A stretch of DNA of 48,670 nucleotides. Origin: a virus. A program made the position numbers and the translations under genes. Location: IMG/VR virus record IMGVR_UViG_3300036859_000405, positions 1 through 48,670 of that record; one strand, 5' to 3'. Below are positions 1 to 48,670 of this stretch, one piece after another (position 1 is the stretch's first letter; every line of letters starts with the position of its first letter). The notes under the pieces are model-generated. The model saw nothing but the letters and a program-made list of their open reading frames with translations. It had not been told where the DNA came from and searched no databases.

Positions 1-127
1 TGATCCTCACGCGGCTTCATCGCGATCAGGTCCGCGCTCGTCGGCGTGCTGTTCCCAGGATCCCCGTCCAAACCGATGCACGGCTTGATAGGCGGCCCAA
101 CTGATAAAGCCGGGGACGCCGCACGCT
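1..127. repeat. Terminal direct repeat, left copy
   Basis: Bases 1-127 are identical to 48544-48670. An exact overlap of this length at both contig ends is the usual sign of a circular or circularly permuted genome assembled from short reads, 127 being a common maximal assembly k-mer. It therefore more likely reflects assembly closure than a biological terminal repeat. It lies inside the 3' part of the DUF1353-like gene. Confidence 0.95.
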
Positions 128-417
128 GCGGACGCTTCGTGGTAGAGGCGGTCGGCGAGCGCTTTCGAGATGAGCGCTGTGGCGTAGTAGTAGTCATGGA
201 TCACCGCGGCGCGATTCGCTTTGTTGCTCTTCGGATAAATGCGCCACAGAAAGCGTGGCGAGGAGTTCAGATCGGTCACGAAGCCCGCCGGCACGATGTA
301 ATGCACGCCGGCTTTGGAGACGTACTCCAAGGGGGCGAGGAGGCGGAAATGCGTCCCGTCGCCCAAGTCGCGCATATCCAGCGGCGTGAGAAAGGCGCCG
401 TTTACTGGAGGGCGCAT
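7..417 (-). CDS. DUF1353-family phage protein
   Basis: A 136-residue protein that resembles the DUF1353 family (PF07087), common in phages and prophages near lysis and tail genes; its function is unknown. The recognisable core is a VPAGFVTDLNSSPRF segment at about residues 42-56, followed by an AAVIHDYYY segment at about 70-78, the pattern that defines the family. The length fits the family. The gene overlaps the end of the upstream 402-1067 gene by 16 bases and follows holin and endolysin, so it is expressed late. Its 3' part is duplicated at the other contig end only because of circular closure. The family call is from motif memory. Confidence 0.8.
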   Translation of the reverse strand: MRPPVNGAFLTPLDMRDLGDGTHFRLLAPLEYVSKAGVHYIVPAGFVTDLNSSPRFLWRIYPKSNKANRAAVIHDYYYATALISKALADRLYHEASAACGVPGFISWAAYQAVHRFGRGSWEQHADERGPDRDEAA

Positions 418-1067
418 GACGTACTGCGAATCCCAAAGAAGTGCGCGATACAGCGGGAGGGGATCACCCGCTGCTCCACCGCAAAAAGGCGCTTCTCTAA
501 CGCTTCCACTGCTTCTTTGACGTTGGCGTCCCCTTCGACGCGTTCGGCGGCTTCATTCGTAATTCGCGAATTGAGAACGTCGACCTGCTCTTTGATCTGC
601 TTTTGCAACGATTCGAGCGCCTGATAGATCGGCTCGAGGTCCACGGACAAATTAGGGGGGGTATTTGGCAGAGAATCTGTCCGGCTGTCCCCCGGATCAA
701 ACGCGGGCCGATAGAAGCGCGCCTCCGCCTCTTCTTCGCGCCACGTGGGGGCGTTCTGTCCGCCCGCGTCCCCAAGCACATCGACGCCATGCCCATCGGC
801 TTTGAGCAACCAATCGGCGGCATACTTATCGCCATTGATCGCACAGCCGTTTTGCCCCGGCGTTTTCCCGCCGAGGAGGCCGTAGCCTTCATGTCGCAAC
901 CGCCACGCGACTCTGATGACAATCTTGAAGGCCCCACAGGCCCCGGAGAGTTCTTCGCCCTTCGCCATGAGTTCCGACTTGACCAACGCGACGACGTCTT
1001 GATGCGATTGCGCGGAAGCCACACACGGGGCAATGAGGAACCATAAGAGGAGACATCCGAATTTCAC
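402..1067 (-). CDS. Secreted coiled-coil protein of the lysis region
   Basis: A 221-residue protein of unrecognised family. Residues 1-20 form a clear Sec signal peptide: Lys at position 2, a Leu/Phe/Trp-rich core, and an ASA-Q cleavage site. The middle is hydrophilic with several Trp and Cys. Residues 140-200 are charged and heptad-like, predicted coiled coil. The start overlaps the endolysin stop (ATGA), so it is translated together with holin and endolysin. A position right after the endolysin raises the possibility of a spanin-like role, but there is no lipobox and no C-terminal membrane anchor, so this is not supported directly. It may instead be an exported surface protein. Confidence 0.7.
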   Translation of the reverse strand: MKFGCLLLWFLIAPCVASAQSHQDVVALVKSELMAKGEELSGACGAFKIVIRVAWRLRHEGYGLLGGKTPGQNGCAINGDKYAADWLLKADGHGVDVLGDAGGQNAPTWREEEAEARFYRPAFDPGDSRTDSLPNTPPNLSVDLEPIYQALESLQKQIKEQVDVLNSRITNEAAERVEGDANVKEAVEALEKRLFAVEQRVIPSRCIAHFFGIRSTSCALQ

Positions 1068-1411
1068 TTGCGACCTCCATGAGCAATCGAGTAATGATTG
1101 CCATCGTTAAACCGGCCACCCCAGCAGCATGCATACTCTGCGGTGGAGAGCGCTTCCCACCATTCACCCAACGGCCGATGCGCCTCGGTCGTTGAGAGAT
1201 ATTTGCCGTCTTTGAACAAATTGAGATCGATCGCCAGCCGTGACGTGTGCAAACTGCCTTTAATGCCTTTGGCTAATTTGGCTAATCGGGCCGCTTCCTC
1301 TGGTGACCGGTACGTTTCCCCAAAGGTCAGTTCGTAGCCCTCGCGATAGGCCCGAAGAATCAGGCTCGCCACCAGTCGCGCGAAGACGGATTGCTTCTGG
1401 CGCAGGGTCAT
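1064..1411 (-). CDS. Endolysin, M15-family L-Ala-D-Glu/D-Ala carboxypeptidase-like
   Basis: A 115-residue single-domain peptidase that cuts the peptide stems of peptidoglycan to release progeny. It closely matches the phage T5 endolysin type (peptidase M15, VanY-like fold). The zinc ligands are visible as His55 and Asp62 in SLHTSRLAIDLNLF and His106 in GNHYSIAHGG; Asp103 is the likely catalytic acid. There is no signal peptide or cell-wall-binding domain, so release depends on a holin, and the adjacent small membrane protein gene fits that. Its start overlaps the stop of that gene (ATGA). M15 single-domain endolysins are typical of phages of Gram-negative hosts. Confidence 0.92.
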   Translation of the reverse strand: MTLRQKQSVFARLVASLILRAYREGYELTFGETYRSPEEAARLAKLAKGIKGSLHTSRLAIDLNLFKDGKYLSTTEAHRPLGEWWEALSTAEYACCWGGRFNDGNHYSIAHGGRK

Positions 1412-1584
1412 TCGTGATGCCCGTTGAGTTGATCCACTTTCAGTTCGATCCGGGTGAGCCGTCGCACGATCTCCTCATGGCGGACATCGTTGACGTTGAT
1501 GCGCCCTTCCAGGCGGGCCAGCCAGAAAATCGCCCCGACACTCGGGATCACAATCGCGGTCAGCGTGCCAAGGTCAATGGTCAT
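1408..1584 (-). CDS. Holin-like small membrane protein
   Basis: A 58-residue protein with one hydrophobic segment at about residues 6-24, followed by a charged, helical C-terminal tail. The start at 1584 was chosen over the upstream in-frame ATG codons because a good ribosome site (GAAGGG) stands seven bases ahead and the membrane segment begins just after it. It directly precedes the endolysin with an ATGA overlap, the usual holin position. Size and topology fit a small one-helix holin (class III or XhlA-like). XhlA-type haemolysin proteins have the reverse order (charged N-terminus, C-terminal helix), so the exact class is open. Confidence 0.65.
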   Translation of the reverse strand: MTIDLGTLTAIVIPSVGAIFWLARLEGRINVNDVRHEEIVRRLTRIELKVDQLNGHHE

Positions 1585-1603
1585 GTGATACCCTTCTGCC
1601 CGT

Positions 1604-1714
1604 ATGGACGAAGACAACATTCGCAACATCGTCGACCGCCAGATCGTGCGGGCCATCGTGTACATTGCGCTGGCCATCGCATTCGGCTGGCTTATTGCTC
1701 GCCTTGCAACCTAG
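1604..1714 (+). CDS. Possible small membrane protein on the plus strand
   Basis: A 36-residue open frame running against all neighbours. It has a charged N-terminus (MDEDNIRNIVDRQ) and a clean hydrophobic segment, residues 18-32 (IVYIALAIAFGWLIA), as in single-pass membrane peptides. It fills the 107-base gap between the holin-like gene and the next gene and overlaps the latter's 3' end by 23 bases. No ribosome site or promoter is evident, which argues against it. It could be an antisense lysis regulator or a chance frame. Confidence 0.3.
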   Translation: MDEDNIRNIVDRQIVRAIVYIALAIAFGWLIARLAT

Positions 1715-2906
1715 CCAGAATCGCCGCCCGAATTAGGTTCTCGGGCAAGCGTGCGCGACCGGTGCGATCCATCAGCAACGCCGCGCGCGACAAGTTCCCA
1801 GGGGCCGTCAGCCCTGCCGTGAGTGCCGCACTTCCTAGACCCGTCTTTGCATCACCAGACGTAAAGCCAGTTGTGGCGCCGGCTGCGACTGGGACTATCA
1901 ATCGCGACAACATGTGATTGCGTGTCTCGGCGTCCTCAAGTGCCTGCGTCAACCCGCCAAGGGCTTGCGACCGTTGATTGATTGGGCCGACGGCTGGGAC
2001 TCGGGTTTCAATGGCGCTCTTGAGCCCGCGCGCCGTTGCTAAGTCCAGTTCGGCATTGACACCAGCGACTTGCCCGCCCCGCTCCTCCGCGCGAAACGCC
2101 TTATCGGCGGACTTCTGCGCGGTGCGCTTCAGGGTTTGTGCCTCAGAGAGCGGAATCCCCTGTTTGTTTTTTAGATGAATGGCTTTCGCGCGTGACGCGA
2201 TGGCGCCAGTGTCATCCACTTGGCCAAGGCGCGCTCGCTTCCCCGCCTCTCCAGCCACGTCTTTGAACCCGCTGACGACTTCATTCGTCGCAATGGGTGA
2301 GGCGCCCGCCTGCTCCGCTTGGGCAATGACTGCATCCGCTTGATTCGTAGAACGCGTGAGCAAGCGGCCCGCCTTCTCAGTACCGCGGGGCGAGACGGCG
2401 ATCCCCTCATTAATTGCGGTGCGGGCCATTGCGGGATATTCACGTCGCAGCGCTTTCGCTGCCCCTAAACCGAAGTTGTAAATGGGCTCCGCCACTGTTC
2501 GTAATCCCGCACTGATGAGGCGCCCGCCCCCTTCGGCGCCTGCTTGGATCGCACCTTCTGTCCCAGCTCGGGAGATTTGCTCTCGAAAACTGGTCGGGGT
2601 ATCAGCACTCCCACGCGCCGCGTTCGCGATCTGGCGCAAGAATTCTCCACCTGTCCCGCCGACTGCCGCGCCTGCCACGCCCACCGGATTCCATTTGCCG
2701 GCCCCCACTAAGGAGCCAAGAAACCCGCCGGCTGTCGGGAGCGCATCAATTGCGGTATCCGTCCACGTTCGTGCAGGCGCTTGTGGGGCGGCCGGACTTG
2801 AGGGCGGCGCGTTGATCGCGCTGAGCACCTCTTGTTCTGATGGTGGCTGTGCCGCTTCCACGGTGACCATGCGCCCATCGCTGAGTTTGATGCGGTACTT
2901 GGGCAT
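1692..2906 (-). CDS. Probable virion or ejection protein, Gly/Ala-rich
   Basis: A 404-residue protein of unrecognised family. The N-terminus (about 1-20) resembles a small beta module with a KLSDGRMVTVEA pattern found at the start of many phage internal proteins. Residues 50-100 are rich in Gly and Ala with weakly hydrophobic stretches, followed by a long helical region with many Ala, Arg and Gln residues, and another Gly/Thr/Ala-rich segment near 335-375. It overlaps the next upstream structural gene (ATG/stop at 2906). Amphipathic Ala/Gly-rich proteins encoded after the tail genes of short-tailed phages are often ejected into the cell. That role is inferred from position and composition only. 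Confidence 0.6.
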   Translation of the reverse strand: MPKYRIKLSDGRMVTVEAAQPPSEQEVLSAINAPPSSPAAPQAPARTWTDTAIDALPTAGGFLGSLVGAGKWNPVGVAGAAVGGTGGEFLRQIANAARGSADTPTSFREQISRAGTEGAIQAGAEGGGRLISAGLRTVAEPIYNFGLGAAKALRREYPAMARTAINEGIAVSPRGTEKAGRLLTRSTNQADAVIAQAEQAGASPIATNEVVSGFKDVAGEAGKRARLGQVDDTGAIASRAKAIHLKNKQGIPLSEAQTLKRTAQKSADKAFRAEERGGQVAGVNAELDLATARGLKSAIETRVPAVGPINQRSQALGGLTQALEDAETRNHMLSRLIVPVAAGATTGFTSGDAKTGLGSAALTAGLTAPGNLSRAALLMDRTGRARLPENLIRAAILARLQGEQ

Positions 2907-3835
2907 TACGGCACTTCCTCAATCGAGAGCACTGTGATCCCCGTTCCTGCCCCTGACTTGCCAATAGCAATCGGCGGCAGTCCTTTCGCGGTCAGCGCCG
3001 AATTAATCAATTGCTCAAGCTGTTGAAATTTCAGCGTGGCTTCCTCTCGCGTGGAGCCCAGATCTGGAATCAGCGAGACGGCCCGCTGAATATCCTGATT
3101 CGTCAACACGCCCACTTCGCCTAATGCTCGTGAGAGTCGAATCGCATTCGCGGCACGTGTGTCTCTGAACACCTTCGCCCGTGGATCGAGACCCACGGCA
3201 CCCATGCCCGTGCGTAAGGCACCGCTGACACGAGCTGCAGGACCGGCCTGCGTGTTGATGGTGTCGGAGAATTTTTTGATTTCGGTCATCGCATTACCGA
3301 CCGATTTCATCGCATCGGCTTGCGTGCGCAACGCGGCCGGTGGCGGGGGCTGTGCTCCGACCGCTTGACTGCGTGGCATATAGACAATGCGCCCGTCAGG
3401 TAACTGCACTTGATGAAGCGGCTCCGTAGTGGAACGGATACCGGCCACGCGTGCCTCTTGATTGCCGCGTGCTTGGATCTGACTAAGTTCGTTTTGATGC
3501 CGCTTCTCTTCCATCAGCCCTTGCTGTGCACGGGCATCGGCTTCGCGCAGCGGCGCCCCGAGTCGATAGCCGGTCTGCGATTGCAGATCCGCGAGTTGTG
3601 CCCCGCGCATCGGCGCGGCCTCGGTGTACTCGCGCTGCTTCTGGCCGAATTCACTGCGGCTCAGATCCAAGCGCCCGCCTTCTAACTGCAGGCCGCGATC
3701 GGTCTGGCCGAGCTTCCGGCCCTCAACCTCGCGCTTGTAGATTTCTTGTTCCGCGGCGAGCCGTTCGGCGATCAGTTGCCGCAGCGCGTCATCCGCGCCA
3801 GCGGCTCCACCGTATTGGGCGAATCGTTGTGGCAT
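2906..3835 (-). CDS. Probable internal virion protein, helical
   Basis: A 309-residue, strongly hydrophilic and helical protein. Residues 18-130 are rich in Glu, Arg, Gln and Leu and look like coiled coil. A QLPDGRIVYMPRSQA segment near 145-160 resembles a small beta hairpin. The C-terminal half carries further helices (TNQDIQRAVSLIPDLGSTREEA). No family is recognised with certainty, though this layout is common in internal or ejection proteins of podovirus-like phages. It lies in a block of five tightly packed genes between the collar-fibre gene and holin, consistent with a virion role. Confidence 0.6.
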   Translation of the reverse strand: MPQRFAQYGGAAGADDALRQLIAERLAAEQEIYKREVEGRKLGQTDRGLQLEGGRLDLSRSEFGQKQREYTEAAPMRGAQLADLQSQTGYRLGAPLREADARAQQGLMEEKRHQNELSQIQARGNQEARVAGIRSTTEPLHQVQLPDGRIVYMPRSQAVGAQPPPPAALRTQADAMKSVGNAMTEIKKFSDTINTQAGPAARVSGALRTGMGAVGLDPRAKVFRDTRAANAIRLSRALGEVGVLTNQDIQRAVSLIPDLGSTREEATLKFQQLEQLINSALTAKGLPPIAIGKSGAGTGITVLSIEEVP

Positions 3836-3837
3836 GG

Positions 3838-4440
3838 TTAGAACCTAATGTTGGGTAACTGCACCCGGCCGACGTTGTTATACGGAGGGGTGGCCGTTGG
3901 TCTCGTCGCGGGTTGTCGCCGCTTCCATTCGTTGTACGCATCCAACGCGGTGCCGGCCAAACCCAATGAATTGAGAAACGAATCCGTCTTGCCCGGTTGC
4001 GGCAGCGTGGACGCTTGCAGCGGCGCGGAGGGTTGCAAGGCGCCCTGTCGCATCCGCGCGATCGTGTCCGGACTAATGCGGGCACCAGACAGAAATTTCT
4101 GCGCACGCGGATCGCTCGGCGCCTTCCGACTGGAAAGCAGATCTGTCCCGATCAATTGGCGGTTGCGATCAATCCCGGACTGCCGATTGAAGTTCGCGAA
4201 GTCCAACCGATTGCGGTCGTTGATCAGGTTGTAGTCGGCTTGCGCCCCCCGATCTGCCGCGCGTTGGCCCGCCGCGCCACGGGCGAGCGTGCCGCCGAGG
4301 CTCGCGCCCAGCCCAATCGCCGTGGCGGCGTTTTTCCCCAGCCCGAGCGTAGTGAGCAACGAACTGCCACCCGTGAACGGGGTCGCGGCAATCCCCCCGA
4401 TCAGCGGTCCCCATTTCGCAAGGCCCGACCAGAAACCCAT
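3838..4440 (-). CDS. Probable ejection or virion protein with N-terminal hydrophobic region
   Basis: A 200-residue protein. Residues 1-60 alternate Gly/Ala/Leu-rich hydrophobic patches (GPLIGGIAATPFTGGSSLLT and TAIGLGASLGGTLARG), a pattern of membrane-inserting ejection proteins. The rest is polar, with Asn/Arg/Gln-rich helices at about 66-105 and a Pro-rich tail. Start and stop are joined to the neighbours (overlap at 4440), so it is co-translated with the 336-residue protein upstream. No family is recognised. The ejection role is inferred from composition and place. Confidence 0.6.
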   Translation of the reverse strand: MGFWSGLAKWGPLIGGIAATPFTGGSSLLTTLGLGKNAATAIGLGASLGGTLARGAAGQRAADRGAQADYNLINDRNRLDFANFNRQSGIDRNRQLIGTDLLSSRKAPSDPRAQKFLSGARISPDTIARMRQGALQPSAPLQASTLPQPGKTDSFLNSLGLAGTALDAYNEWKRRQPATRPTATPPYNNVGRVQLPNIRF

Positions 4441-5450
4441 TACGCGCCTTCCTCTCTATCGAGGTTGATGCCCATCGACGCTAAAATTGCGTCGCGATAT
4501 AAGTCGTCTTCGTAATCCCGCCCCTGCCGATAGCCCAGCGTGTCGTCGAACTCGTACCGGCGCTGCCCCAAGTTCGCCCGCCCCAGTTCGTCATCCATTT
4601 CGGCAATCGCCAATTGGAGCTCGCGCGCACTCTCGGCATCGCCGGAGTCCACCGCCAGGCGCAATAAACTCTGCAACTCCGCGCGGCGTTGTCGGACGTC
4701 ATCCCCGACCAAGTCGGCGTCATACGCGGCGATGTCTTGCCCCGCTTGTTCGCGAATACCTTGGATGTCGGTATTGAACGACCCCGATCCTTGGCCCCCC
4801 AAATTCAAGCCTTCAAAGGCCGCCCGTTCGGCGGCTTGCGCACGTTCCTGCGCCGCGCCCCGTTCACGACTCACGCGATACGCGTCACTCTGCCCTTTCA
4901 ATGCGGGATCCCCAATCCCGACCGGCTGTTGCAGTTGGCTGAGTCGATCGAGCAAGATCTGCCGAATCTGCTGCTGAAAGGCGGACCCTCCGCTACTGGT
5001 GCCCGCTGCGCCGGCCCTGCCCCCGCTGCGACCGCTCCCGTCACCGGCATAGGGTTGAATGGCCCCGCCGAGCGCGGCTTGATGGCCCGCCCCAGTCCAT
5101 TCCGCAGAATTGCGCCCGCCTTTATCGCCGACTAAATCGAGCACTTCGCCGGTCGGGAAGCGATACGCGCCGCTCTGATTCCCCGACACGCCCGTGACGC
5201 CGGTGGCAAAACTGGGGTTGTCGCGAATGAAGCGATCGACATCCCCGCCGTAACGGCCGCCTTGGCTCATCCAACTGTTGCGGAACTGCGTCCGATCAAA
5301 CGCGCCCGAAGGCTCCGCGCCAATGCCGCGCTGGGCGCTGGCCTGAATGGCCCCTGGATCGCGCGGCGGGCCGACAGGGCCATCTTCGAGGCCGTCTTCA
5401 ATCCGTCGGCGATAGGGGTCGTCCTCGTCGAAGTCGTCATATCTCGCCAT
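4440..5450 (-). CDS. Structural or internal virion protein
   Basis: A 336-residue polar protein with a very acidic N-terminus (ARYDDFDEDDPYRRR). A Gly/Ser/Ala-rich linker lies near 130-155 (SGRSGGRAGAAGTSSGG) and a helical, Gln- and Arg-rich C-terminal half follows. That half includes LDRLSQLQQPVGIGDPALKG, a segment seen in internal proteins next to tail genes of other phages. It overlaps both neighbours by one base. No enzymatic motif is seen. Function is unknown; a virion location is likely from the operon. Confidence 0.6.
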   Translation of the reverse strand: MARYDDFDEDDPYRRRIEDGLEDGPVGPPRDPGAIQASAQRGIGAEPSGAFDRTQFRNSWMSQGGRYGGDVDRFIRDNPSFATGVTGVSGNQSGAYRFPTGEVLDLVGDKGGRNSAEWTGAGHQAALGGAIQPYAGDGSGRSGGRAGAAGTSSGGSAFQQQIRQILLDRLSQLQQPVGIGDPALKGQSDAYRVSRERGAAQERAQAAERAAFEGLNLGGQGSGSFNTDIQGIREQAGQDIAAYDADLVGDDVRQRRAELQSLLRLAVDSGDAESARELQLAIAEMDDELGRANLGQRRYEFDDTLGYRQGRDYEDDLYRDAILASMGINLDREEGA

Positions 5451-5902
5451 TAGTCGTCCTTTCGCATGGCGCGTAACACCGCATCGCGGTATGCGGCACT
5501 ACTGCTCCCACGCGGTCGTGAAACGTTCTCGCCCGCTAATCCAATGCGTTCGGCGGCGTGCATGCTCGTCAGCACGCGGCCCAGTTTCGGCCACGTTTTT
5601 TCCAACACGCGCGCAATCGCGAGTTCGCCGAGTCCAGTCCCAGCTACTGCTAACCCTGTGGCCCACGGCTTCCCGCGTAACCCGCGATAAAGCGGGTTGT
5701 CTTCCCGTCCCCCACGAGACAAGAAGTGCGCGGTCGAGGCGCCATCCGCGATCGATCCCAGGACCGAGAGCCACGTCGGATTCAACGGCCCCGACGGCAT
5801 CTGTGGCGGCAAGCCGAGATCGAGGACGGGCGGTGGGGCAACGGCGGTCGCCATCATGCGGCGCGTGATCTCCTCCACGAGTCCGCGATCGGGATCGGCC
5901 AT
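5450..5902 (-). CDS. Small late protein with hydrophobic helices
   Basis: A 150-residue protein with two moderately hydrophobic stretches (LSVLGSIADGASTAHFL near 44-60 and ATGLAVAGTGLGELAIARVL near 80-100) separated by a short polar loop, perhaps two membrane-associated helices. The N-terminus is polar and Pro-rich. The gene begins one base after the collar-fibre gene stop and ends in overlap with the next gene, so it belongs to the tail/ejection transcript. No family is recognised; it may be an ejection component. Confidence 0.55.
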   Translation of the reverse strand: MADPDRGLVEEITRRMMATAVAPPPVLDLGLPPQMPSGPLNPTWLSVLGSIADGASTAHFLSRGGREDNPLYRGLRGKPWATGLAVAGTGLGELAIARVLEKTWPKLGRVLTSMHAAERIGLAGENVSRPRGSSSAAYRDAVLRAMRKDD

Positions 5903-6571
5903 TTACGTCTTGATGACATAGTTGACCGCTAAAAACGGCGGGTTGTCCGTATCCATGGTTAAGGTACCGGCGCCGTGGTTGTGTGCGCTGCCGCTTCCGC
6001 TGGTCCCCGTCACTTGATGCTTGTGATCGCTTTGTTGCACTTCGTTGACGCCTGCGCCCGCTGCCACCGTCACGCCGGTTAAGTTCGAATCGTCAGAGAG
6101 AAAATCGATGCTGTGCGTGTGGCTGGATTCATTCGCGGTGCTGCCCGAAATGGCATGGCTGTGATCCATCGATCCGCCCGTGCCCGCCAAGGTCGATCCG
6201 GTGCCGCTCGTCGCTTTGCCGAGGGGAAACCGCCCGCGTAAGTCGGGCACGTTGAACGTCGTGCTGCCATCCCCCGACCCGTAGGTCGTGCCTAGCAACG
6301 TAAACAAGTTGACATAGGTCGTCCGGCTCACCTGCGCCCCATCACACAACAAGTACCCCGTCGGTGCGGTACTGGTCGGCCACGGCGAGATCATCCCTGT
6401 CGGCACGGTGGGCAAACTCGCGACTCCTTCCGTCAGTTCGTTCAAGCGTTCCGCCGCGTTGATGCCATCCACGCCACCCGCCCAGGTTTGAATCGCCGCA
6501 ATCAGATCGTCTAAGGCGGCAACCACTTTCGCCGGCAGGCCACTGGGATCGAACCCGATTTGCAAGCCCAT
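5903..6571 (-). CDS. Tail collar-domain fibre protein
   Basis: A 222-residue receptor-binding or fibre protein. Residues 60-118 match the phage tail collar domain (PF07484): PTGYLLCDGAQVSR, then a TYGSGDGSTTFNVPDLRGRF core. Downstream are four HxH motifs (HSH, HTH, HKH, HNH) spaced through residues 135-208, in the style of the metal-coordinating distal rod of T4 gp12. The C-terminal PPFLAVNYVIKT is the typical collar-fibre ending. It stands directly after the 666-residue nozzle-like gene. Likely function: distal tail tip and host contact. Confidence 0.85.
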   Translation of the reverse strand: MGLQIGFDPSGLPAKVVAALDDLIAAIQTWAGGVDGINAAERLNELTEGVASLPTVPTGMISPWPTSTAPTGYLLCDGAQVSRTTYVNLFTLLGTTYGSGDGSTTFNVPDLRGRFPLGKATSGTGSTLAGTGGSMDHSHAISGSTANESSHTHSIDFLSDDSNLTGVTVAAGAGVNEVQQSDHKHQVTGTSGSGSAHNHGAGTLTMDTDNPPFLAVNYVIKT

Positions 6572-8572
6572 TTAGCGCGTCTCCTGCGGGATCACCGGGG
6601 CGATCATTGCGTCCACGGTCCAGACTTCTGTATTCGCCGCACTGTCCCCAATGGTGAGTTGAATCACGTCCGCTTCACCCATTTCGGAGCCTTCGACTTT
6701 TTTCACAACCCGCGTTTCACTGGCGGCCGGGGCGAGGCTCACCCCATGTGCGCGGGTCTCACGGCCAAAGTCCCGCTCAATCGTCACCGTGACATCGCTG
6801 CCCGCCGTCGCTTTGCCGATCAGCGTCGATTCGGCGAGGCCCACTTTGCGCATCAGATCCCCCGTCGTCAGTAAGGGGCGCGTCGTGGCATATGCTTGAA
6901 AATTCGTGCCGTTATCGGTGGTATCCGTGGTATCGCATTTGAGAATCACGGTGCCGCTCGAGCGCCCGATATGCGGCTTCAAATCCCGCGACATGGACGC
7001 CCCGAGCGTGTTGCTGAAGAGGCACGAACAGCGCGCCCCGGCCGAGTCGCTGGTATGCTTGGCCCACCCGCCGCGGATCTGTCCATTGACATCCGGAAAT
7101 CCGCGCTGCACGTCCAGCATCATCTTGGTGTCGGGATCGTTGGAGGCACCCGTGGCAATCCAGAGCCACCATTGATGTAGATCGGGGTAATAGGTGGAAT
7201 GCGCGACGAGGGTGGAGGCACCGAGATTCATCGTGCGCCAGATGTCTTCGTTGTCCCGCCCTAAGTACTGCACCTCGCCATTGATGGTCACGCGATAAGG
7301 GCCGCGATGACTCAGGAAGTAGAGCGCCGCATCCCCGTGTTGGTCTTCCCCGAGCGCCAGGGTTTTGTGTGCGATGCACCCCACGTCGTTGCGCACTTTG
7401 CGCGGCAGATAGGGCGTGGTCACATCGCCGGTCGGGCGCAGCTTCCACACTTGGCGATACTTGAACCACCACGGCACACCATTGAGGGGGCCGCCACCGC
7501 CCGTCAGCGCGCCCCCATCGTTTTCGTTGAGATCGACCCAGTTTTTCTGTGTCGTTTGATTGGGGACGCGCTCGTCGTCGCCCTTGTCGGCACTCCCCAA
7601 CACGGGCGTAAACCAGATCCGCGAGTTCTTGCCGCTACTATCGGCCCCCGCGCTTTCCCAGGCTCCGCCGCCTAAGAGGCGGTTGCCATCGGTCATCAGA
7701 AATTTCACGGACGGGAAGCGGCTGTGCATCCCGACGGCATCGCTCACCGGCTGCGCTTCGTTTTGCGCCGCAGTGTAGGAGTCATCATCCGTCGTGGTCG
7801 CAATCGCGACCGGACTGGGTTCGACCGTGCTCCCGGTCCCGAAGAGCCGATACCACGTGGTGTTGTCTGAAGAGCGTTCAATCTCCCAATGGGTTTCTCC
7901 TTCGCCCGCCACGGTCGGTTGCGTAATGCGGGCCGCGGTTCCGGTTCCCGAGGGCGTAAAACTTACTGACGCGCCTGGTTCCGACCGCCGGATGATCGTG
8001 GTGCCACTCAGTTGGAGCCAGCGCACGCGGTAATAGCGCAAGACGGCGGCATAGGCGCCCGCTCCGACATTCGCCACTGTGGGGGCGGCGGGCGTCGCAA
8101 AACTCACCCGGCGCACGCGCGGCGAACCCAGCGTCGGGTCATACACATGCAACCGATCCACGGTGGAGTCATAGGCAAAGAACCGTTTGCCGTTCAGCGC
8201 CACCCCGACAATCTCCTGCGGCTTGCTGCTTACCGCATCGTCCACCGTCACATTGGCCCAACTCGTGCCCCCGGTGAGGCGTTTCCAAATCGGTGTCGCG
8301 GCGCCATCGATGCCCCACAATTCGGCGGCCGTTTCATCGTTGCCTGGCACATGCCGTTCAAGAGTCTGCATTCCCAAACTAAAGGCCGTGCCGCCGGTTT
8401 GGCTCACCGCGATACTGCCCCCGCGCTTGTGCGCGAGCGTGGCATCTTTCCAGTCGATATTCAGTGCTTCCGTACACTGATTGAACGGCAGCGCCATGGG
8501 CGGATCGGTCCCGTTGCGCCCCCCGCGCAGATCCGCAATCACGATCGGTTTCAGATCACTTTGTTTCATCAA
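6572..8572 (-). CDS. Tail nozzle/tubular B-like structural protein
   Basis: A 666-residue, beta-rich protein. The N-terminus (ADLRGGRNGTDPPMALPFNQ, then alternating strands) matches large tail-tube or nozzle proteins of short-tailed phages, which form a beta-propeller-like ring at the end of the tail. It overlaps the adaptor-like gene by four bases and is followed at once by the collar fibre, the normal order adaptor, nozzle, fibre. No catalytic motif is seen. The nozzle assignment rests on N-terminal pattern, size and gene order; homology at family level was not tested. Confidence 0.65.
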   Translation of the reverse strand: MMKQSDLKPIVIADLRGGRNGTDPPMALPFNQCTEALNIDWKDATLAHKRGGSIAVSQTGGTAFSLGMQTLERHVPGNDETAAELWGIDGAATPIWKRLTGGTSWANVTVDDAVSSKPQEIVGVALNGKRFFAYDSTVDRLHVYDPTLGSPRVRRVSFATPAAPTVANVGAGAYAAVLRYYRVRWLQLSGTTIIRRSEPGASVSFTPSGTGTAARITQPTVAGEGETHWEIERSSDNTTWYRLFGTGSTVEPSPVAIATTTDDDSYTAAQNEAQPVSDAVGMHSRFPSVKFLMTDGNRLLGGGAWESAGADSSGKNSRIWFTPVLGSADKGDDERVPNQTTQKNWVDLNENDGGALTGGGGPLNGVPWWFKYRQVWKLRPTGDVTTPYLPRKVRNDVGCIAHKTLALGEDQHGDAALYFLSHRGPYRVTINGEVQYLGRDNEDIWRTMNLGASTLVAHSTYYPDLHQWWLWIATGASNDPDTKMMLDVQRGFPDVNGQIRGGWAKHTSDSAGARCSCLFSNTLGASMSRDLKPHIGRSSGTVILKCDTTDTTDNGTNFQAYATTRPLLTTGDLMRKVGLAESTLIGKATAGSDVTVTIERDFGRETRAHGVSLAPAASETRVVKKVEGSEMGEADVIQLTIGDSAANTEVWTVDAMIAPVIPQETR

Positions 8573-9534
8573 CTACCTGCCGGATACCACGGCCCGAGCT
8601 GACTCGGCTGTCGTGTAGTGGCTCGTCCCATGACTGGCATACCAACCGCTTGACTCGCCACGGAATAGATCAACTCGCCGATGCCACGCTCGAGTTGCTT
8701 TTCCGCCTTCGCAAGCCGGCTGTCATCCTTCTTTTCGTATTCCTTAATGCGGGCGCCGAGTCCCACCAGCCGATGAAACCGGACAGGCAGAATGGGTTCA
8801 TCATTCGCATTCGCCATGTTTTGCGGATCCCACTCAAAATCCGCCGTGTAGGTAATGGCCGCACTCGGCGTGGGCGCCAGCGCGATCCGCCGATAGCGGG
8901 CGTGCGTTTGTCCGATCGGGATGCGCGCGAGTTCGGTCCCCCCTGACGCGTCTTCGTGCAAGGTCACCGTGCCCACTGCTGCCGCGCTGAGATAGAACTT
9001 CGTCAGAAACACAAAATCGGTGATGGCGGCACCGAGGCTCACGGCCGTGGTGCCAGTCATCGTCACGGAGAGGGATCGGAAGTACCCGCCCGTGCGATAC
9101 CCCTCGAGATAGGCCGTACCGGTGTCGCCCGCGTCGGTCGAATCGACAAAAATCTGCGAGGCATCGCTGGGTTGGACGGCGATGCCGATCATGCCCAGAT
9201 CAATAACCGCTTCCGGCGTTCCGGTCACCGCCGTCGGATCTGGATACGTGCGGCGATACCAGTCCAAGGACCGCGGATAGATGTACTGATCGTTGGTGGC
9301 TTCGTAGAGATGCTTGAGCCGCGCCACCGCCTGCGGCAGCCCATAGGTCGGCGTGCTGGCGACCGATGCAAAGGACAGACTTCCGTTCAGGAGCGAGGCG
9401 AGGCCCGGCCGGGAGAGAATCTCAGCTTGCGTCTCATTAAAGAGCGCATCGGCGCGCGTGGTAATTTCGGTGGCTGGGGAACTGGTGTATCCGAACCGGC
9501 GATACCAGTCGAGCCTTAAATCATTGAGTGTCAC
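8569..9534 (-). CDS. Head-tail adaptor (tail tubular A-like) protein
   Basis: A 321-residue protein. The N-terminus (LNDLRLDWYRRFGYT, then helices to about 50) and the C-terminal helices (RFHRLVGLGARIKEYEKK) flank a central beta-rich insertion. This is the layout of adaptor proteins that dock below the portal in podovirus-like phages. The neighbour downstream is the 666-residue nozzle-like protein, overlapping by four bases. There is no tape-measure gene in the genome, so a short tail is the simplest reading. The beta insertion at about 105-230 is larger than in T7 gp11 and may form an exposed domain. Confidence 0.6.
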   Translation of the reverse strand: MTLNDLRLDWYRRFGYTSSPATEITTRADALFNETQAEILSRPGLASLLNGSLSFASVASTPTYGLPQAVARLKHLYEATNDQYIYPRSLDWYRRTYPDPTAVTGTPEAVIDLGMIGIAVQPSDASQIFVDSTDAGDTGTAYLEGYRTGGYFRSLSVTMTGTTAVSLGAAITDFVFLTKFYLSAAAVGTVTLHEDASGGTELARIPIGQTHARYRRIALAPTPSAAITYTADFEWDPQNMANANDEPILPVRFHRLVGLGARIKEYEKKDDSRLAKAEKQLERGIGELIYSVASQAVGMPVMGRATTRQPSQLGPWYPAGS

Positions 9535-9559
9535 CCGTCATAGGTCGTTTCTCCCACCC

Positions 9560-10180
9560 TTAGTAATACACTCGCCCAAAGACCTGGGTAATTGTCCACG
9601 CGGCCGACGTGCCCCCATTAATCGACAGTCCCACAAATTGTCCGCCTAATGCCGTATTATCAAATCCGGCACTAGTGCCTTCGATGTTTGCCCCAAATCC
9701 TGTTGCCGTTCCTAAGTTGTGGCTCCAACAGGCGATCCCTTGCAGCACCCCCGCAGCACCAACGTTGCGCACCGTGATCAGAACCGTTAAGATCCCCACG
9801 TCAACGGCTGCCGTCTGGGCCGGTCCCGTCAACGAGAGGCGAGACGTATCGGCGGTTGATTGGTTGGCCCCGATACGAATCTGATAAATCGGCGTTGCCG
9901 TTGAAGCCGCGGTTTTCGAAGCGGATAACTTCCACTCAAACACCATTCCGGCTTGCATGCTCCATGACGGGAGAATCAAACCGGAATTGGTGATATAGGT
10001 ATCAGCCGCACCGACAGACTGGGCCGCGACCGATGCGCGGGACGCATCGCCTTGATTGACTCCCGCATCGTTTTTCTGCGCGAATACAGAAGCACTCGAA
10101 TCGAAGAAGAGAATGCCGTTTCCTGCTGCTGGCGTCGTGGGAGCGCTTTGCTCTGCTAAGAGAATATCAGCCACAAACAA
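9560..10180 (-). CDS. Beta-rich virion or appendage protein
   Basis: A 206-residue protein rich in Ser, Thr, Ala and Gly with alternating beta strands. The N-terminus (ADILLAEQSAPTTPAAGNGI) is a pattern I know from phage fibre and neck-appendage proteins. Translation could begin at TTG 10180 or, two codons later, at GTG 10174; an AGGAAGG site stands closer to the TTG. It overlaps the 104-residue fibre-like protein by 14 bases. No enzymatic motif is seen. Likely a virion surface protein of jelly-roll type. Confidence 0.6.
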   Translation of the reverse strand: MFVADILLAEQSAPTTPAAGNGILFFDSSASVFAQKNDAGVNQGDASRASVAAQSVGAADTYITNSGLILPSWSMQAGMVFEWKLSASKTAASTATPIYQIRIGANQSTADTSRLSLTGPAQTAAVDVGILTVLITVRNVGAAGVLQGIACWSHNLGTATGFGANIEGTSAGFDNTALGGQFVGLSINGGTSAAWTITQVFGRVYY

Positions 10181-10481
10181 TCAACCTTCCTGTGCCCTCC
10201 ACAGTCGCCCGTTGAGTCGCGGTCAATTTCAGATGGTTAATGATCAATCGCCCCGTCTCTGTCGCGACGGTCAATGATCCAGGGCTATAGGCCGGATCGG
10301 CCGCCGCGGCTGTTGGTGCGGCGAATGAGCCATCGGCGCGCAGAAACGTCGTCGTCCCGCCTGGATACTTCTGCATCAACCCGTGGGCGGTGGTGCTTGC
10401 GTTCAGATCGGTGTTGTCATCGGGCGCGAGACAATCATCCAATTTCGGAACCGATTCGCCAGAGGGAGGGTAGTACGGCAT
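10167..10481 (-). CDS. Short fibre-like protein
   Basis: A 104-residue protein containing DDNTDLNASTTAHGLMQKYP and TTTFLRADGSFAAP. This combination marks the end of many phage tail-fibre and neck-appendage proteins. The C-terminus (TATQRATVEGTGRLIV) recurs in related beta-rich fibre tips. Only the tip part is present here; the shaft may be supplied by neighbouring proteins. It is coupled to both neighbours (one-base overlap upstream, 14 bases downstream). Confidence 0.6.
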   Translation of the reverse strand: MPYYPPSGESVPKLDDCLAPDDNTDLNASTTAHGLMQKYPGGTTTFLRADGSFAAPTAAAADPAYSPGSLTVATETGRLIINHLKLTATQRATVEGTGRLIVCG

Positions 10482-10996
10482 TAGGTCAGCTCCGTGATGC
10501 GGGCCGCTCCGGAGGCATCCGAGGCCCAGATCCCATCGATAATCCCGGTATATCCATAGGGCACTTCAAAGTAGCTATCCGCGGCCATCTTCACCGTAAA
10601 ACTGGTCAGGCTCGCCGTCGCGCCGAGTTTCAGATACAAGGCCACCGTTGAATCGTTGTGGATGGTGGCCCCCAACCGATTCGCATTCGAGGCCAGGAGC
10701 GTTTGATTCGCGGCGCTATCATTGACGCTGGTGACCGCCGTCGTGGCGGCCCGCGTTTCTTTCGTCGTGACGATGGCCGCAATGGAGACCGGTTGCGTGC
10801 TCTGCCAGAATGTCCCACTCACCGGTTGCGTCGTCTGCCAAAACGTGCCGGAGACCGGCTGAGTGGCAGGCCAGTTGTCGACGGTGACCGTGGCCGAATT
10901 GGCCCCTGTGCCAATTTCATGCGCATTCCATGAGAGGGAATCCAAGTCCCAATCATGGGCATAGACCTTGATCAGGGTGTCTGCAATAGTGCCCAT
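10481..10996 (-). CDS. Virion protein with QPVSGTFWQ repeats
   Basis: A 171-residue beta-rich protein. Residues 45-71 are two and a half copies of an 11-residue repeat (TQPVSGTFWQT). Such repeats occur in many phage virion proteins just before a C-terminal beta domain. That domain here is residues 72-171, with ASNANRLGATIHNDST and YFEVPYGYTG segments. The start ATG overlaps the upstream gene by one base. Function is unknown; it is probably a structural or decoration protein. Confidence 0.65.
   Translation of the reverse strand: MGTIADTLIKVYAHDWDLDSLSWNAHEIGTGANSATVTVDNWPATQPVSGTFWQTTQPVSGTFWQSTQPVSIAAIVTTKETRAATTAVTSVNDSAANQTLLASNANRLGATIHNDSTVALYLKLGATASLTSFTVKMAADSYFEVPYGYTGIIDGIWASDASGAARITELT
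10784..10864 (-). repeat. 33-bp tandem repeat in virion gene
   Basis: About two and a half copies of a 33-base unit that encodes TQPVSGTFWQ plus one Thr or Ser. The copies differ mostly at synonymous or near-synonymous positions, so the repeat is kept at the protein level. Length change by slippage would alter the spacer before the C-terminal domain. Confidence 0.8.
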
Positions 10997-11214
10997 TACG
11001 GCCGCACTCCGCGCTTGAGATCCAGGAACACTTCGCGTAGCCCCTCTTCAATAGCCTGCTTGACGCTGGCTTCGGTCCGAAACACGCCGACGCCTTTGGA
11101 CACAATCCGATTCACACACGCCGTAATGAGATCGCCTTCTTCGTCCTGTCGGCCCGGCCGGAGCCGCACCTTGCTGCCATCGGCAAACACGATCTGGAGA
11201 CGATAGTCGGACAT
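10996..11214 (-). CDS. Small late protein of unknown function
   Basis: A 72-residue protein with a short beta-rich N-terminus (YRLQIVFADGSKVRLRPGRQ), a central helix-forming stretch (LITACVNRIVSKGVGVF) and a second helix (ASVKQAIEEGLREVFLDLKRG). It lies between two small genes with a one-base overlap downstream. No family is recognised. It has no signal peptide or membrane segment, so it is probably cytoplasmic or a small virion part. Confidence 0.55.
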   Translation of the reverse strand: MSDYRLQIVFADGSKVRLRPGRQDEEGDLITACVNRIVSKGVGVFRTEASVKQAIEEGLREVFLDLKRGVRP

Positions 11215-11412
11215 CTACCGCACCCCATCCCAGTCCTGCTCGAGTTCGGTATTGGTATCTAACAGGAGCGAGACGGCATCCAGATCCCGCACGCGTTCGA
11301 CTTCGACCGACAAGATCCCCGTCGAATCCAAGGGTTGGGTCGGTTGCGCGGCTTCCTGCGTATCGCGCAACTTCAACACTTCCGGCAAATGTTCCGTGGT
11401 CAAATCGCCCAT
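11215..11412 (-). CDS. Small acidic late protein
   Basis: A 65-residue acidic protein without recognised domains. It contains a strand-like ILSVEVERVRDLDAVSLLLD segment at about 34-53. The gene abuts its neighbours without gaps (stop at 11215, next start at 11214), so it is part of the same transcript. No function can be assigned. Confidence 0.5.
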   Translation of the reverse strand: MGDLTTEHLPEVLKLRDTQEAAQPTQPLDSTGILSVEVERVRDLDAVSLLLDTNTELEQDWDGVR

Positions 11413-11895
11413 TTACTGAGTCTCCTGGCGATAGAGATACCCCGTGTCGTTGGATCCGGAGACACACACATAGGTCCGGCCATCCACCGCGATCTTCGGC
11501 CGGCGCTGTTTCAGCGGAATCTGATGCACCCCATAGGTCCGGCGCTGATGCGCGTCCATCAAGGTGATCTGGATCGTCGGTTCGCTCGCGTGGATTGGCG
11601 CGGGACTGCGCGGCGCATCCAGTTCCAATGTGGTCACTGGGCCGGGCGGGCCAGGGTCGCCGCAGGGACCCGGATCGCCTTGCGGACCTTGTGGTCCCAC
11701 GTCGCCAGGCAGCCCGCGTGGCCCCGTCGGACCACACACGCCTTGTGGTCCTGACGGGCCGATGCCTCCCCGAGGCCCAGTAGGTCCGATCGGGCCACAC
11801 GGTCCCGGCGTCAACTGGAGCCGGTTCACTCGGTGCCACAGCGACACCTGCACGATCACGACCGCAATGAATGCACACAGCAGAAACGTCATCAT
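11413..11895 (-). CDS. Membrane-anchored collagen-like protein
   Basis: A 160-residue protein. Residues 3-20 form an N-terminal hydrophobic segment (signal anchor; no clear cleavage site). Residues 31-87 are 19 uninterrupted Gly-X-Y triplets, many GPx, capable of a collagen triple helix. Residues 88-160 are a globular, beta-rich end with a [14 protein letters not shown] motif. Phage collagen-like proteins are usually fibre shafts that trimerise. The N-terminal membrane segment is unusual for a virion fibre and suggests a trimeric stalk on the host envelope. It overlaps the small membrane protein gene upstream (ATGA). Confidence 0.75.
11635..11805 (-). repeat. Collagen-like Gly-X-Y coding repeat
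   Basis: Nineteen consecutive nine-base Gly-X-Y codon triplets within the collagen-like gene, with GGx-CCx-NNN as the main pattern. Three triplets carry Cys in the Y position (GPC, GVC, GPC), which could crosslink chains. Confidence 0.9.
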
Positions 11896-12050
11896 TTGGG
11901 CGGCCCGGCTTTCTTCTGTGTCTCATAACTCAGTCTGGCTTGGTGCAAAAACAGCAGATCGCTCACCAAGCTCCGCCCGTAGATCGCCGCGAAAGCCACA
12001 AGCATCCCGGCGAGCATCAGCGCGAGGGTGCGGCCCAGGCGTGTCAGCAT
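11892..12050 (-). CDS. Small single-pass membrane protein
   Basis: A 52-residue protein with a basic N-terminus (MLTRLGRT), a hydrophobic helix at about residues 8-24 ([17 protein letters not shown]) and a polar C-terminal tail rich in Lys and Gln. The stop overlaps the start of the collagen-like gene (ATGA), supporting real translation. It starts 48 bases from the divergent FkbM methyltransferase. Function is unknown; it may help assembly or export of the collagen-like partner. Confidence 0.6.
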
Positions 12051-12098
12051 GTGTCTGATTGCCTCGCCTCTCTCCGATGTGGTAGCGTCACTGTTCCC

Positions 12099-12974
12099 AT
12101 GACCCTCCTACACCGCACCAAACAGTTCTATTGGGCCTCTCGCAATCCGCGCCCACTTCTGCGGCGCGCGATCTATCACGTCTATCGCCCGCACCTCGTC
12201 ACCCGATCCGGCATTACCTATCGGCTGCACGATCGTCGGGATTGGGCCAGCGAATCGATCTATGTCTATGGCTCCCATGCCCGTTGGGTGACCGCCGTCA
12301 TGACCGCGGCCCTGCCCTCTGTCCAGAGCATCATTGACGTCGGGGCCAATATCGGCTGCGTCACCCTCCCGATTGCGAAAGCCTTTGCCGGCCCGGTCCT
12401 GAGCTTGGAACCCGCCCGTTCGAGCTTTACCTTGTTGCAGGACAACCTTCGCTTGAACGGCCTGACGAATGTCGATGCGCGTTGTCTCGCCGTGAGCGAT
12501 CGGAGCGGGTCGGCGCGGCTCTCGCATAGTCCCACCAATAGCGGGGACCATCGCTTGGCCGTCGGCCCGAATGAACACCGCACCGAATCGGAACTCGTGA
12601 ACGTGGTCACCTTGGACAGCCTGATTACCTCGCGATTGCCACCGCCCCACCTTCTCAAGATTGACGTCCAAGGCCACGAATTGCATGTGCTGCGGGGTGC
12701 CTCTCACCTGTTGTCTCAGCCCTGTCTTGTGATCGCGGAGTGCTGGCCCTATGGCTTGCGGATTGCCGGTTCGTCGATGGCGGACTTGATCGATCTGATC
12801 CGCGCTGTGGGCTTGACCGCCTACGTCATCAGCGAACACAGGCTGTCGCTGGAACCCGCCTCCCTGGACACTCTCACGACTCGCCTCTCGCCCGATCGCG
12901 AAGACGATTCCTGCGATCTGGTCCTGACGAATCGGCCGCTGAGGGCAATCGGGCTGCACCATCTTTTGCTTTAG
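12099..12974 (+). CDS. FkbM-family SAM-dependent methyltransferase
   Basis: A 291-residue class I methyltransferase of the FkbM type (PF05050), which O-methylates sugars and other small hydroxyl groups. The SAM-binding motif I is IIDVGANIGCVTL at residues 78-90, the second acidic motif is LSLEPARSSF near 101-110, and the family motif LKIDVQGHE is at 186-194. The frame is open further upstream to 11871, but that part is antisense to the collagen-like gene and lacks the family pattern, so ATG 12099 is preferred; no strong ribosome site is seen. It is the only large plus-strand gene in the structural block and ends in a 4-base convergent overlap, the look of an inserted accessory gene (moron). 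Confidence 0.88.
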   Translation: MTLLHRTKQFYWASRNPRPLLRRAIYHVYRPHLVTRSGITYRLHDRRDWASESIYVYGSHARWVTAVMTAALPSVQSIIDVGANIGCVTLPIAKAFAGPVLSLEPARSSFTLLQDNLRLNGLTNVDARCLAVSDRSGSARLSHSPTNSGDHRLAVGPNEHRTESELVNVVTLDSLITSRLPPPHLLKIDVQGHELHVLRGASHLLSQPCLVIAECWPYGLRIAGSSMADLIDLIRAVGLTAYVISEHRLSLEPASLDTLTTRLSPDREDDSCDLVLTNRPLRAIGLHHLLL

Positions 12975-14176
12975 CGAATCAACAACTGCTGTGACCCTGG
13001 CGGCCAGCCCCCACCTGCGGCCGCTTCCTGATATTCCACATTGGCCCACAAGGTCGAGATTCGTTTCTCGGACGCACCCGTCAGGCCCTCATAGCCGAGG
13101 TCGTAACTATCCGCGTTCGCTTTGGTCTTTCCCGAGAGGGTCACCACGAGATGCTGTGCGGTGGTCAACATCGCCCAGGTGCCGTTCCCCAAGGCAATCG
13201 AGGGGCCGGTGGTCTGACTCCCGCCCTCATCCCAGATCAACAGCCGCATGGTTTGCGAGGCTGCCCCCGCACTCACCCGCGCATAGGCATCAATCAACAC
13301 CATCGTGTCGCCGGTATCCACTTCGGCGGGCAACCCCCCATGCCCCAAACGATCTTCATTGGTCGTCCCGCTATCGGCGTTGTAGGAGGTGGCATCATCG
13401 GGCGACCCGGGCAACTCATCCACTTCGCTGAACCGCGTCCCGGCTCCTAAGGCCGTCCACGTCACCGCATCATCGGCGGCCCCTTCGACGTAGACGATCT
13501 TCCCGTCCCCCGGCCAGGAGGTTTGAAAACTCCCGCTATCGTTATTGAGCGCCATGTCGTCATAAAACTGATCGTGGCTATGATTGTTCCCCCCAACGAA
13601 CCCATTCCCGAAGGTCACGGCGAGGATGTTCGTCGGTAACGTGTCTTCCCCCGTAATGCTGGCATCGGACACCCCATCCAACCGCAGTTCCAGTTCTCCG
13701 ACCGTATTCGAGAGCAGTTGCCGCACCTCAAGCCGATACCACGTATTGACTGAGAGGGTGCTGCCATCGTCCGTTGTGGCGGTGACGTTATTGGTCAACC
13801 GCAGCACACCCGTGGTCAACAACGTGACGGTCCAACCCGCATTCGCGCCGCCCGAATCGACAGACTGCGCAATTTGTACATTGACAGCGGGCAGCGTCGG
13901 GAAACGGTAATAGAACCGCGTGTAGAGCGTGCCGCTCGTCATGTTGGCCGACAGATTCCGCTGTAGATACGGCTTGCTGGCGCTCCCCAGCAGCCGCGCC
14001 GCATAGGTCCCGCTCCGTACGGTCGTTGTCGAAATCGTGGGACTCCCAGATTGTCCCGTCCACATCACGCTACTGGCCGTCAGATTGTTTTCCTCGATCC
14101 CACAGGTAAAGAGGCGATCCGCCGATGCCGGCATCGGAATTAGACACGCGACCAACAGTACGAGCACGGACCTCAT
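12971..14176 (-). CDS. Secreted beta-sandwich (lectin-like) protein
   Basis: A 401-residue protein with a Sec signal peptide (residues 1-19: MRSVLVLLVACLIPMPASAD). Residues 20-210 have the strand pattern of a concanavalin/LamG-type beta sandwich (TLYTRFYYRF, WYRLEVRQLL, LRLDGVSD, DDMALN). The C-terminal half, 215-390, is another beta-rich domain. This points to carbohydrate binding, with no visible catalytic motif. It overlaps the lyase gene upstream by four bases, so the two are likely co-expressed and may act on the same polysaccharide. The signal peptide means the protein leaves the cytoplasm rather than being packaged by the usual route. Confidence 0.7.
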   Translation of the reverse strand: MRSVLVLLVACLIPMPASADRLFTCGIEENNLTASSVMWTGQSGSPTISTTTVRSGTYAARLLGSASKPYLQRNLSANMTSGTLYTRFYYRFPTLPAVNVQIAQSVDSGGANAGWTVTLLTTGVLRLTNNVTATTDDGSTLSVNTWYRLEVRQLLSNTVGELELRLDGVSDASITGEDTLPTNILAVTFGNGFVGGNNHSHDQFYDDMALNNDSGSFQTSWPGDGKIVYVEGAADDAVTWTALGAGTRFSEVDELPGSPDDATSYNADSGTTNEDRLGHGGLPAEVDTGDTMVLIDAYARVSAGAASQTMRLLIWDEGGSQTTGPSIALGNGTWAMLTTAQHLVVTLSGKTKANADSYDLGYEGLTGASEKRISTLWANVEYQEAAAGGGWPPGSQQLLIR

Positions 14177-17100
14177 GGGACGGCCAACCGCCCCGTGGCA
14201 CTGGAGGTCGTATCACCCAATCCCGTCGCCGCAATCACCGTGACGGTGCTGCCAGCGCGCGTGATGTGATAATCGGTCGAGGGGGCAAACCCATACAGAA
14301 AGTGTGTCGTCGGGGTCCCCGTATAGGTGTATTCAATCGTCAGCGTTGGCGTGGAGCCTTTCACGAACCCAATCACGCACGTGGCGGTACAACTCGGGTT
14401 GCTGGCGATTGCGGCCACCTGAAAGACACAGGCATTCGTGCTCGTCAAGGTTGTGACCGCGGCAGGCGTGTCGCCCGAATCCATCGCTTGAAACGATGAG
14501 CACAAATACTCCGTGGCGGTACTTACTCCTGAGGTCACCTCCATGCGATAGCCGCGCAGAAAAATATCTTCGTCTTGATGATTAATTTCGGTGAAGATCG
14601 CACCGGTGGGGAGCAAGACATCCTGGACGAGCTTTTGTGTGGAGTACGTGCTCGTAATGCGCTGGCTCGATTCGGATGGATTGCCCGTGTGGTGAAAATA
14701 CCACGTGGTGGGCGAGACACTGGCTGCTTGGTACGTGACGTAATCCATCACGGCCCAGAGGTCGGGCTTGACGTACAGCCAGTCTCGCTGGAAGACGTTG
14801 GGATTAGTGTGCCCTGTCCAGTTATATGCATCGCCCGCATTTCCCCGAGCGTAACCATGCGTCGTCTGGACATCCTGGCGGGTCATCGTGCCAGGACCGG
14901 CCGTATTGATCCCGGAGAAGATCGCCGTCCCGCACCCGTTCATCGCAATCGTATTGTTGTAGCGCCAGCCGACGTAGGGCGCAGAACCGTAGTTATTCGC
15001 GCAATCGTTCAGATGCGGCGGCGGATAGTGCAAGCCGGTGGCCCCATAGCCGTGCAAGCCTCGCGACAACCACACGCGCTTGCGACTGATGCCGAAATCG
15101 TTCATCTGATGCACGGCATGGTCGAACCCCCAACCAATGTCCGCATGATTAAAGAAATAGGAATAGGTCGCGGTGGCCGTCCAATCGCTCCGCCCCACCA
15201 CCAGACTCGTGGCGGTGCTATTGGCGGTCGCGCGAATCGTGGGCAATGATGCCCCTGCGGGGTCGACCGCTGTGACGCTCGCATCGTAGTACAGGAACCG
15301 CCATACGAGAGCTTGCTGATCACTCGCCGCGAGCGCATTGTCGATGATGTATTTCAGATACCCTGCATAGGTGGGATCGGTGGTGCGCAACTGATTCAGG
15401 ACGGCCGACAACCCCGAGCCCGCGTTCCCGTCGTGGAACGGGAAATCCATGTGGTTGGTATAGGTTTCCACGTCCCCATGCGTGAACATTCCCGTGACGC
15501 GATGAATCTGACCATTATTCGCATACCACGGGGCCGGATCGCGGACCGTGAGATCGTTGCCGGATTTCGACATCACAACCGTGTTGTATTCGAACACCGG
15601 CGCTTTCCACCATTTTGTCGTTTTATTGACCGCGGCGGGCGCCGCGTTGAGTCGCCATTTCCCGCTGACAATCGACTCGACTCGATACTCACCGACATCG
15701 AATCCATCCCCGCCAGCCAACGGCGCGAACCGGAGATAGCCCCCCACATCGGTGGCGGCAGGGGTATAGCCCGTGGGTAACACATCGGTCGGTGTCGTAG
15801 CATCAGTGGTGAGGGGGCCCCAGTCCCCCCACGAATAATTGCCCGACAGCCACAGCGTGATGTAATCCCCCGCCTCCAGCGCAGTCGCATTGCCTGCGGT
15901 AATTGTGGTCGATCCGGTGGTTGTGGTGCCCGTCGTGACATAACTGGTCGATCGCCGTCCCGCACCGGGGACAATCCCGTAAATCACCGCTTTTGCAAAA
16001 CTCGTCGGCCAGCCCGCCACGCGCGCCCATTCATCCGACCCAATCGCACTCGCGACGATGTCCAGCATCTCTGGCACTTGATGCCAGTTGTCCTGTCCGT
16101 ACGCGGAGCCTTCCGCGCTAATCCCGCCAGAAAACGATCCCGTCGCCATTGCGGGAATGACATACGCATCGTAGTACGCGAACGAATCGTTCCACAGATC
16201 TTGCGCATCGGCGTGGTCGCCCGCAATAGCCGCCCCGGCCGCCAGCCCCAAGCGCACCTGCGACCCGCCAATGTTCGCCGTGACCGATCCTTCCCACTGG
16301 CCTTGCCGGGGAGGACACGAGCCAAAACAGAACTTGGGATTGTCGATACTGAAGCGCGCGGCGCCCTGTAAGACCGGCGCATATAACTCGCGTTCGGCGG
16401 TGGTGAGGCTATCGCGCACCCAGTCATACGCGACAGCAATCCAGAACCACGCCGCGCGGAACGCGTTGTAGCCGTACTTCGACCCGACGGATTCTCCCGC
16501 GTAGGTCGCGACGAGCTGACCGAAACAGGCGCGGGCTTTCGTCGTCAAGCCGGATTCACCCGCCGCCATCATCATGCCCAGGATCGGCGCTCCATAGCCG
16601 CAATAGCCAGAGAGCGTGACGTGCCGCCAGATGTCCACGCCAGAGGCGTGCGCCATCGCGCCCATCGAGTACTGATAGATAATGTTGGCGCGTGACACGA
16701 TCGTGAGCGTATTGACGGATCGGCTCACAGTGAAGAATTCCAACTCGATGCGGACTTGAAAATTCCCGCTCGAGGGAAAGACCGACCCGTCAGTGACCGT
16801 GAACGTGCTCCCAACGCCTTGCGCCGCCGTGATGGATGATGAAAGTGTGGTTTTCGGCGTAATGGTATCGGGGATATACGTGTTGGCATATGTCGTCATC
16901 GCTTGCCACGCCGCGGTGTTCGCCGTGCGGCGGGTCTGCAGTTCCGTGACCTTGGCACTCGTCAGAAACAGGCGAAAACAGGGACGCGCACAAAATGATG
17001 TCGAGCCGGGATCGGCCCGCGTAGTGAAGGACCAGACATCCCCCGTGGTCGTGCCAAATTGATTGGTCGCGAGAATCCGCCAGTAGTAGATGGTCGAATA

Positions 17101-17700
17101 ACTCAGCGTGCCTGGGGCATAGGTGGTCTCCGCGCCGAGACTGGTCTCCGTTGTCGGGGGATTGCTGGTGCCAAACCGAATCACGTAGCTCGTGGCATTG
17201 TCCGCCGTCCATGACAGCGTCGGGACAATACTGAGATCCGTCGCGCCGCTGGCCGGAAAACTCGTCGCGAGATTGGAGGGCGCCGATCCCGAGACCGCAA
17301 TCGTGGTGAAACTCTGCACGCTCGAACAGGTCGTGCTGATCGCGTTGATCCCACACGCGATCCAGTAATAGGTTGTCGAATTCAGCAACGTCGGTGGCGT
17401 GTAAGCCGGGATGGCTAACACGATCTGCTCCGTGGGAGGATTGACGGTCCCGAATTGAATGGAATAACTGGAGGCCGCCGCCGACAGAAACGTCAGGGTC
17501 GGCGTGATGCTGACATCTGTCGAACCCGTCGCCGGGTCCATATCGGTGATCGGTCCCGGAGAGGGAGGTTCGCCACCAGCCCCAATCGCGGCCCCAGCGG
17601 GGAGCCCCGTCCCTAAACGCCCCGTTGCGGCTTGCGCGCTGAGACGTGCTGGGACCAACAGCACCGAACCCACACAGAGAAGGACCAACAGGGTGGGCAT
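14173..17700 (-). CDS. Secreted heparinase II/III-like polysaccharide lyase with two FN3-like domains
   Basis: A 1175-residue protein, the largest in the genome. Residues 1-23 are a Sec signal peptide ending ARLSAQA. Two FN3-like beta domains follow at about 50-137 and 140-228, each ending in SF-TT. From about 235 to 600 lies an alpha-helical region with YDWVRDSLTTAERE and HADAQDLWNDSFAYYDAYV, like the (alpha/alpha) toroid of heparinase and alginate lyases. From about 600 a beta-rich part contains FFNHADIGWGFDHAVHQMND near 850-870, like the C-terminal heparinase II/III sandwich with conserved histidines. Likely role: cleavage of an acidic polysaccharide in capsule or biofilm. The fold call needs a profile search. 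Confidence 0.7.
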   Translation of the reverse strand: MPTLLVLLCVGSVLLVPARLSAQAATGRLGTGLPAGAAIGAGGEPPSPGPITDMDPATGSTDVSITPTLTFLSAAASSYSIQFGTVNPPTEQIVLAIPAYTPPTLLNSTTYYWIACGINAISTTCSSVQSFTTIAVSGSAPSNLATSFPASGATDLSIVPTLSWTADNATSYVIRFGTSNPPTTETSLGAETTYAPGTLSYSTIYYWRILATNQFGTTTGDVWSFTTRADPGSTSFCARPCFRLFLTSAKVTELQTRRTANTAAWQAMTTYANTYIPDTITPKTTLSSSITAAQGVGSTFTVTDGSVFPSSGNFQVRIELEFFTVSRSVNTLTIVSRANIIYQYSMGAMAHASGVDIWRHVTLSGYCGYGAPILGMMMAAGESGLTTKARACFGQLVATYAGESVGSKYGYNAFRAAWFWIAVAYDWVRDSLTTAERELYAPVLQGAARFSIDNPKFCFGSCPPRQGQWEGSVTANIGGSQVRLGLAAGAAIAGDHADAQDLWNDSFAYYDAYVIPAMATGSFSGGISAEGSAYGQDNWHQVPEMLDIVASAIGSDEWARVAGWPTSFAKAVIYGIVPGAGRRSTSYVTTGTTTTGSTTITAGNATALEAGDYITLWLSGNYSWGDWGPLTTDATTPTDVLPTGYTPAATDVGGYLRFAPLAGGDGFDVGEYRVESIVSGKWRLNAAPAAVNKTTKWWKAPVFEYNTVVMSKSGNDLTVRDPAPWYANNGQIHRVTGMFTHGDVETYTNHMDFPFHDGNAGSGLSAVLNQLRTTDPTYAGYLKYIIDNALAASDQQALVWRFLYYDASVTAVDPAGASLPTIRATANSTATSLVVGRSDWTATATYSYFFNHADIGWGFDHAVHQMNDFGISRKRVWLSRGLHGYGATGLHYPPPHLNDCANNYGSAPYVGWRYNNTIAMNGCGTAIFSGINTAGPGTMTRQDVQTTHGYARGNAGDAYNWTGHTNPNVFQRDWLYVKPDLWAVMDYVTYQAASVSPTTWYFHHTGNPSESSQRITSTYSTQKLVQDVLLPTGAIFTEINHQDEDIFLRGYRMEVTSGVSTATEYLCSSFQAMDSGDTPAAVTTLTSTNACVFQVAAIASNPSCTATCVIGFVKGSTPTLTIEYTYTGTPTTHFLYGFAPSTDYHITRAGSTVTVIAATGLGDTTSSATGRLAVP

Positions 17701-17702
17701 CG

Positions 17703-18620
17703 CTACTTGTAGTACGCGTTAGCCACGATGTCATTGGCGCCAGGCGCGCCGGTATCCGCATCGGCCACACCCGTCGTCGCGCCAAAGCAGATCCCGGTGG
17801 TGAATTCAATCCCATGGCCACCGGCCGTGAAATGCCCCGCGATGTCATCGGAGGCGTTCCCTGGAATGCCGATCGTAATGACGGGCGTGCCGGTCCCCAT
17901 CGTGCAACTAGTCGCGTTATAAATTTTAACGAACCGCGTGGCCGTCGCCGTATTCGTGACCCACAAGCTATAGAGTTGGCCGGCGGACGCTTTGATCACC
18001 TCGCCGGTGCCTTCATCCAGATCAAGCGAGCGGTAGATCGCCAAGCCGCCAGCCGTATGCGGATACACGGCGGTGATGACTTTCCGATCCAGCGTCATCC
18101 GCGCGCCCCCGACATCGCCCTCATTCACCGAATCGGTGGCCGTTTCATCCGCAAACAAGCCCATCACCGAGACCCCAAAATTCGCGGCCGTCACGTCATC
18201 GTCATCATCCCGCTCTGACCCGAGCGGCCGCACCCACTGTGCCCCGTCCCAGGAATAATTCAGCCCGATGGTGAGCGCTGCATTGGCTTGCGCGCCCGCC
18301 ACGACGCCATCATCAGTATCGGTCGCCGACCCGGCTCCGTTGGTCGCGATGTTGATGCACAAGTTGCCATTGGCATCAAACTGGAAGACGTTGTAATCGT
18401 TGGCCGATCCCGATAAGGCGGTTCCACATGCGGCGGTGCGCACGCCGGCCACCGCCACAATCGGATCCCCCGAGGTGTGGACGCCATCTTCGTCGGCATT
18501 CCCCACCTTCATCCCAAAGGTCCCATTGCCAAACTGCATCGCCTGCGCAATCAAATCGGCCGAGGCGAGCCCGAGCCCCAGACCCACTAACAACGCTAAA
18601 CCGGATCGGAGGACTCGCAT
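17703..18620 (-). CDS. Virion-type beta protein with Sec signal peptide
   Basis: A 305-residue protein. The C-terminal third (AIYRSLDLDEGTGEVIKASA, then TRFVKIYNATSC and GAPGANDIVANAYYK) matches a beta domain that recurs in many phage structural regions. Here it is preceded by a clear Sec signal peptide (MRVLRSGLALLVGLGLGLAS). ATG 18620 is preferred over the upstream in-frame start because a GGGATGG site precedes it and it follows the previous stop directly. Residues 40-180 are acidic and Gly-rich with DDDDD near 150. A signal peptide on this family is odd, so the protein may be displayed on the cell surface instead of the virion. Confidence 0.65.
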   Translation of the reverse strand: MRVLRSGLALLVGLGLGLASADLIAQAMQFGNGTFGMKVGNADEDGVHTSGDPIVAVAGVRTAACGTALSGSANDYNVFQFDANGNLCINIATNGAGSATDTDDGVVAGAQANAALTIGLNYSWDGAQWVRPLGSERDDDDDVTAANFGVSVMGLFADETATDSVNEGDVGGARMTLDRKVITAVYPHTAGGLAIYRSLDLDEGTGEVIKASAGQLYSLWVTNTATATRFVKIYNATSCTMGTGTPVITIGIPGNASDDIAGHFTAGGHGIEFTTGICFGATTGVADADTGAPGANDIVANAYYK

Positions 18621-18622
18621 GA

Positions 18623-19069
18623 TTACCATCCCATGGCCTTCCCCCACCGTCGGAGTTCTTGCACCGCGTTCGTCCGATAATGTTCCCGAAACCGCAGCGA
18701 TTCATTCAACCGTGCCGTCAAATTCCCGCAGCCCGTCAACCCGAGCAACGTATTGACCGGCTCCGGTTCAAAGGGTTCTTTCTCGACCTCGACTCGGCCG
18801 CACATGAACGTACGACAGACCAAGGGTCTGGAGGCCCACACGCTACAGGCAGTATCCTGGAGCAGCGGACATGGCGCGGCCTGTAGTCGGACGAAGCGCG
18901 GGTCCGCATCGGGCGTCCACGAGAGATCAACGGAGGTGGGAGCCGTGTTCTCAATCGCGGTACGTTCCGCCTGCGTCATCCGCACTTCGCCGACCTGTCT
19001 GCAACAATCCCCCGACCGTGCACACGTCCAGGGCGTTGCAATTGCGCGCCTAGTTGACACGGCCCGCAC
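18623..19069 (-). CDS. YkgJ-like cysteine-cluster protein
   Basis: A 148-residue protein with the cysteine pattern of the YkgJ family (PF03692), which binds a metal, thought to be zinc or an Fe-S cluster. CARSGDCCR is at about residues 16-24, CPLLQDTAC at about 67-75, then CRTFMC near 85-90. YkgJ-like proteins are occasional in phages; their role is unknown. GTG 19060 is an alternative start three codons in. The gene overlaps its upstream neighbour and ends three bases before the next start. It sits between structural genes, so it might process or modify virion proteins, but nothing shows this directly. Confidence 0.75.
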   Translation of the reverse strand: MRAVSTRRAIATPWTCARSGDCCRQVGEVRMTQAERTAIENTAPTSVDLSWTPDADPRFVRLQAAPCPLLQDTACSVWASRPLVCRTFMCGRVEVEKEPFEPEPVNTLLGLTGCGNLTARLNESLRFREHYRTNAVQELRRWGKAMGW

Positions 19070-19661
19070 CCACCGACGCCGCGGCGAGTTCCGCTTTCAA
19101 CCGCGCGAGTTCCGCCGTCAGCTCCGCCACGGTCGGAATCCGCTCCCCCAAGGCTTGCTGCATGTACGCGGTCATCGAATTGTGGTTATGCCGATGCTCG
19201 TCTTTGCACTGGAACCACACCGCGAGTTCTTCAATCTCCAACCGATCATTGCGTTTGGCGCGGACGGTAAACGGAATCACGACGCCGTCGGTTTTCATCA
19301 CGCGATAGTCGCCCGGCTCGAGCTTGTTCAAGAGTTCGATTTCGAGCGGGGTCAACGTCTCGGGCGTGAGTTCGCGATTGACCCAAAACATCTTGCATTT
19401 CAACGCGGGTTTGGGCCGGAGCAGATCGCCTTCGGGATAGCTATACACGCTGATGCCGGGACTCTGCTTGTTCTCCGGCATCTCCCGCTTCAGCCGTTCC
19501 TGTTCCAGCAAGAGCCGTTCGGCTTCAATCGCCGCCCGCTCGGCATCCGCCGGGGCGGAGGTTTTCATCGTCTCGAGCAACGCCTTGAACGCGGCGAGAA
19601 AATCGCTCTGCGTTACCGGCGGGTCTTTGGGTTGATAATCTTTCGGATCCACAAGCGCCAT
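19050..19661 (-). CDS. Phage protein with coiled-coil ends
   Basis: A 203-residue protein. Residues 20-62 are a charged helix (AERAAIEAERLLLEQERLKR), the middle is beta-rich (residues 70-160) and residues 170-197 are another Glu/Leu/Ala helix. The centre includes YPEGDLLRPKPALKCKMFWV and FQCKDEHRHNHNSMTAYMQQ, which I recall from phage structural regions without a named family. It probably has a virion or assembly role. It overlaps the YkgJ-like gene by 20 bases. Confidence 0.6.
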   Translation of the reverse strand: MALVDPKDYQPKDPPVTQSDFLAAFKALLETMKTSAPADAERAAIEAERLLLEQERLKREMPENKQSPGISVYSYPEGDLLRPKPALKCKMFWVNRELTPETLTPLEIELLNKLEPGDYRVMKTDGVVIPFTVRAKRNDRLEIEELAVWFQCKDEHRHNHNSMTAYMQQALGERIPTVAELTAELARLKAELAAASVGAGRVN

Positions 19662-19675
19662 GAACTCATCCTTTC

Positions 19676-19933
19676 CTAGCCGACGTTTTCATCCGTCGGA
19701 TCGACCGCCGCGGTCATGTTTTCCGGACCCGGGGCGGTGTTACTGACACTGGTGCCCGCCGCATCAAGGTTGGTGATGTGGCGTTCGTTATTTGACGTGG
19801 AGTTGACATACCCCCCGCCGTAGACTTCCTGATTGCTCGCGGTGTCGCCGGCGATGGTCAGCTCACGCCCCGTGGCCGAGCCCGCCGCAATGTTGTCATA
19901 CGCCGTCCGACGCGCGCGCACTGTCACTGCCAT
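19676..19933 (-). CDS. Small late protein, polar
   Basis: An 85-residue polar protein rich in Ser, Thr, Asn and Gly, with a TVRARRTAYDNIAAGSA start. ATG 19933 was chosen because a strong GAAGGAGAAGG ribosome site precedes it; the upstream extension lacks one. No domain is recognised. Its strong translation signal suggests an abundant protein, perhaps a minor capsid or decoration component. Confidence 0.6.
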   Translation of the reverse strand: MAVTVRARRTAYDNIAAGSATGRELTIAGDTASNQEVYGGGYVNSTSNNERHITNLDAAGTSVSNTAPGPENMTAAVDPTDENVG

Positions 19934-20744
19934 AGGCCTTCTCCTTCTCACACACCACAGCGTAGTGATATCCGTAACGCATCCGAGCCCGGAGTCGCCA
20001 GCCGGCGAGTTTCACCGCCTGATCGAAACTGGGCGCACTCCAATACCCGGGATGATCGAGTTTCCAGTCGTAGCTCGCGGTATGTCGACCGATCGCCCAC
20101 AACCGCGCATCCACCACGTCTAGATACGCCCAGCCGCCCGGCACCGTGATCGATCGCAGCCACCGCAACACCCCCAGCGGATCGCGGAGGTGATCCATGG
20201 TCTGCGTACACACGATCAGATCTTGCGTGGGCACGGCGGGATACGCTTCAATCGGCGCGCAGATCGTCGCGAAGCCCCGCGCCGCGGCGAGGGCGAGTTC
20301 GGCAGCGTGCGGATCGATGACGGTCATGGTCGTCACCGGCCAAACGGCACAGATCCCCTCGGTGACCGCCCCGTGACTCCCGCCCACATCACACGCGGCC
20401 TTCAGAGGATAGGGGACGGTGCGTTGCGTAATCGCCACGTTGTGGCCAATCCACTGCCCCCGCTTTTGGCCACCCATCGAACACCGCCCATTGCCGACCG
20501 CTTGGACTAAAGGCCGATAGGCATGGTTGTAAAACGCGGTGTACCCATCCGCCGAGAGCTGTGGGTTGAGATACGCAAAGCCGCACCGACACACGCTGGT
20601 CCCCACCTGATACCCATACCGATCCCGCGCGGGGATGCTCGGATTCGGCTGCGCACACACCGGACACTGGAGGATCGGCACCTGCGGATACGCTGCGTAG
20701 TCAAAGGCGGGCGCGACCCGGTCCACGACCGTCGCCGTGCTCAT
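19896..20744 (-). CDS. Class I SAM methyltransferase with N-terminal zinc-binding motif
   Basis: A 282-residue enzyme. The N-terminal CPVC (about 27-30) and CRC (about 52-54) resemble the zinc-binding module of sugar C-methyltransferases. The SAM-binding loop is ACDVGGSHGAVTEGI near 115-129, followed by TVIDPHAAELALAAARGFAT and a QTMDHLRDPLGVLRWL helix, as in Methyltransf_23-like enzymes. Substrate is unknown; the zinc module and the neighbouring glycosyltransferase-like gene suggest a nucleotide sugar or glycan. It overlaps that gene by four bases (ATGA). Confidence 0.8.
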   Translation of the reverse strand: MSTATVVDRVAPAFDYAAYPQVPILQCPVCAQPNPSIPARDRYGYQVGTSVCRCGFAYLNPQLSADGYTAFYNHAYRPLVQAVGNGRCSMGGQKRGQWIGHNVAITQRTVPYPLKAACDVGGSHGAVTEGICAVWPVTTMTVIDPHAAELALAAARGFATICAPIEAYPAVPTQDLIVCTQTMDHLRDPLGVLRWLRSITVPGGWAYLDVVDARLWAIGRHTASYDWKLDHPGYWSAPSFDQAVKLAGWRLRARMRYGYHYAVVCEKEKAYGSDSARASDGV

Positions 20745-21607
20745 ACGGCCCCCGCCTGTTTCGCCGCGAGCAGCGCCTCGGCCACCGCATGAATCGGCAA
20801 CGCGTCCCGGCGTTCCAGGGCGGGCGGCACCCCAATATCCCGCAGCGGCGGCGCATCGGGCGCATCGGCTGGCGTCAAGACCAGCACCTTTTTCCCGCTC
20901 TGGACCACAATCTTTTCGGACGGCCCGATCCCATAACTTTTGTCGCGCTTGCCCCCCGGATGACTTTCATAGCCGTAGAGCAAGGCTGGCCGATTCAACA
21001 AATCGCACCCGGGCGGGAGCACGATCTGGACGCCGCGCCCCTCGGCCACCCCCAGCCAGTATTCACAACACCCCCGTTGGCGGAAATATTCAGCATCCCC
21101 GGTGTAATCGGCCCCGTAGATCCCAATGTGGGTCACACCTTCCATGAGCGCGAGCGCAATCATGTAGGCGACCGTATTGGTCATGTAGCCGCGGGGAAAT
21201 TCGGTGATCATCGTTCCGAAGGGATACTTGATACTTGCCGGCACATCCGGATAGCGCTCCTGCATCATGATCGGGATGTGGCTTTGCTGCAGCCACCGAT
21301 GGTAGGACGTGTCCCACCACTTCTTCGTCGCGCTCCGCCACAGGTCGGGCGGGTGTAAATCAAAGAGCAAATCCGGTTCACGCTGACAGTGCATCCGACA
21401 CGAGGCATGCGCCCAGAGCTCCCACGTCGGATCGCGCCAGGGCGCGTACTGAATCGTTTGACAGCCCCCCAGGAGGCCGATTTTGCGCAAGCGGCCCAAG
21501 CCGGCCAAGAGAGGCCGACGGGGCACCGGTGCGCGCCATTGCTTGTGTGACTCATCGGCGAGTTTGTGCGGCCGTTGGGCCTTCACCTGAATCGGACGTG
21601 TCCCCAC
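20741..21607 (-). CDS. Putative glycosyltransferase-like (MAF/DUF115 or GT42-related) protein
   Basis: A 288-residue protein. A TNTVAYMIALALMEGVTHIG segment and the following YGADY acidic motif, with CCEYWLGVAEGRGVQI, resemble the core shared by DUF115/MptE-like and MAF proteins and by GT42 sialyltransferases, which use CMP-nonulosonates. A family of this shape is common in phage structural regions and has no proven activity. GTG 21607 is preferred over TTG 21625 because a GGAGGGGA site stands at good spacing. Position next to a methyltransferase and the presence of a NeuABC cassette make a sugar-transfer role attractive but unproven. Confidence 0.5.
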   Translation of the reverse strand: MGTRPIQVKAQRPHKLADESHKQWRAPVPRRPLLAGLGRLRKIGLLGGCQTIQYAPWRDPTWELWAHASCRMHCQREPDLLFDLHPPDLWRSATKKWWDTSYHRWLQQSHIPIMMQERYPDVPASIKYPFGTMITEFPRGYMTNTVAYMIALALMEGVTHIGIYGADYTGDAEYFRQRGCCEYWLGVAEGRGVQIVLPPGCDLLNRPALLYGYESHPGGKRDKSYGIGPSEKIVVQSGKKVLVLTPADAPDAPPLRDIGVPPALERRDALPIHAVAEALLAAKQAGAV

Positions 21608-21629
21608 CCGCTCCCCTCCCGACAACGGA

Positions 21630-21654
21630 GGAGGAGCGCACCCCGCGCTCCCCC
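21630..21654 (-). terminator. GC-rich hairpin between capsid-region genes
   Basis: A 10-base stem with one G-T wobble and a five-base GGGGT loop on the minus strand (arms at 21645-21654 and 21630-21639), following the 21669 stop codon. It lacks a T-run, so it is more likely an mRNA-stabilising or attenuating structure than a strong intrinsic terminator. Just before it the stop is followed by two further in-frame TAG codons. Confidence 0.45.
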
Positions 21655-21668
21655 TCCCACGACTACGA

Positions 21669-22307
21669 CTACGACTGCGACGTATTCAGATCCACCGCAA
21701 CGCCCGTCACATACGGATAATTCATGAACACCGCATGGGTGTTCCCGATATGGGAGGTCGTGGCGGGTTGCGCCGAGTTCGGCCCCGAGGCGTTCGAGGT
21801 CGAAACGGCCGAGTTCTCCGGCGTGGACGTGTGATCCGACTGCGACAGGATCGCCAGCCACATCCCGTAGATGTAGTTCTGCGCGATCGTGGTGGTCGGC
21901 AGGATCAAGGACAAGGTCCCCGAGGGCGTCCCGACGGAGGTTTGCGGAATCAGGCCGTACGCCACGGTCTGATCCGACGCCGTACCGTCACTGGCTTCCC
22001 CGGTCTGTACGGCGTTGTGCAGGCCATAGACCTGCACCCAGCCGCCATTGACCGAGGTCGCGTCCGTCATCGCCACGCCCACCCGTTCGGGGAGGAGGGC
22101 GGTGCCGAGCAGCGGATGCGCGCGGTAGATGTTGGAAATCCCCACGAGCACGCCCGGAAACACGGCGGCATCGAAATGCACGAACAGATACTCGTTCCCG
22201 TCGGTGTCCCGGGCTTTGTCGCCGGGCTTGTGCGGAAACGGGGTGGTGTAGACCTGCGAGGTCGGGCCCGCAGCCGCGATTGCGCCAGGGCCAACTAGCT
22301 GTGGCAT
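21669..22307 (-). CDS. Probable capsid decoration or head protein
   Basis: A 212-residue beta-rich protein starting 12 bases after the major capsid stop in transcription order, with a GGGAGG ribosome site. Segments such as ARDTDGNEYLFVHFDAAVFP and NGGWVQVYGLHNA show alternating strands; the C-terminus is rich in Ser/Thr/Asn. No named family is recognised. Position straight upstream of, and size similar to, head decoration or stabilising proteins make that the leading guess. Confidence 0.6.
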   Translation of the reverse strand: MPQLVGPGAIAAAGPTSQVYTTPFPHKPGDKARDTDGNEYLFVHFDAAVFPGVLVGISNIYRAHPLLGTALLPERVGVAMTDATSVNGGWVQVYGLHNAVQTGEASDGTASDQTVAYGLIPQTSVGTPSGTLSLILPTTTIAQNYIYGMWLAILSQSDHTSTPENSAVSTSNASGPNSAQPATTSHIGNTHAVFMNYPYVTGVAVDLNTSQS

Positions 22308-22319
22308 GGAGAGCCTCCC

Positions 22320-23288
22320 TTACGTAATCGCCGTCACGCATCCGAGCATCCTCAGATTCGTGGCGATCAGGTTGGCGATGGCGTGAACCTTGAACACCTT
22401 CGCGGTTTGATTGGCGGGTTCCACCGACGGATGCGCCTTGTACCAGTGACCCTTGGCATAGGCGAGCTTCAGGAACTTCGGATTGCAGAAGTACATGATC
22501 CCCGTCGGACAGTCGTTGTCATAACTGAGCATCATCCCTTTGAATTTCAGCGTCTCGTTCTTGAACCCGCCTTCGCCCGAAGACTTGTCGGTGAACCGCT
22601 CGTTGGCGAGCAAGAGCCCCTCAAAGCCTTCAAACACGGTGCGGGTTGTGGCGCCGAATTTGGGATGCTGCCCGGCATAACCGTTGGAACAGAGGTTGTA
22701 GATGCTCCGCATGGTAGCGCGCAGGTTGTCGAAGGCCGAGGTGGTCTTCGCGCCCGAGGTCTGCTGACTGCGCCAGAAGGAGAAGTTGGCGCTGTTGATC
22801 CCGCCCCGCGTCCCCGTGGTGGGATCGGTGGCGATGATGTGCCGAAGACCGCCGATTTCCTTGTTGGTCGATCCGGTGCCATCCGAAAACAGCGCCGTGT
22901 TGATCGTCGAATCCAGCGAGGAGCGGAGGTTTTTCAGTTTGCCATCGAGCAGATCGAATTTCTTCGCGCTGCCCTGATTAATGGCTGATTCCAGTTCAGA
23001 CTGCACGACCGTGCCGGCAATTTCCTTCCAGGAAAATTCGGCGCGATCGAACACATCCTGCCGGGTCGTGCTGATCGTTTCGAGATCGGAGTACCATGCA
23101 ACGGTTTGGTTGGTCGCATACTCCAGGCTCGCCGTGATGACGTCGCCGCCATCCACGGACATGAAGCCGTCGCCGTCTTTGAGGCGATTCAATAACCAGT
23201 AATCCTCGAAGATGTTGTCTTCGGGCTTGTCATTGACGAGCGCGTTCCAACTGGCCGCTATCGTGACTCCATCATTGGGAGCGGGCAT
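22320..23288 (-). CDS. Major capsid protein (HK97-fold type)
   Basis: A 322-residue protein in the usual capsid position after scaffold. The core ITASLEYATNQTVAWYSDLE, then RQDVFDRAEFSWKEIAGTVV, is the E-loop/P-domain pattern of phage capsid proteins that are not cleaved. LSYDNDCPTGIMYFCNPKFL near 265-285 is the typical A-domain strand before the C-terminal end. It has no N-terminal delta domain; a separate scaffold gene lies upstream. It forms the icosahedral shell. Confidence 0.85.
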   Translation of the reverse strand: MPAPNDGVTIAASWNALVNDKPEDNIFEDYWLLNRLKDGDGFMSVDGGDVITASLEYATNQTVAWYSDLETISTTRQDVFDRAEFSWKEIAGTVVQSELESAINQGSAKKFDLLDGKLKNLRSSLDSTINTALFSDGTGSTNKEIGGLRHIIATDPTTGTRGGINSANFSFWRSQQTSGAKTTSAFDNLRATMRSIYNLCSNGYAGQHPKFGATTRTVFEGFEGLLLANERFTDKSSGEGGFKNETLKFKGMMLSYDNDCPTGIMYFCNPKFLKLAYAKGHWYKAHPSVEPANQTAKVFKVHAIANLIATNLRMLGCVTAIT

Positions 23289-23303
23289 GTTAGAAACTCA
23301 CTT

Positions 23304-24245
23304 TCATCGGTTGGCCATCGCGTCCGCTTCCTCCGGATGCGTCTCGTAGTAGGCGTGCGCTTCCGCGAAGTTTTTAAACTTCGGTTTCGCACTCCCACTC
23401 GGCGCTCCGGGATGCACGGTTTGCGCGGTGGCTTTCTGTTGAAGGTCGGACAGCACCTTCCCTTGCGATTTCTGATCAAGCCCCGGCAAGATCACCCGAT
23501 GCAACACGTCGAGATAGGCGTCTTGGAGCGACAGGGCTTTGTTCGCTTTGTAGACTTTCAGGATCTCGGCTTTGTGCTCGGTGAATCCGTGCCAGGTCTG
23601 CGCGGTTTTCAACGCCGCATCCGCTTTGGCTTGCAACGCGGCCTGCTGGTCTTTCTGCTGACGGGATTGCAAATCCTGCCGCAGCGGGTCGAGTTCTTTG
23701 CCGAAGCGTTCGGTCAGCTTTTGCTCGAGCAGTTGTTCGATTTGGGCATCGGTGAACGTGCGGGCCACAATCTCGCCCTTGTCGTTCATGACTGGGATGC
23801 CCGCTTCGATTTTCTCGGCGGGCTGCTGCGATCGGAGGCTGGAGAGCATCCGCCCCAGACGTGATTTCACGCTCTGGCCGTGAACCGGATGCTGGAGCGA
23901 CTCTTGAAGAATCGTTTCGATGAACTCCCCCGCATCGCCGGTGTACCGGCCATACCAGTTCGCCATCTGCTCCAACTGATCGCGCTGCACGCTTTCGGCC
24001 CAGCCGTGCTGCTCGCGATACGCGTCCAAGTCGCTCTTGAATTTGTCGCGTTCCTTGTAGACGCCTTCCAAGATCGCCTTGTGCCGTTCGAAGGGCAGGG
24101 GGCCGGTGCTGTCGGTGATCGGATTCGGAGCTGTCCCCTGTGTCGCCGGGGTCGCGCTCGCAGACGAATCCGCCGTGACGGCGGGCGTAGCCGTCGCAGT
24201 CGAGCTTGAGCTCGCTACTGTGTCGCCGCTGACTACCTGATCCAT
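23304..24245 (-). CDS. Capsid scaffold protein
   Basis: A 313-residue highly charged helical protein. The N-terminal 60 residues are Ser/Thr/Ala-rich and disordered, followed by helices rich in Lys, Glu and Gln (FERHKAILEGVYKERDKFKS and LQSRQQKDQQAALQAKADAA). The C-terminus is basic (PKFKNFAEAHAYYETHPEEA), as in scaffolds that dock on the capsid. ATG 24245 was chosen because AAAGGA precedes it; the upstream extension is not needed. It is encoded directly before the major capsid gene. Confidence 0.8.
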   Translation of the reverse strand: MDQVVSGDTVASSSSTATATPAVTADSSASATPATQGTAPNPITDSTGPLPFERHKAILEGVYKERDKFKSDLDAYREQHGWAESVQRDQLEQMANWYGRYTGDAGEFIETILQESLQHPVHGQSVKSRLGRMLSSLRSQQPAEKIEAGIPVMNDKGEIVARTFTDAQIEQLLEQKLTERFGKELDPLRQDLQSRQQKDQQAALQAKADAALKTAQTWHGFTEHKAEILKVYKANKALSLQDAYLDVLHRVILPGLDQKSQGKVLSDLQQKATAQTVHPGAPSGSAKPKFKNFAEAHAYYETHPEEADAMANR

Positions 24246-24296
24246 GCGATCCTTTCCCCGCGCTGTCGCTGGCGGGTCCGCGAAAATCGGGACCAC

Positions 24297-24346
24297 AAAA
24301 AAGGGACGTGGTGCTGACCTATGTGCGGTCAGCAGTCACGTCCCTT
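24297..24346 (-). terminator. Rho-independent terminator or attenuator before the scaffold gene
   Basis: On the minus strand a long, nearly perfect hairpin (arms 24327-24346 and 24301-24319, about 18 pairs, with a 2:1 internal bulge) is followed at once by six T residues (24302-24297). It is the clearest intrinsic terminator in the window. It lies between the zinc-ribbon gene upstream and the scaffold/capsid genes downstream, with only about 50 bases before the scaffold start and no promoter seen there. It could reduce read-through from the portal transcript, or be an RNA processing site. Confidence 0.85.
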
Positions 24347-24370
24347 GTCGTGTCCCTTTGTCGTCTCGCG

Positions 24371-24386
24371 CCCGAAAGGGTTCGGG
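24371..24386. other. Small hairpin upstream of the terminator
   Basis: A perfect six-base inverted repeat (CCCGAA / TTCGGG) with an AGGG loop, in the 174-base non-coding gap 24249-24422 between the zinc-ribbon and scaffold genes. With the terminator next to it, this gap is highly structured in RNA. Confidence 0.5.
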
Positions 24387-24422
24387 TGTTCGGGCTGCAG
24401 GCCCTAGCGAGCCGTCAAACTG

Positions 24423-24548
24423 TTACGGTCTTGGGGCTTTCTCCTTCACGGGCGGCGCGATTGGCCCGCCACATTGCACACACACCTCCACGCCACTCGG
24501 GCGCGCAATCACCAACGGTTCGCGACAGGTGCAATAGTTACTTGCCAC
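24423..24548 (-). CDS. Small zinc-ribbon protein
   Basis: A 41-residue protein with a CTC knuckle at residues 6-8 and CVQC at about 24-27, a compact zinc ribbon, followed by a Pro/Lys-rich tail. The start is GTG 24548; an in-frame stop just upstream excludes a longer form. It overlaps the upstream gene by 11 bases. Together with the two genes at 24704 and 24925 it forms a group of small zinc-binding proteins between portal and scaffold. Function is unknown. Confidence 0.65.
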   Translation of the reverse strand: MASNYCTCREPLVIARPSGVEVCVQCGGPIAPPVKEKAPRP

Positions 24549-24729
24549 GGATGATCAATTTCCCGCGCCTGATGTCGTGCAACGACACCGGGCGCACCTC
24601 ATGCCCGCTGAGCAGTTGACTCGCCATCCAGGCATGGAGCCGGGTGCGTTCCCACCGCGCGACCGCCCGCGCGCGCCACCACGTGATGAGCCAGCACACC
24701 AAACTAATTAGCGCCCGCATCGAAGACAT
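24538..24729 (-). CDS. Small membrane-associated basic protein
   Basis: A 63-residue protein with a hydrophobic N-terminal helix (ALISLVCWLITWW at about 6-18) followed by a basic region (RARAVARWERTRLH) and a polar tail. The sequence AAGGA stands just before the start, so ATG 24729 or the ATG three codons later may be used. It overlaps both neighbours. No family is recognised. The basic, Trp-rich amphipathic shape suggests membrane or nucleic-acid contact. Confidence 0.5.
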   Translation of the reverse strand: MSSMRALISLVCWLITWWRARAVARWERTRLHAWMASQLLSGHEVRPVSLHDIRRGKLIIRGK

Positions 24730-24934
24730 ATTCCTTGCAACTACATTTCACGCTCAACCGCGTGTCGTTCACGGCATTGTCCCCCGCGACAAAGTTCGCA
24801 CACTTGCGACAGACCAAACTCCAGCCGCACTCGCGGAGAATCTGTTCAAATTCCATGAACCGCTTCAGCTTGTCGAGCGTGATCGGCCGCCGCTCAGGCG
24901 TGCGAATCACTTTCCCGTCTGGGGTTAGGAGCAC
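24704..24934 (-). CDS. Small zinc-binding protein
   Basis: A 76-residue protein with CRKC at about 42-45 and CSC at about 64-66, a zinc-ribbon arrangement, near the C-terminus. The N-terminal 30 residues are Arg/Lys-rich (IRTPERRPITLDKLKRFM). It overlaps the upstream 114-residue gene by 10 bases. Similar small proteins often lie between portal and capsid genes of phages; their function is unknown. Confidence 0.55.
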   Translation of the reverse strand: MLLTPDGKVIRTPERRPITLDKLKRFMEFEQILRECGWSLVCRKCANFVAGDNAVNDTRLSVKCSCKEYVFDAGAN

Positions 24935-25269
24935 CTAGCGATCTCCCGCACGGTAAAGCTCGCGGTCTCACACCGCATCTCATCGACGGTTTTCGATCCG
25001 CGACTGAGTAACACGCGCGCATTATCAAGCGTCTTCGCATCAATCACGCCACGCCAACTGGGAAAGCGATCCGTGGGACGCAGGCCATGCGCATCTGCGG
25101 CGGCGACAATCGCTTTCTTCGAATAGAAGGTCAGCGGTTCGTGACAGATCGTTTCAATTACTTGGCCCCCCGGAATGTCATCGCCATGCGCCGCCACATG
25201 CGCCACCTCATGGGGACAAAAGGGAAATTGGCCAATTTGGACAATCGCGCCGCACTTGTCGCACGTCAT
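24925..25269 (-). CDS. Zinc-ribbon phage protein
   Basis: A 114-residue protein with CDKC at residues 3-6 and a possible second pair further on (CPHEVAH near 18-24), followed by a helical domain ending in FTVREIARCS. The start overlaps the portal stop. It may be a minor head or DNA-binding protein; no family is recognised. Confidence 0.55.
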   Translation of the reverse strand: MTCDKCGAIVQIGQFPFCPHEVAHVAAHGDDIPGGQVIETICHEPLTFYSKKAIVAAADAHGLRPTDRFPSWRGVIDAKTLDNARVLLSRGSKTVDEMRCETASFTVREIARCS

Positions 25270-27299
25270 TGGACTTTCGGCCCAGGCCGGTCGCCGGACG
25301 CCTCGGCCCCGTGTTTACTGAGCGGACTGGCTTTATCGGCCAAGCCGCCATGCTGCGGCGTTTTCTTCGTTGCGCCTTTCTCGCTGGTCTCGGTCGGGAC
25401 CGCCATCTGCAGCAAGGTCGCATTCATCGCCCCCGCTTGCGCTTCCTGAATCGAGGCGGGACTAATCTGCACCCCGGATTGTGCGAGGACTTCCAACACG
25501 ATCGGGAACTGCGGCATCAAGGGATTCAAGTCTTCGCCTTTGAAGCTGTAGCCCAAACTCGGCTCCGGCTTTTCTTCCGGCATCGACTCGGCGACAAACT
25601 TCAGCGGGTCTTCGCCTTTCAATTCGAACACCTTCCGCCCAATCGCCGCCCCATTCATCAATGGGTCTTTGCGGAAGTATTCATAGATCTTCAGCCAGTC
25701 CGCCAACTCGCGCGCCGCATCGATGCGGATCTGACTATTCGGCCGCGCCGTAAATTTCGGCCGCGGATCGCCGGCCTGGAGAATCTGATCCCGCCACTGC
25801 AAATAGGCCAGCGCCGCCTCGGGACCGACGAGTTCGGCGACTTGATTTGGATCGGTACAGAACCGCAAGGCGAGGGCCGCGACTTTATCGACGCCTTTGA
25901 GGTACCACCGGACCACGCGTTTCCGTTCAGCGTCGAGTCGGACTTGCAAGGCGTCATCGATCTTGGAAATTTCCGTGGCCGTCCGATCGTCTTCTTCCGT
26001 GACGCCCGCTTGATTCGAGCCAAGGCCAAGCGTTTTCTGGATGTCGCGCTCGATGTAGTCGTTAGCCAGATAGGTCTGTCGTGACTGCTGCGCCTTCCCG
26101 AATTCGCGGAAGTTGTTATCGATGCCCCCGATAAACGCCGCACTCGGCAACGGAATCAGCGACCCCGTCATCGCGCCTTCAATTTTCGTGACGGCCTCGG
26201 GCGGAATCGATTCGACGTTGTAGCCGAATTTCAACTTGTTCGCGTCCCGCTCCTGCACCATCTGCGTGCGGAACAGACACAACTCTTTCACCAACGGGCG
26301 GGTCATCTGCGAATCGGAGGGCACATACGCGCTGTCGGGCACATCCCGCAGCGTCAAGACGTGAATCGGATTGCCAATCACGGAATCGGCGCGCAAGCGG
26401 CCATTGGGCAAGAGCGTTTGATAGGGCGAGGCCCAGAGCGGATCGGGCTCGCCCATCGGCCCCGTTTTGTCGGCGAAGGTGTCGAGGCCGTCGATGATCA
26501 CGTGGCGCCGATAGACCAATGGATGGATCACATCGTCATCAAAGAGCGCCGCTTGATACCACACCAACACGCCATCGACATAGGCCAGCCCCGGCGTCTC
26601 GTTCGGCTTGGTGCCGGATTCCAACACCTTGTCATCCGCGGTGGTGGTGCCGGTAAAATCGGGCGGCAAGGTAAAGAGCCGCGACGCCGAGCGGAACGGA
26701 ATCCGGAAGCGCATCCCCAACCACGGCGCTTTGTCGTAATCGGTATCGGTGAAATCGGCCGGCACGAGAAACTTTTTCGAGGCGATCCGATCCCAGAACC
26801 ACGCTTCGTGAATCGGGACGGGAATCGGCCGATTGAGGCCCAGAATGTTGCCGGGCTGTGGCGTGTTGTCCACTTCGGACAACGTTGGCTGATACCCAAT
26901 GACGGTCGGGCCAAACCCGGCGGTACAGGTGCAGTCCTTGATCGCTTTCAGGATCGTCGGGAGCACATCCATCCGATCCGGCCCGAGGAGCGCATTGAGC
27001 AACGCGCGAAACGCGAGCACGCCAGGCAAGGTCGGATCGAAGCCGACACCGGGACTGAGTTGCAATTCGGGCGTTTCGAAAAAGAGTTGCGCGCCTTTTT
27101 GTTCGACTTGATAGAAATCGACGTTCACGTTGACGTAGTCTGAGGACGGCGCTTGCGTTAAGGGCGTGCCAGTGTAGTAATTCAAATTCTCTTGCCACTT
27201 CGACCAATGGCTCTCCCCCATCGTCGCCGCGCGATCGACTTCGCCGCGCCAGAAGGCCAAGCCGTACGGTTCGTTAGCTGGCATACCGGACACTTTCAC
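25266..27299 (-). CDS. Portal protein
   Basis: A 677-residue protein, the ring at the capsid vertex through which DNA enters and leaves. The N-terminal FWRGEVDRAATMGESHWSKW helix and the NYYTG motif, the RDQILQAGDPRPKFTARPNS segment and the helical wing and stem at about 380-480 fit podovirus- and siphovirus-type portals. The long C-terminal tail, 560-677, is polar and Gln/Pro-rich. GTG 27299 and ATG 27284 are both possible starts. It follows the large terminase with a 26-base overlap, the standard gene order. Confidence 0.88.
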   Translation of the reverse strand: MKVSGMPANEPYGLAFWRGEVDRAATMGESHWSKWQENLNYYTGTPLTQAPSSDYVNVNVDFYQVEQKGAQLFFETPELQLSPGVGFDPTLPGVLAFRALLNALLGPDRMDVLPTILKAIKDCTCTAGFGPTVIGYQPTLSEVDNTPQPGNILGLNRPIPVPIHEAWFWDRIASKKFLVPADFTDTDYDKAPWLGMRFRIPFRSASRLFTLPPDFTGTTTADDKVLESGTKPNETPGLAYVDGVLVWYQAALFDDDVIHPLVYRRHVIIDGLDTFADKTGPMGEPDPLWASPYQTLLPNGRLRADSVIGNPIHVLTLRDVPDSAYVPSDSQMTRPLVKELCLFRTQMVQERDANKLKFGYNVESIPPEAVTKIEGAMTGSLIPLPSAAFIGGIDNNFREFGKAQQSRQTYLANDYIERDIQKTLGLGSNQAGVTEEDDRTATEISKIDDALQVRLDAERKRVVRWYLKGVDKVAALALRFCTDPNQVAELVGPEAALAYLQWRDQILQAGDPRPKFTARPNSQIRIDAARELADWLKIYEYFRKDPLMNGAAIGRKVFELKGEDPLKFVAESMPEEKPEPSLGYSFKGEDLNPLMPQFPIVLEVLAQSGVQISPASIQEAQAGAMNATLLQMAVPTETSEKGATKKTPQHGGLADKASPLSKHGAEASGDRPGPKVQ

Positions 27300-28848
27300 T
27301 GCCTAACCGAACGTTGGGTTTCTGATGCACGCTCATGCGCAAATGCCCCATCGTGCCTTCGGGAAACACTTGGGCCTGCTTGGCAAAGACCGCTGGAGAC
27401 GGCCGACTCATCGCCCCATAGCGCCACGCATCCAAGGCGTGATCGTCCATCTTCGTATCCACATCGTCCGGATCGTGTTTGTCCGAGCGAGCATTCGGGA
27501 TCGAGCGGATCAGGTAGCGGCAGTCGGGATGGACGACACACCATGGCTTGCCGTCCGGCGCATCCCGCAGGAGCGCATGGCAGCGGCCCCAGCCGTTCAC
27601 CCGGTCGTTGTCCGCCTTGGTGATTGGGATGCCGTAGAAGCCTAAGGTCTCCCCAATCGACTGCCCAGTAAACTGCGGCGTGTTGTGCGTGGCCCCGGTT
27701 TTGTTGAAGATCGCCGGGTCACCCGCCGTATAGCTCACTTTGGAGAGTCCGAGCTCCGCGTCCTTGGCGTGGATCCGGGTCGCCACTTCCTGCTCGTCCA
27801 AGCCCTGAAATTTGAGTTCTCCCCGCAAATACAGACGTCCGTCAGGCAGGATGGCCCACCACAAGGCGCAGCCTGGCTGATTGCGACCCCAGTCCAACGA
27901 GCGAAACCACCGCACACCATCAGGGAGGCCCAAATCGTCCACGTGATGCGACTCCCGCCACTGCGAAAAAAACTGCCCTGCGAACACGCGCCAATCACCA
28001 TGCCGGAGTTGTTCGTAGCGCCACTTGGGAAGCAGGGCAAGAGTAGTGAGGTAGTCGGGATCAATGTACGGGTTGTCATCGAGGGTCGCCGGGATGTACG
28101 CGAAGTTCGCCGGGTCATAGACCGCCTTTAAGGCTGGATACAACTCAAAATCCGGGGCGTGATCCACAAAGACATCCAGCAAGGCATTGCTGCTCGGCCC
28201 GCCCGGATTGCTCGGGACCAGAAACTTCGCTCCGCCCACCGCTCGGACCGCTGGCTTATTGGATCGGGCGCGCGTGCTCAGCTCGAGCAAGGGCACCGTC
28301 CCGTCGTCTTTCACCGGATACTGGCTCCCCTCATCGGGCACAATCGCGTCATACTCCGTAGACAAGTAGTTCTGCACCGCCTCGGCGTCTTCCATGTGCC
28401 CACACTGAATCAGCGACCCGTTGGGAAACCGCAACACGCCGTCCGACTTAATCCACTCGGCCCCAATCAACCGGCTTTCGGTTTCCATCCGCCGGATGTG
28501 GGTCTGCTGGAGCTGTTTGTAGTTCTCCCGCAAGAGCAACGCTTCATAGCCCGGAATCGTCAAACACTGCTTGTAAAGCCACCACCGACACCCGGTCGAT
28601 TTCCCCGGCCCCGCCGCCCCGCCCCACAAGATATTGCGGGCCGGACATTCCCACATGACGACCTGCTTGGGCACAGGCACAAACAAGCACTTTTTTTCCT
28701 TGCCTTTGAGCGTGACGACCACCGCCTGTGCCACCTGTCGCCGCCAACAGGCTTCTTCCGGACACAGCCAGCAGGTCAGCCCCGCCACTTCCGACTGCAC
28801 CAGCCCCGCTTGACACCAGCAACATTTCGCAGTCGGATGGACCGTCAT
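27274..28848 (-). CDS. Terminase large subunit with N-terminal zinc ribbon
   Basis: A 524-residue DNA-packaging ATPase and nuclease. Walker A is GGAAGPGKST at 76-85, Walker B is YDAIVPDE at 166-173, and the RuvC-like nuclease has acidic residues in SLDWGRNQPG (Asp319), RGELKF (Glu344), AGDPAI (Asp377) and DDHALDAW (468-475). Before the ATPase domain, residues 9-29 carry CC-x2-C and C-x2-C clusters, a probable zinc ribbon not found in standard large terminases. It is partnered with the small subunit at 29044. It drives headful or cos packaging; the mode cannot be told from the sequence. Confidence 0.93.
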   Translation of the reverse strand: MTVHPTAKCCWCQAGLVQSEVAGLTCWLCPEEACWRRQVAQAVVVTLKGKEKKCLFVPVPKQVVMWECPARNILWGGAAGPGKSTGCRWWLYKQCLTIPGYEALLLRENYKQLQQTHIRRMETESRLIGAEWIKSDGVLRFPNGSLIQCGHMEDAEAVQNYLSTEYDAIVPDEGSQYPVKDDGTVPLLELSTRARSNKPAVRAVGGAKFLVPSNPGGPSSNALLDVFVDHAPDFELYPALKAVYDPANFAYIPATLDDNPYIDPDYLTTLALLPKWRYEQLRHGDWRVFAGQFFSQWRESHHVDDLGLPDGVRWFRSLDWGRNQPGCALWWAILPDGRLYLRGELKFQGLDEQEVATRIHAKDAELGLSKVSYTAGDPAIFNKTGATHNTPQFTGQSIGETLGFYGIPITKADNDRVNGWGRCHALLRDAPDGKPWCVVHPDCRYLIRSIPNARSDKHDPDDVDTKMDDHALDAWRYGAMSRPSPAVFAKQAQVFPEGTMGHLRMSVHQKPNVRLGSESVRYAS

Positions 28849-29063
28849 TCCCAGGGGACCGTCCCATTGCGCTCATCCCCTCGTTCCCCATGCCCATGGG
28901 CATGCGGTCGCGCGCCATATTCGTGAATGACCGCCTTGGGCCCGAACCGCGCCACCAGCCGCGCAAGCTGCCCCTTGTAATAGGCCCGCAGATCGGCCAG
29001 GCCTGACGTCGGTTCGCCATTCGATCGCCGTTCCTGCGCCTTCCTATCGCTCTGTGGAGGCAT
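28845..29063 (-). CDS. Small protein between the terminase subunits
   Basis: A 72-residue polar, His-rich protein (HEYGARPHAHGHGERGDERN near the C-terminus, with a central YYKGQLARLVARFGPKAVIH helix). ATG 29063 is taken as the start; a longer frame exists to 29141 within the small-terminase gene. It overlaps that gene by 20 bases and the large terminase by four. No family is recognised. Confidence 0.5.
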   Translation of the reverse strand: MPPQSDRKAQERRSNGEPTSGLADLRAYYKGQLARLVARFGPKAVIHEYGARPHAHGHGERGDERNGTVPWE

Positions 29064-29826
29064 CCTGCACCAGAACCTGAACAGCCTTTTTTCTTGTTTT
29101 GGGGAGGCGCCCTTTACGCTGTGTTGGTCTGCGCTGACCACCTGTCCTCGCCACCCCCGGCTGGGGCCCCCCGCTGGATTCGCCCGCAGGAATCAGCCGA
29201 TCGCTCTCGCCAGCCAGCATTGGTACAGCGCTTGGCTGGTTAACATAATTGCTTATTATTGGACTCGAAGTAATATCGAATGTGTTACCAGTCAACAACT
29301 TAGCGCTGTCCTCGAGTAGAGAATGAGGGGCGAAAGTCTGGGGCGAAACCATGATACCGACCTTGACCTGCTCGACCGTGACGCCAATCTGCACCGCGAC
29401 CTGGGCTGTAAAGTCTGGGCGATTACGGCCGTAAAGCTCTGGCCATAAACGCTCTAGAGTGGTCATATACGCAACCCAGTCCTGTTTACCCCGCAGGACG
29501 CGCTGTAATAACTCTCGCTGCCAATAGGCGTAGGCTCTTTTTAGAACATCAAAGAACCGTGCTTCGAGCGACGGTTTGCCCTCTTCATAATCGGCTTCAC
29601 CAGCCTTGAGCCAGTTCCGACGTGTCTGAGGCGTAATCCCAATCAGGTCACACAAGGCATCACGACCAAGTGGTGCAAGCTCAAGCTCTGTAATGACTTG
29701 CTCGATGAGGTCTGCGGTTAACTTAGTAGGGCGGCCACCTTGAATACCGCTGAGATAGTGCCGCAGGGAGAGCGTGGGCAGGTAAGCATCCGCGATGGCT
29801 TGCGCTTGGTGCGCGAGACTGGACAT
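29044..29826 (-). CDS. Terminase small subunit-like protein
   Basis: A 260-residue protein. Residues 28-75 hold a helix-turn-helix-like region (PTKLTADLIEQVITELELAP, then DALCDLIGITPQTRRNWLKA), as in small terminases that recognise the packaging site. Residues 76-125 are helical (oligomerisation) and the last 60 residues are basic and disordered (TGGQRRPTQRKGRLPKTRKK). It lies two genes upstream of the large terminase. The local base composition is lower in GC than the neighbours (for example 29230-29330), suggesting a separate origin. Confidence 0.7.
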   Translation of the reverse strand: MSSLAHQAQAIADAYLPTLSLRHYLSGIQGGRPTKLTADLIEQVITELELAPLGRDALCDLIGITPQTRRNWLKAGEADYEEGKPSLEARFFDVLKRAYAYWQRELLQRVLRGKQDWVAYMTTLERLWPELYGRNRPDFTAQVAVQIGVTVEQVKVGIMVSPQTFAPHSLLEDSAKLLTGNTFDITSSPIISNYVNQPSAVPMLAGESDRLIPAGESSGGPQPGVARTGGQRRPTQRKGRLPKTRKKAVQVLVQDASTER

Positions 29827-29920
29827 CGGGAACTGATCGGGGTGCTGCTTCGCGCGGACGCGCTTCGCAGAACTTCATGTATCGTGCAGGATTAAAAAAT
29901 CTATTACTAGGGGGTTGTGG

Positions 29921-30262
29921 CTAGGATGCTACTCCAGGTAGGTTTACCGCTTGCTTGTCTGTCTCCCATGCCTTGACAAGCTGTTCAGCGAATGGGGCCC
30001 ATGTGTCGTGCTTCGCCCATGCGGCCCTCGTGGTGACGAGCTTCCACGGCCCATCGCTGTTGAAGAAATACACCGTGCTGTTGGGGCAATAGTCGCTCAA
30101 CACAACAGGGATACCCTTATAGGTGAGCGGGACGAGCCCGAGCGACGCCTTATGGGTCGTCCAAGCCTCAGCGACCACGCGTGGCGCAACCGTGAGTCCG
30201 ACTGCGGCTGTCGCGATGCGTCTTAAGAAGCTGCGGCGATTCACCGTGGTCCTCCCTGCCAC
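29921..30262 (-). CDS. Small protein with twin-arginine (Tat) signal
   Basis: A 113-residue protein. Residues 8-15 are NRRSFLRR, a good match to the Tat consensus, followed by a moderately hydrophobic stretch (IATAAVGLTVAP) and VVA, a plausible cleavage site near 31. The mature part has YKGIPVVLSDYCPNSTVYFF, a segment that looks like the end strand of phage capsid-type or similar beta proteins. Tat substrates cross the membrane folded. Why a phage gene between a helix-turn-helix gene and the small terminase would use this route is unclear. Confidence 0.6.
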   Translation of the reverse strand: MAGRTTVNRRSFLRRIATAAVGLTVAPRVVAEAWTTHKASLGLVPLTYKGIPVVLSDYCPNSTVYFFNSDGPWKLVTTRAAWAKHDTWAPFAEQLVKAWETDKQAVNLPGVAS

Positions 30263-30438
30263 GGCGGCGTATTCTTCACCCGCACCAACGCCCGCTTGCC
30301 GGCAATCCGCACCCGCCCGAGTTCAATCAATCCCGCCTCGGCCCACTTCTTCACGGTGCGGGGATCCACATCATAGAGTTCGGCATAGGCTTTCAGGGTC
30401 ACCCACTGGCGCACCCCGGTATTACGCCTGTCGCTCAC
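30241..30438 (-). CDS. Small helix-turn-helix (MerR/excisionase-like) protein
   Basis: A 65-residue protein with a winged-helix DNA-binding pattern: LKAYAELYDVDPRTVKKWAE as the helix-turn-helix and LIELGRVRIAGKRALVRVKN as the wing. It resembles the AlpA/Xis-type phage DNA-binding proteins. It lies directly downstream of neuA. A second copy of its last 25 codons lies at 33352-33429, so it brackets the sialic acid cassette. Confidence 0.75.
   Translation of the reverse strand: MSDRRNTGVRQWVTLKAYAELYDVDPRTVKKWAEAGLIELGRVRIAGKRALVRVKNTPPWQGGPR
30259..30300. repeat. 42-bp direct repeat, copy 1 (end of HTH gene)
   Basis: Identical over 42 bases to 33361-33402, with similarity continuing for about 27 more bases. 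It encodes the GKRALVRVKNTPPW end of the helix-turn-helix protein. With copy 2 it bounds a segment of about 3.1 kb that holds the neu genes. Confidence 0.9.
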
Positions 30439-31084
30439 GCAGTCTCCGTTCGGCCTCGCGCCAGTCGGCCTCGGTATCTAAGGGACAGGTCTCGCTCGGG
30501 TCAATAATGAGTGCGCGTGCTGGCGACCCGTACATATCGCCACACGCCACTGTTTTGCGCCAAAACGCATAGACCGTCCCGTCGCGCTTGTAGCCTTTCT
30601 CCATTACCTGTCGTCGTGACGGAAACTCCAAGCTCCAGCCATGCGACATCTTCAACTCTTCGCCCCGTGCTTCAAGCAGTTCGTCAGGGCTCACAGTTTC
30701 CACCACGCTCACCACCGAATCCCATTCGGGGGTCAACAGAGCTAGGGCCTGCTGCAAGTGCTTCGCCTGCCTCAGGGGTTGCGTGGGTTGCAGCAAGAGA
30801 ATCTTCTGATCGGGTGGACCGGGAATCTGCTCGAGCACATGCTGCACAACCGCAATCATGGGCGTGTCGTCTTGGGCGAGCTTAAGGGGACGCTGTAGCC
30901 ACTGCGCCTGAATGTACACGGGCGGTTCACAATCAGACGAAATAACAGGTAGGTGCCCCGCATCCGCCGAAACAATCGCCGCGCGGTGCACTAAGCAACC
31001 ACCTCCAGCGAAGGGCTTCCAATTTTTCCCTGGAATGCCCTTACTCCCCGACCGCGCGGGAATAATCGCCAGCACATTCACCAT
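30422..31084 (-). CDS. neuA: CMP-N-acylneuraminate cytidylyltransferase (NeuA-like)
   Basis: A 220-residue enzyme that activates a nonulosonic acid with CTP to give the CMP-sugar. Family signatures are all present: AIIPARSGSKGIPGKNWKPF at residues 6-25, the LLLQPTQPLR loop near 98-107, DGTVYAFWRK near 167-176 and LDTEADW near 201-207. The length fits a complete single-domain synthetase. It overlaps the small Cys-rich gene by seven bases and lies downstream of neuB and neuC on the same strand, so the three are probably co-transcribed. It may act on Neu5Ac or on the bacterial relatives legionaminic or pseudaminic acid. Confidence 0.9.
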   Translation of the reverse strand: MVNVLAIIPARSGSKGIPGKNWKPFAGGGCLVHRAAIVSADAGHLPVISSDCEPPVYIQAQWLQRPLKLAQDDTPMIAVVQHVLEQIPGPPDQKILLLQPTQPLRQAKHLQQALALLTPEWDSVVSVVETVSPDELLEARGEELKMSHGWSLEFPSRRQVMEKGYKRDGTVYAFWRKTVACGDMYGSPARALIIDPSETCPLDTEADWREAERRLRERQA

Positions 31085-31287
31085 CGCCCCCAGCCCCTCG
31101 GCGACTCATCAGGATCATAGAAGGGCATATACGGCGACGGGCGCACACACCGCCGCTCATTCGTATTATCCGGTGGGCACGACGCGCGACAGTCGCGACA
31201 GGTGCCAGTACGCGCATAATCAAACGTCAGCGCGTTCCAGTCGCCCGTACAACACTGGCACCGCTCGTATTCGCGTGGATCTGACAT
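31078..31287 (-). CDS. Small cysteine-rich protein inside the neu cassette
   Basis: A 69-residue protein with CQCC at about 10-13, CRDC at about 30-33 and further Cys near 37 and 47, probably zinc-binding. A strong GGAGGTGAT ribosome site stands at the right distance from ATG 31287. It overlaps the 3' end of neuC by 61 bases and the start of neuA by seven. No family is recognised; it may simply be a phage gene caught in the cassette. Confidence 0.6.
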   Translation of the reverse strand: MSDPREYERCQCCTGDWNALTFDYARTGTCRDCRASCPPDNTNERRCVRPSPYMPFYDPDESPRGWGRW

Positions 31288-32369
31288 ATCACCTCCGTTA
31301 TCTGTTCTCCACTCGTGCCTGATCCATATAACCGACTGCTCGGATACGGCCCATGCGCGATCTGTGTCTGGATCGCCGTACGAATGTGCAATGCGTGGTA
31401 CGGCACATCAATCACATTAGGTCCGCGCTCCCGCCCCTGTTGCCGCGTCCCAATATTCACGACCGGCGTCCCAAGAAAGCTCGCTTCTCTGATGCCAGCA
31501 CTGCTATTCCCGACCAGACAATCCGCCTGCCACAAGAGCCGCAAGAACCGCAATGGTGGCAGGTTTCGCACCGTATGCACCTTCTGTTGCCAGCCGCGTA
31601 ACGCTTTACTCGCGATCCCCGCGCCGGCATCTTGCCCCGGCCAGAGGCAGAGGACTTGCCGTCCCGTTATTGACGCGGCCAGCACCGTCATGTCCAAGTG
31701 ATACCCCGCCTGATCCGCTTCATCAGTCACCGGATGTTGCAACACCACCACAAAGGGCTGTGTTAGATCAATCGGCGCGCCGGCCCCGCCAAATTCGTCA
31801 GCGGTGATGGGCGGTTCACTCAGGGCTTGCTTGGCGAGATCAATCGAGGGACAGCCCGTATGCCAGATCCGGTCCCAATCGCCCGTCAAGCCATACACCC
31901 GATATTTCGCCCGCTCGGTACACACACAGTGATAGTCGGCTAACTGCGTAATCGCATCTCTGACACGATCGTCAATGCTTCCTGTGCGCTCTCCCCCCTG
32001 CAGGTGCACGAGGGGCCGGTGCAAGTACGCTGATGCCTGAGCCGCGCCCAACACCTCGTGTCGGTCGGCACATACACACACGGCGTCTGGCTGCAATCGA
32101 TGAAGCACCCCGGCCAATTCTTGCGCAAGCGCGCCAGTCTCCTTCGCGGATGTTTGTAAATTTTCCCCTTCGTGGACCGTCCAACACTCCGCCGCAATGG
32201 CGTACCCTTGCGCTTTGACAACCTCCACCACCTTTCCATACCGCTCTAATAAGGCACTGGCACACGCGATAATCTGCAGTTCCACCTCTGGCCGCGCTTG
32301 CAAGGCCCGACACACCGGCTCGAGCTTCGCCCAACTCGGGCGGGCAGTGAGGATCACGGCAACCTTCAT
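31227..32369 (-). CDS. neuC: UDP-N-acetylglucosamine 2-epimerase, hydrolysing (NeuC-like)
   Basis: A 380-residue enzyme that converts UDP-GlcNAc to ManNAc plus UDP (or the 2,4-diacetamido analogue in legionaminic acid synthesis). The start VAVILTARPSWAKLEPVCRA, the ADRHEVLGAA segment near 99-108, HLQGGERTGSIDDRVRDAIT near 122-141 and GNSSAGIREASFLGTPVVNI near 290-309 are the family blocks. ATG 32369 overlaps the neuB stop (ATGA). The GDR of the usual GDRxE motif is ADR here. The final 35 residues run past the usual domain end into the next gene. Confidence 0.88.
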   Translation of the reverse strand: MKVAVILTARPSWAKLEPVCRALQARPEVELQIIACASALLERYGKVVEVVKAQGYAIAAECWTVHEGENLQTSAKETGALAQELAGVLHRLQPDAVCVCADRHEVLGAAQASAYLHRPLVHLQGGERTGSIDDRVRDAITQLADYHCVCTERAKYRVYGLTGDWDRIWHTGCPSIDLAKQALSEPPITADEFGGAGAPIDLTQPFVVVLQHPVTDEADQAGYHLDMTVLAASITGRQVLCLWPGQDAGAGIASKALRGWQQKVHTVRNLPPLRFLRLLWQADCLVGNSSAGIREASFLGTPVVNIGTRQQGRERGPNVIDVPYHALHIRTAIQTQIAHGPYPSSRLYGSGTSGEQITEVICQIHANTSGASVVRATGTR

Positions 32370-33070
32370 GCGCTCCACCGCTCGCGGAACTGTTGGCTGA
32401 CGCCCGTCGTCATTGTCTGGACTTGATCGGCCCAGTCGCGAATCTCGCGAAATTGCTCCGGCGTTTTATCCCAGCTCATTTGCCGACTCTTCCCCGGTAA
32501 ACAGAAATGCGCTTCGATGATCCGTGCGCCTCGACTGATCATGTGTTTGCAGACAGTCGTCCCGATGGTGTGATCGCTCCAGCCATCCAATAAGGACGCA
32601 GCATACACGGCTTCAATCGGCGTGGGATAGAGCGGAATCGCCGCCAGATGCTTGTCCATCTGCCCCGCCCAAGGCCCCACCTGCCGACCCCACGCCCATG
32701 ATTTATAGAAGCGCACCGACATCATATCGTTCGGGAGAACCCACACGGATTGACTGCTCGCCACTTTGATGCAGCTTTGGTTAAGCCGCAGCAGCATCAA
32801 TAACGCGTCCACATCAAACGGCGTCGAGAGAAATTGCACCCGCTGCCGCTGACACGCCTTGATGATCCGCTCATGCGCCGCTTCATCTAAATGCGCCTGC
32901 TTCAACCACGCGGCCTGCGGATCGCGCGGATTCAATCTGGCGAGGGTATAGCTTTGGATCTTCACGGTGTGCGCCCCATTGTCGGCGGCGGCTTTCACCA
33001 TGTCACAGGCCAGATCCACATCGCCCCCATGACTGGTCGCCAGTTCGGCAATCAGTTCAACGCTCATCAT
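32366..33070 (-). CDS. neuB: N-acetylneuraminate synthase-like, TIM barrel only (NeuB-like)
   Basis: A 234-residue enzyme of the sialic/legionaminic/pseudaminic acid synthase family, which condenses a mannosamine with phosphoenolpyruvate. Family signatures: IAELATSHGGD at 7-17, VKIQ near 36-39, FLSTPFD near 77-83, IKVASSQ near 99-105, GWSDHT near 162-167 and IIEAHF near 184-189; the last two carry the metal-binding histidines. The usual STGm loop in the middle is poorly kept. The protein stops after the TIM barrel and lacks the C-terminal SAF (antifreeze-like) domain, about 100 residues, that caps the active site of the partner subunit in ordinary NeuB. Confidence 0.85.
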   Translation of the reverse strand: MMSVELIAELATSHGGDVDLACDMVKAAADNGAHTVKIQSYTLARLNPRDPQAAWLKQAHLDEAAHERIIKACQRQRVQFLSTPFDVDALLMLLRLNQSCIKVASSQSVWVLPNDMMSVRFYKSWAWGRQVGPWAGQMDKHLAAIPLYPTPIEAVYAASLLDGWSDHTIGTTVCKHMISRGARIIEAHFCLPGKSRQMSWDKTPEQFREIRDWADQVQTMTTGVSQQFRERWSA

Positions 33071-33351
33071 GGCGTCCCGCCGTGATCTGCGAAGCCGCTC
33101 TCTGGATTAGGTAACGGTAACCAGTGCGTCGGGCGCTCACTCTCACTAGTCACAACCCCGACACCAATCAAATGCCAACAATCGCCGACGACGAACGCAC
33201 CGATGACGCGCCCGTACGCTGGCGATACCAGCAGCATGTAAGTCCCATCCTTCGGCGCGGTTTCAATCGGTTGCCATTGGAGTTGTTGGCGCAGGGTCGC
33301 CACGGTCTCAGTGAGGGCTACAATTTCAGCAAGGCGCTCATCATCAGTCAT
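33067..33351 (-). CDS. DUF551-like phage protein
   Basis: A 94-residue protein with the DUF551 pattern: WQPIETAPKDGTYMLLVSPA near 26-45 and THWLPLPN near 76-83. DUF551 is common in phages and its role is unknown. It begins with a short coiled-coil extension (ALTETVATLRQQLQ) nearly identical to part of the 192-residue protein at 33611, and ends with the same F-DHGGT motif, so the two genes have exchanged ends. Stop and start overlap neuB (ATGATG). Confidence 0.75.
   Translation of the reverse strand: MTDDERLAEIVALTETVATLRQQLQWQPIETAPKDGTYMLLVSPAYGRVIGAFVVGDCWHLIGVGVVTSESERPTHWLPLPNPESGFADHGGTP
33289..33319. repeat. 31-bp direct repeat, copy 1
   Basis: Identical to 33797-33827. Both copies encode ALTETVATLR on the minus strand, in two different genes (DUF551-like protein and the 192-residue coiled-coil protein). 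Confidence 0.85.
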
Positions 33352-33429
33352 TTACGACCTCCACGGCGGCGTATTCTTCACCCGCACCAACGCCCGCTTG
33401 CCTTGAATACTCACCCGCCCCACTTCAAT
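33352..33429 (-). pseudogene. Truncated copy of the helix-turn-helix gene
   Basis: The last 25 codons of a helix-turn-helix protein, closely matching the end of the gene at 30241 (IEVGRVSIQGKRALVRVKNT against the IELGRVRIAGKRALVRVKNT of the other). The DNA-binding half is missing: the frame runs back into the unrelated 60-residue gene without a start. The stop TAA is followed directly by the ATG of the DUF551-like gene. Confidence 0.8.
33361..33402. repeat. 42-bp direct repeat, copy 2
   Basis: Identical to 30259-30300. It lies in the truncated helix-turn-helix copy on the far side of the neu cassette. Recombination between the two copies would delete or swap the whole cassette. Confidence 0.9.
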
Positions 33430-33607
33430 TGTCCATCTGTGAAGCAGCTTCTTTCAGTTCTTTCAGATTGCTGACTTCAAATCTCATTGCTCCCCCCCCA
33501 TGACTCATGGCGAGTTCCGTTTCGAGGCGGCGATACAGCCCATAGAGTTCGGCTTCAATCGCGTCGATGCGCTGGATAATCTTTTGATGATGCTCGTCCG
33601 GAAACAT
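33425..33607 (-). CDS. Small coiled-coil protein
   Basis: A 60-residue, charged, helix-forming protein (HHQKIIQRIDAIEAELYGLY and SNLKELKEAASQMDN). No membrane segment or domain is recognised. Its 3' end runs into the truncated helix-turn-helix copy, perhaps the junction of an insertion. Start ATG 33607, three bases from the next gene's stop. Confidence 0.5.
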   Translation of the reverse strand: MFPDEHHQKIIQRIDAIEAELYGLYRRLETELAMSHGGGAMRFEVSNLKELKEAASQMDN

Positions 33608-33610
33608 AAC

Positions 33611-34189
33611 CTAATCTCCCTTCGTCCCGCCGTGATCCACGAAGCCGCGCAAGGCTCGCTCACACGTATTCTTTAGAGTGAATGCTGTTGATCGTTGCAT
33701 CGTGGCGGAATAGCCGACTGATTGGCCACCCTTGGTGGACGCCTCAGTAAGCGCGATATTCTTTTCCGCAAGTTCCTGAATCTGCTGCAAGGCCCCGCGC
33801 AGGGTCGCCACGGTCTCAGTGAGGGCTTTGAGTCGTGCGACTTCGTGTTCGGCTGCTTCCCACGCCAGATGATGTCCCACCGCTTCAGCTTTCCAGTGAT
33901 CCAGCTCGGCGGTCCGCGCGGTGAGGAGGGCTTCGGCTTCAAGACAACTTCGTGTCGCTGGAATCGTTTCAATAATCGTTTCAAGTTCACTCGCGCGGTT
34001 CGTATAGTGCATCCACTCCGCAATGCGGGCGCGTTTTTCTGCAGTAATTGGCCCGTGTTCCAATGGCCGAACACGTCTCGCTCGTTCGCGCCATTCGGTA
34101 ATTAATCGTTTCAGGCTTTGTTCTAAGATGGGGGGAGGGGGGACGGCGGATCCGCCCCCCTCGACGACTTTTTTCTCAAAGTTGCTCAT
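33611..34189 (-). CDS. Coiled-coil phage protein
   Basis: A 192-residue protein, largely helical. An N-terminal polar part with a PPPP run (SNFEKKVVEGGGSAVPPPPI) precedes long helices from about 35 to 150 (LLTARTAELDHWKAEAVGHH) and the ALTETVATLRGALQ segment shared with the DUF551-like gene. ATG 34189 was chosen because the upstream part of the frame is antisense-like and lies over another gene. It ends in RGFVDHGGTKGD. Function is unknown. Confidence 0.6.
   Translation of the reverse strand: MSNFEKKVVEGGGSAVPPPPILEQSLKRLITEWRERARRVRPLEHGPITAEKRARIAEWMHYTNRASELETIIETIPATRSCLEAEALLTARTAELDHWKAEAVGHHLAWEAAEHEVARLKALTETVATLRGALQQIQELAEKNIALTEASTKGGQSVGYSATMQRSTAFTLKNTCERALRGFVDHGGTKGD
33797..33827. 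repeat. 31-bp direct repeat, copy 2
   Basis: Second copy of the ALTETVATLR coding repeat, within the gene at 33611-34189. The two genes also share a C-terminal F-DHGGT motif, so the flanks of the cassette look like products of repeated small duplications. Confidence 0.85.
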
Positions 34190-34454
34190 CTCTATGGCCG
34201 TTCTCGTGGCAGTTACCGCTACACGTTTTGAACCAGCCGTGTCCGCCGCATAAATCGCAGGTTTCGTTCTCTTCCGGATCAAGGCAGCAGCAGGTATCTT
34301 CTCCGCAGTCGTGGCCGTACACGCCATCGCCGCCGCATTGCTCGCAGACATCCTGAAACAGTTCGCAGCAGCCGCACTCTTCGCACAGCTCCTTGTCGTT
34401 CGCCTTCAGAAAGGCTCGCAAGCCTTCGCGATTCGGAAACAGCTTCTCACTCAT
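34176..34454 (-). CDS. Cysteine-rich zinc-finger protein (DnaJ-type)
   Basis: A 92-residue protein with 14 Cys, in two or three C-x2-C-G-x-G-type units: CEQCGGDGVYGHDC near 37-50 and CDLCGGHGWFKTC near 66-78. This is the zinc-binding module of DnaJ central domains. Such stand-alone modules occur in phages with unknown roles. It is preceded by the repeated GCAGGAGAGGACCGG ribosome-site element at 34460-34474. Confidence 0.7.
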   Translation of the reverse strand: MSEKLFPNREGLRAFLKANDKELCEECGCCELFQDVCEQCGGDGVYGHDCGEDTCCCLDPEENETCDLCGGHGWFKTCSGNCHENGHRDEQL

Positions 34455-34459
34455 CCTCG

Positions 34460-34474
34460 CCGGTCCTCTCCTGC
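34460..34474 (-). repeat. 15-bp leader element, copy 1
   Basis: The minus-strand sequence GCAGGAGAGGACCGG ends six bases before the ATG of the Cys-rich gene and carries its ribosome site (AGGAGAGGA). It also occurs at 34667-34681 and 36334-36348. It lies within a 13-codon open frame (34447-34488) that overlaps both neighbours. Confidence 0.65.
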
Positions 34475-34478
34475 CATT

Positions 34479-34658
34479 TTATGTCCATCGCGTTAACTCC
34501 CAGCCGAGTTGTCCCCATGACCACGACGCCAGCCAACACCCGAAGGGGCCTCGCTCCACGAACGGAATCAAGCGCCGGTTGCTGTAGTTGCCCCGGCGGA
34601 AGCGGAGCGTCTTCTTGCCCATCGTGAGTCGCCAGACTACGCGTTTCGTGCCGTACAT
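34479..34658 (-). CDS. Small basic protein
   Basis: A 59-residue basic protein (TMGKKTLRFRRGNYSNRRLI) with a Trp/Gly-rich C-terminus (GCWLASWSWGQLGWE). ATG 34658 was chosen because the repeated leader element with its AGGAGAGGA site stands nine bases ahead. It overlaps the end of the 41-residue gene at 34637. No family is recognised. Confidence 0.5.
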   Translation of the reverse strand: MYGTKRVVWRLTMGKKTLRFRRGNYSNRRLIPFVERGPFGCWLASWSWGQLGWELTRWT

Positions 34659-34762
34659 CCTATTAGCCGGTCCTCTCCTGCACCCCTGCGTAGTTGTTCG
34701 CAAAGCCGATCGGGGATCACCGGCTGACCCTTGTCCCCATTTGCCGTTTGGTGATCAGTCAT
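34637..34762 (-). CDS. Small protein coupled to DUF3307-like gene
   Basis: A 41-residue polar protein (MTDHQTANGDKGQPVIPDRL start). Its ATG overlaps the stop of the DUF3307-like gene (ATGA), which supports translation. It overlaps the next gene by 22 bases and includes the second leader element. No domain is recognised. Confidence 0.5.
   Translation of the reverse strand: MTDHQTANGDKGQPVIPDRLCEQLRRGAGEDRLIGCTARNA
34667..34681 (-). repeat. 15-bp leader element, copy 2
   Basis: Identical to 34460-34474. It precedes the ATG at 34658 by eight bases and supplies its ribosome site. Confidence 0.65.
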
Positions 34763-35202
34763 CGCATCAACTCAAGCGTCCCAGCCAAGAGCACAAAGTG
34801 CAACAGTTGATCTGCGCCAATAGCGACAAAGAACCAATGCCGTTTGCCGTCAATCGGTGTCCACGGATTCACCAATGTGCGCCCATGTTTCGGCATCGTG
34901 TAGGACGCCTGCTCCCAAATCCCGACTTCTCGCTGGAAGAACCAGAGTCGCGCGTTGATCTGACTCGTCACGCCATCTTGCGCCATGTGGAGCGCGATAG
35001 TCAGCACGAGGAATGTCAGCGCCCGAATCTCACCACCCGCTGAGAACCAGTGCGGAGTCATCAACGCAAAGGGAATGATGTAGCAGCCCACGTGCAATAT
35101 CAGCGCATCAAACCGCTTAGACTTATTCGTGGCCATCCAGTCGGATTGCAACACAAAGTCCCCGATGAAATGCGCAATCAATAACGAGATTGGAATACTC
35201 AT
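34759..35202 (-). CDS. DUF3307-like membrane protein
   Basis: A 147-residue membrane protein resembling DUF3307 (PF11750): it begins with ISLLIAHFIGDFVLQSDWMA, the family signature, and has hydrophobic segments near 4-20, 36-50, 60-75 and 125-142. DUF3307 proteins are found in bacteria and phages and have no known activity. The C-terminus overlaps the next start (ATGA). Why a phage keeps a multi-pass membrane protein in its early region is unknown; superinfection exclusion is one possibility. Confidence 0.75.
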   Translation of the reverse strand: MSIPISLLIAHFIGDFVLQSDWMATNKSKRFDALILHVGCYIIPFALMTPHWFSAGGEIRALTFLVLTIALHMAQDGVTSQINARLWFFQREVGIWEQASYTMPKHGRTLVNPWTPIDGKRHWFFVAIGADQLLHFVLLAGTLELMR

Positions 35203-35241
35203 CCGCTCCTCGGCGGGCCGCGCCCACGCCGCCCCTCCTAC

Positions 35242-35577
35242 TTATGTTTGTAGCGCTTCTTTCAACAGACCTGCCACTTGATGCGCCGTCTGCGGCGTGC
35301 AGCGCAGCACAATCCAGCCTAACAGTTGCGCATGATTGTATTTTTCCATGTCGTTCACGTAGCCGCGCCCGCGCACATGCCGGCCATTACTCCAGACGCC
35401 GCCTTCCACCTCGAGCGAGACGCCCGTCCGTGCGCGTTTCGTTTTCCCTGGCCACGCCACATCGAAGCGCCATTTCCGCGTCGGGCAAAAGCGATATTCA
35501 TACACCGGCTCCGGCCAGCCATAGGTTTGACACAAGAGCGGAATCAGCGTGAGCGGTGGCACATCAGACCCCTTCAT
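35242..35577 (-). CDS. PD-(D/E)XK-type nuclease-like protein
   Basis: A 111-residue protein. The sequence RKWRFDVAWP near 31-40, then LEVEGGVWSNGRHVRGRGYV near 53-72 and DMEKYNHAQLLGWIVLRCT near 74-92, is a known phage family with a restriction-endonuclease-like core; Asp36 and Glu54/Glu56 are the likely metal ligands. ATG 35577 was chosen because the upstream extension overlaps the next gene. It may resolve branched DNA or cut DNA during recombination. It is close to two DNA methyltransferases. Confidence 0.65.
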   Translation of the reverse strand: MKGSDVPPLTLIPLLCQTYGWPEPVYEYRFCPTRKWRFDVAWPGKTKRARTGVSLEVEGGVWSNGRHVRGRGYVNDMEKYNHAQLLGWIVLRCTPQTAHQVAGLLKEALQT

Positions 35578-35764
35578 ACCGCTCCCGTTGCCGCCACATG
35601 CGCTGCGCGATCCGATTCGCTCGTCGGCACCGTTCACAGCTACAGCCATACGCATAGCCTGAGGTCGTCCCATGCCAGAGACGCCCTTTCGGGGAGGTGG
35701 GTGGCAGAATCTTGGTCCGCGTGCGAGATCGCGCGTTATACGCCAAGAGGGCGGCGGTGCTCAT
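35564..35764 (-). CDS. Small basic Cys-containing protein
   Basis: A 66-residue protein with GYAYGCSCERCRRANRIAQR near 36-55, a short C-x-C-x2-C motif followed by a basic helix. The same pattern occurs in small phage proteins of unknown role. The start overlaps the cytosine methyltransferase stop (ATGA). Its first nine codons recur almost exactly at 37624-37649, upstream of the other methyltransferase. Confidence 0.6.
   Translation of the reverse strand: MSTAALLAYNARSRTRTKILPPTSPKGRLWHGTTSGYAYGCSCERCRRANRIAQRMWRQRERYEGV
35738..35763. repeat. 26-bp direct repeat, copy 1
   Basis: Matches 37624-37649 with a single mismatch. It encodes the STAALLAY start of the 66-residue protein. Confidence 0.85.
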
Positions 35765-36327
35765 GGATTCGCCTCAAAGAAAGCTCGTGCGAAGGCTGCT
35801 GAAGTTTGCGCTCGTTGCCGACGCTGTGACCCGGACAGCATCGACGTGCGATCGCGGGACCGCTTCGGCCGATGCTCGGGATATGCCGGCCGCACATACC
35901 GATAACTCGGGCGGCGAAAGTCGCCCCAGAGCCAGATCCGTTTCGTCCAGGGATCGCCAAAGTCGCAGGGATCACACGCGAACACCGGCTTGCCGAGATA
36001 GGTCTGCAGCTTCCCGATTGGATTCTCCAGCGCCCACCACAGGGGTTTTGTCGCCACCACGATCCGCAAGCACGCGTCCACGATCGATAAAGCCTCTCGC
36101 ATCTCTTCAGGCGTCCGCTTCCACCTGGCGCCCACCCGTGCAAACATCGTACAGGGCGGCGCCGCCAGAATCCCATGCACCGCCGAGGGCGGGACATAGA
36201 GCCGCACATCTTCCCGAACGGCATCGGGCAGTTCGCAATTCGGATCCACGACCACAACGCGGTAGCCGGCCGCGCGATACGGCTGTGACCAAGCGCCAGT
36301 CCCGCCGCATAAATCCAGAATCAACAC
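35761..36327 (-). CDS. C5-cytosine DNA methyltransferase-like protein
   Basis: A 188-residue protein. Motif I is DLCGGTGAW at 5-13, motif IV is APPCT with the catalytic Cys59, and motif VI is ENPIGK at 101-106 (ENP where classical enzymes have ENV). FGDPWTKRIWLWG near 123-135 is close to motif VIII. It is shorter than bacterial C5 methyltransferases and has no obvious target-recognition domain; compact phage relatives of this type are known. Start is GTG 36327 with the third leader element upstream. It may protect phage DNA from restriction. Confidence 0.8.
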   Translation of the reverse strand: MLILDLCGGTGAWSQPYRAAGYRVVVVDPNCELPDAVREDVRLYVPPSAVHGILAAPPCTMFARVGARWKRTPEEMREALSIVDACLRIVVATKPLWWALENPIGKLQTYLGKPVFACDPCDFGDPWTKRIWLWGDFRRPSYRYVRPAYPEHRPKRSRDRTSMLSGSQRRQRAQTSAAFARAFFEANP

Positions 36328-36333
36328 TTACTC

Positions 36334-36348
36334 CCGGTCCTCTCCTGC
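36334..36348 (-). repeat. 15-bp leader element, copy 3
   Basis: Identical to the elements at 34460 and 34667. It precedes the GTG start of the cytosine methyltransferase and carries AGGAGAGGA; a second GGAG lies closer to the start. Confidence 0.65.
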
Positions 36349-36371
36349 GGGGCCGCCGCCCCCTCGCCGAC

Positions 36372-36647
36372 TTATTGCACAATGCCAAACAGCGCTAAGG
36401 CGTCCGCGGTGTTTCTGACAATACAGACGGGCCAGCCATCGCGCCGCGTCTCCACTTGCGCCGGCGTCAACGTGCCCTTGTCCGCCTTCACCTCGAGCAG
36501 GCGCACGCCTTTGCTGGGATGAAAACACACCAGATCGACAAAGCCTTTCTCGGACACTTTCTGCACGCGGACGCCCATGCGTTTCAGCGCGTCCACGATC
36601 GGCGCTTCGTTCGCATCCCGCTTTCTAACTTGACCAACGCGCCTCAT
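36372..36647 (-). CDS. VRR-NUC-like nuclease (PD-(D/E)XK)
   Basis: A 91-residue protein. VDLVCFHPSKGVRLLEVKAD near 37-56 holds the metal-binding Asp and the E-x-K pair of the PD-(D/E)XK/VRR-NUC core, with LTPAQVETRRDGWPVCIVRN after it. ATG 36647 overlaps the methyltransferase stop (ATGA), so the longer upstream frame is a shadow. Stand-alone VRR-NUC proteins in phages act on branched DNA. The direct coupling to a DNA methyltransferase recalls a restriction-modification pair, but similar nucleases without a partner are common. Confidence 0.75.
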   Translation of the reverse strand: MRRVGQVRKRDANEAPIVDALKRMGVRVQKVSEKGFVDLVCFHPSKGVRLLEVKADKGTLTPAQVETRRDGWPVCIVRNTADALALFGIVQ

Positions 36648-37618
36648 GCGCTGATTTCCTGTGCAAATAATGGGGCCACATTCCCGATCCGCTTCCGCGC
36701 CAGCTCGACGTACGACGGGTTGAGTTCGATGCCGATAAAGTTCCGCTGCAAGCGAATCGCTACGGCGCCCGTTGTGCCAGAGCCGCAGAACGGATCGAGA
36801 ATCAAATCGCCTTCCTGACTGCCAGCGAGAATGCACGGTTCGACAAGGGCTTCGGGGAACGTCGCGAAGTGGGCCTCTGCATAGGGCTGCGTGGGGATCG
36901 TCCACACGCTGCGCTTATTCCGACCGCCTTCTAGTAGATGCGCGCTCGCTCCGGCTTGGTGATTCGTGATGCCAGCATCACCACGTACGTCGCTGAGTTT
37001 ATCGTTCAAGGGTCGAGTCATACCCTTAGCGGCTTCACACCTCACACGTTCCTCTACATAGTCCGAGAACGGTTCCTTAATGGCATCGGCGTTGTAGTAG
37101 TACTTCGCTGATTTCGCCAACAGGAACAGGTACTCATGCGCTTTCGTCGGCCGATCCGTCACAGATTCCGGCATGGGATTGGGCTTGCTCCAGATGATGT
37201 CGCAGCGGAGATACCAGCCCGCATCCTGCAAGGCGAGCGCAACTCGAGCCGGCACCATACACAAGTCTTTCGATTTCAACTCCGTATCCCGCCGGCGGCG
37301 TCCTATTTCAGCCCCGTGCAAGGCTGAGACGTGTTTGCCTCCGGTGGTACCACCCCATTTGTCATCAGACGCGTATGAATCGCCCAAATTCAACCACACC
37401 ACACCATCCGCGCGCAGCACGTCACGCATCACAGAAAAGACGTTCACCACGGCTCCGATATAGTCAGCCAAACGATCCTCGCAACCTATCTGCCCCTCCA
37501 CCCCGTAATCCCGCAACCCGAAATATGGCGGACTCGTCACCACACATTGCACGGACGCATCCGGCAGCTCCCGAAGCTTCTCCCGCACATCCCCGACTAA
37601 GATTTGCCAGGTGCTCAT
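36644..37618 (-). CDS. DNA N6-adenine/N4-cytosine methyltransferase
   Basis: A 324-residue enzyme of the N6_N4_Mtase family (PF01555), beta class: the catalytic motif IV TSPPYFG at 28-34 precedes motif I DPFCGSGTTGAV at 275-286. TSPPY may mean N4-cytosine or N6-adenine specificity. The start ATG 37618 was chosen by motif position; the upstream frame is a shadow. No restriction partner is certain, though a VRR-NUC-like nuclease follows directly. It may protect phage DNA or regulate genes. Confidence 0.9.
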   Translation of the reverse strand: MSTWQILVGDVREKLRELPDASVQCVVTSPPYFGLRDYGVEGQIGCEDRLADYIGAVVNVFSVMRDVLRADGVVWLNLGDSYASDDKWGGTTGGKHVSALHGAEIGRRRRDTELKSKDLCMVPARVALALQDAGWYLRCDIIWSKPNPMPESVTDRPTKAHEYLFLLAKSAKYYYNADAIKEPFSDYVEERVRCEAAKGMTRPLNDKLSDVRGDAGITNHQAGASAHLLEGGRNKRSVWTIPTQPYAEAHFATFPEALVEPCILAGSQEGDLILDPFCGSGTTGAVAIRLQRNFIGIELNPSYVELARKRIGNVAPLFAQEISA

Positions 37619-37650
37619 GCGTGATACGCCAAGAGGGCAGCGGTGCTCAC
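37615..37650 (-). CDS. Possible 11-residue leader peptide
   Basis: An 11-codon open frame (GTG start, STAALLAYHA). Its start overlaps the stop of the 77-residue gene (GTGA) and its stop overlaps the ATG of the methyltransferase (ATGA). It derives from the start of the 66-residue gene at 35564 (26-base repeat, one mismatch). It would link translation of the two genes. Confidence 0.4.
   Translation of the reverse strand: MSTAALLAYHA
37624..37649. repeat. 26-bp direct repeat, copy 2
   Basis: One mismatch from 35738-35763. It forms most of the short leader frame before the N6/N4 methyltransferase. Confidence 0.85.
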
Positions 37651-37880
37651 TTCTCCCACCCACACCGACACACCAAGGCTCGGGACCAGTAGTGACACGC
37701 GGCACACTTGGTATGTTTCCGATAATGCCGATTTTCGAGATTCTTGATCGGGGGCAACGTACCGATCCGTTTGGTGGGGATCGGCTCACTCACCAACAGA
37801 TCCCGATCTTGCTGTTGATGACAACCATCCCAGGACACCGTAAAGGCTGAGAGGTCTTGCACTTGTCGCAGCAGATCCAT
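37647..37880 (-). CDS. Small zinc-binding phage protein
   Basis: A 77-residue protein with CAAC near 60-63 and CRC near 72-74 in the C-terminal third, flanked by a basic stretch (NLENRHYRKHTKC). ATG 37880 overlaps the stop of the loader-like gene (TGATG). It may be a small zinc ribbon protein of the replication region; no family is recognised. Confidence 0.5.
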   Translation of the reverse strand: MDLLRQVQDLSAFTVSWDGCHQQQDRDLLVSEPIPTKRIGTLPPIKNLENRHYRKHTKCAACHYWSRALVCRCGWEK

Positions 37881-38362
37881 CACGCCTCTCCCTTCCCGAG
37901 TTTGCTACTCTGCGTTTGCCGTTGATAGGTATGGTTGTTCGGCCGACAGGGACAGACTGCGTAATAGTCGTGGGTATAGCGTTCGCCGTTTTTCTCGCAC
38001 CAGATCCGGCCGCAGCGCGAGGTGGCCGTGCAGTGGTATTCCTTCCAGCCCGAATCGTGACAACTGACGCATTCTTCCTGCCACACCCGGCCGTGACTCA
38101 GGCTTTCGCGGAGTCGTCGTTGAATCGCGGCATCCGCCGCACTCGCCCATTCCGCCGTGGTGGGGAAAAAGCGTCGGCCTTTCTCGATCGCCAGTTCCGT
38201 TGCCCCTTGCTCAAGCGCCCATTCCGGCAGATGGGAGAGGGCCGTGTAGTAGCTCTGGAGATCGGCCGCATCAACATCCGCCACACGGAGCCGCTTCGCC
38301 AGCACGTTGAAACACTGGGAAAAGGCTTTCTTGTCGATCGCCGAGACGAGGGCCGTGGTCAC
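37880..38362 (-). CDS. Probable helicase-loader-like replication protein
   Basis: A 160-residue protein. Residues 1-90 are helical, with LQSYYTALSHLPEWALEQGA and RRFFPTTAEWASAADAAI, the pattern of phage helicase-loader-type proteins that follow a replication initiator. Residues 98-140 hold a Cys/His cluster (ECVSCHDSGWKEYHC, then CPC), probably zinc-binding. Start is GTG 38362, overlapping the initiator stop (GTGA). No helicase is encoded here, so the host helicase would be loaded. The function is inferred from position and pattern. Confidence 0.5.
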   Translation of the reverse strand: MTTALVSAIDKKAFSQCFNVLAKRLRVADVDAADLQSYYTALSHLPEWALEQGATELAIEKGRRFFPTTAEWASAADAAIQRRLRESLSHGRVWQEECVSCHDSGWKEYHCTATSRCGRIWCEKNGERYTHDYYAVCPCRPNNHTYQRQTQSSKLGKGEA

Positions 38363-39276
38363 TTGAGAAATTCCTTCGTGGCTTGCGCCAGTTGGGCCGT
38401 GCGTTTACTGACCGACGACACCATCGGTTCGGGCTCTTTGCCCCAGTTGTCGTACTTCCCCTCCAAGGCTTTGACATGGGTGGATTTGCGCAAGAGGAAA
38501 TCCATGTCGGCTTTCCACTGGCGGTCGTTGATCCCCCGACACCCGGGACTCGCCGCAATCTTCGCGATGACGCGCTCCCAGTAGGCGCGGTCCGGCTTGT
38601 CGGTGAGCCGGGCCTTCGCATGGGTCAAACGGTCATCGGTCAGCTCGAGACACGGGCTTAAGCCAGCGGTCTCCGCAGCGTGGTTCCAGAGGGCGAGCAG
38701 ATCCGCGGGCGTGAACGCCGTTGCCGGCCTGTCTAACGGCTCACGGCTCACGGCTAACGGCAAAGGGCTAACGGCTAAAGGCTCTGAGGAACTTTTGGGA
38801 ATGATTTGTAAAACTTTTCCTAAATCTTCAGGAAATACCGCAACTACTTCACAGATAAAGCTTTCCGGCGCTTTCCACGACGAGACTGGTCTCCCGCCCG
38901 GGTGATGACTCAACAGCCACTGGGTATGACGGGAGCAGGCTTCCACCGGGGGTTTGGGATCGAGGGCGAGCCGCGGATAGGTCACCTTCTGCCAGTCCTG
39001 CCAGTCGTGTTGATAGACATAGATGCGGCGCTGATGCTCAAAGGTCCGCACCAGATGCACATGAACGAGCGCCTGGAGGGCCTTCTCAATGATCTTCACA
39101 GGCCGGCGGGCCAGTGCGTCGTTGTCACATTGGATCGTGAGGGGCGAGAGCCGCATCACGCCAAAGTCATCCGACGACAAGAGATATTGGGTCCACACCC
39201 GAAACTCCACATCGCTGAGCATCGCGAATTTCTCGGAATGCCCCGCGCGTTTGTGCAGGAACCGATCATCCGGCAC
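38359..39276 (-). CDS. Replication initiator (winged-helix, DnaD/O-like)
   Basis: A 305-residue protein. Residues 1-90 form a winged-helix domain typical of phage replisome organisers (HSEKFAMLSDVEFRVWTQYL, then FGVMRLSPLTIQCDNDALA and FEHQRRIYVYQHDWQDWQKV). Residues 165-188 are a low-complexity linker from an internal heptamer array, and the C-terminal part (TPADLLALWNHAAETAGLSP, then YWERVIAKIAASPGCRGIND) resembles the C-terminal domain of such initiators. Start is GTG 39276 with GGAG seven bases ahead. It would bind the origin and recruit the helicase loader encoded next to it. Confidence 0.75.
   Translation of the reverse strand: MPDDRFLHKRAGHSEKFAMLSDVEFRVWTQYLLSSDDFGVMRLSPLTIQCDNDALARRPVKIIEKALQALVHVHLVRTFEHQRRIYVYQHDWQDWQKVTYPRLALDPKPPVEACSRHTQWLLSHHPGGRPVSSWKAPESFICEVVAVFPEDLGKVLQIIPKSSSEPLAVSPLPLAVSREPLDRPATAFTPADLLALWNHAAETAGLSPCLELTDDRLTHAKARLTDKPDRAYWERVIAKIAASPGCRGINDRQWKADMDFLLRKSTHVKALEGKYDNWGKEPEPMVSSVSKRTAQLAQATKEFLK
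38734..38782. repeat. Heptamer array, possible replication origin iterons
   Basis: Seven tandem 7-base units on the plus strand: TAACGGC, TCACGGC, TCACGGC, TAACGGC, AAAGGGC, TAACGGC, TAAAGGC. The array lies inside the initiator gene, with an AT-rich tract next to it (38790-38835). Iterons inside the initiator gene beside an AT-rich tract is the layout of the lambda origin. Similar GCCGTTA/GCCGTGA arrays also occur as simple repeats in some bacterial genomes, so it may instead be an acquired repeat. Confidence 0.65.
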
Positions 39277-39300
39277 GCCACTACTCCGATCCCTGGGTCG

Positions 39301-39325
39301 GTCAAATTGTCAAAACCTGTCAAAA
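39301..39325 (-). promoter_or_regulatory. TTTTGACA repeats upstream of the initiator
   Basis: The minus strand upstream of the initiator gene carries three TTTGAC motifs, two of them as TTGACA, spaced 10 and 8 bases apart. TTGACA is a consensus -35 box, but no matching -10 box is clear. The group may be a promoter or a binding site for a regulator or for the initiator. Confidence 0.4.
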
Positions 39326-39360
39326 AGGGGGAGGCCGATCCGATCCCGCCCGCCGCCAAC

Positions 39361-39711
39361 TTACTGATTAACTGCGACTTCTGTTTCTGCTGCGTCTTTC
39401 GGTGCGTGCTCTTGTTCGTAAAGCAGCGCCGCGAATTCAAACGCCTGCGCCACATTCTCTGCCGTTTGATCGGGCGCATTGTTCCACTGCACAATGTTGT
39501 CTGATTTCAGGGTGCGGGTGAGTTGTTCGTGTGCCCCCATCCATTCATCGGTGATCAGACACAGGTCACCACTGCCGTTCTGAACCCAATTTAATGCTCC
39601 AACTGCACACACGCCACCGGCGTCATCCGCCAAGGCGTATTGACACCAGCCTTGACGGATGCGGTTCGCAGCCTGTCGTAAAAACTCCGGAACCGAGGTG
39701 GGGGACGGCAT
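39361..39711 (-). CDS. Phage protein, DUF6197-like
   Basis: A 116-residue protein. The stretch AANRIRQGWCQYALADDAGG, then VCAVGALNW, matches a family of small phage and bacterial proteins sometimes named DUF6197, with unknown function. ATG 39711 was chosen over a TTG seven codons upstream. It lies just upstream of the initiator gene with an 84-base gap that contains TTTTGACA repeats. Confidence 0.55.
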   Translation of the reverse strand: MPSPTSVPEFLRQAANRIRQGWCQYALADDAGGVCAVGALNWVQNGSGDLCLITDEWMGAHEQLTRTLKSDNIVQWNNAPDQTAENVAQAFEFAALLYEQEHAPKDAAETEVAVNQ

Positions 39712-39743
39712 CGGCGGATCGCCTCCTCTCAACGAATTAGTTG

Positions 39744-39992
39744 TTAGTCATCAACATGATAAAACCGCACCGTGTCCGCATCGTAGCGATCAATGGCGCG
39801 CTTTTTGTAGACCGCGCTACTCTCGGGCCGAAACGTCACGGTAATCACCTCACACTGGCCACCGCTTCGCAGCCGGCATTTCTGCCGCTCGAGTCGATCC
39901 TGACTCGCCACTTTTGCCCGTTGCTCGCGCCTCGCCAGCAAGTGCGGTTTGGGTTTCTTCAAGCGATCGGCGAGGTCGGTAAAGGCACTCAT
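39744..39992 (-). CDS. Small basic phage protein
   Basis: An 82-residue basic protein. The N-terminus (DLADRLKKPKPHLLARREQR) is rich in Lys/Arg, followed by CRLRSGGQCEVITVTF, which resembles the start of some phage HNH-type nucleases but lacks the HNH core. The start overlaps the stop of the 33-residue membrane gene (ATGA). Probably nucleic-acid binding; no secure family. Confidence 0.5.
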   Translation of the reverse strand: MSAFTDLADRLKKPKPHLLARREQRAKVASQDRLERQKCRLRSGGQCEVITVTFRPESSAVYKKRAIDRYDADTVRFYHVDD

Positions 39993-40090
39993 CGCTGCCT
40001 CCACGCCATCGCGAGAATGATCAAGACGAACATGGTCAATGTTCCAACCGCCTTCAGTGTTTCGGCGAGGTTCGGACCGATTTCGATCAT
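39989..40090 (-). CDS. Small membrane peptide
   Basis: A 33-residue protein with a polar N-terminus (IEIGPNLAETLKAVG) and a hydrophobic helix (TLTMFVLIILAMAW) near the end. It starts two bases after the upstream stop and overlaps the next start (ATGA), so it is probably translated. Function is unknown. Confidence 0.55.
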   Translation of the reverse strand: MIEIGPNLAETLKAVGTLTMFVLIILAMAWRQR

Positions 40091-40091
40091 C

Positions 40092-40319
40092 TCACTTCTC
40101 GCGTTCGGCGATTAGGGCGTCGGCGATGATATAGGCGACTCGCGCAGCATCTCGTTCGTTGCCAACTTCCCATTGATCGAAGTCCATCAGCGTCGAATTA
40201 GCTAACGCCTGCCCGGCGAAGTAATCGCGCAGCGACATGCCGCAATATCCGTCATTGGCTTTGTGCTCATAGCCGCTAGGAATTGGAAACGCCGGCCCGC
40301 CGTCTGGTTTCTCACTCAT
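40092..40319 (-). CDS. Conserved small phage protein (GMSLRDYFAGQAL family)
   Basis: A 75-residue protein with DGGPAFPIP at 6-14 and GMSLRDYFAGQAL at 27-39, the two marks of a very common phage protein of unknown function, ending in an Ala-rich helix (AARVAYIIADALIAERE). Its length fits the family. It lies in the early gene block. Confidence 0.75.
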   Translation of the reverse strand: MSEKPDGGPAFPIPSGYEHKANDGYCGMSLRDYFAGQALANSTLMDFDQWEVGNERDAARVAYIIADALIAEREK

Positions 40320-40322
40320 CTG

Positions 40323-40574
40323 TTACTGCGCTTTCCGGAGGTAGCGGGCGACTTGCTGATCCCGCCAACTGGTTTTTTCTTCGCGCTGGATCGTGCTCGC
40401 ACTGGCCCCGCAGAGTTTGCAGCTGCCGTCTCGGATCAAGCCTTCCTCTGGCCAGCGCCAATGCTGCGGGTGATCGCAGCTCGCATGGCCATCGGGATCG
40501 CGGCTGTCGTGCTCTTTATCGTGATCGCCCACGAGTTCTCCGGGGGCGCCGTTCCACCAATTCGGATCCGGCAT
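40323..40574 (-). CDS. Small zinc-finger protein
   Basis: An 83-residue protein with HASCDHPQHW near 30-39 and CKLCGAS near 52-58, a probable CHCC-type zinc site, and a basic C-terminal helix (SWRDQQVARYLRK). ATG 40574 lies one base past the stop of the exonuclease gene. Function is unknown. Confidence 0.6.
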   Translation of the reverse strand: MPDPNWWNGAPGELVGDHDKEHDSRDPDGHASCDHPQHWRWPEEGLIRDGSCKLCGASASTIQREEKTSWRDQQVARYLRKAQ

Positions 40575-40575
40575 A

Positions 40576-41259
40576 TCAAAATCCAACCTCTTCGGGGACC
40601 AAATCCGGTTGCCGCGCAATCAAGCCCAAGCGTGTGGCGAGGGCATTCGTGCGCAAGACATCGTTCTGACAATGCAAGATCACATCGGCCCACGACTCAC
40701 TCGCCACGAGGGCGGCAATATCCTTGCCTGTCGCGGTATCGGTGAAGTCTTGACAGATCCCAAACCGCCGGCAGTACCAGCCCAAGCCGCGATACTTCAA
40801 CAGCCCGTTGTAGGAGAGCCGCTGTTGCAAATCGAGGTGCGGCGTCCGGTAGCGATCGAGATTCAGCACTGGCGCGTGGACCCCAAGATAGACGCTGCGC
40901 CGGAGCAGCACCGGCAGATCAAAGCCTAGGTTGTTGAAGCCGACGGTGGCCCGATCATCTAAGTGCCGCCAGAAGGCGGTAAGCATGTCGGCTTCGCTCG
41001 TGATGGCTTGACTGAGCACCGTCGGAATGGTGGAGCCTTCTTCCATCCAGCCGATGGCCACGATCTGACACAAATCCGGATCGAGGCCCGCATTCTCCAA
41101 CTGCTCCTGGGCTTTCTCGTCGCAGTGCGCTTTGATCTTCGCGGGGTCTTTCCAGTTACTCGGCGCTTTCGGGAGATCCAAGTACTGCGCACACTCAGGG
41201 AGGGACACGGTTTCGAGGTCGAACACCACGTACTTCGCCGATTGATTGTTGTAGGCCAT
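40576..41259 (-). CDS. DnaQ-like 3'-5' exonuclease
   Basis: A 227-residue exonuclease of the RNase-H/DnaQ fold. Motif Exo I is FDLETVSL (Asp14, Glu16), Exo II is GFNNLGFDLPVL near 107-118 (Asp114), and Exo III is HCQNDV near 196-201 (Asp200). RTPHLDLQQRLS near 138-149 is typical of the PolB-like predicted exonuclease family. No polymerase is fused or nearby. It may support recombination or DNA processing together with the single-strand-binding-like protein encoded just upstream. ATG 41259 with GAGGAGGGG ahead is the start. Confidence 0.85.
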   Translation of the reverse strand: MAYNNQSAKYVVFDLETVSLPECAQYLDLPKAPSNWKDPAKIKAHCDEKAQEQLENAGLDPDLCQIVAIGWMEEGSTIPTVLSQAITSEADMLTAFWRHLDDRATVGFNNLGFDLPVLLRRSVYLGVHAPVLNLDRYRTPHLDLQQRLSYNGLLKYRGLGWYCRRFGICQDFTDTATGKDIAALVASESWADVILHCQNDVLRTNALATRLGLIARQPDLVPEEVGF

Positions 41260-41270
41260 CGATCCCCTCC

Positions 41271-41666
41271 TCAGAACGGCACGAAGTCCGGATCGTCTTC
41301 GGCTTCGGTGGGCGGCGGTACCGCCGGTTTGGTCATCGACTGCATCTTGGCCTTTGCGACCGCCTTCACCCGAATGCAATCCACCGTATCCCCTGCAAAT
41401 TGCGTTTCAGTGGCAAACAGACGAATCTTCTGCCCCTCCCACTCTTCGGTGATCGCCGTGCCGGTGAGTTCGGTAATCTTGTTGGCGTTGGTTTTGTTGA
41501 GCACCAAGCCCTTCTCTTTGCCGGCAAAATAGAGCACGGCTTTCATTTCCTTTTTCTGCCCGACCGGTTCAAACTCGACATGACTCATCGTCACGACCGG
41601 TTCGGCCCCTTGCAGGTCGGAGGCTTTGAGGTACTTACTGGGAAACGCCTCATTGATATTCGGCAT
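41271..41666 (-). CDS. Single-strand DNA-binding-like phage protein
   Basis: A 131-residue protein. The sequence FPSKYLKASDL, KGLVLNKTNANKITEL and TEEWEGQKIRLFATETQF are conserved in a phage family located beside exonucleases and other replication genes, thought to bind single-stranded DNA. The C-terminus (TEAEDDPDFVPF) is acidic with a terminal Phe, as in SSB proteins that recruit partners. It starts four bases after the upstream stop. Confidence 0.6.
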   Translation of the reverse strand: MPNINEAFPSKYLKASDLQGAEPVVTMSHVEFEPVGQKKEMKAVLYFAGKEKGLVLNKTNANKITELTGTAITEEWEGQKIRLFATETQFAGDTVDCIRVKAVAKAKMQSMTKPAVPPPTEAEDDPDFVPF

Positions 41667-41669
41667 GAC

Positions 41670-41957
41670 TCACCGGCTCCTTCCCAACAATCCGCGTAAC
41701 ACCTTCCAGCCCACACGCACGTTGGCTTCATGCACAATCACCCGCGCGGCATAGCTCGCGGCCAGTCGGGCGTAGAACTCCGCATGTTCCGGGGTACAGC
41801 TCGGATAGTCTTTCCGTGTCCCATCGGGATAGAAAAACTGCCGCACCACATGGTCCCCAAATTGCCGCGCGAAAAAGCGATCGGCCTCCATCGTCTGCGG
41901 CGACCCCACCACGTGCTGCTCGACAAACGATCCTGGGGTATACTGTTCGTAGAACAT
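41670..41957 (-). CDS. Small phage protein of unknown function
   Basis: A 95-residue protein (FYEQYTPGSFVEQHVVGSPQ start; HAEFYARLAASYAARVIVHE helix near 63-82). ATG 41957 was chosen because GAAGGAGG stands at the best spacing. It has aromatic-rich N-terminal strands and a helical C-terminus; no family is recognised. It lies three bases upstream of the SSB-like gene. Confidence 0.6.
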   Translation of the reverse strand: MFYEQYTPGSFVEQHVVGSPQTMEADRFFARQFGDHVVRQFFYPDGTRKDYPSCTPEHAEFYARLAASYAARVIVHEANVRVGWKVLRGLLGRSR

Positions 41958-42003
41958 CGATCCTCCTTCGGTCTGGGCCACAGCTGAACCCCGCGGCCTT
42001 TTT

Positions 42004-42321
42004 CTATTCGGTGGTTGCGGGTTGCAGTTGCGACCATTTCTCAACTAACTGTGCATGACCGGCGAGCGCGTCGGCTTCGGTGCTATAACGCTCGCAATCG
42101 AGTTCGCCATACTCGCCGCGTTTCGGAAACACCATCGACTCGAAAATCAGCGGCGGGCCATCGCCGTAGTTGTGATCGAGGCCGAGCCACACCGTGCTAA
42201 TCCACTTCCCGTCTGGCAAGGTGGTTTCGGCCACACGCTGGTACGCGCGGTCTTCCAGTTTCTTGCCCCATGCGAACACATTGGTGATGGGTTGCCCTTG
42301 GCGGTCGTAGTACTTACTCAT
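42004..42321 (-). CDS. Conserved small phage protein (STVWLGLDH family)
   Basis: A 105-residue protein. YYDRQGQPI at the start, ISTVWLGLDHNYGDGPPLIF near 41-60 and RYSTEADALAGHAQLV near 78-93 are the marks of a widespread phage protein of unknown function. The start is ATG 42321, one codon after an alternative GTG, with AGAGG ahead. The 121-base gap upstream (42325-42445) holds no gene that I can support. Confidence 0.75.
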   Translation of the reverse strand: MSKYYDRQGQPITNVFAWGKKLEDRAYQRVAETTLPDGKWISTVWLGLDHNYGDGPPLIFESMVFPKRGEYGELDCERYSTEADALAGHAQLVEKWSQLQPATTE

Positions 42322-42445
42322 CACAACCTCTCAGTCCTTTCCGCTGTGCGCCGACCGGTGGTCTCAGATCTTCCCCTCTGGAAACAGAACCAACCGCCCC
42401 GCAGAGAGTTAGTAAAACTGGCCAGCGCACAGCAGAAGCTCTTAC

Positions 42446-42613
42446 TTACACAAAGTCTTCATCGACCGCGTCGAGCGAATCACGGGCTGGTGTGCGAAGT
42501 ACCGGAGAATTTCGTACCGCCCGTGCAGCTTGCGCCGCGCCCACCACGATCCCCACCAGGAGGCTGACAGCCAACGAACCAAGAAAGATCGCAGCAATCG
42601 CCACATAGCTCAT
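42446..42613 (-). CDS. Small membrane protein
   Basis: A 55-residue protein with an N-terminal membrane helix (YVAIAAIFLGSLAVSLLVGI at 3-22, continuing to about 27) and a polar tail ending in acidic residues (SLDAVDEDFV). Its ATG overlaps the upstream stop (ATGA). Function is unknown; it might act in superinfection exclusion or lysis timing. Confidence 0.6.
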   Translation of the reverse strand: MSYVAIAAIFLGSLAVSLLVGIVVGAAQAARAVRNSPVLRTPARDSLDAVDEDFV

Positions 42614-42915
42614 CGGCCCTCTGCTTTCCGAATCACGTTATCCGCCGCATCTAGTGCCCGCGCATTCGCATCAGAGAACGCGCCGAACGCCGCAATGAGC
42701 GTGGCCAGCCGGAACGATGTGTCCTTCAACGCGGCGAGCAGATCCGGCGCGGCGGCGATCAGGCGGGCGTTGGCTTGCCATTCGGTGGGATTGGTGCCAT
42801 CACATAGGGGCACGTCAGCAATCCGGACATCGCCATCGCACGCGAGAATTTCATCGTCCACCGCTTGCCACGGTCCCGGCGTATGCGCAGTCTTCTTCTC
42901 AGCGACTTCTGCCAT
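42610..42915 (-). CDS. Conserved small phage protein (HTPGPW family)
   Basis: A 101-residue protein. HTPGPWQAVDDEILACDGDV near 10-29 and ANARLIAAAPDLLAALKDTS near 48-67 mark a very common phage family of unknown function. ATG 42915 is preceded by GGAGG at ideal spacing and was preferred to the longer frame from 42951. It lies in the early operon. Confidence 0.8.
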   Translation of the reverse strand: MAEVAEKKTAHTPGPWQAVDDEILACDGDVRIADVPLCDGTNPTEWQANARLIAAAPDLLAALKDTSFRLATLIAAFGAFSDANARALDAADNVIRKAEGR

Positions 42916-42958
42916 TGGGTCCTCCCCGTCGGCGCCCCAGACCACGCCCATCTACCCC

Positions 42959-43141
42959 TCACTCATCCAATTCCGCATGTGCCAGTTGTAGTACCCATTG
43001 CAGCGCCTTGAGGCGTCCGGCCTGTTGCTGATACTGCGTTTCGTTCGTCGCGCCATAGAGCGGCAGCGCTTCCATGTCCGCAATTTCTCTGCGGATGCGA
43101 TCTTCCAAATCAACCGTGATGTGAATGCGCACGCCGTTCAT
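42959..43141 (-). CDS. Small helical phage protein
   Basis: A 60-residue protein (VRIHITVDLEDRIRREIADM start; QQQAGRLKALQWVLQLAHAE near 38-57), charged and helical. No family is recognised. It starts three bases after the preceding stop, at the head of the early operon. Confidence 0.55.
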   Translation of the reverse strand: MNGVRIHITVDLEDRIRREIADMEALPLYGATNETQYQQQAGRLKALQWVLQLAHAELDE

Positions 43142-43144
43142 GGC

Positions 43145-43369
43145 TTAGTAGTCGGGTGACTCACCGAGATCGTCCCCGCGCGTCTCGGCCCACTCTTGCG
43201 AACCCCAGACTGGACGCCGCGTCTCTTTGCGCTGGCCGTTCAGGCGATAGCGGCGGCCGGGACCATAAATCGGCGTGCGCCCAGCGTTGGCGAGACTTTG
43301 CGCGTCTCGGCGTGCACGTTCTTTGCTGCACCGCGAACACTCACAAGCGACGTCATAGGAATGCTTCAT
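43145..43369 (-). CDS. Small Cys-containing basic protein
   Basis: A 74-residue protein with CECSRCSKER near 9-18 and a basic helix, then a polar tail with Trp residues. The short C-x-C-x2-C pattern followed by Arg/Lys is also seen in the 66-residue protein at 35564. Possibly nucleic-acid binding. Confidence 0.55.
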   Translation of the reverse strand: MKHSYDVACECSRCSKERARRDAQSLANAGRTPIYGPGRRYRLNGQRKETRRPVWGSQEWAETRGDDLGESPDY

Positions 43370-43384
43370 TGCTCATCCCTCCTT

Positions 43385-43732
43385 CTAGGCGTGCTCCACC
43401 AAGCGCACCACGCGCTCGACCGTCATCCCCGGAATCGATTGCGCCGCGACGAAAATCAGTTCCTTCCAAATGGGCTGCGCTTCGGGGCGGAGCAGTTGAT
43501 GCATCCAGAGCTTCCGTTTGCCGTCCAGCATTTCGCTGAATTCGGACTTGTGCTCCACCCCGAGGGCATCCATTGCTTCTTTGTGGCTGAGACCCGTACG
43601 GGCTACGGCGAGCCGTAGGAGACGACCGCTGGTATGAACGAAGTTCACATCCAGGTTCGCCTTGATCGGCTCCGGGCTGCGAACACTGTTCAGTAGCGCC
43701 TCCCGCCGCGTTGAATGCATCATGGTCGGCAT
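43385..43732 (-). CDS. Helix-turn-helix-like early regulator
   Basis: A 115-residue protein from ATG 43732 (a GTG at 43750 and an ATG at 43723 are other possible starts). LLRLAVARTGLSHKEAMDAL near 39-58, then EFSEMLDGKRKLWMHQLLRP, has the pattern of a Cro/C1-type helix-turn-helix. It follows the Cro-like gene in transcription order, the place of CII-like activators in lambda-type phages. Its DNA target is unknown. Confidence 0.65.
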   Translation of the reverse strand: MPTMMHSTRREALLNSVRSPEPIKANLDVNFVHTSGRLLRLAVARTGLSHKEAMDALGVEHKSEFSEMLDGKRKLWMHQLLRPEAQPIWKELIFVAAQSIPGMTVERVVRLVEHA

Positions 43733-43829
43733 GGCGTTACCCGATCTCACGATCGAGGAACTGATCGCGCTCTTGCTCTTTTATGGGAAATTGCGGGTGC
43801 AGAAAGACCGGCGGAAAGAGGCTGACTAG
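43731..43829 (+). CDS. Possible 32-residue protein on the plus strand
   Basis: An open frame with an amphipathic, protein-like sequence (ALPDLTIEELIALLLFYGKL, then a basic tail). It is divergent from the helix-turn-helix gene, overlapping its start by two bases, and lies in the switch region. No ribosome site is apparent; an in-frame ATG at 43722 is another start. It may be a small regulator or chance. Confidence 0.35.
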   Translation: MALPDLTIEELIALLLFYGKLRVQKDRRKEAD

Positions 43830-43895
43830 TGTGCTAGGATGGGACTGCTTCCTGACGCCCCACCTCAGCGCACCCCAGCCAAGTAAGCGGATCGT

Positions 43896-43908
43896 TGACC
43901 GACGGTCA
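43896..43908. promoter_or_regulatory. Palindrome in the switch region
   Basis: A 13-base inverted repeat (TGACCG-A-CGGTCA) downstream of the Cro-like stop in the gap 43830-43932. A GTAAGC half-site like that of the main operator lies just beside it (43883-43888). Both could bind regulators controlling entry into the early operon. Confidence 0.4.
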
Positions 43909-43932
43909 GTCGTGCAATGGATGTTATGTAAA

Positions 43933-44232
43933 CTAACGGGCATAGCCGTATGCCATCTGTTTATCAGCATTTACGGTCGCGCCGGATTTGCGTCGTTTCT
44001 TTTCGCTTACTGGAGTACGCATCCAGATACCCGCCGGCAGCCCGGTATGGCGTTCGATCCGTAAGGCCGCCGCTAACCCCGGCCGTCGATGGCCGTGCAG
44101 ATATTGGTTCAGGGACATGAAGTGCAGTTCAAGGACTTTGGCCGCTTCGCGCTGGTTGAGGCCCCGGCGCTCCATCCAGTCCCACAGCGCGGTGGCCCCG
44201 GCGGTCTGGTGGATGGGGCGCTTGGTCAACAT
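43933..44232 (-). CDS. Cro-like helix-turn-helix repressor
   Basis: A 99-residue DNA-binding protein. ALWDWMERRGLNQREAAKVL near 15-34 then LHFMSLNQYLHGHRRPGLAA form a Cro/C1-type helix-turn-helix, and LRIERHTGLPAGIWMRTP matches the usual end of the fold. The gene is divergent from the CI-like gene, with 105 bases between. Its -10 box lies just seven bases before the ATG, so the mRNA is probably leaderless. It heads the minus-strand operon that covers most of the genome. Confidence 0.8.
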   Translation of the reverse strand: MLTKRPIHQTAGATALWDWMERRGLNQREAAKVLELHFMSLNQYLHGHRRPGLAAALRIERHTGLPAGIWMRTPVSEKKRRKSGATVNADKQMAYGYAR

Positions 44233-44238
44233 GGGTTG

Positions 44239-44268
44239 ATAGTAAGCCTACAGCTTACCGCCTGTCAA
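44239..44268 (-). promoter_or_regulatory. Promoter of the leftward (early) operon
   Basis: A perfect -35 TTGACA (44268-44263), a 17-base spacer and a -10-like TTACTA (44245-44240; TACTAT one base further gives an 18-base spacer). Transcription would start at or next to the A of the ATG at 44232, giving a leaderless message. The operator lies in the spacer, so a bound repressor would block RNA polymerase. Confidence 0.75.
44242..44258. promoter_or_regulatory. Repressor operator, GTAAGC-N5-GCTTAC
   Basis: A perfect inverted repeat with six-base arms and a five-base centre (CTACA) inside the promoter spacer. A GCTTACCGC sequence that includes its right half is repeated at 44298-44306, near the presumed start region of the CI-like gene, giving a second half-site. 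This is the layout of a lambdoid operator. Confidence 0.7.
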
Positions 44269-44337
44269 GCCCAAAGTGCACGGGAAGTTTCGCCTTCGCT
44301 TACCGCTCCTGTGTTACAACGCGATTTGCTGCCTGCG

Positions 44338-44874
44338 ATGCGCCGCGACGACTTGAAGGCCAATTACATCCTGAAAACGAATATTGGGGCGTTGATGGCC
44401 CTGCGAAATGTGAACCAGCCCACGCTGGCGCAGTATGTCGGCCATACCAAAGCCTGGATCAACAACTTTCTCAATGACCCCGTGGTGGAAATTCAAATCA
44501 AAGACTTAGATAAAATCGCCGATTGCTTAGGGGTGGCGACCTACCAACTCTTTCAGCCTGGCATCAGCGATCGCGCCGAGCGCCGACATGCCATCGACCG
44601 ACGGAGCGGGCAGGAACGGCGCATCGGCCATCAGGGCCGAGTTTTGCAGGGCCTCCAACTCGAACACGCCAAACACCCGAGAGGAGGCGCCCATGATCGT
44701 GCGCTTCGACCGGCGACGCATGAACCGACTATTACGCGATTGGTGGCCGACTTCGACCGCCAACTCCAAGCCGCCTATGAAGCTGGGCGACAAAATGCAG
44801 GTGCTGGCGGGGATCAGCCCATGGCACCTCGGCGTCGTCGAAAAACTGGTGGATCAGATGCTCAGTCATCTTGA
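44338..44874 (+). CDS. CI-like helix-turn-helix repressor
   Basis: A 178-residue protein. NIGALMALRNVNQPTLAQYV then GHTKAWINNFLNDP form a Cro/C1 helix-turn-helix, with LDKIADCLGVATYQLFQPG closing the domain at about 80. There is no S24-type peptidase domain, so induction by RecA-mediated self-cleavage is unlikely. ATG 44338 lacks a clear ribosome site; a GTG nine codons upstream is possible. The 3' third overlaps the 84-residue frame at 44693 by 182 bases, so the true end is uncertain. Confidence 0.65.
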   Translation: MRRDDLKANYILKTNIGALMALRNVNQPTLAQYVGHTKAWINNFLNDPVVEIQIKDLDKIADCLGVATYQLFQPGISDRAERRHAIDRRSGQERRIGHQGRVLQGLQLEHAKHPRGGAHDRALRPATHEPTITRLVADFDRQLQAAYEAGRQNAGAGGDQPMAPRRRRKTGGSDAQSS

Positions 44875-44947
44875 CCGCCGCACACATTTTGTTATTCTCA
44901 GTCTCAGCTTGGAACACGCCGTCAGTGAATGGCTGACGCTGATCTAG
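44693..44947 (+). CDS. Small plus-strand protein downstream of the repressor
   Basis: An 84-residue frame that begins after an excellent AGGAGG ribosome site six bases ahead of the ATG. The C-terminal part (VEKLVDQMLSHLDRRTHFVI) is helical and protein-like. It overlaps the end of the CI-like frame in a different frame, so one of the two ends may reflect a frameshift. Function is unknown. Confidence 0.5.
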   Translation: MIVRFDRRRMNRLLRDWWPTSTANSKPPMKLGDKMQVLAGISPWHLGVVEKLVDQMLSHLDRRTHFVILSLSLEHAVSEWLTLI

Positions 44948-44985
44948 AACGCCCCCAACACCTGAAACGCCTGTACATCGGCATA
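44944..44985 (-). pseudogene. Duplicated C-terminal peptide fragment
   Basis: Encodes YADVQAFQVLGAF and a stop, nearly the same as the end of the gene at 45083 (YVAVQAFQVLGGF). A short frame with ATG at about 45004 contains it, but most of the gene is missing. It looks like the remnant of a tandem duplication. Confidence 0.5.
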
Positions 44986-45051
44986 TCCTGTTTGCCAGAG
45001 GCCCATTGTGGCTGGGCGCCGTGCGCACGCATTATCGATGCCTGACACCCC

Positions 45052-45080
45052 TGCGTCGATTAGGGACGATATTCGACGCA
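45052..45080 (-). terminator. Hairpin after the accessory block
   Basis: A perfect eight-base inverted repeat (TGCGTCGA / TCGACGCA) with a 13-base loop, starting three bases after the last minus-strand stop (45083) and close to the plus-strand repressor genes. There is no T-run. It may mark the end of the genome-long minus transcript. Confidence 0.45.
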
Positions 45081-45082
45081 CG

Positions 45083-45466
45083 TTAGAACCCGCCCAATAC
45101 CTGAAACGCCTGCACCGCGACATACCGTTTCTCCTGTCCATTCACCATCCGAATTAACGTCGCGGAGGCGATGTAGTTCCCACTGACCAGATCGGTCCAG
45201 CAGGCACACGAATTGGTGGGTTGGAACATCCGCTGCCGCTGCGCCCCATCGATCTGAAAGTAGCTGCTCCGGTGCATCGGGCCGTCATATTCGAGAAACA
45301 AGCCGCGATTGGCTTCGTGGCGTTCAATCATCGCGCGGACGCGGAAGCCGCCGGGGACCATACTGAAGGGCGGGTACACCGTCAAGGTAATAGGCGAGGG
45401 GGCACAGACCGCCCAGGTCGCAATCCCCAACGCCAATAATATAAGCACCCAGCGGACTATCGCCAT
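45083..45466 (-). CDS. Secreted or membrane-anchored small protein
   Basis: A 127-residue protein. Residues 1-22 are a Sec signal peptide or anchor (MAIVRWVLILLALGIATWAV). The mature part is beta-rich (RVRAMIERHEANRGLFLEYD, then YIASATLIRMVNGQEKRYV) and ends with VQAFQVLGGF. ATG 45466 was chosen because a 30-base palindrome lies in the alternative upstream region. Function is unknown. It is the last gene of the long minus transcript. Confidence 0.65.
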   Translation of the reverse strand: MAIVRWVLILLALGIATWAVCAPSPITLTVYPPFSMVPGGFRVRAMIERHEANRGLFLEYDGPMHRSSYFQIDGAQRQRMFQPTNSCACWTDLVSGNYIASATLIRMVNGQEKRYVAVQAFQVLGGF

Positions 45467-45480
45467 GTTCACAACATCGC

Positions 45481-45510
45481 TGTCAGAAATTTGTATACAT
45501 TTTTCAGACA
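45481..45510. promoter_or_regulatory. 30-bp palindrome, probable operator
   Basis: An AT-rich inverted repeat of two 15-base halves, symmetric at 12 of 15 positions, with outer arms TGTC/GACA and centre TGTATACA. It lies in front of the secreted protein gene. Such long palindromes are typical operator sites for dimeric repressors; no promoter boxes are clear. Confidence 0.5.
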
Positions 45511-45520
45511 AACCCCCCAT

Positions 45521-45682
45521 TTAGTGTTTGTAGCCAAAGGTCACCGCGGAGGTGATAATCAACGCGCCGGTCCAGTAGATCGCATCTGCGCACTTCCCAG
45601 CACACAACCAACGGATCGCATTGACGCCGTAGAGCGTCATAATCACGTAGTTGAAGATCGCCGGATCAGTTAGGAGGCGCAT
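45521..45682 (-). CDS. Small membrane protein
   Basis: A 53-residue protein with hydrophobic stretches (IFNYVIMTLYGV near 9-20 and IYWTGALIITSAVTFGY near 35-51) and a WLCAGKCADAI loop, likely two short membrane helices. It begins within the end of the zinc-ribbon gene (13-base overlap), so it is probably co-translated. Function is unknown. Confidence 0.55.
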   Translation of the reverse strand: MRLLTDPAIFNYVIMTLYGVNAIRWLCAGKCADAIYWTGALIITSAVTFGYKH

Positions 45683-45897
45683 GGGCGGGACTCTTGTGCG
45701 GGACGGCCACAGCGTGGACAGCGCGGGAGCACACTAGCGACGTCGTGATGGTGCGGCTGTGGGACTGCGCTGCACGTACACACGGGCGTCTCAAAGATCC
45801 ATGTATGACTACACACGGCGCAGAACGCTTCGCGCTTCCGATGCGTTTGCACAAGTTCCACCAACACCTTTTCTTTGCAGCGCGGACACTGGAGCAC
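45670..45897 (-). CDS. Zinc-ribbon protein
   Basis: A 75-residue protein with CPRC near 4-7, CAVC near 26-29, CTC near 41-43 and CPRC near 60-63, two probable zinc sites. GTG 45897 with CGAGG ahead is preferred to a TTG six codons upstream. It overlaps the membrane protein gene downstream and the 62-residue frame upstream. Function is unknown. Confidence 0.6.
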   Translation of the reverse strand: MLQCPRCKEKVLVELVQTHRKREAFCAVCSHTWIFETPVCTCSAVPQPHHHDVASVLPRCPRCGRPAQESRPCAS

Positions 45898-45997
45898 GGG
45901 GCCTCGTTCGCACAATTAAAATGTTTTTGTCCGACGAAACAATCTCATCGAGGAAATCACAGAGCACGACGGCCGCCACGACGTTCTGGAGTCGCAT
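45809..45997 (-). CDS. Small protein, uncertain
   Basis: A 62-residue frame starting at ATG 45997 with a GAGG site seven bases ahead. The N-terminus (LQNVVAAVVLCDFLDEIVSS) is plausible as a helix, but the second half overlaps the zinc-ribbon gene in another frame and looks less protein-like. Possibly a real short gene whose 3' part is out of frame. Confidence 0.35.
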   Translation of the reverse strand: MRLQNVVAAVVLCDFLDEIVSSDKNILIVRTRPRAPVSALQRKGVGGTCANASEARSVLRRV

Positions 45998-46011
45998 GGT
46001 CGCCTCGCATG

Positions 46012-46074
46012 TCAATCGGGAATAATCACCACTAAGCCGAAAAAGAACCCAATCACGCGCCCGTCGGCTTTCAT
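46012..46074 (-). CDS. 20-residue membrane peptide
   Basis: A 20-codon frame (MKADGRVIGFFFGLVVIIPD) with a hydrophobic core; its ATG overlaps the stop of the winged-helix gene (ATGA). The overlap and the membrane-like sequence favour translation, but the size makes it uncertain. Confidence 0.4.
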   Translation of the reverse strand: MKADGRVIGFFFGLVVIIPD

Positions 46075-46307
46075 GGTTCAAGCAACCGATACGCTTTGAC
46101 CGTGCGTCGCCCACCCGGTGTTTGCCGCCCCCGCCTCACGACAACCGCCTTGCCGATTCGCACCAATCGATCCCCCTCGCGATAGGCGTAGGTGATCGAC
46201 ACACCCAAGAGCGCCGCCAGTTCGTGCGGGGTCACCGATCCATCATTCGTTGATGCGGTGACTTCAGCCGCGCCGAGTGCCCGCAACCAATCATCGCGCG
46301 TAATCAT
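46071..46307 (-). CDS. Winged-helix DNA-binding protein
   Basis: A 78-residue protein. SVTPHELAALLGVSITYAYR near 24-43 is a helix-turn-helix and EGDRLVRIGKAVVVRRGRQT the wing. ATG 46307 overlaps the stop of the metallophosphoesterase (ATGA). It may regulate the accessory block that lies at the end of the late transcript. Confidence 0.65.
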   Translation of the reverse strand: MITRDDWLRALGAAEVTASTNDGSVTPHELAALLGVSITYAYREGDRLVRIGKAVVVRRGRQTPGGRRTVKAYRLLEP

Positions 46308-47137
46308 GGTTCTTCCGCGCTCCGCCCCACGCTCCACACCTTCCGTCTGTAATAAAACTCTTCGTCCCCCTGCCGAATCAGAATCCCGCCGAACTGCGGT
46401 TCGCTGATCCGCGCACCGGGGATCTTCCACACATACGGCGTCTTCCCCTGCCAGGCTGGCGTCACAATCGCCGCGGCGTAGCCTTTGGCGGAGTTCAGAT
46501 CGACCGCGATGCTGCGATGCCGATGCGAGCGCACGATAAAATCCGGTGGTTCGCGATGCCAGCGGGCCGCTTCGACATACTCCGCCGTGAGTTCGGCATT
46601 CACCGCAGACGCTTCATGCGCGGCGCTGGAGGTCGTGCCGATGTGATGGAGCAGATGCACGAGACACGTCCCTACCCGTTTCCACAAATCGAACCGCGCA
46701 TACTGGCCGTGGGTATTTGGCTTCGCGCCGAGTGATCGCGCAAGCCGTTCTTCGTTCTCGCCCGATTGGCCGACGTGCGCTTCGGTCCCACGAATGTGGT
46801 AATAGGTGCCGCCCGAGTTCACACATTGTGCGACCACCGGCCGCAAGACTGCTTCGGCAATGCGTGATTGGTCTTCCAAGTTGTGACTGATCTGCGTGGT
46901 GGAATTATGGTGTGTCCCATCCACGGCATCGCCGTTATGCACGACATCAAAGGGTTCGCCTCGGGTCACGTCCGGTACCCACTCCAGCCAGAATTGCTGC
47001 CACAGCGCCCACATCTGCTGTTGAAACTCAGAAGCGGTATAGGTGCCCCCGCTATCCAACGGTACCGGATCGGGCGGGCACAAGCCCAACCGACAGCCGC
47101 AGTGCGTGTCAGAAAAAACAATTAGGTTTTTGGCCAC
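46304..47137 (-). CDS. Calcineurin-like metallophosphoesterase
   Basis: A 277-residue enzyme. The metallophosphoesterase motifs are FSDTHCG at 8-14, VHNGDAVDG near 65-73, YHIRGTEAH near 113-121 (in place of the usual GNHD/E) and RSHRH near 203-207, which together bind two metals. The substrate is unknown: nucleotides, DNA ends or phosphoproteins are all possible. Phage metallophosphoesterases are common, sometimes beside DNA ligases, but there is none here. It is placed among secreted and membrane protein genes but has no signal peptide. Confidence 0.85.
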   Translation of the reverse strand: MAKNLIVFSDTHCGCRLGLCPPDPVPLDSGGTYTASEFQQQMWALWQQFWLEWVPDVTRGEPFDVVHNGDAVDGTHHNSTTQISHNLEDQSRIAEAVLRPVVAQCVNSGGTYYHIRGTEAHVGQSGENEERLARSLGAKPNTHGQYARFDLWKRVGTCLVHLLHHIGTTSSAAHEASAVNAELTAEYVEAARWHREPPDFIVRSHRHRSIAVDLNSAKGYAAAIVTPAWQGKTPYVWKIPGARISEPQFGGILIRQGDEEFYYRRKVWSVGRSAEEP

Positions 47138-47144
47138 GTAGTCA

Positions 47145-47366
47145 TTACGTCAGTGTCCGTAACGCCGGGTGCCCTTGCTCCTGCCAAAAGCTGTAGACCA
47201 CTTCATCCTCCGGATCGATCGCAAACAGGAAATACCCTTGGGCTTCATGCTCCGGCCATTCCGCCAGGACGATGCTTTTCGTCGTATAACTAAAGGCCGT
47301 CAACCGGACGACGATGCAGCGAATCTCGCTGTAGGACCGCACCTCGTCCTGTCGCCACCAGGCCAT
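47145..47366 (-). CDS. Small protein of unknown function
   Basis: A 73-residue protein with a strand-rich middle (IRCIVVRLTAFSYTTKSIVL, then GYFLFAIDPEDEVVYSFWQE). No signal peptide or membrane segment is present. It lies between the metallophosphoesterase and a membrane protein, seven and three bases from them. No family is recognised. Confidence 0.55.
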   Translation of the reverse strand: MAWWRQDEVRSYSEIRCIVVRLTAFSYTTKSIVLAEWPEHEAQGYFLFAIDPEDEVVYSFWQEQGHPALRTLT

Positions 47367-47369
47367 CGC

Positions 47370-47573
47370 TCATGTGCAGTGCCGGTGGATCTGCACCGCT
47401 TCGTAGGCCATCAGGCCGAGATAGACCGCGCTGTTGATTGCATGATGCTGTTCTCGGCGTTTCACAAACGCGACCACGTTGTAGACCGCGCACAAGGCGG
47501 CGAGTGTCAGCACGGCACCATGCGTAGCCGCTTTCACGCCTTCGCCCACGCCGTGATCGGTGAAGGCGGCCAT
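47370..47573 (-). CDS. Small membrane protein
   Basis: A 67-residue protein with two hydrophobic stretches (ATHGAVLTLAALCAVYNVVA near 16-35 and INSAVYLGLMAYEAVQI near 46-62) separated by a basic turn (FVKRREQHH), a two-helix hairpin. It overlaps the upstream gene by one base. Function is unknown. Confidence 0.6.
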   Translation of the reverse strand: MAAFTDHGVGEGVKAATHGAVLTLAALCAVYNVVAFVKRREQHHAINSAVYLGLMAYEAVQIHRHCT

Positions 47574-47914
47574 CAGTTATCGGTGTCTTTACAGAGCCGC
47601 GCACAGGTGCAGTGGGACTTGTGGCACCAGGCTTTACATTTCGCGGATTCGCCGAGGGGCACCTCGATCGGATTGCCGTCCTCGTCTTCCCCTTGCGTGG
47701 TACACATCGGATCTTTGTCTTCCACCATTCCGCGACAGTCACAAGCATGGGCTTCGGTTTTCAGGTGCTCTGCGTTCTGCGCCGGCCAGCAAAACCACCC
47801 CACCGGCGGCTCGCGATGTTCCGATTGGCCCGGATAGGGTTCCGGCGCATCTTGGGCGAACAAGACGCCGACGAAGAAGGCGAGGAGCAGCACGCTACCG
47901 AGTCGTCGTCGCAT
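47573..47914 (-). CDS. Secreted cysteine-rich protein
   Basis: A 113-residue protein. Residues 1-20 are a Sec signal peptide (RRRLGSVLLLAFFVGVLFAQ). The mature part has Cys in CDCRGMVEDKDPMC and CKAWCHKSHCTCARLC, probably disulphide-bonded or metal-binding after export. ATG 47914 follows a GGAGG site and was preferred to a longer frame. Function is unknown. Confidence 0.65.
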   Translation of the reverse strand: MRRRLGSVLLLAFFVGVLFAQDAPEPYPGQSEHREPPVGWFCWPAQNAEHLKTEAHACDCRGMVEDKDPMCTTQGEDEDGNPIEVPLGESAKCKAWCHKSHCTCARLCKDTDN

Positions 47915-48128
47915 GGCGCCCTCCGATGAATTGCTGTTGCACGTCAATCCCGACACTCAAGAGCAGTTCGTACCATTTCGCCGGGGTGTCCCGGCGCCAC
48001 ATTCCCATCGTTTGAATCAAGGGGTCGGTGTCGTGGAGCATCTGATCCACCGATTGCTTCCCCGCGAGAAAGATCGCGTCCCGCAAACTCACCCGACTGA
48101 CCCCATCCCGCACTTGGAGGCGTCTCAT
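47895..48128 (-). CDS. Small late protein
   Basis: A 77-residue polar protein (VSLRDAIFLAGKQSVDQMLH near 13-32; DTPAKWYELLLSVGIDVQQQ near 47-66), helical and without signal peptide. It overlaps the FN3-like gene upstream (ATGA) and the Cys-rich gene downstream by 20 bases. No family is recognised. Confidence 0.55.
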   Translation of the reverse strand: MRRLQVRDGVSRVSLRDAIFLAGKQSVDQMLHDTDPLIQTMGMWRRDTPAKWYELLLSVGIDVQQQFIGGRHATTTR

Positions 48129-48496
48129 TGAATCCGCACCCCAATGGGGGCGGAGGGGATGACCAGCATCGTGAAACTGAACACGGCCGACTTCGCCGAC
48201 TCCCCCGCACTATTGCCCGCGGTCAGTTGGAGCGTATGGGCGCCGGGGGTAAAGGCGGGAAAGGGGGTCGTACACATCGGCCAGAAATTCGGGCCGATCC
48301 CACAGGTCGCGACTAAGATCGTGCTGGTGGTCGCCCCATCGGCGTAAAGACGATAGGTCAAGGCTTGCGCTTCGGCGATCGAGTTGACATTCTCTTGATC
48401 CCAGGCCAACTTACTCGTCGGGGTCGCATTGGTTTGTGCGGAGGCGATCGAGGCGAAGACGAGGAGCAGCAGGACGCTAGTAGTGATCAATTTCAT
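48125..48496 (-). CDS. Secreted FN3-like protein
   Basis: A 123-residue protein. Residues 1-20 are a Sec signal peptide with an ASAQ cleavage site (MKLITTSVLLLLVFASIASA). The rest looks like one fibronectin-III-type beta domain (LTYRLYADGAT, then PGAHTLQLTAGNSAGESAKS). ATG 48496 has GGAG ahead. It may bind surface polymers like the FN3-like units of the large lyase. Confidence 0.7.
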   Translation of the reverse strand: MKLITTSVLLLLVFASIASAQTNATPTSKLAWDQENVNSIAEAQALTYRLYADGATTSTILVATCGIGPNFWPMCTTPFPAFTPGAHTLQLTAGNSAGESAKSAVFSFTMLVIPSAPIGVRIQ

Positions 48497-48543
48497 CGTC
48501 GTCTCCTACGTTGGCCGAGTCATCAACAAATCGACTCCGGCCT

Positions 48544-48670
48544 TGATCCTCACGCGGCTTCATCGCGATCAGGTCCGCGCTCGTCGGCGTGCTGTTCCCA
48601 GGATCCCCGTCCAAACCGATGCACGGCTTGATAGGCGGCCCAACTGATAAAGCCGGGGACGCCGCACGCT
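48544..48670. repeat. Terminal direct repeat, right copy (partial DUF1353-like gene)
   Basis: Exact second copy of bases 1-127. It contains the 3' end of the DUF1353-like gene on the minus strand (stop at 48550), whose 5' part is found only at the left end, at 128-417. Joining the ends places this gene directly downstream of the signal-peptide protein gene at 402-1067 and upstream of the FN3-like secreted protein at 48125-48496. Confidence 0.95.

Follow-up and report, generated by a model that had tools for sequence, protein, structure and literature searches.

The best explanation of the locus described here, and one that we regard as fairly probable, is an old, phage-owned pathway that would make a CMP-activated nonulosonate (CMP-NulO) and deliver its sugar to a virion head protein. 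The window, which is the whole 48,670-nucleotide stretch of the virus record analysed (IMG/VR IMGVR_UViG_3300036859_000405), encodes NeuB-, NeuC- and NeuA-like proteins and, near the capsid gene, a predicted NulO transferase. The biosynthetic half of this system is well supported, and transfer of the NulO to the virion is suggested by a predicted fold and by gene order. From these we infer what the enzymes do, which sugar is made, which protein accepts it and what purpose this serves, which may be to shield or alter the virion surface.

In the proposed system, NeuC would act on UDP-GlcNAc or a similar UDP-sugar, hydrolysing and epimerising it to give ManNAc or a sugar analogous to it, which NeuB would join with PEP to give a nine-carbon acid. 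NeuA would convert this acid with CTP into CMP-NulO, and the CstII/Maf-fold protein would move the sugar from CMP to Ser/Thr residues of a head protein, most likely one of 212 amino acids.

Organization of the genome and the Neu locus

The window carries a 127-bp direct terminal repeat at its ends and is therefore probably a small, complete phage genome. The features needed here are as follows.

1..127, no strand: direct terminal repeat, left copy, identical to 48544-48670
27274..28848, minus: TerL (terminase large subunit), phrog_2, 1.2e-28
29044..29826, minus: TerS-like (terminase small subunit), phrog_4102, 6.8e-14
30422..31084, minus: NeuA-like gene, 220 aa, putative CMP-NulO synthetase
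31078..31287, minus: bridging ORF, 69 aa, overlapping the NeuC and NeuA genes
31227..32369, minus: NeuC-like gene, 380 aa when read from ATG 32369, putative hydrolysing UDP-GlcNAc 2-epimerase; a GTG start at 32378 is possible
32366..33070, minus: NeuB-like gene, 234 aa, putative compact NulO synthase without SAF domain
48544..48670, no strand: direct terminal repeat, right copy, identical to 1-127

An earlier, sequence-only reading had described an overlapping minus-strand cluster of NeuB-, NeuC- and NeuA-like genes at 30422-33070, between early genes and the terminase, and the cluster is present there, just upstream of the terminase genes on the same strand, with TerS-like and TerL genes following NeuA. 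The NeuB gene is coupled to the NeuC gene by an ATGA stop/start overlap, so ATG 32369 is most likely the NeuC start rather than GTG 32378. The bridging ORF had no match in Pfam or PHROG, and promoter and terminator scans of the window gave nothing clearly above shuffled sequence.

The pathway had also been called rare in phages, and the counts agree: among 50,697 phage records, NeuC gave 1 match and a bacterial-type NeuB query gave 3. The window's own NeuB and NeuA gave no matches as queries against the isolate-phage collection, and isolate-phage relatives of the capsid and terminase proteins are distant.

The three putative biosynthetic enzymes

A profile search, which the sequence-only reading had proposed, recovered the expected family for each protein, with E-values that put chance matches out of the question (NeuC, TIGR03568, 1.1e-88; NeuB, Pfam NeuB, 2.2e-23; NeuA, CTP_transf_3, 3.7e-08). 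For NeuC the score (297.6 bits) exceeds the curated cut-off of 235.9. The protein also matches human GNE (1.1e-57, 199 bits) more strongly than diacetylbacillosamine epimerase (127 bits). Loss of key catalytic residues had been named as grounds for rejecting the pathway, and NeuC keeps these residues in alignment. The GNE-equivalent residues D105, R106, H125, E130, H215, S292, S293, E298 and R312, which we take to be catalytic and UDP-binding, are kept in every covering phage NeuC homologue; the equivalent of GNE E134 is Gln, at a position that is variable in bacterial NeuCs too. Family and residues together give good support to NeuC as a putative hydrolysing UDP-GlcNAc 2-epimerase. The suggested phylogeny against bacterial sequences sets the phage NeuCs apart as one clade with a long stem (support 100/100), in a tree whose bacterial rows come from one phylum only.

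NeuB passes the Pfam PF03102 cut-off (83.4 bits against 22.1) and falls below that of the N-acetylneuraminate synthase equivalog TIGR03569 (92.8 bits against 399.65). Its AF2 model (pLDDT 87) has eight strands and a complete predicted beta-8 barrel. The best structural match is Leptospira borgpetersenii NeuB (6ncs, Z 27.9); N. meningitidis NeuB gives Z of about 26, and the next TIM-barrel aldol synthases give Z 17. The equivalents of E25, K53, Q55, K129, S154, Y186, S213, H215, E234 and H236, an active-site list taken in part from PMC6795526, are present in all covering phage rows. The catalytic check held for the core residues and not throughout: on the substrate side N184 is replaced by Pro and D247 is not kept, and the SAF (antifreeze-like) domain is absent together with Arg314, which is essential in meningococcal NeuB (PMC6795526). 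NeuB and its phage relatives end before this domain. Further, helices are reduced after strands 4 and 5, about 45 mid-protein residues have no match to NeuB profiles, and the C-terminus carries a motif resembling F-x-x-R-W; its Arg and Trp occur in 18 of the 20 phage rows and 0 bacterial rows. The unmatched mid-protein stretch raised the question of a frameshift or decay of NeuB, which was ruled out: the compact form recurs in relatives at 51-61% identity, and no part of the predicted barrel is missing. Family, predicted fold and most core residues support NeuB well as a putative NulO synthase.

For NeuA, the match to PF02348 CTP_transf_3 (33.9 bits, gathering cut-off 22.6) is accompanied by one to N. 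meningitidis CMP-Neu5Ac synthetase (8.1e-17). The best NCBIfam model is PseF (TIGR03584), at 71.6 bits against a cut-off of 205.7, and both NeuB and NeuA fall below all equivalog cut-offs. In the N. meningitidis enzyme, D209 and D211 are presumably the metal-binding Asp pair of CMP-sialate synthetase. The outcome of the residue check is mixed: the D211 equivalent is kept in 20/20 phage rows, and that of D209, which varies among the phages, is Pro in the window. NeuA is well supported, by family, fold and most core residues, as a putative divergent CMP-NulO synthetase.

The proposal of a three-gene NulO pathway is well supported as regards NeuC; for its two partners, the support comes from family, fold and the majority of core residues. 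It does not extend to the exact sugar, which could be Neu5Ac or of legionaminic type, because NeuB is below equivalog level and lacks SAF, and NeuA has one Asp absent and a sub-threshold PseF model as its best match. A pseudaminic product is unlikely, since in that route PseG takes the place of a NeuC-type epimerase.

A predicted transferase among the head genes

Four genes of the capsid neighbourhood, all on the minus strand, are relevant to the fate of the sugar.

19896..20744, minus: SAM methyltransferase, Methyltransf_23, 1.9e-12; 4-bp overlap with the transferase gene
20741..21625, minus: predicted NulO (sialyl)transferase of 294 aa with CstII/Maf fold; its TTG start is uncertain
21669..22307, minus: Ser/Thr-rich protein, 212 aa, candidate glycosylation acceptor, between capsid and transferase genes
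22320..23288, minus: major capsid protein, phrog_9953, 2.5e-46

The transferase gene lies outside the coordinates covered by the sequence-only reading and was missed there.

The fold predicted for the 294-aa protein resembles that of CstII, a GT42 sialyltransferase, and that of Maf, which transfers NulO to flagellin; the AF2 model is of moderate confidence (mean pLDDT 57, core mostly 70-86). In Foldseek, the best PDB matches are CstII (6.2e-5, probability 1.00), which fills almost all of the top list, and in VIA-align the Maf structure 5mu5 ranks first (Z 10.7), with only its residues 269-500 of 632 aligned and the full Maf architecture absent. Thiamine pyrophosphokinase (9.9) and HPPK (9.7) share the fold, so VIA-align Z alone cannot separate transferases from other members; Foldseek E-values and gene context make the distinction. 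Sequence searches for GT42 or Maf membership were negative: a profile of eight members matched nothing in Pfam up to E 5, one of 56 members matched nothing relevant up to 0.1, and there was no PDB sequence match. Compared by eye only, the conserved Y174 and E179-Y180 fall at the places expected for CstII Tyr156/Tyr162, and no equivalent of CstII His188 was found.

Of 69 distinct relatives, at least 42 have the gene for the Ser/Thr-rich protein directly 5' of the transferase gene, and many viral contigs show the succession of capsid gene, Ser/Thr-rich protein and transferase. Ser and Thr make up 31% of the 45 residues before the NYPYV motif of the Ser/Thr-rich protein; in the proteome of the window their share is 14%. 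Adjacency and composition lead us to guess that this protein is the acceptor. Maf enzymes attach NulOs directly to Ser/Thr; CMP-Neu5Ac and CMP-Kdo are further donors that some of them can use (PMC11339370).

In the NeuC scan, the transferase was present in 10/10 NeuC-bearing contigs of at least 16.9 kb and in two shorter ones; the seven NeuC contigs without it end before its expected place, and NeuB and NeuA flank NeuC wherever contig extent allows. NeuBCA lies between the portal and capsid genes in four contigs (L056, L058, L059 and L075). A strict two-way link was ruled out, as the transferase often occurs without NeuC: NeuC is missing from 19/25 further transferase-bearing records of at least 20 kb, and the isolate Microcystis phage Mvi-Yong1342-1 has the transferase without NeuC. 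We see an about even chance that a new CstII/Maf-fold branch, unrecognised by sequence, O-glycosylates a capsid-associated protein, with NeuBCA as an add-on that would free it from host CMP-NulO/CMP-Kdo.

Alternative explanations and known systems

Three purposes had been offered for the pathway. Virion glycosylation is favoured because the capsid-adjacent CstII/Maf-fold protein co-occurs with it and some relatives carry NeuBCA inside the head cluster; nothing specific was found for host-surface modification or eukaryotic glycan mimicry. That the sugar is delivered instead to the LPS or capsule of the host envelope, where it would block superinfection or alter the host surface, seems unlikely to us. 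CstII, the fold match of the transferase, acts on bacterial lipooligosaccharide, and the Neu genes of the window adjoin early genes outside the head block; against this, the transferase gene, and in other phages NeuBCA too, is encoded among head genes, which suggests late expression. Lysogenic conversion is unsupported, as none of the window proteins scanned was recognised as an integrase. Virion glycosylation itself has to be weighed against the lack of a sequence match of the transferase to GT42/Maf, its moderate model, the similar Z of thiamine pyrophosphokinases and HPPK, the many records with transferase and without NeuC, and the residues and domain absent from NeuB and NeuA.

A CMP-sugar other than classical sialic acid (legionaminic-type or a new NulO), made from a host-supplied UDP-sugar, is in our view less likely than not, and it is compatible with virion glycosylation. 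The altered N184 and D247 positions of NeuB, the sub-equivalog scores of NeuB and NeuA and the methyltransferase that accompanies the module in some phages (its homologue sits between NeuC and NeuA in L053, L054 and L055) point that way. However, NeuC resembles human GNE more closely than diacetylbacillosamine epimerase in bit score, and the window proteins scanned included none recognised as serving UDP-diNAcBac synthesis. It is very improbable that the Neu genes are recent host-derived passengers or decaying genes with no phage role. The short, SAF-less NeuB with its reduced helices might be read so, but about 20 diverged phage sequences retain the compact form, the gene order and the catalytic residues. 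The frames are intact, and the NeuCs of phages branch as a long-stemmed clade of their own.

Few cases of phage virion glycosylation are known, and a phage-made sialic-acid-type virion sugar was not found in the searched literature. Mycobacteriophages Che8 and Rita likewise encode glycosyltransferases and carry glycans on capsid proteins; a phage-made NulO donor pathway is not described in the parts of that source consulted (PMC11256854). Azotobacter phage TayeBlu has a gene annotated as a putative alpha-2,3/2,8-sialyltransferase, with suggested action together with host exopolysaccharide and no mention of NeuBCA in the sections seen (PMC12772287). If our preferred explanation is true, these viruses form a family that encodes donor synthesis and transferase alongside a probable acceptor. 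It would add a NulO synthase reduced to a minimal form without SAF, and a new transferase family with predicted CstII/Maf fold that counts at least 69 distinct phage sequences and has no Pfam entry. It would also make directly testable why a bacterial virus might display a nine-carbon sugar of negative charge.

Among known transferases, CstII/GT42 provides the best PDB match to the predicted fold; in contrast to it, the phage protein has no profile match and its acceptor is presumably a protein rather than lipooligosaccharide. The central part of Maf (5mu5) is the top VIA-align match, whereas the phage protein lacks the flanking parts, and the Maf substrate is flagellin. The closest solved structure to the phage NeuB, 6ncs (rmsd 2.1 over 220 residues), is of a crystallised protein that is also short (285-290 residues); the phage NeuB is shorter still, at 22% identity. 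Compared with bacterial NeuBCA (for example in N. meningitidis or E. coli K1), the phage NeuB lacks SAF, has reduced barrel helices and ends in the F-x-x-R-W-like motif, NeuA is short of one metal Asp and the NeuCs form their own clade, but the same three predicted steps, a NeuC above cut-off, the NeuB barrel and core residues and the NeuA family are shared.

The NeuBCA gene cluster

The window, an IMG/VR virus record, is 48,670 bases long and carries a 127-bp direct terminal repeat, and is therefore probably a complete genome. The NeuB-, NeuC- and NeuA-like cluster that a sequence-only reading had placed between early genes and the terminase was confirmed in position and strand:

32366-33070, minus strand, NeuB-like
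31227-32369, minus strand, NeuC-like
30422-31084, minus strand, NeuA-like

Because an ATGA overlap joins NeuB and NeuC, and a 69-aa ORF overlaps both NeuC and NeuA, the four frames look like one translationally coupled unit. The terminase genes come after it. A 65-aa helix-turn-helix protein (30241-30438, minus strand), kept in two compared loci (L007 and L009), overlaps the NeuA end and weakly matches terminase small subunit and Cox-like excisionase families. Elsewhere in the window, an FkbM-family methyltransferase (11871-12974; TIGR01444, 2.8e-31), which may methylate a sugar, lies on the plus strand amid the minus-strand structural gene block. There is also a DNA N6/N4 methyltransferase (36644-37789, minus strand; Pfam, 2.5e-54), and a second short methyltransferase-like ORF (35761-36327).

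Family matches and catalytic residues

NeuC scores 297.6 bits against TIGR03568 (cut-off 235.9), and its best relative among solved structures is human GNE (199 bits), with hydrolysing diacetylbacillosamine epimerase entries behind (127 bits). NeuB matches Pfam NeuB, and NeuA exceeds the gathering score of Pfam CTP_transf_3, with N. meningitidis CMP-Neu5Ac synthetase as its best solved relative (8.1e-17). The proposed biosynthetic pathway is likely real.

The sequence-only reading had named loss of key catalytic residues as a refuting observation; such residues are kept in NeuC and in part in NeuA and NeuB. The NeuC equivalents of GNE D112, R113, H132, E137, H220, S301, S302, E307 and R321, which have catalytic or UDP-binding roles in GNE, do not vary in any phage sequence that covers them. 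In NeuA, the D211 equivalent (N. meningitidis numbering) is present in 20/20 phage rows, but that of D209 is not conserved. NeuB open frames are about 340-400 in most bacterial loci compared, against 234 aa in the window. The NeuB model, built from eight phage sequences (mean pLDDT 87), has eight of eight strands with reduced helices after strands 4 and 5. Its structural matches run from Leptospira NeuB (6ncs, Z 27.9) and N. meningitidis NeuB (Z about 26) through PseI (Z 23) to other TIM-barrel aldol synthases, none of which exceeds Z 17. Every phage row that covers them retains the equivalents of E25, K53, Q55, K129, S154, Y186, S213, D214, H215, E234 and H236. At N184 the window and its near relatives have Pro, D247 is not conserved, and the aligned phage rows lack the SAF domain and with it Arg314. 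Since the meningococcal enzyme depends on Arg314 (PMC6795526), activity of phage NeuB is not assured. Phage NeuBs carry a C-terminal F-x-x-R-W-like motif (Arg and Trp in 18/20 phage rows and 0 bacterial rows), whose Arg might, speculatively, replace Arg314.

In the proposed phylogenetic comparison with bacteria, a maximum-likelihood NeuC tree (40 rows) groups the 19 phage NeuCs in one clade with 100/100 support, whose stem measures 1.31 changes per column. A single phylum, to which the Arthrobacter genome of locus L006 belongs, supplies all of the tree's bacterial rows, and a closer bacterial relative could therefore lie elsewhere.

A candidate transferase and acceptor

20741-21625, minus strand, predicted transferase, 294 aa
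21669-22307, Ser/Thr-rich protein, directly 5' of the transferase

The 294-aa protein has no Pfam match, and its motif order is CstII-like by eye. Profiles built from 8 and from 56 transferase sequences gave no GT42 or Maf match. Its model, from eight homologues, has a mean pLDDT of 57 (mostly 70-86 in the core, about residues 50-205). Foldseek against all PDB placed CstII entries top (6.2e-5, probability 1.00), with nearly all of the top 17 being sialyltransferases, and in VIA-align Maf 5mu5 led (Z 10.7), ahead of CstII and Cst-I (Z about 9 to 9.5). Scores there are similar for thiamine pyrophosphokinase and HPPK, and the fold alone is therefore no proof of the reaction. The protein would supply the missing step, NulO transfer.

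A homologue in the isolate Microcystis phage Mvi-Yong1342-1 (L042; PP496355.1, 34781-35584) adjoins the terminase small subunit and is annotated 'type 11 methyltransferase'; NeuC and NeuA were not found in that record. Two family copies occur several kb apart in contigs L114, L115, L118, L121 and L129 and adjacently in L056, L084, L101 and L106, possibly serving different acceptors or sugars. Adjoining the transferase in one relative, L019:14588-15565 resembles exostosin-type glycosyltransferases by eye, with no NCBIfam match.

In at least 42 of 69 distinct cases, the gene just 5' of the transferase encodes the Ser/Thr-rich protein, and a capsid gene precedes it wherever recognised. Ser+Thr averages 31% in the 45 residues ahead of a conserved NYPYV motif (26 sequences) and 22% in the whole protein, against 14% in the window's predicted proteome. 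Two of its divergent members hit families of tail and virion structural proteins. By adjacency and composition only, it would be the likeliest NulO acceptor.

Linkage, purpose and known systems

A NeuC profile scan of IMG/VR found 19 contigs, with NeuC flanked by NeuB and NeuA in every contig of enough reach. All 10 contigs that reach 16.9 kb carry the transferase, as do two shorter ones, these co-occurrences not being independent events since the phages share ancestry; the remaining seven are fragments (5.2-16.7 kb) that stop in or just past the portal gene, or directly past the Ser/Thr-rich gene. Despite the shared ancestry, the place of the module differs: the window's group has it upstream of the terminase, and L056, L058, L059 and L075 have it between portal and capsid. 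In L053, L054 and L055 a methyltransferase separates NeuC from NeuA, and no relative of the window's terminase was recognised there. The link is one-way, because NeuC occurs in only 6/25 further transferase-bearing records of at least 20 kb; a few others have a NeuA-like match only. Contigs L123, L137 and L139 carry the transferase and a NeuA-like gene, with no NeuC or NeuB match found within the stretch examined, and perhaps use another CMP-sugar.

Among the purposes offered earlier (host surface, virion glycosylation and mimicry), virion glycosylation is the best supported, and we lean towards it. Previous reports include isolated NeuB-like or sialyltransferase-like annotations in phages (DLP4, PMC6469090; TayeBlu, PMC12772287), viral metagenomes in which neuB and neuA were counted (PMC3877843), and capsid glycosylation in mycobacteriophages (PMC11256854). 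In the literature searched, mostly outside subscription journals, we found no phage in which a NulO pathway was described together with a transferase and virion gene cluster.
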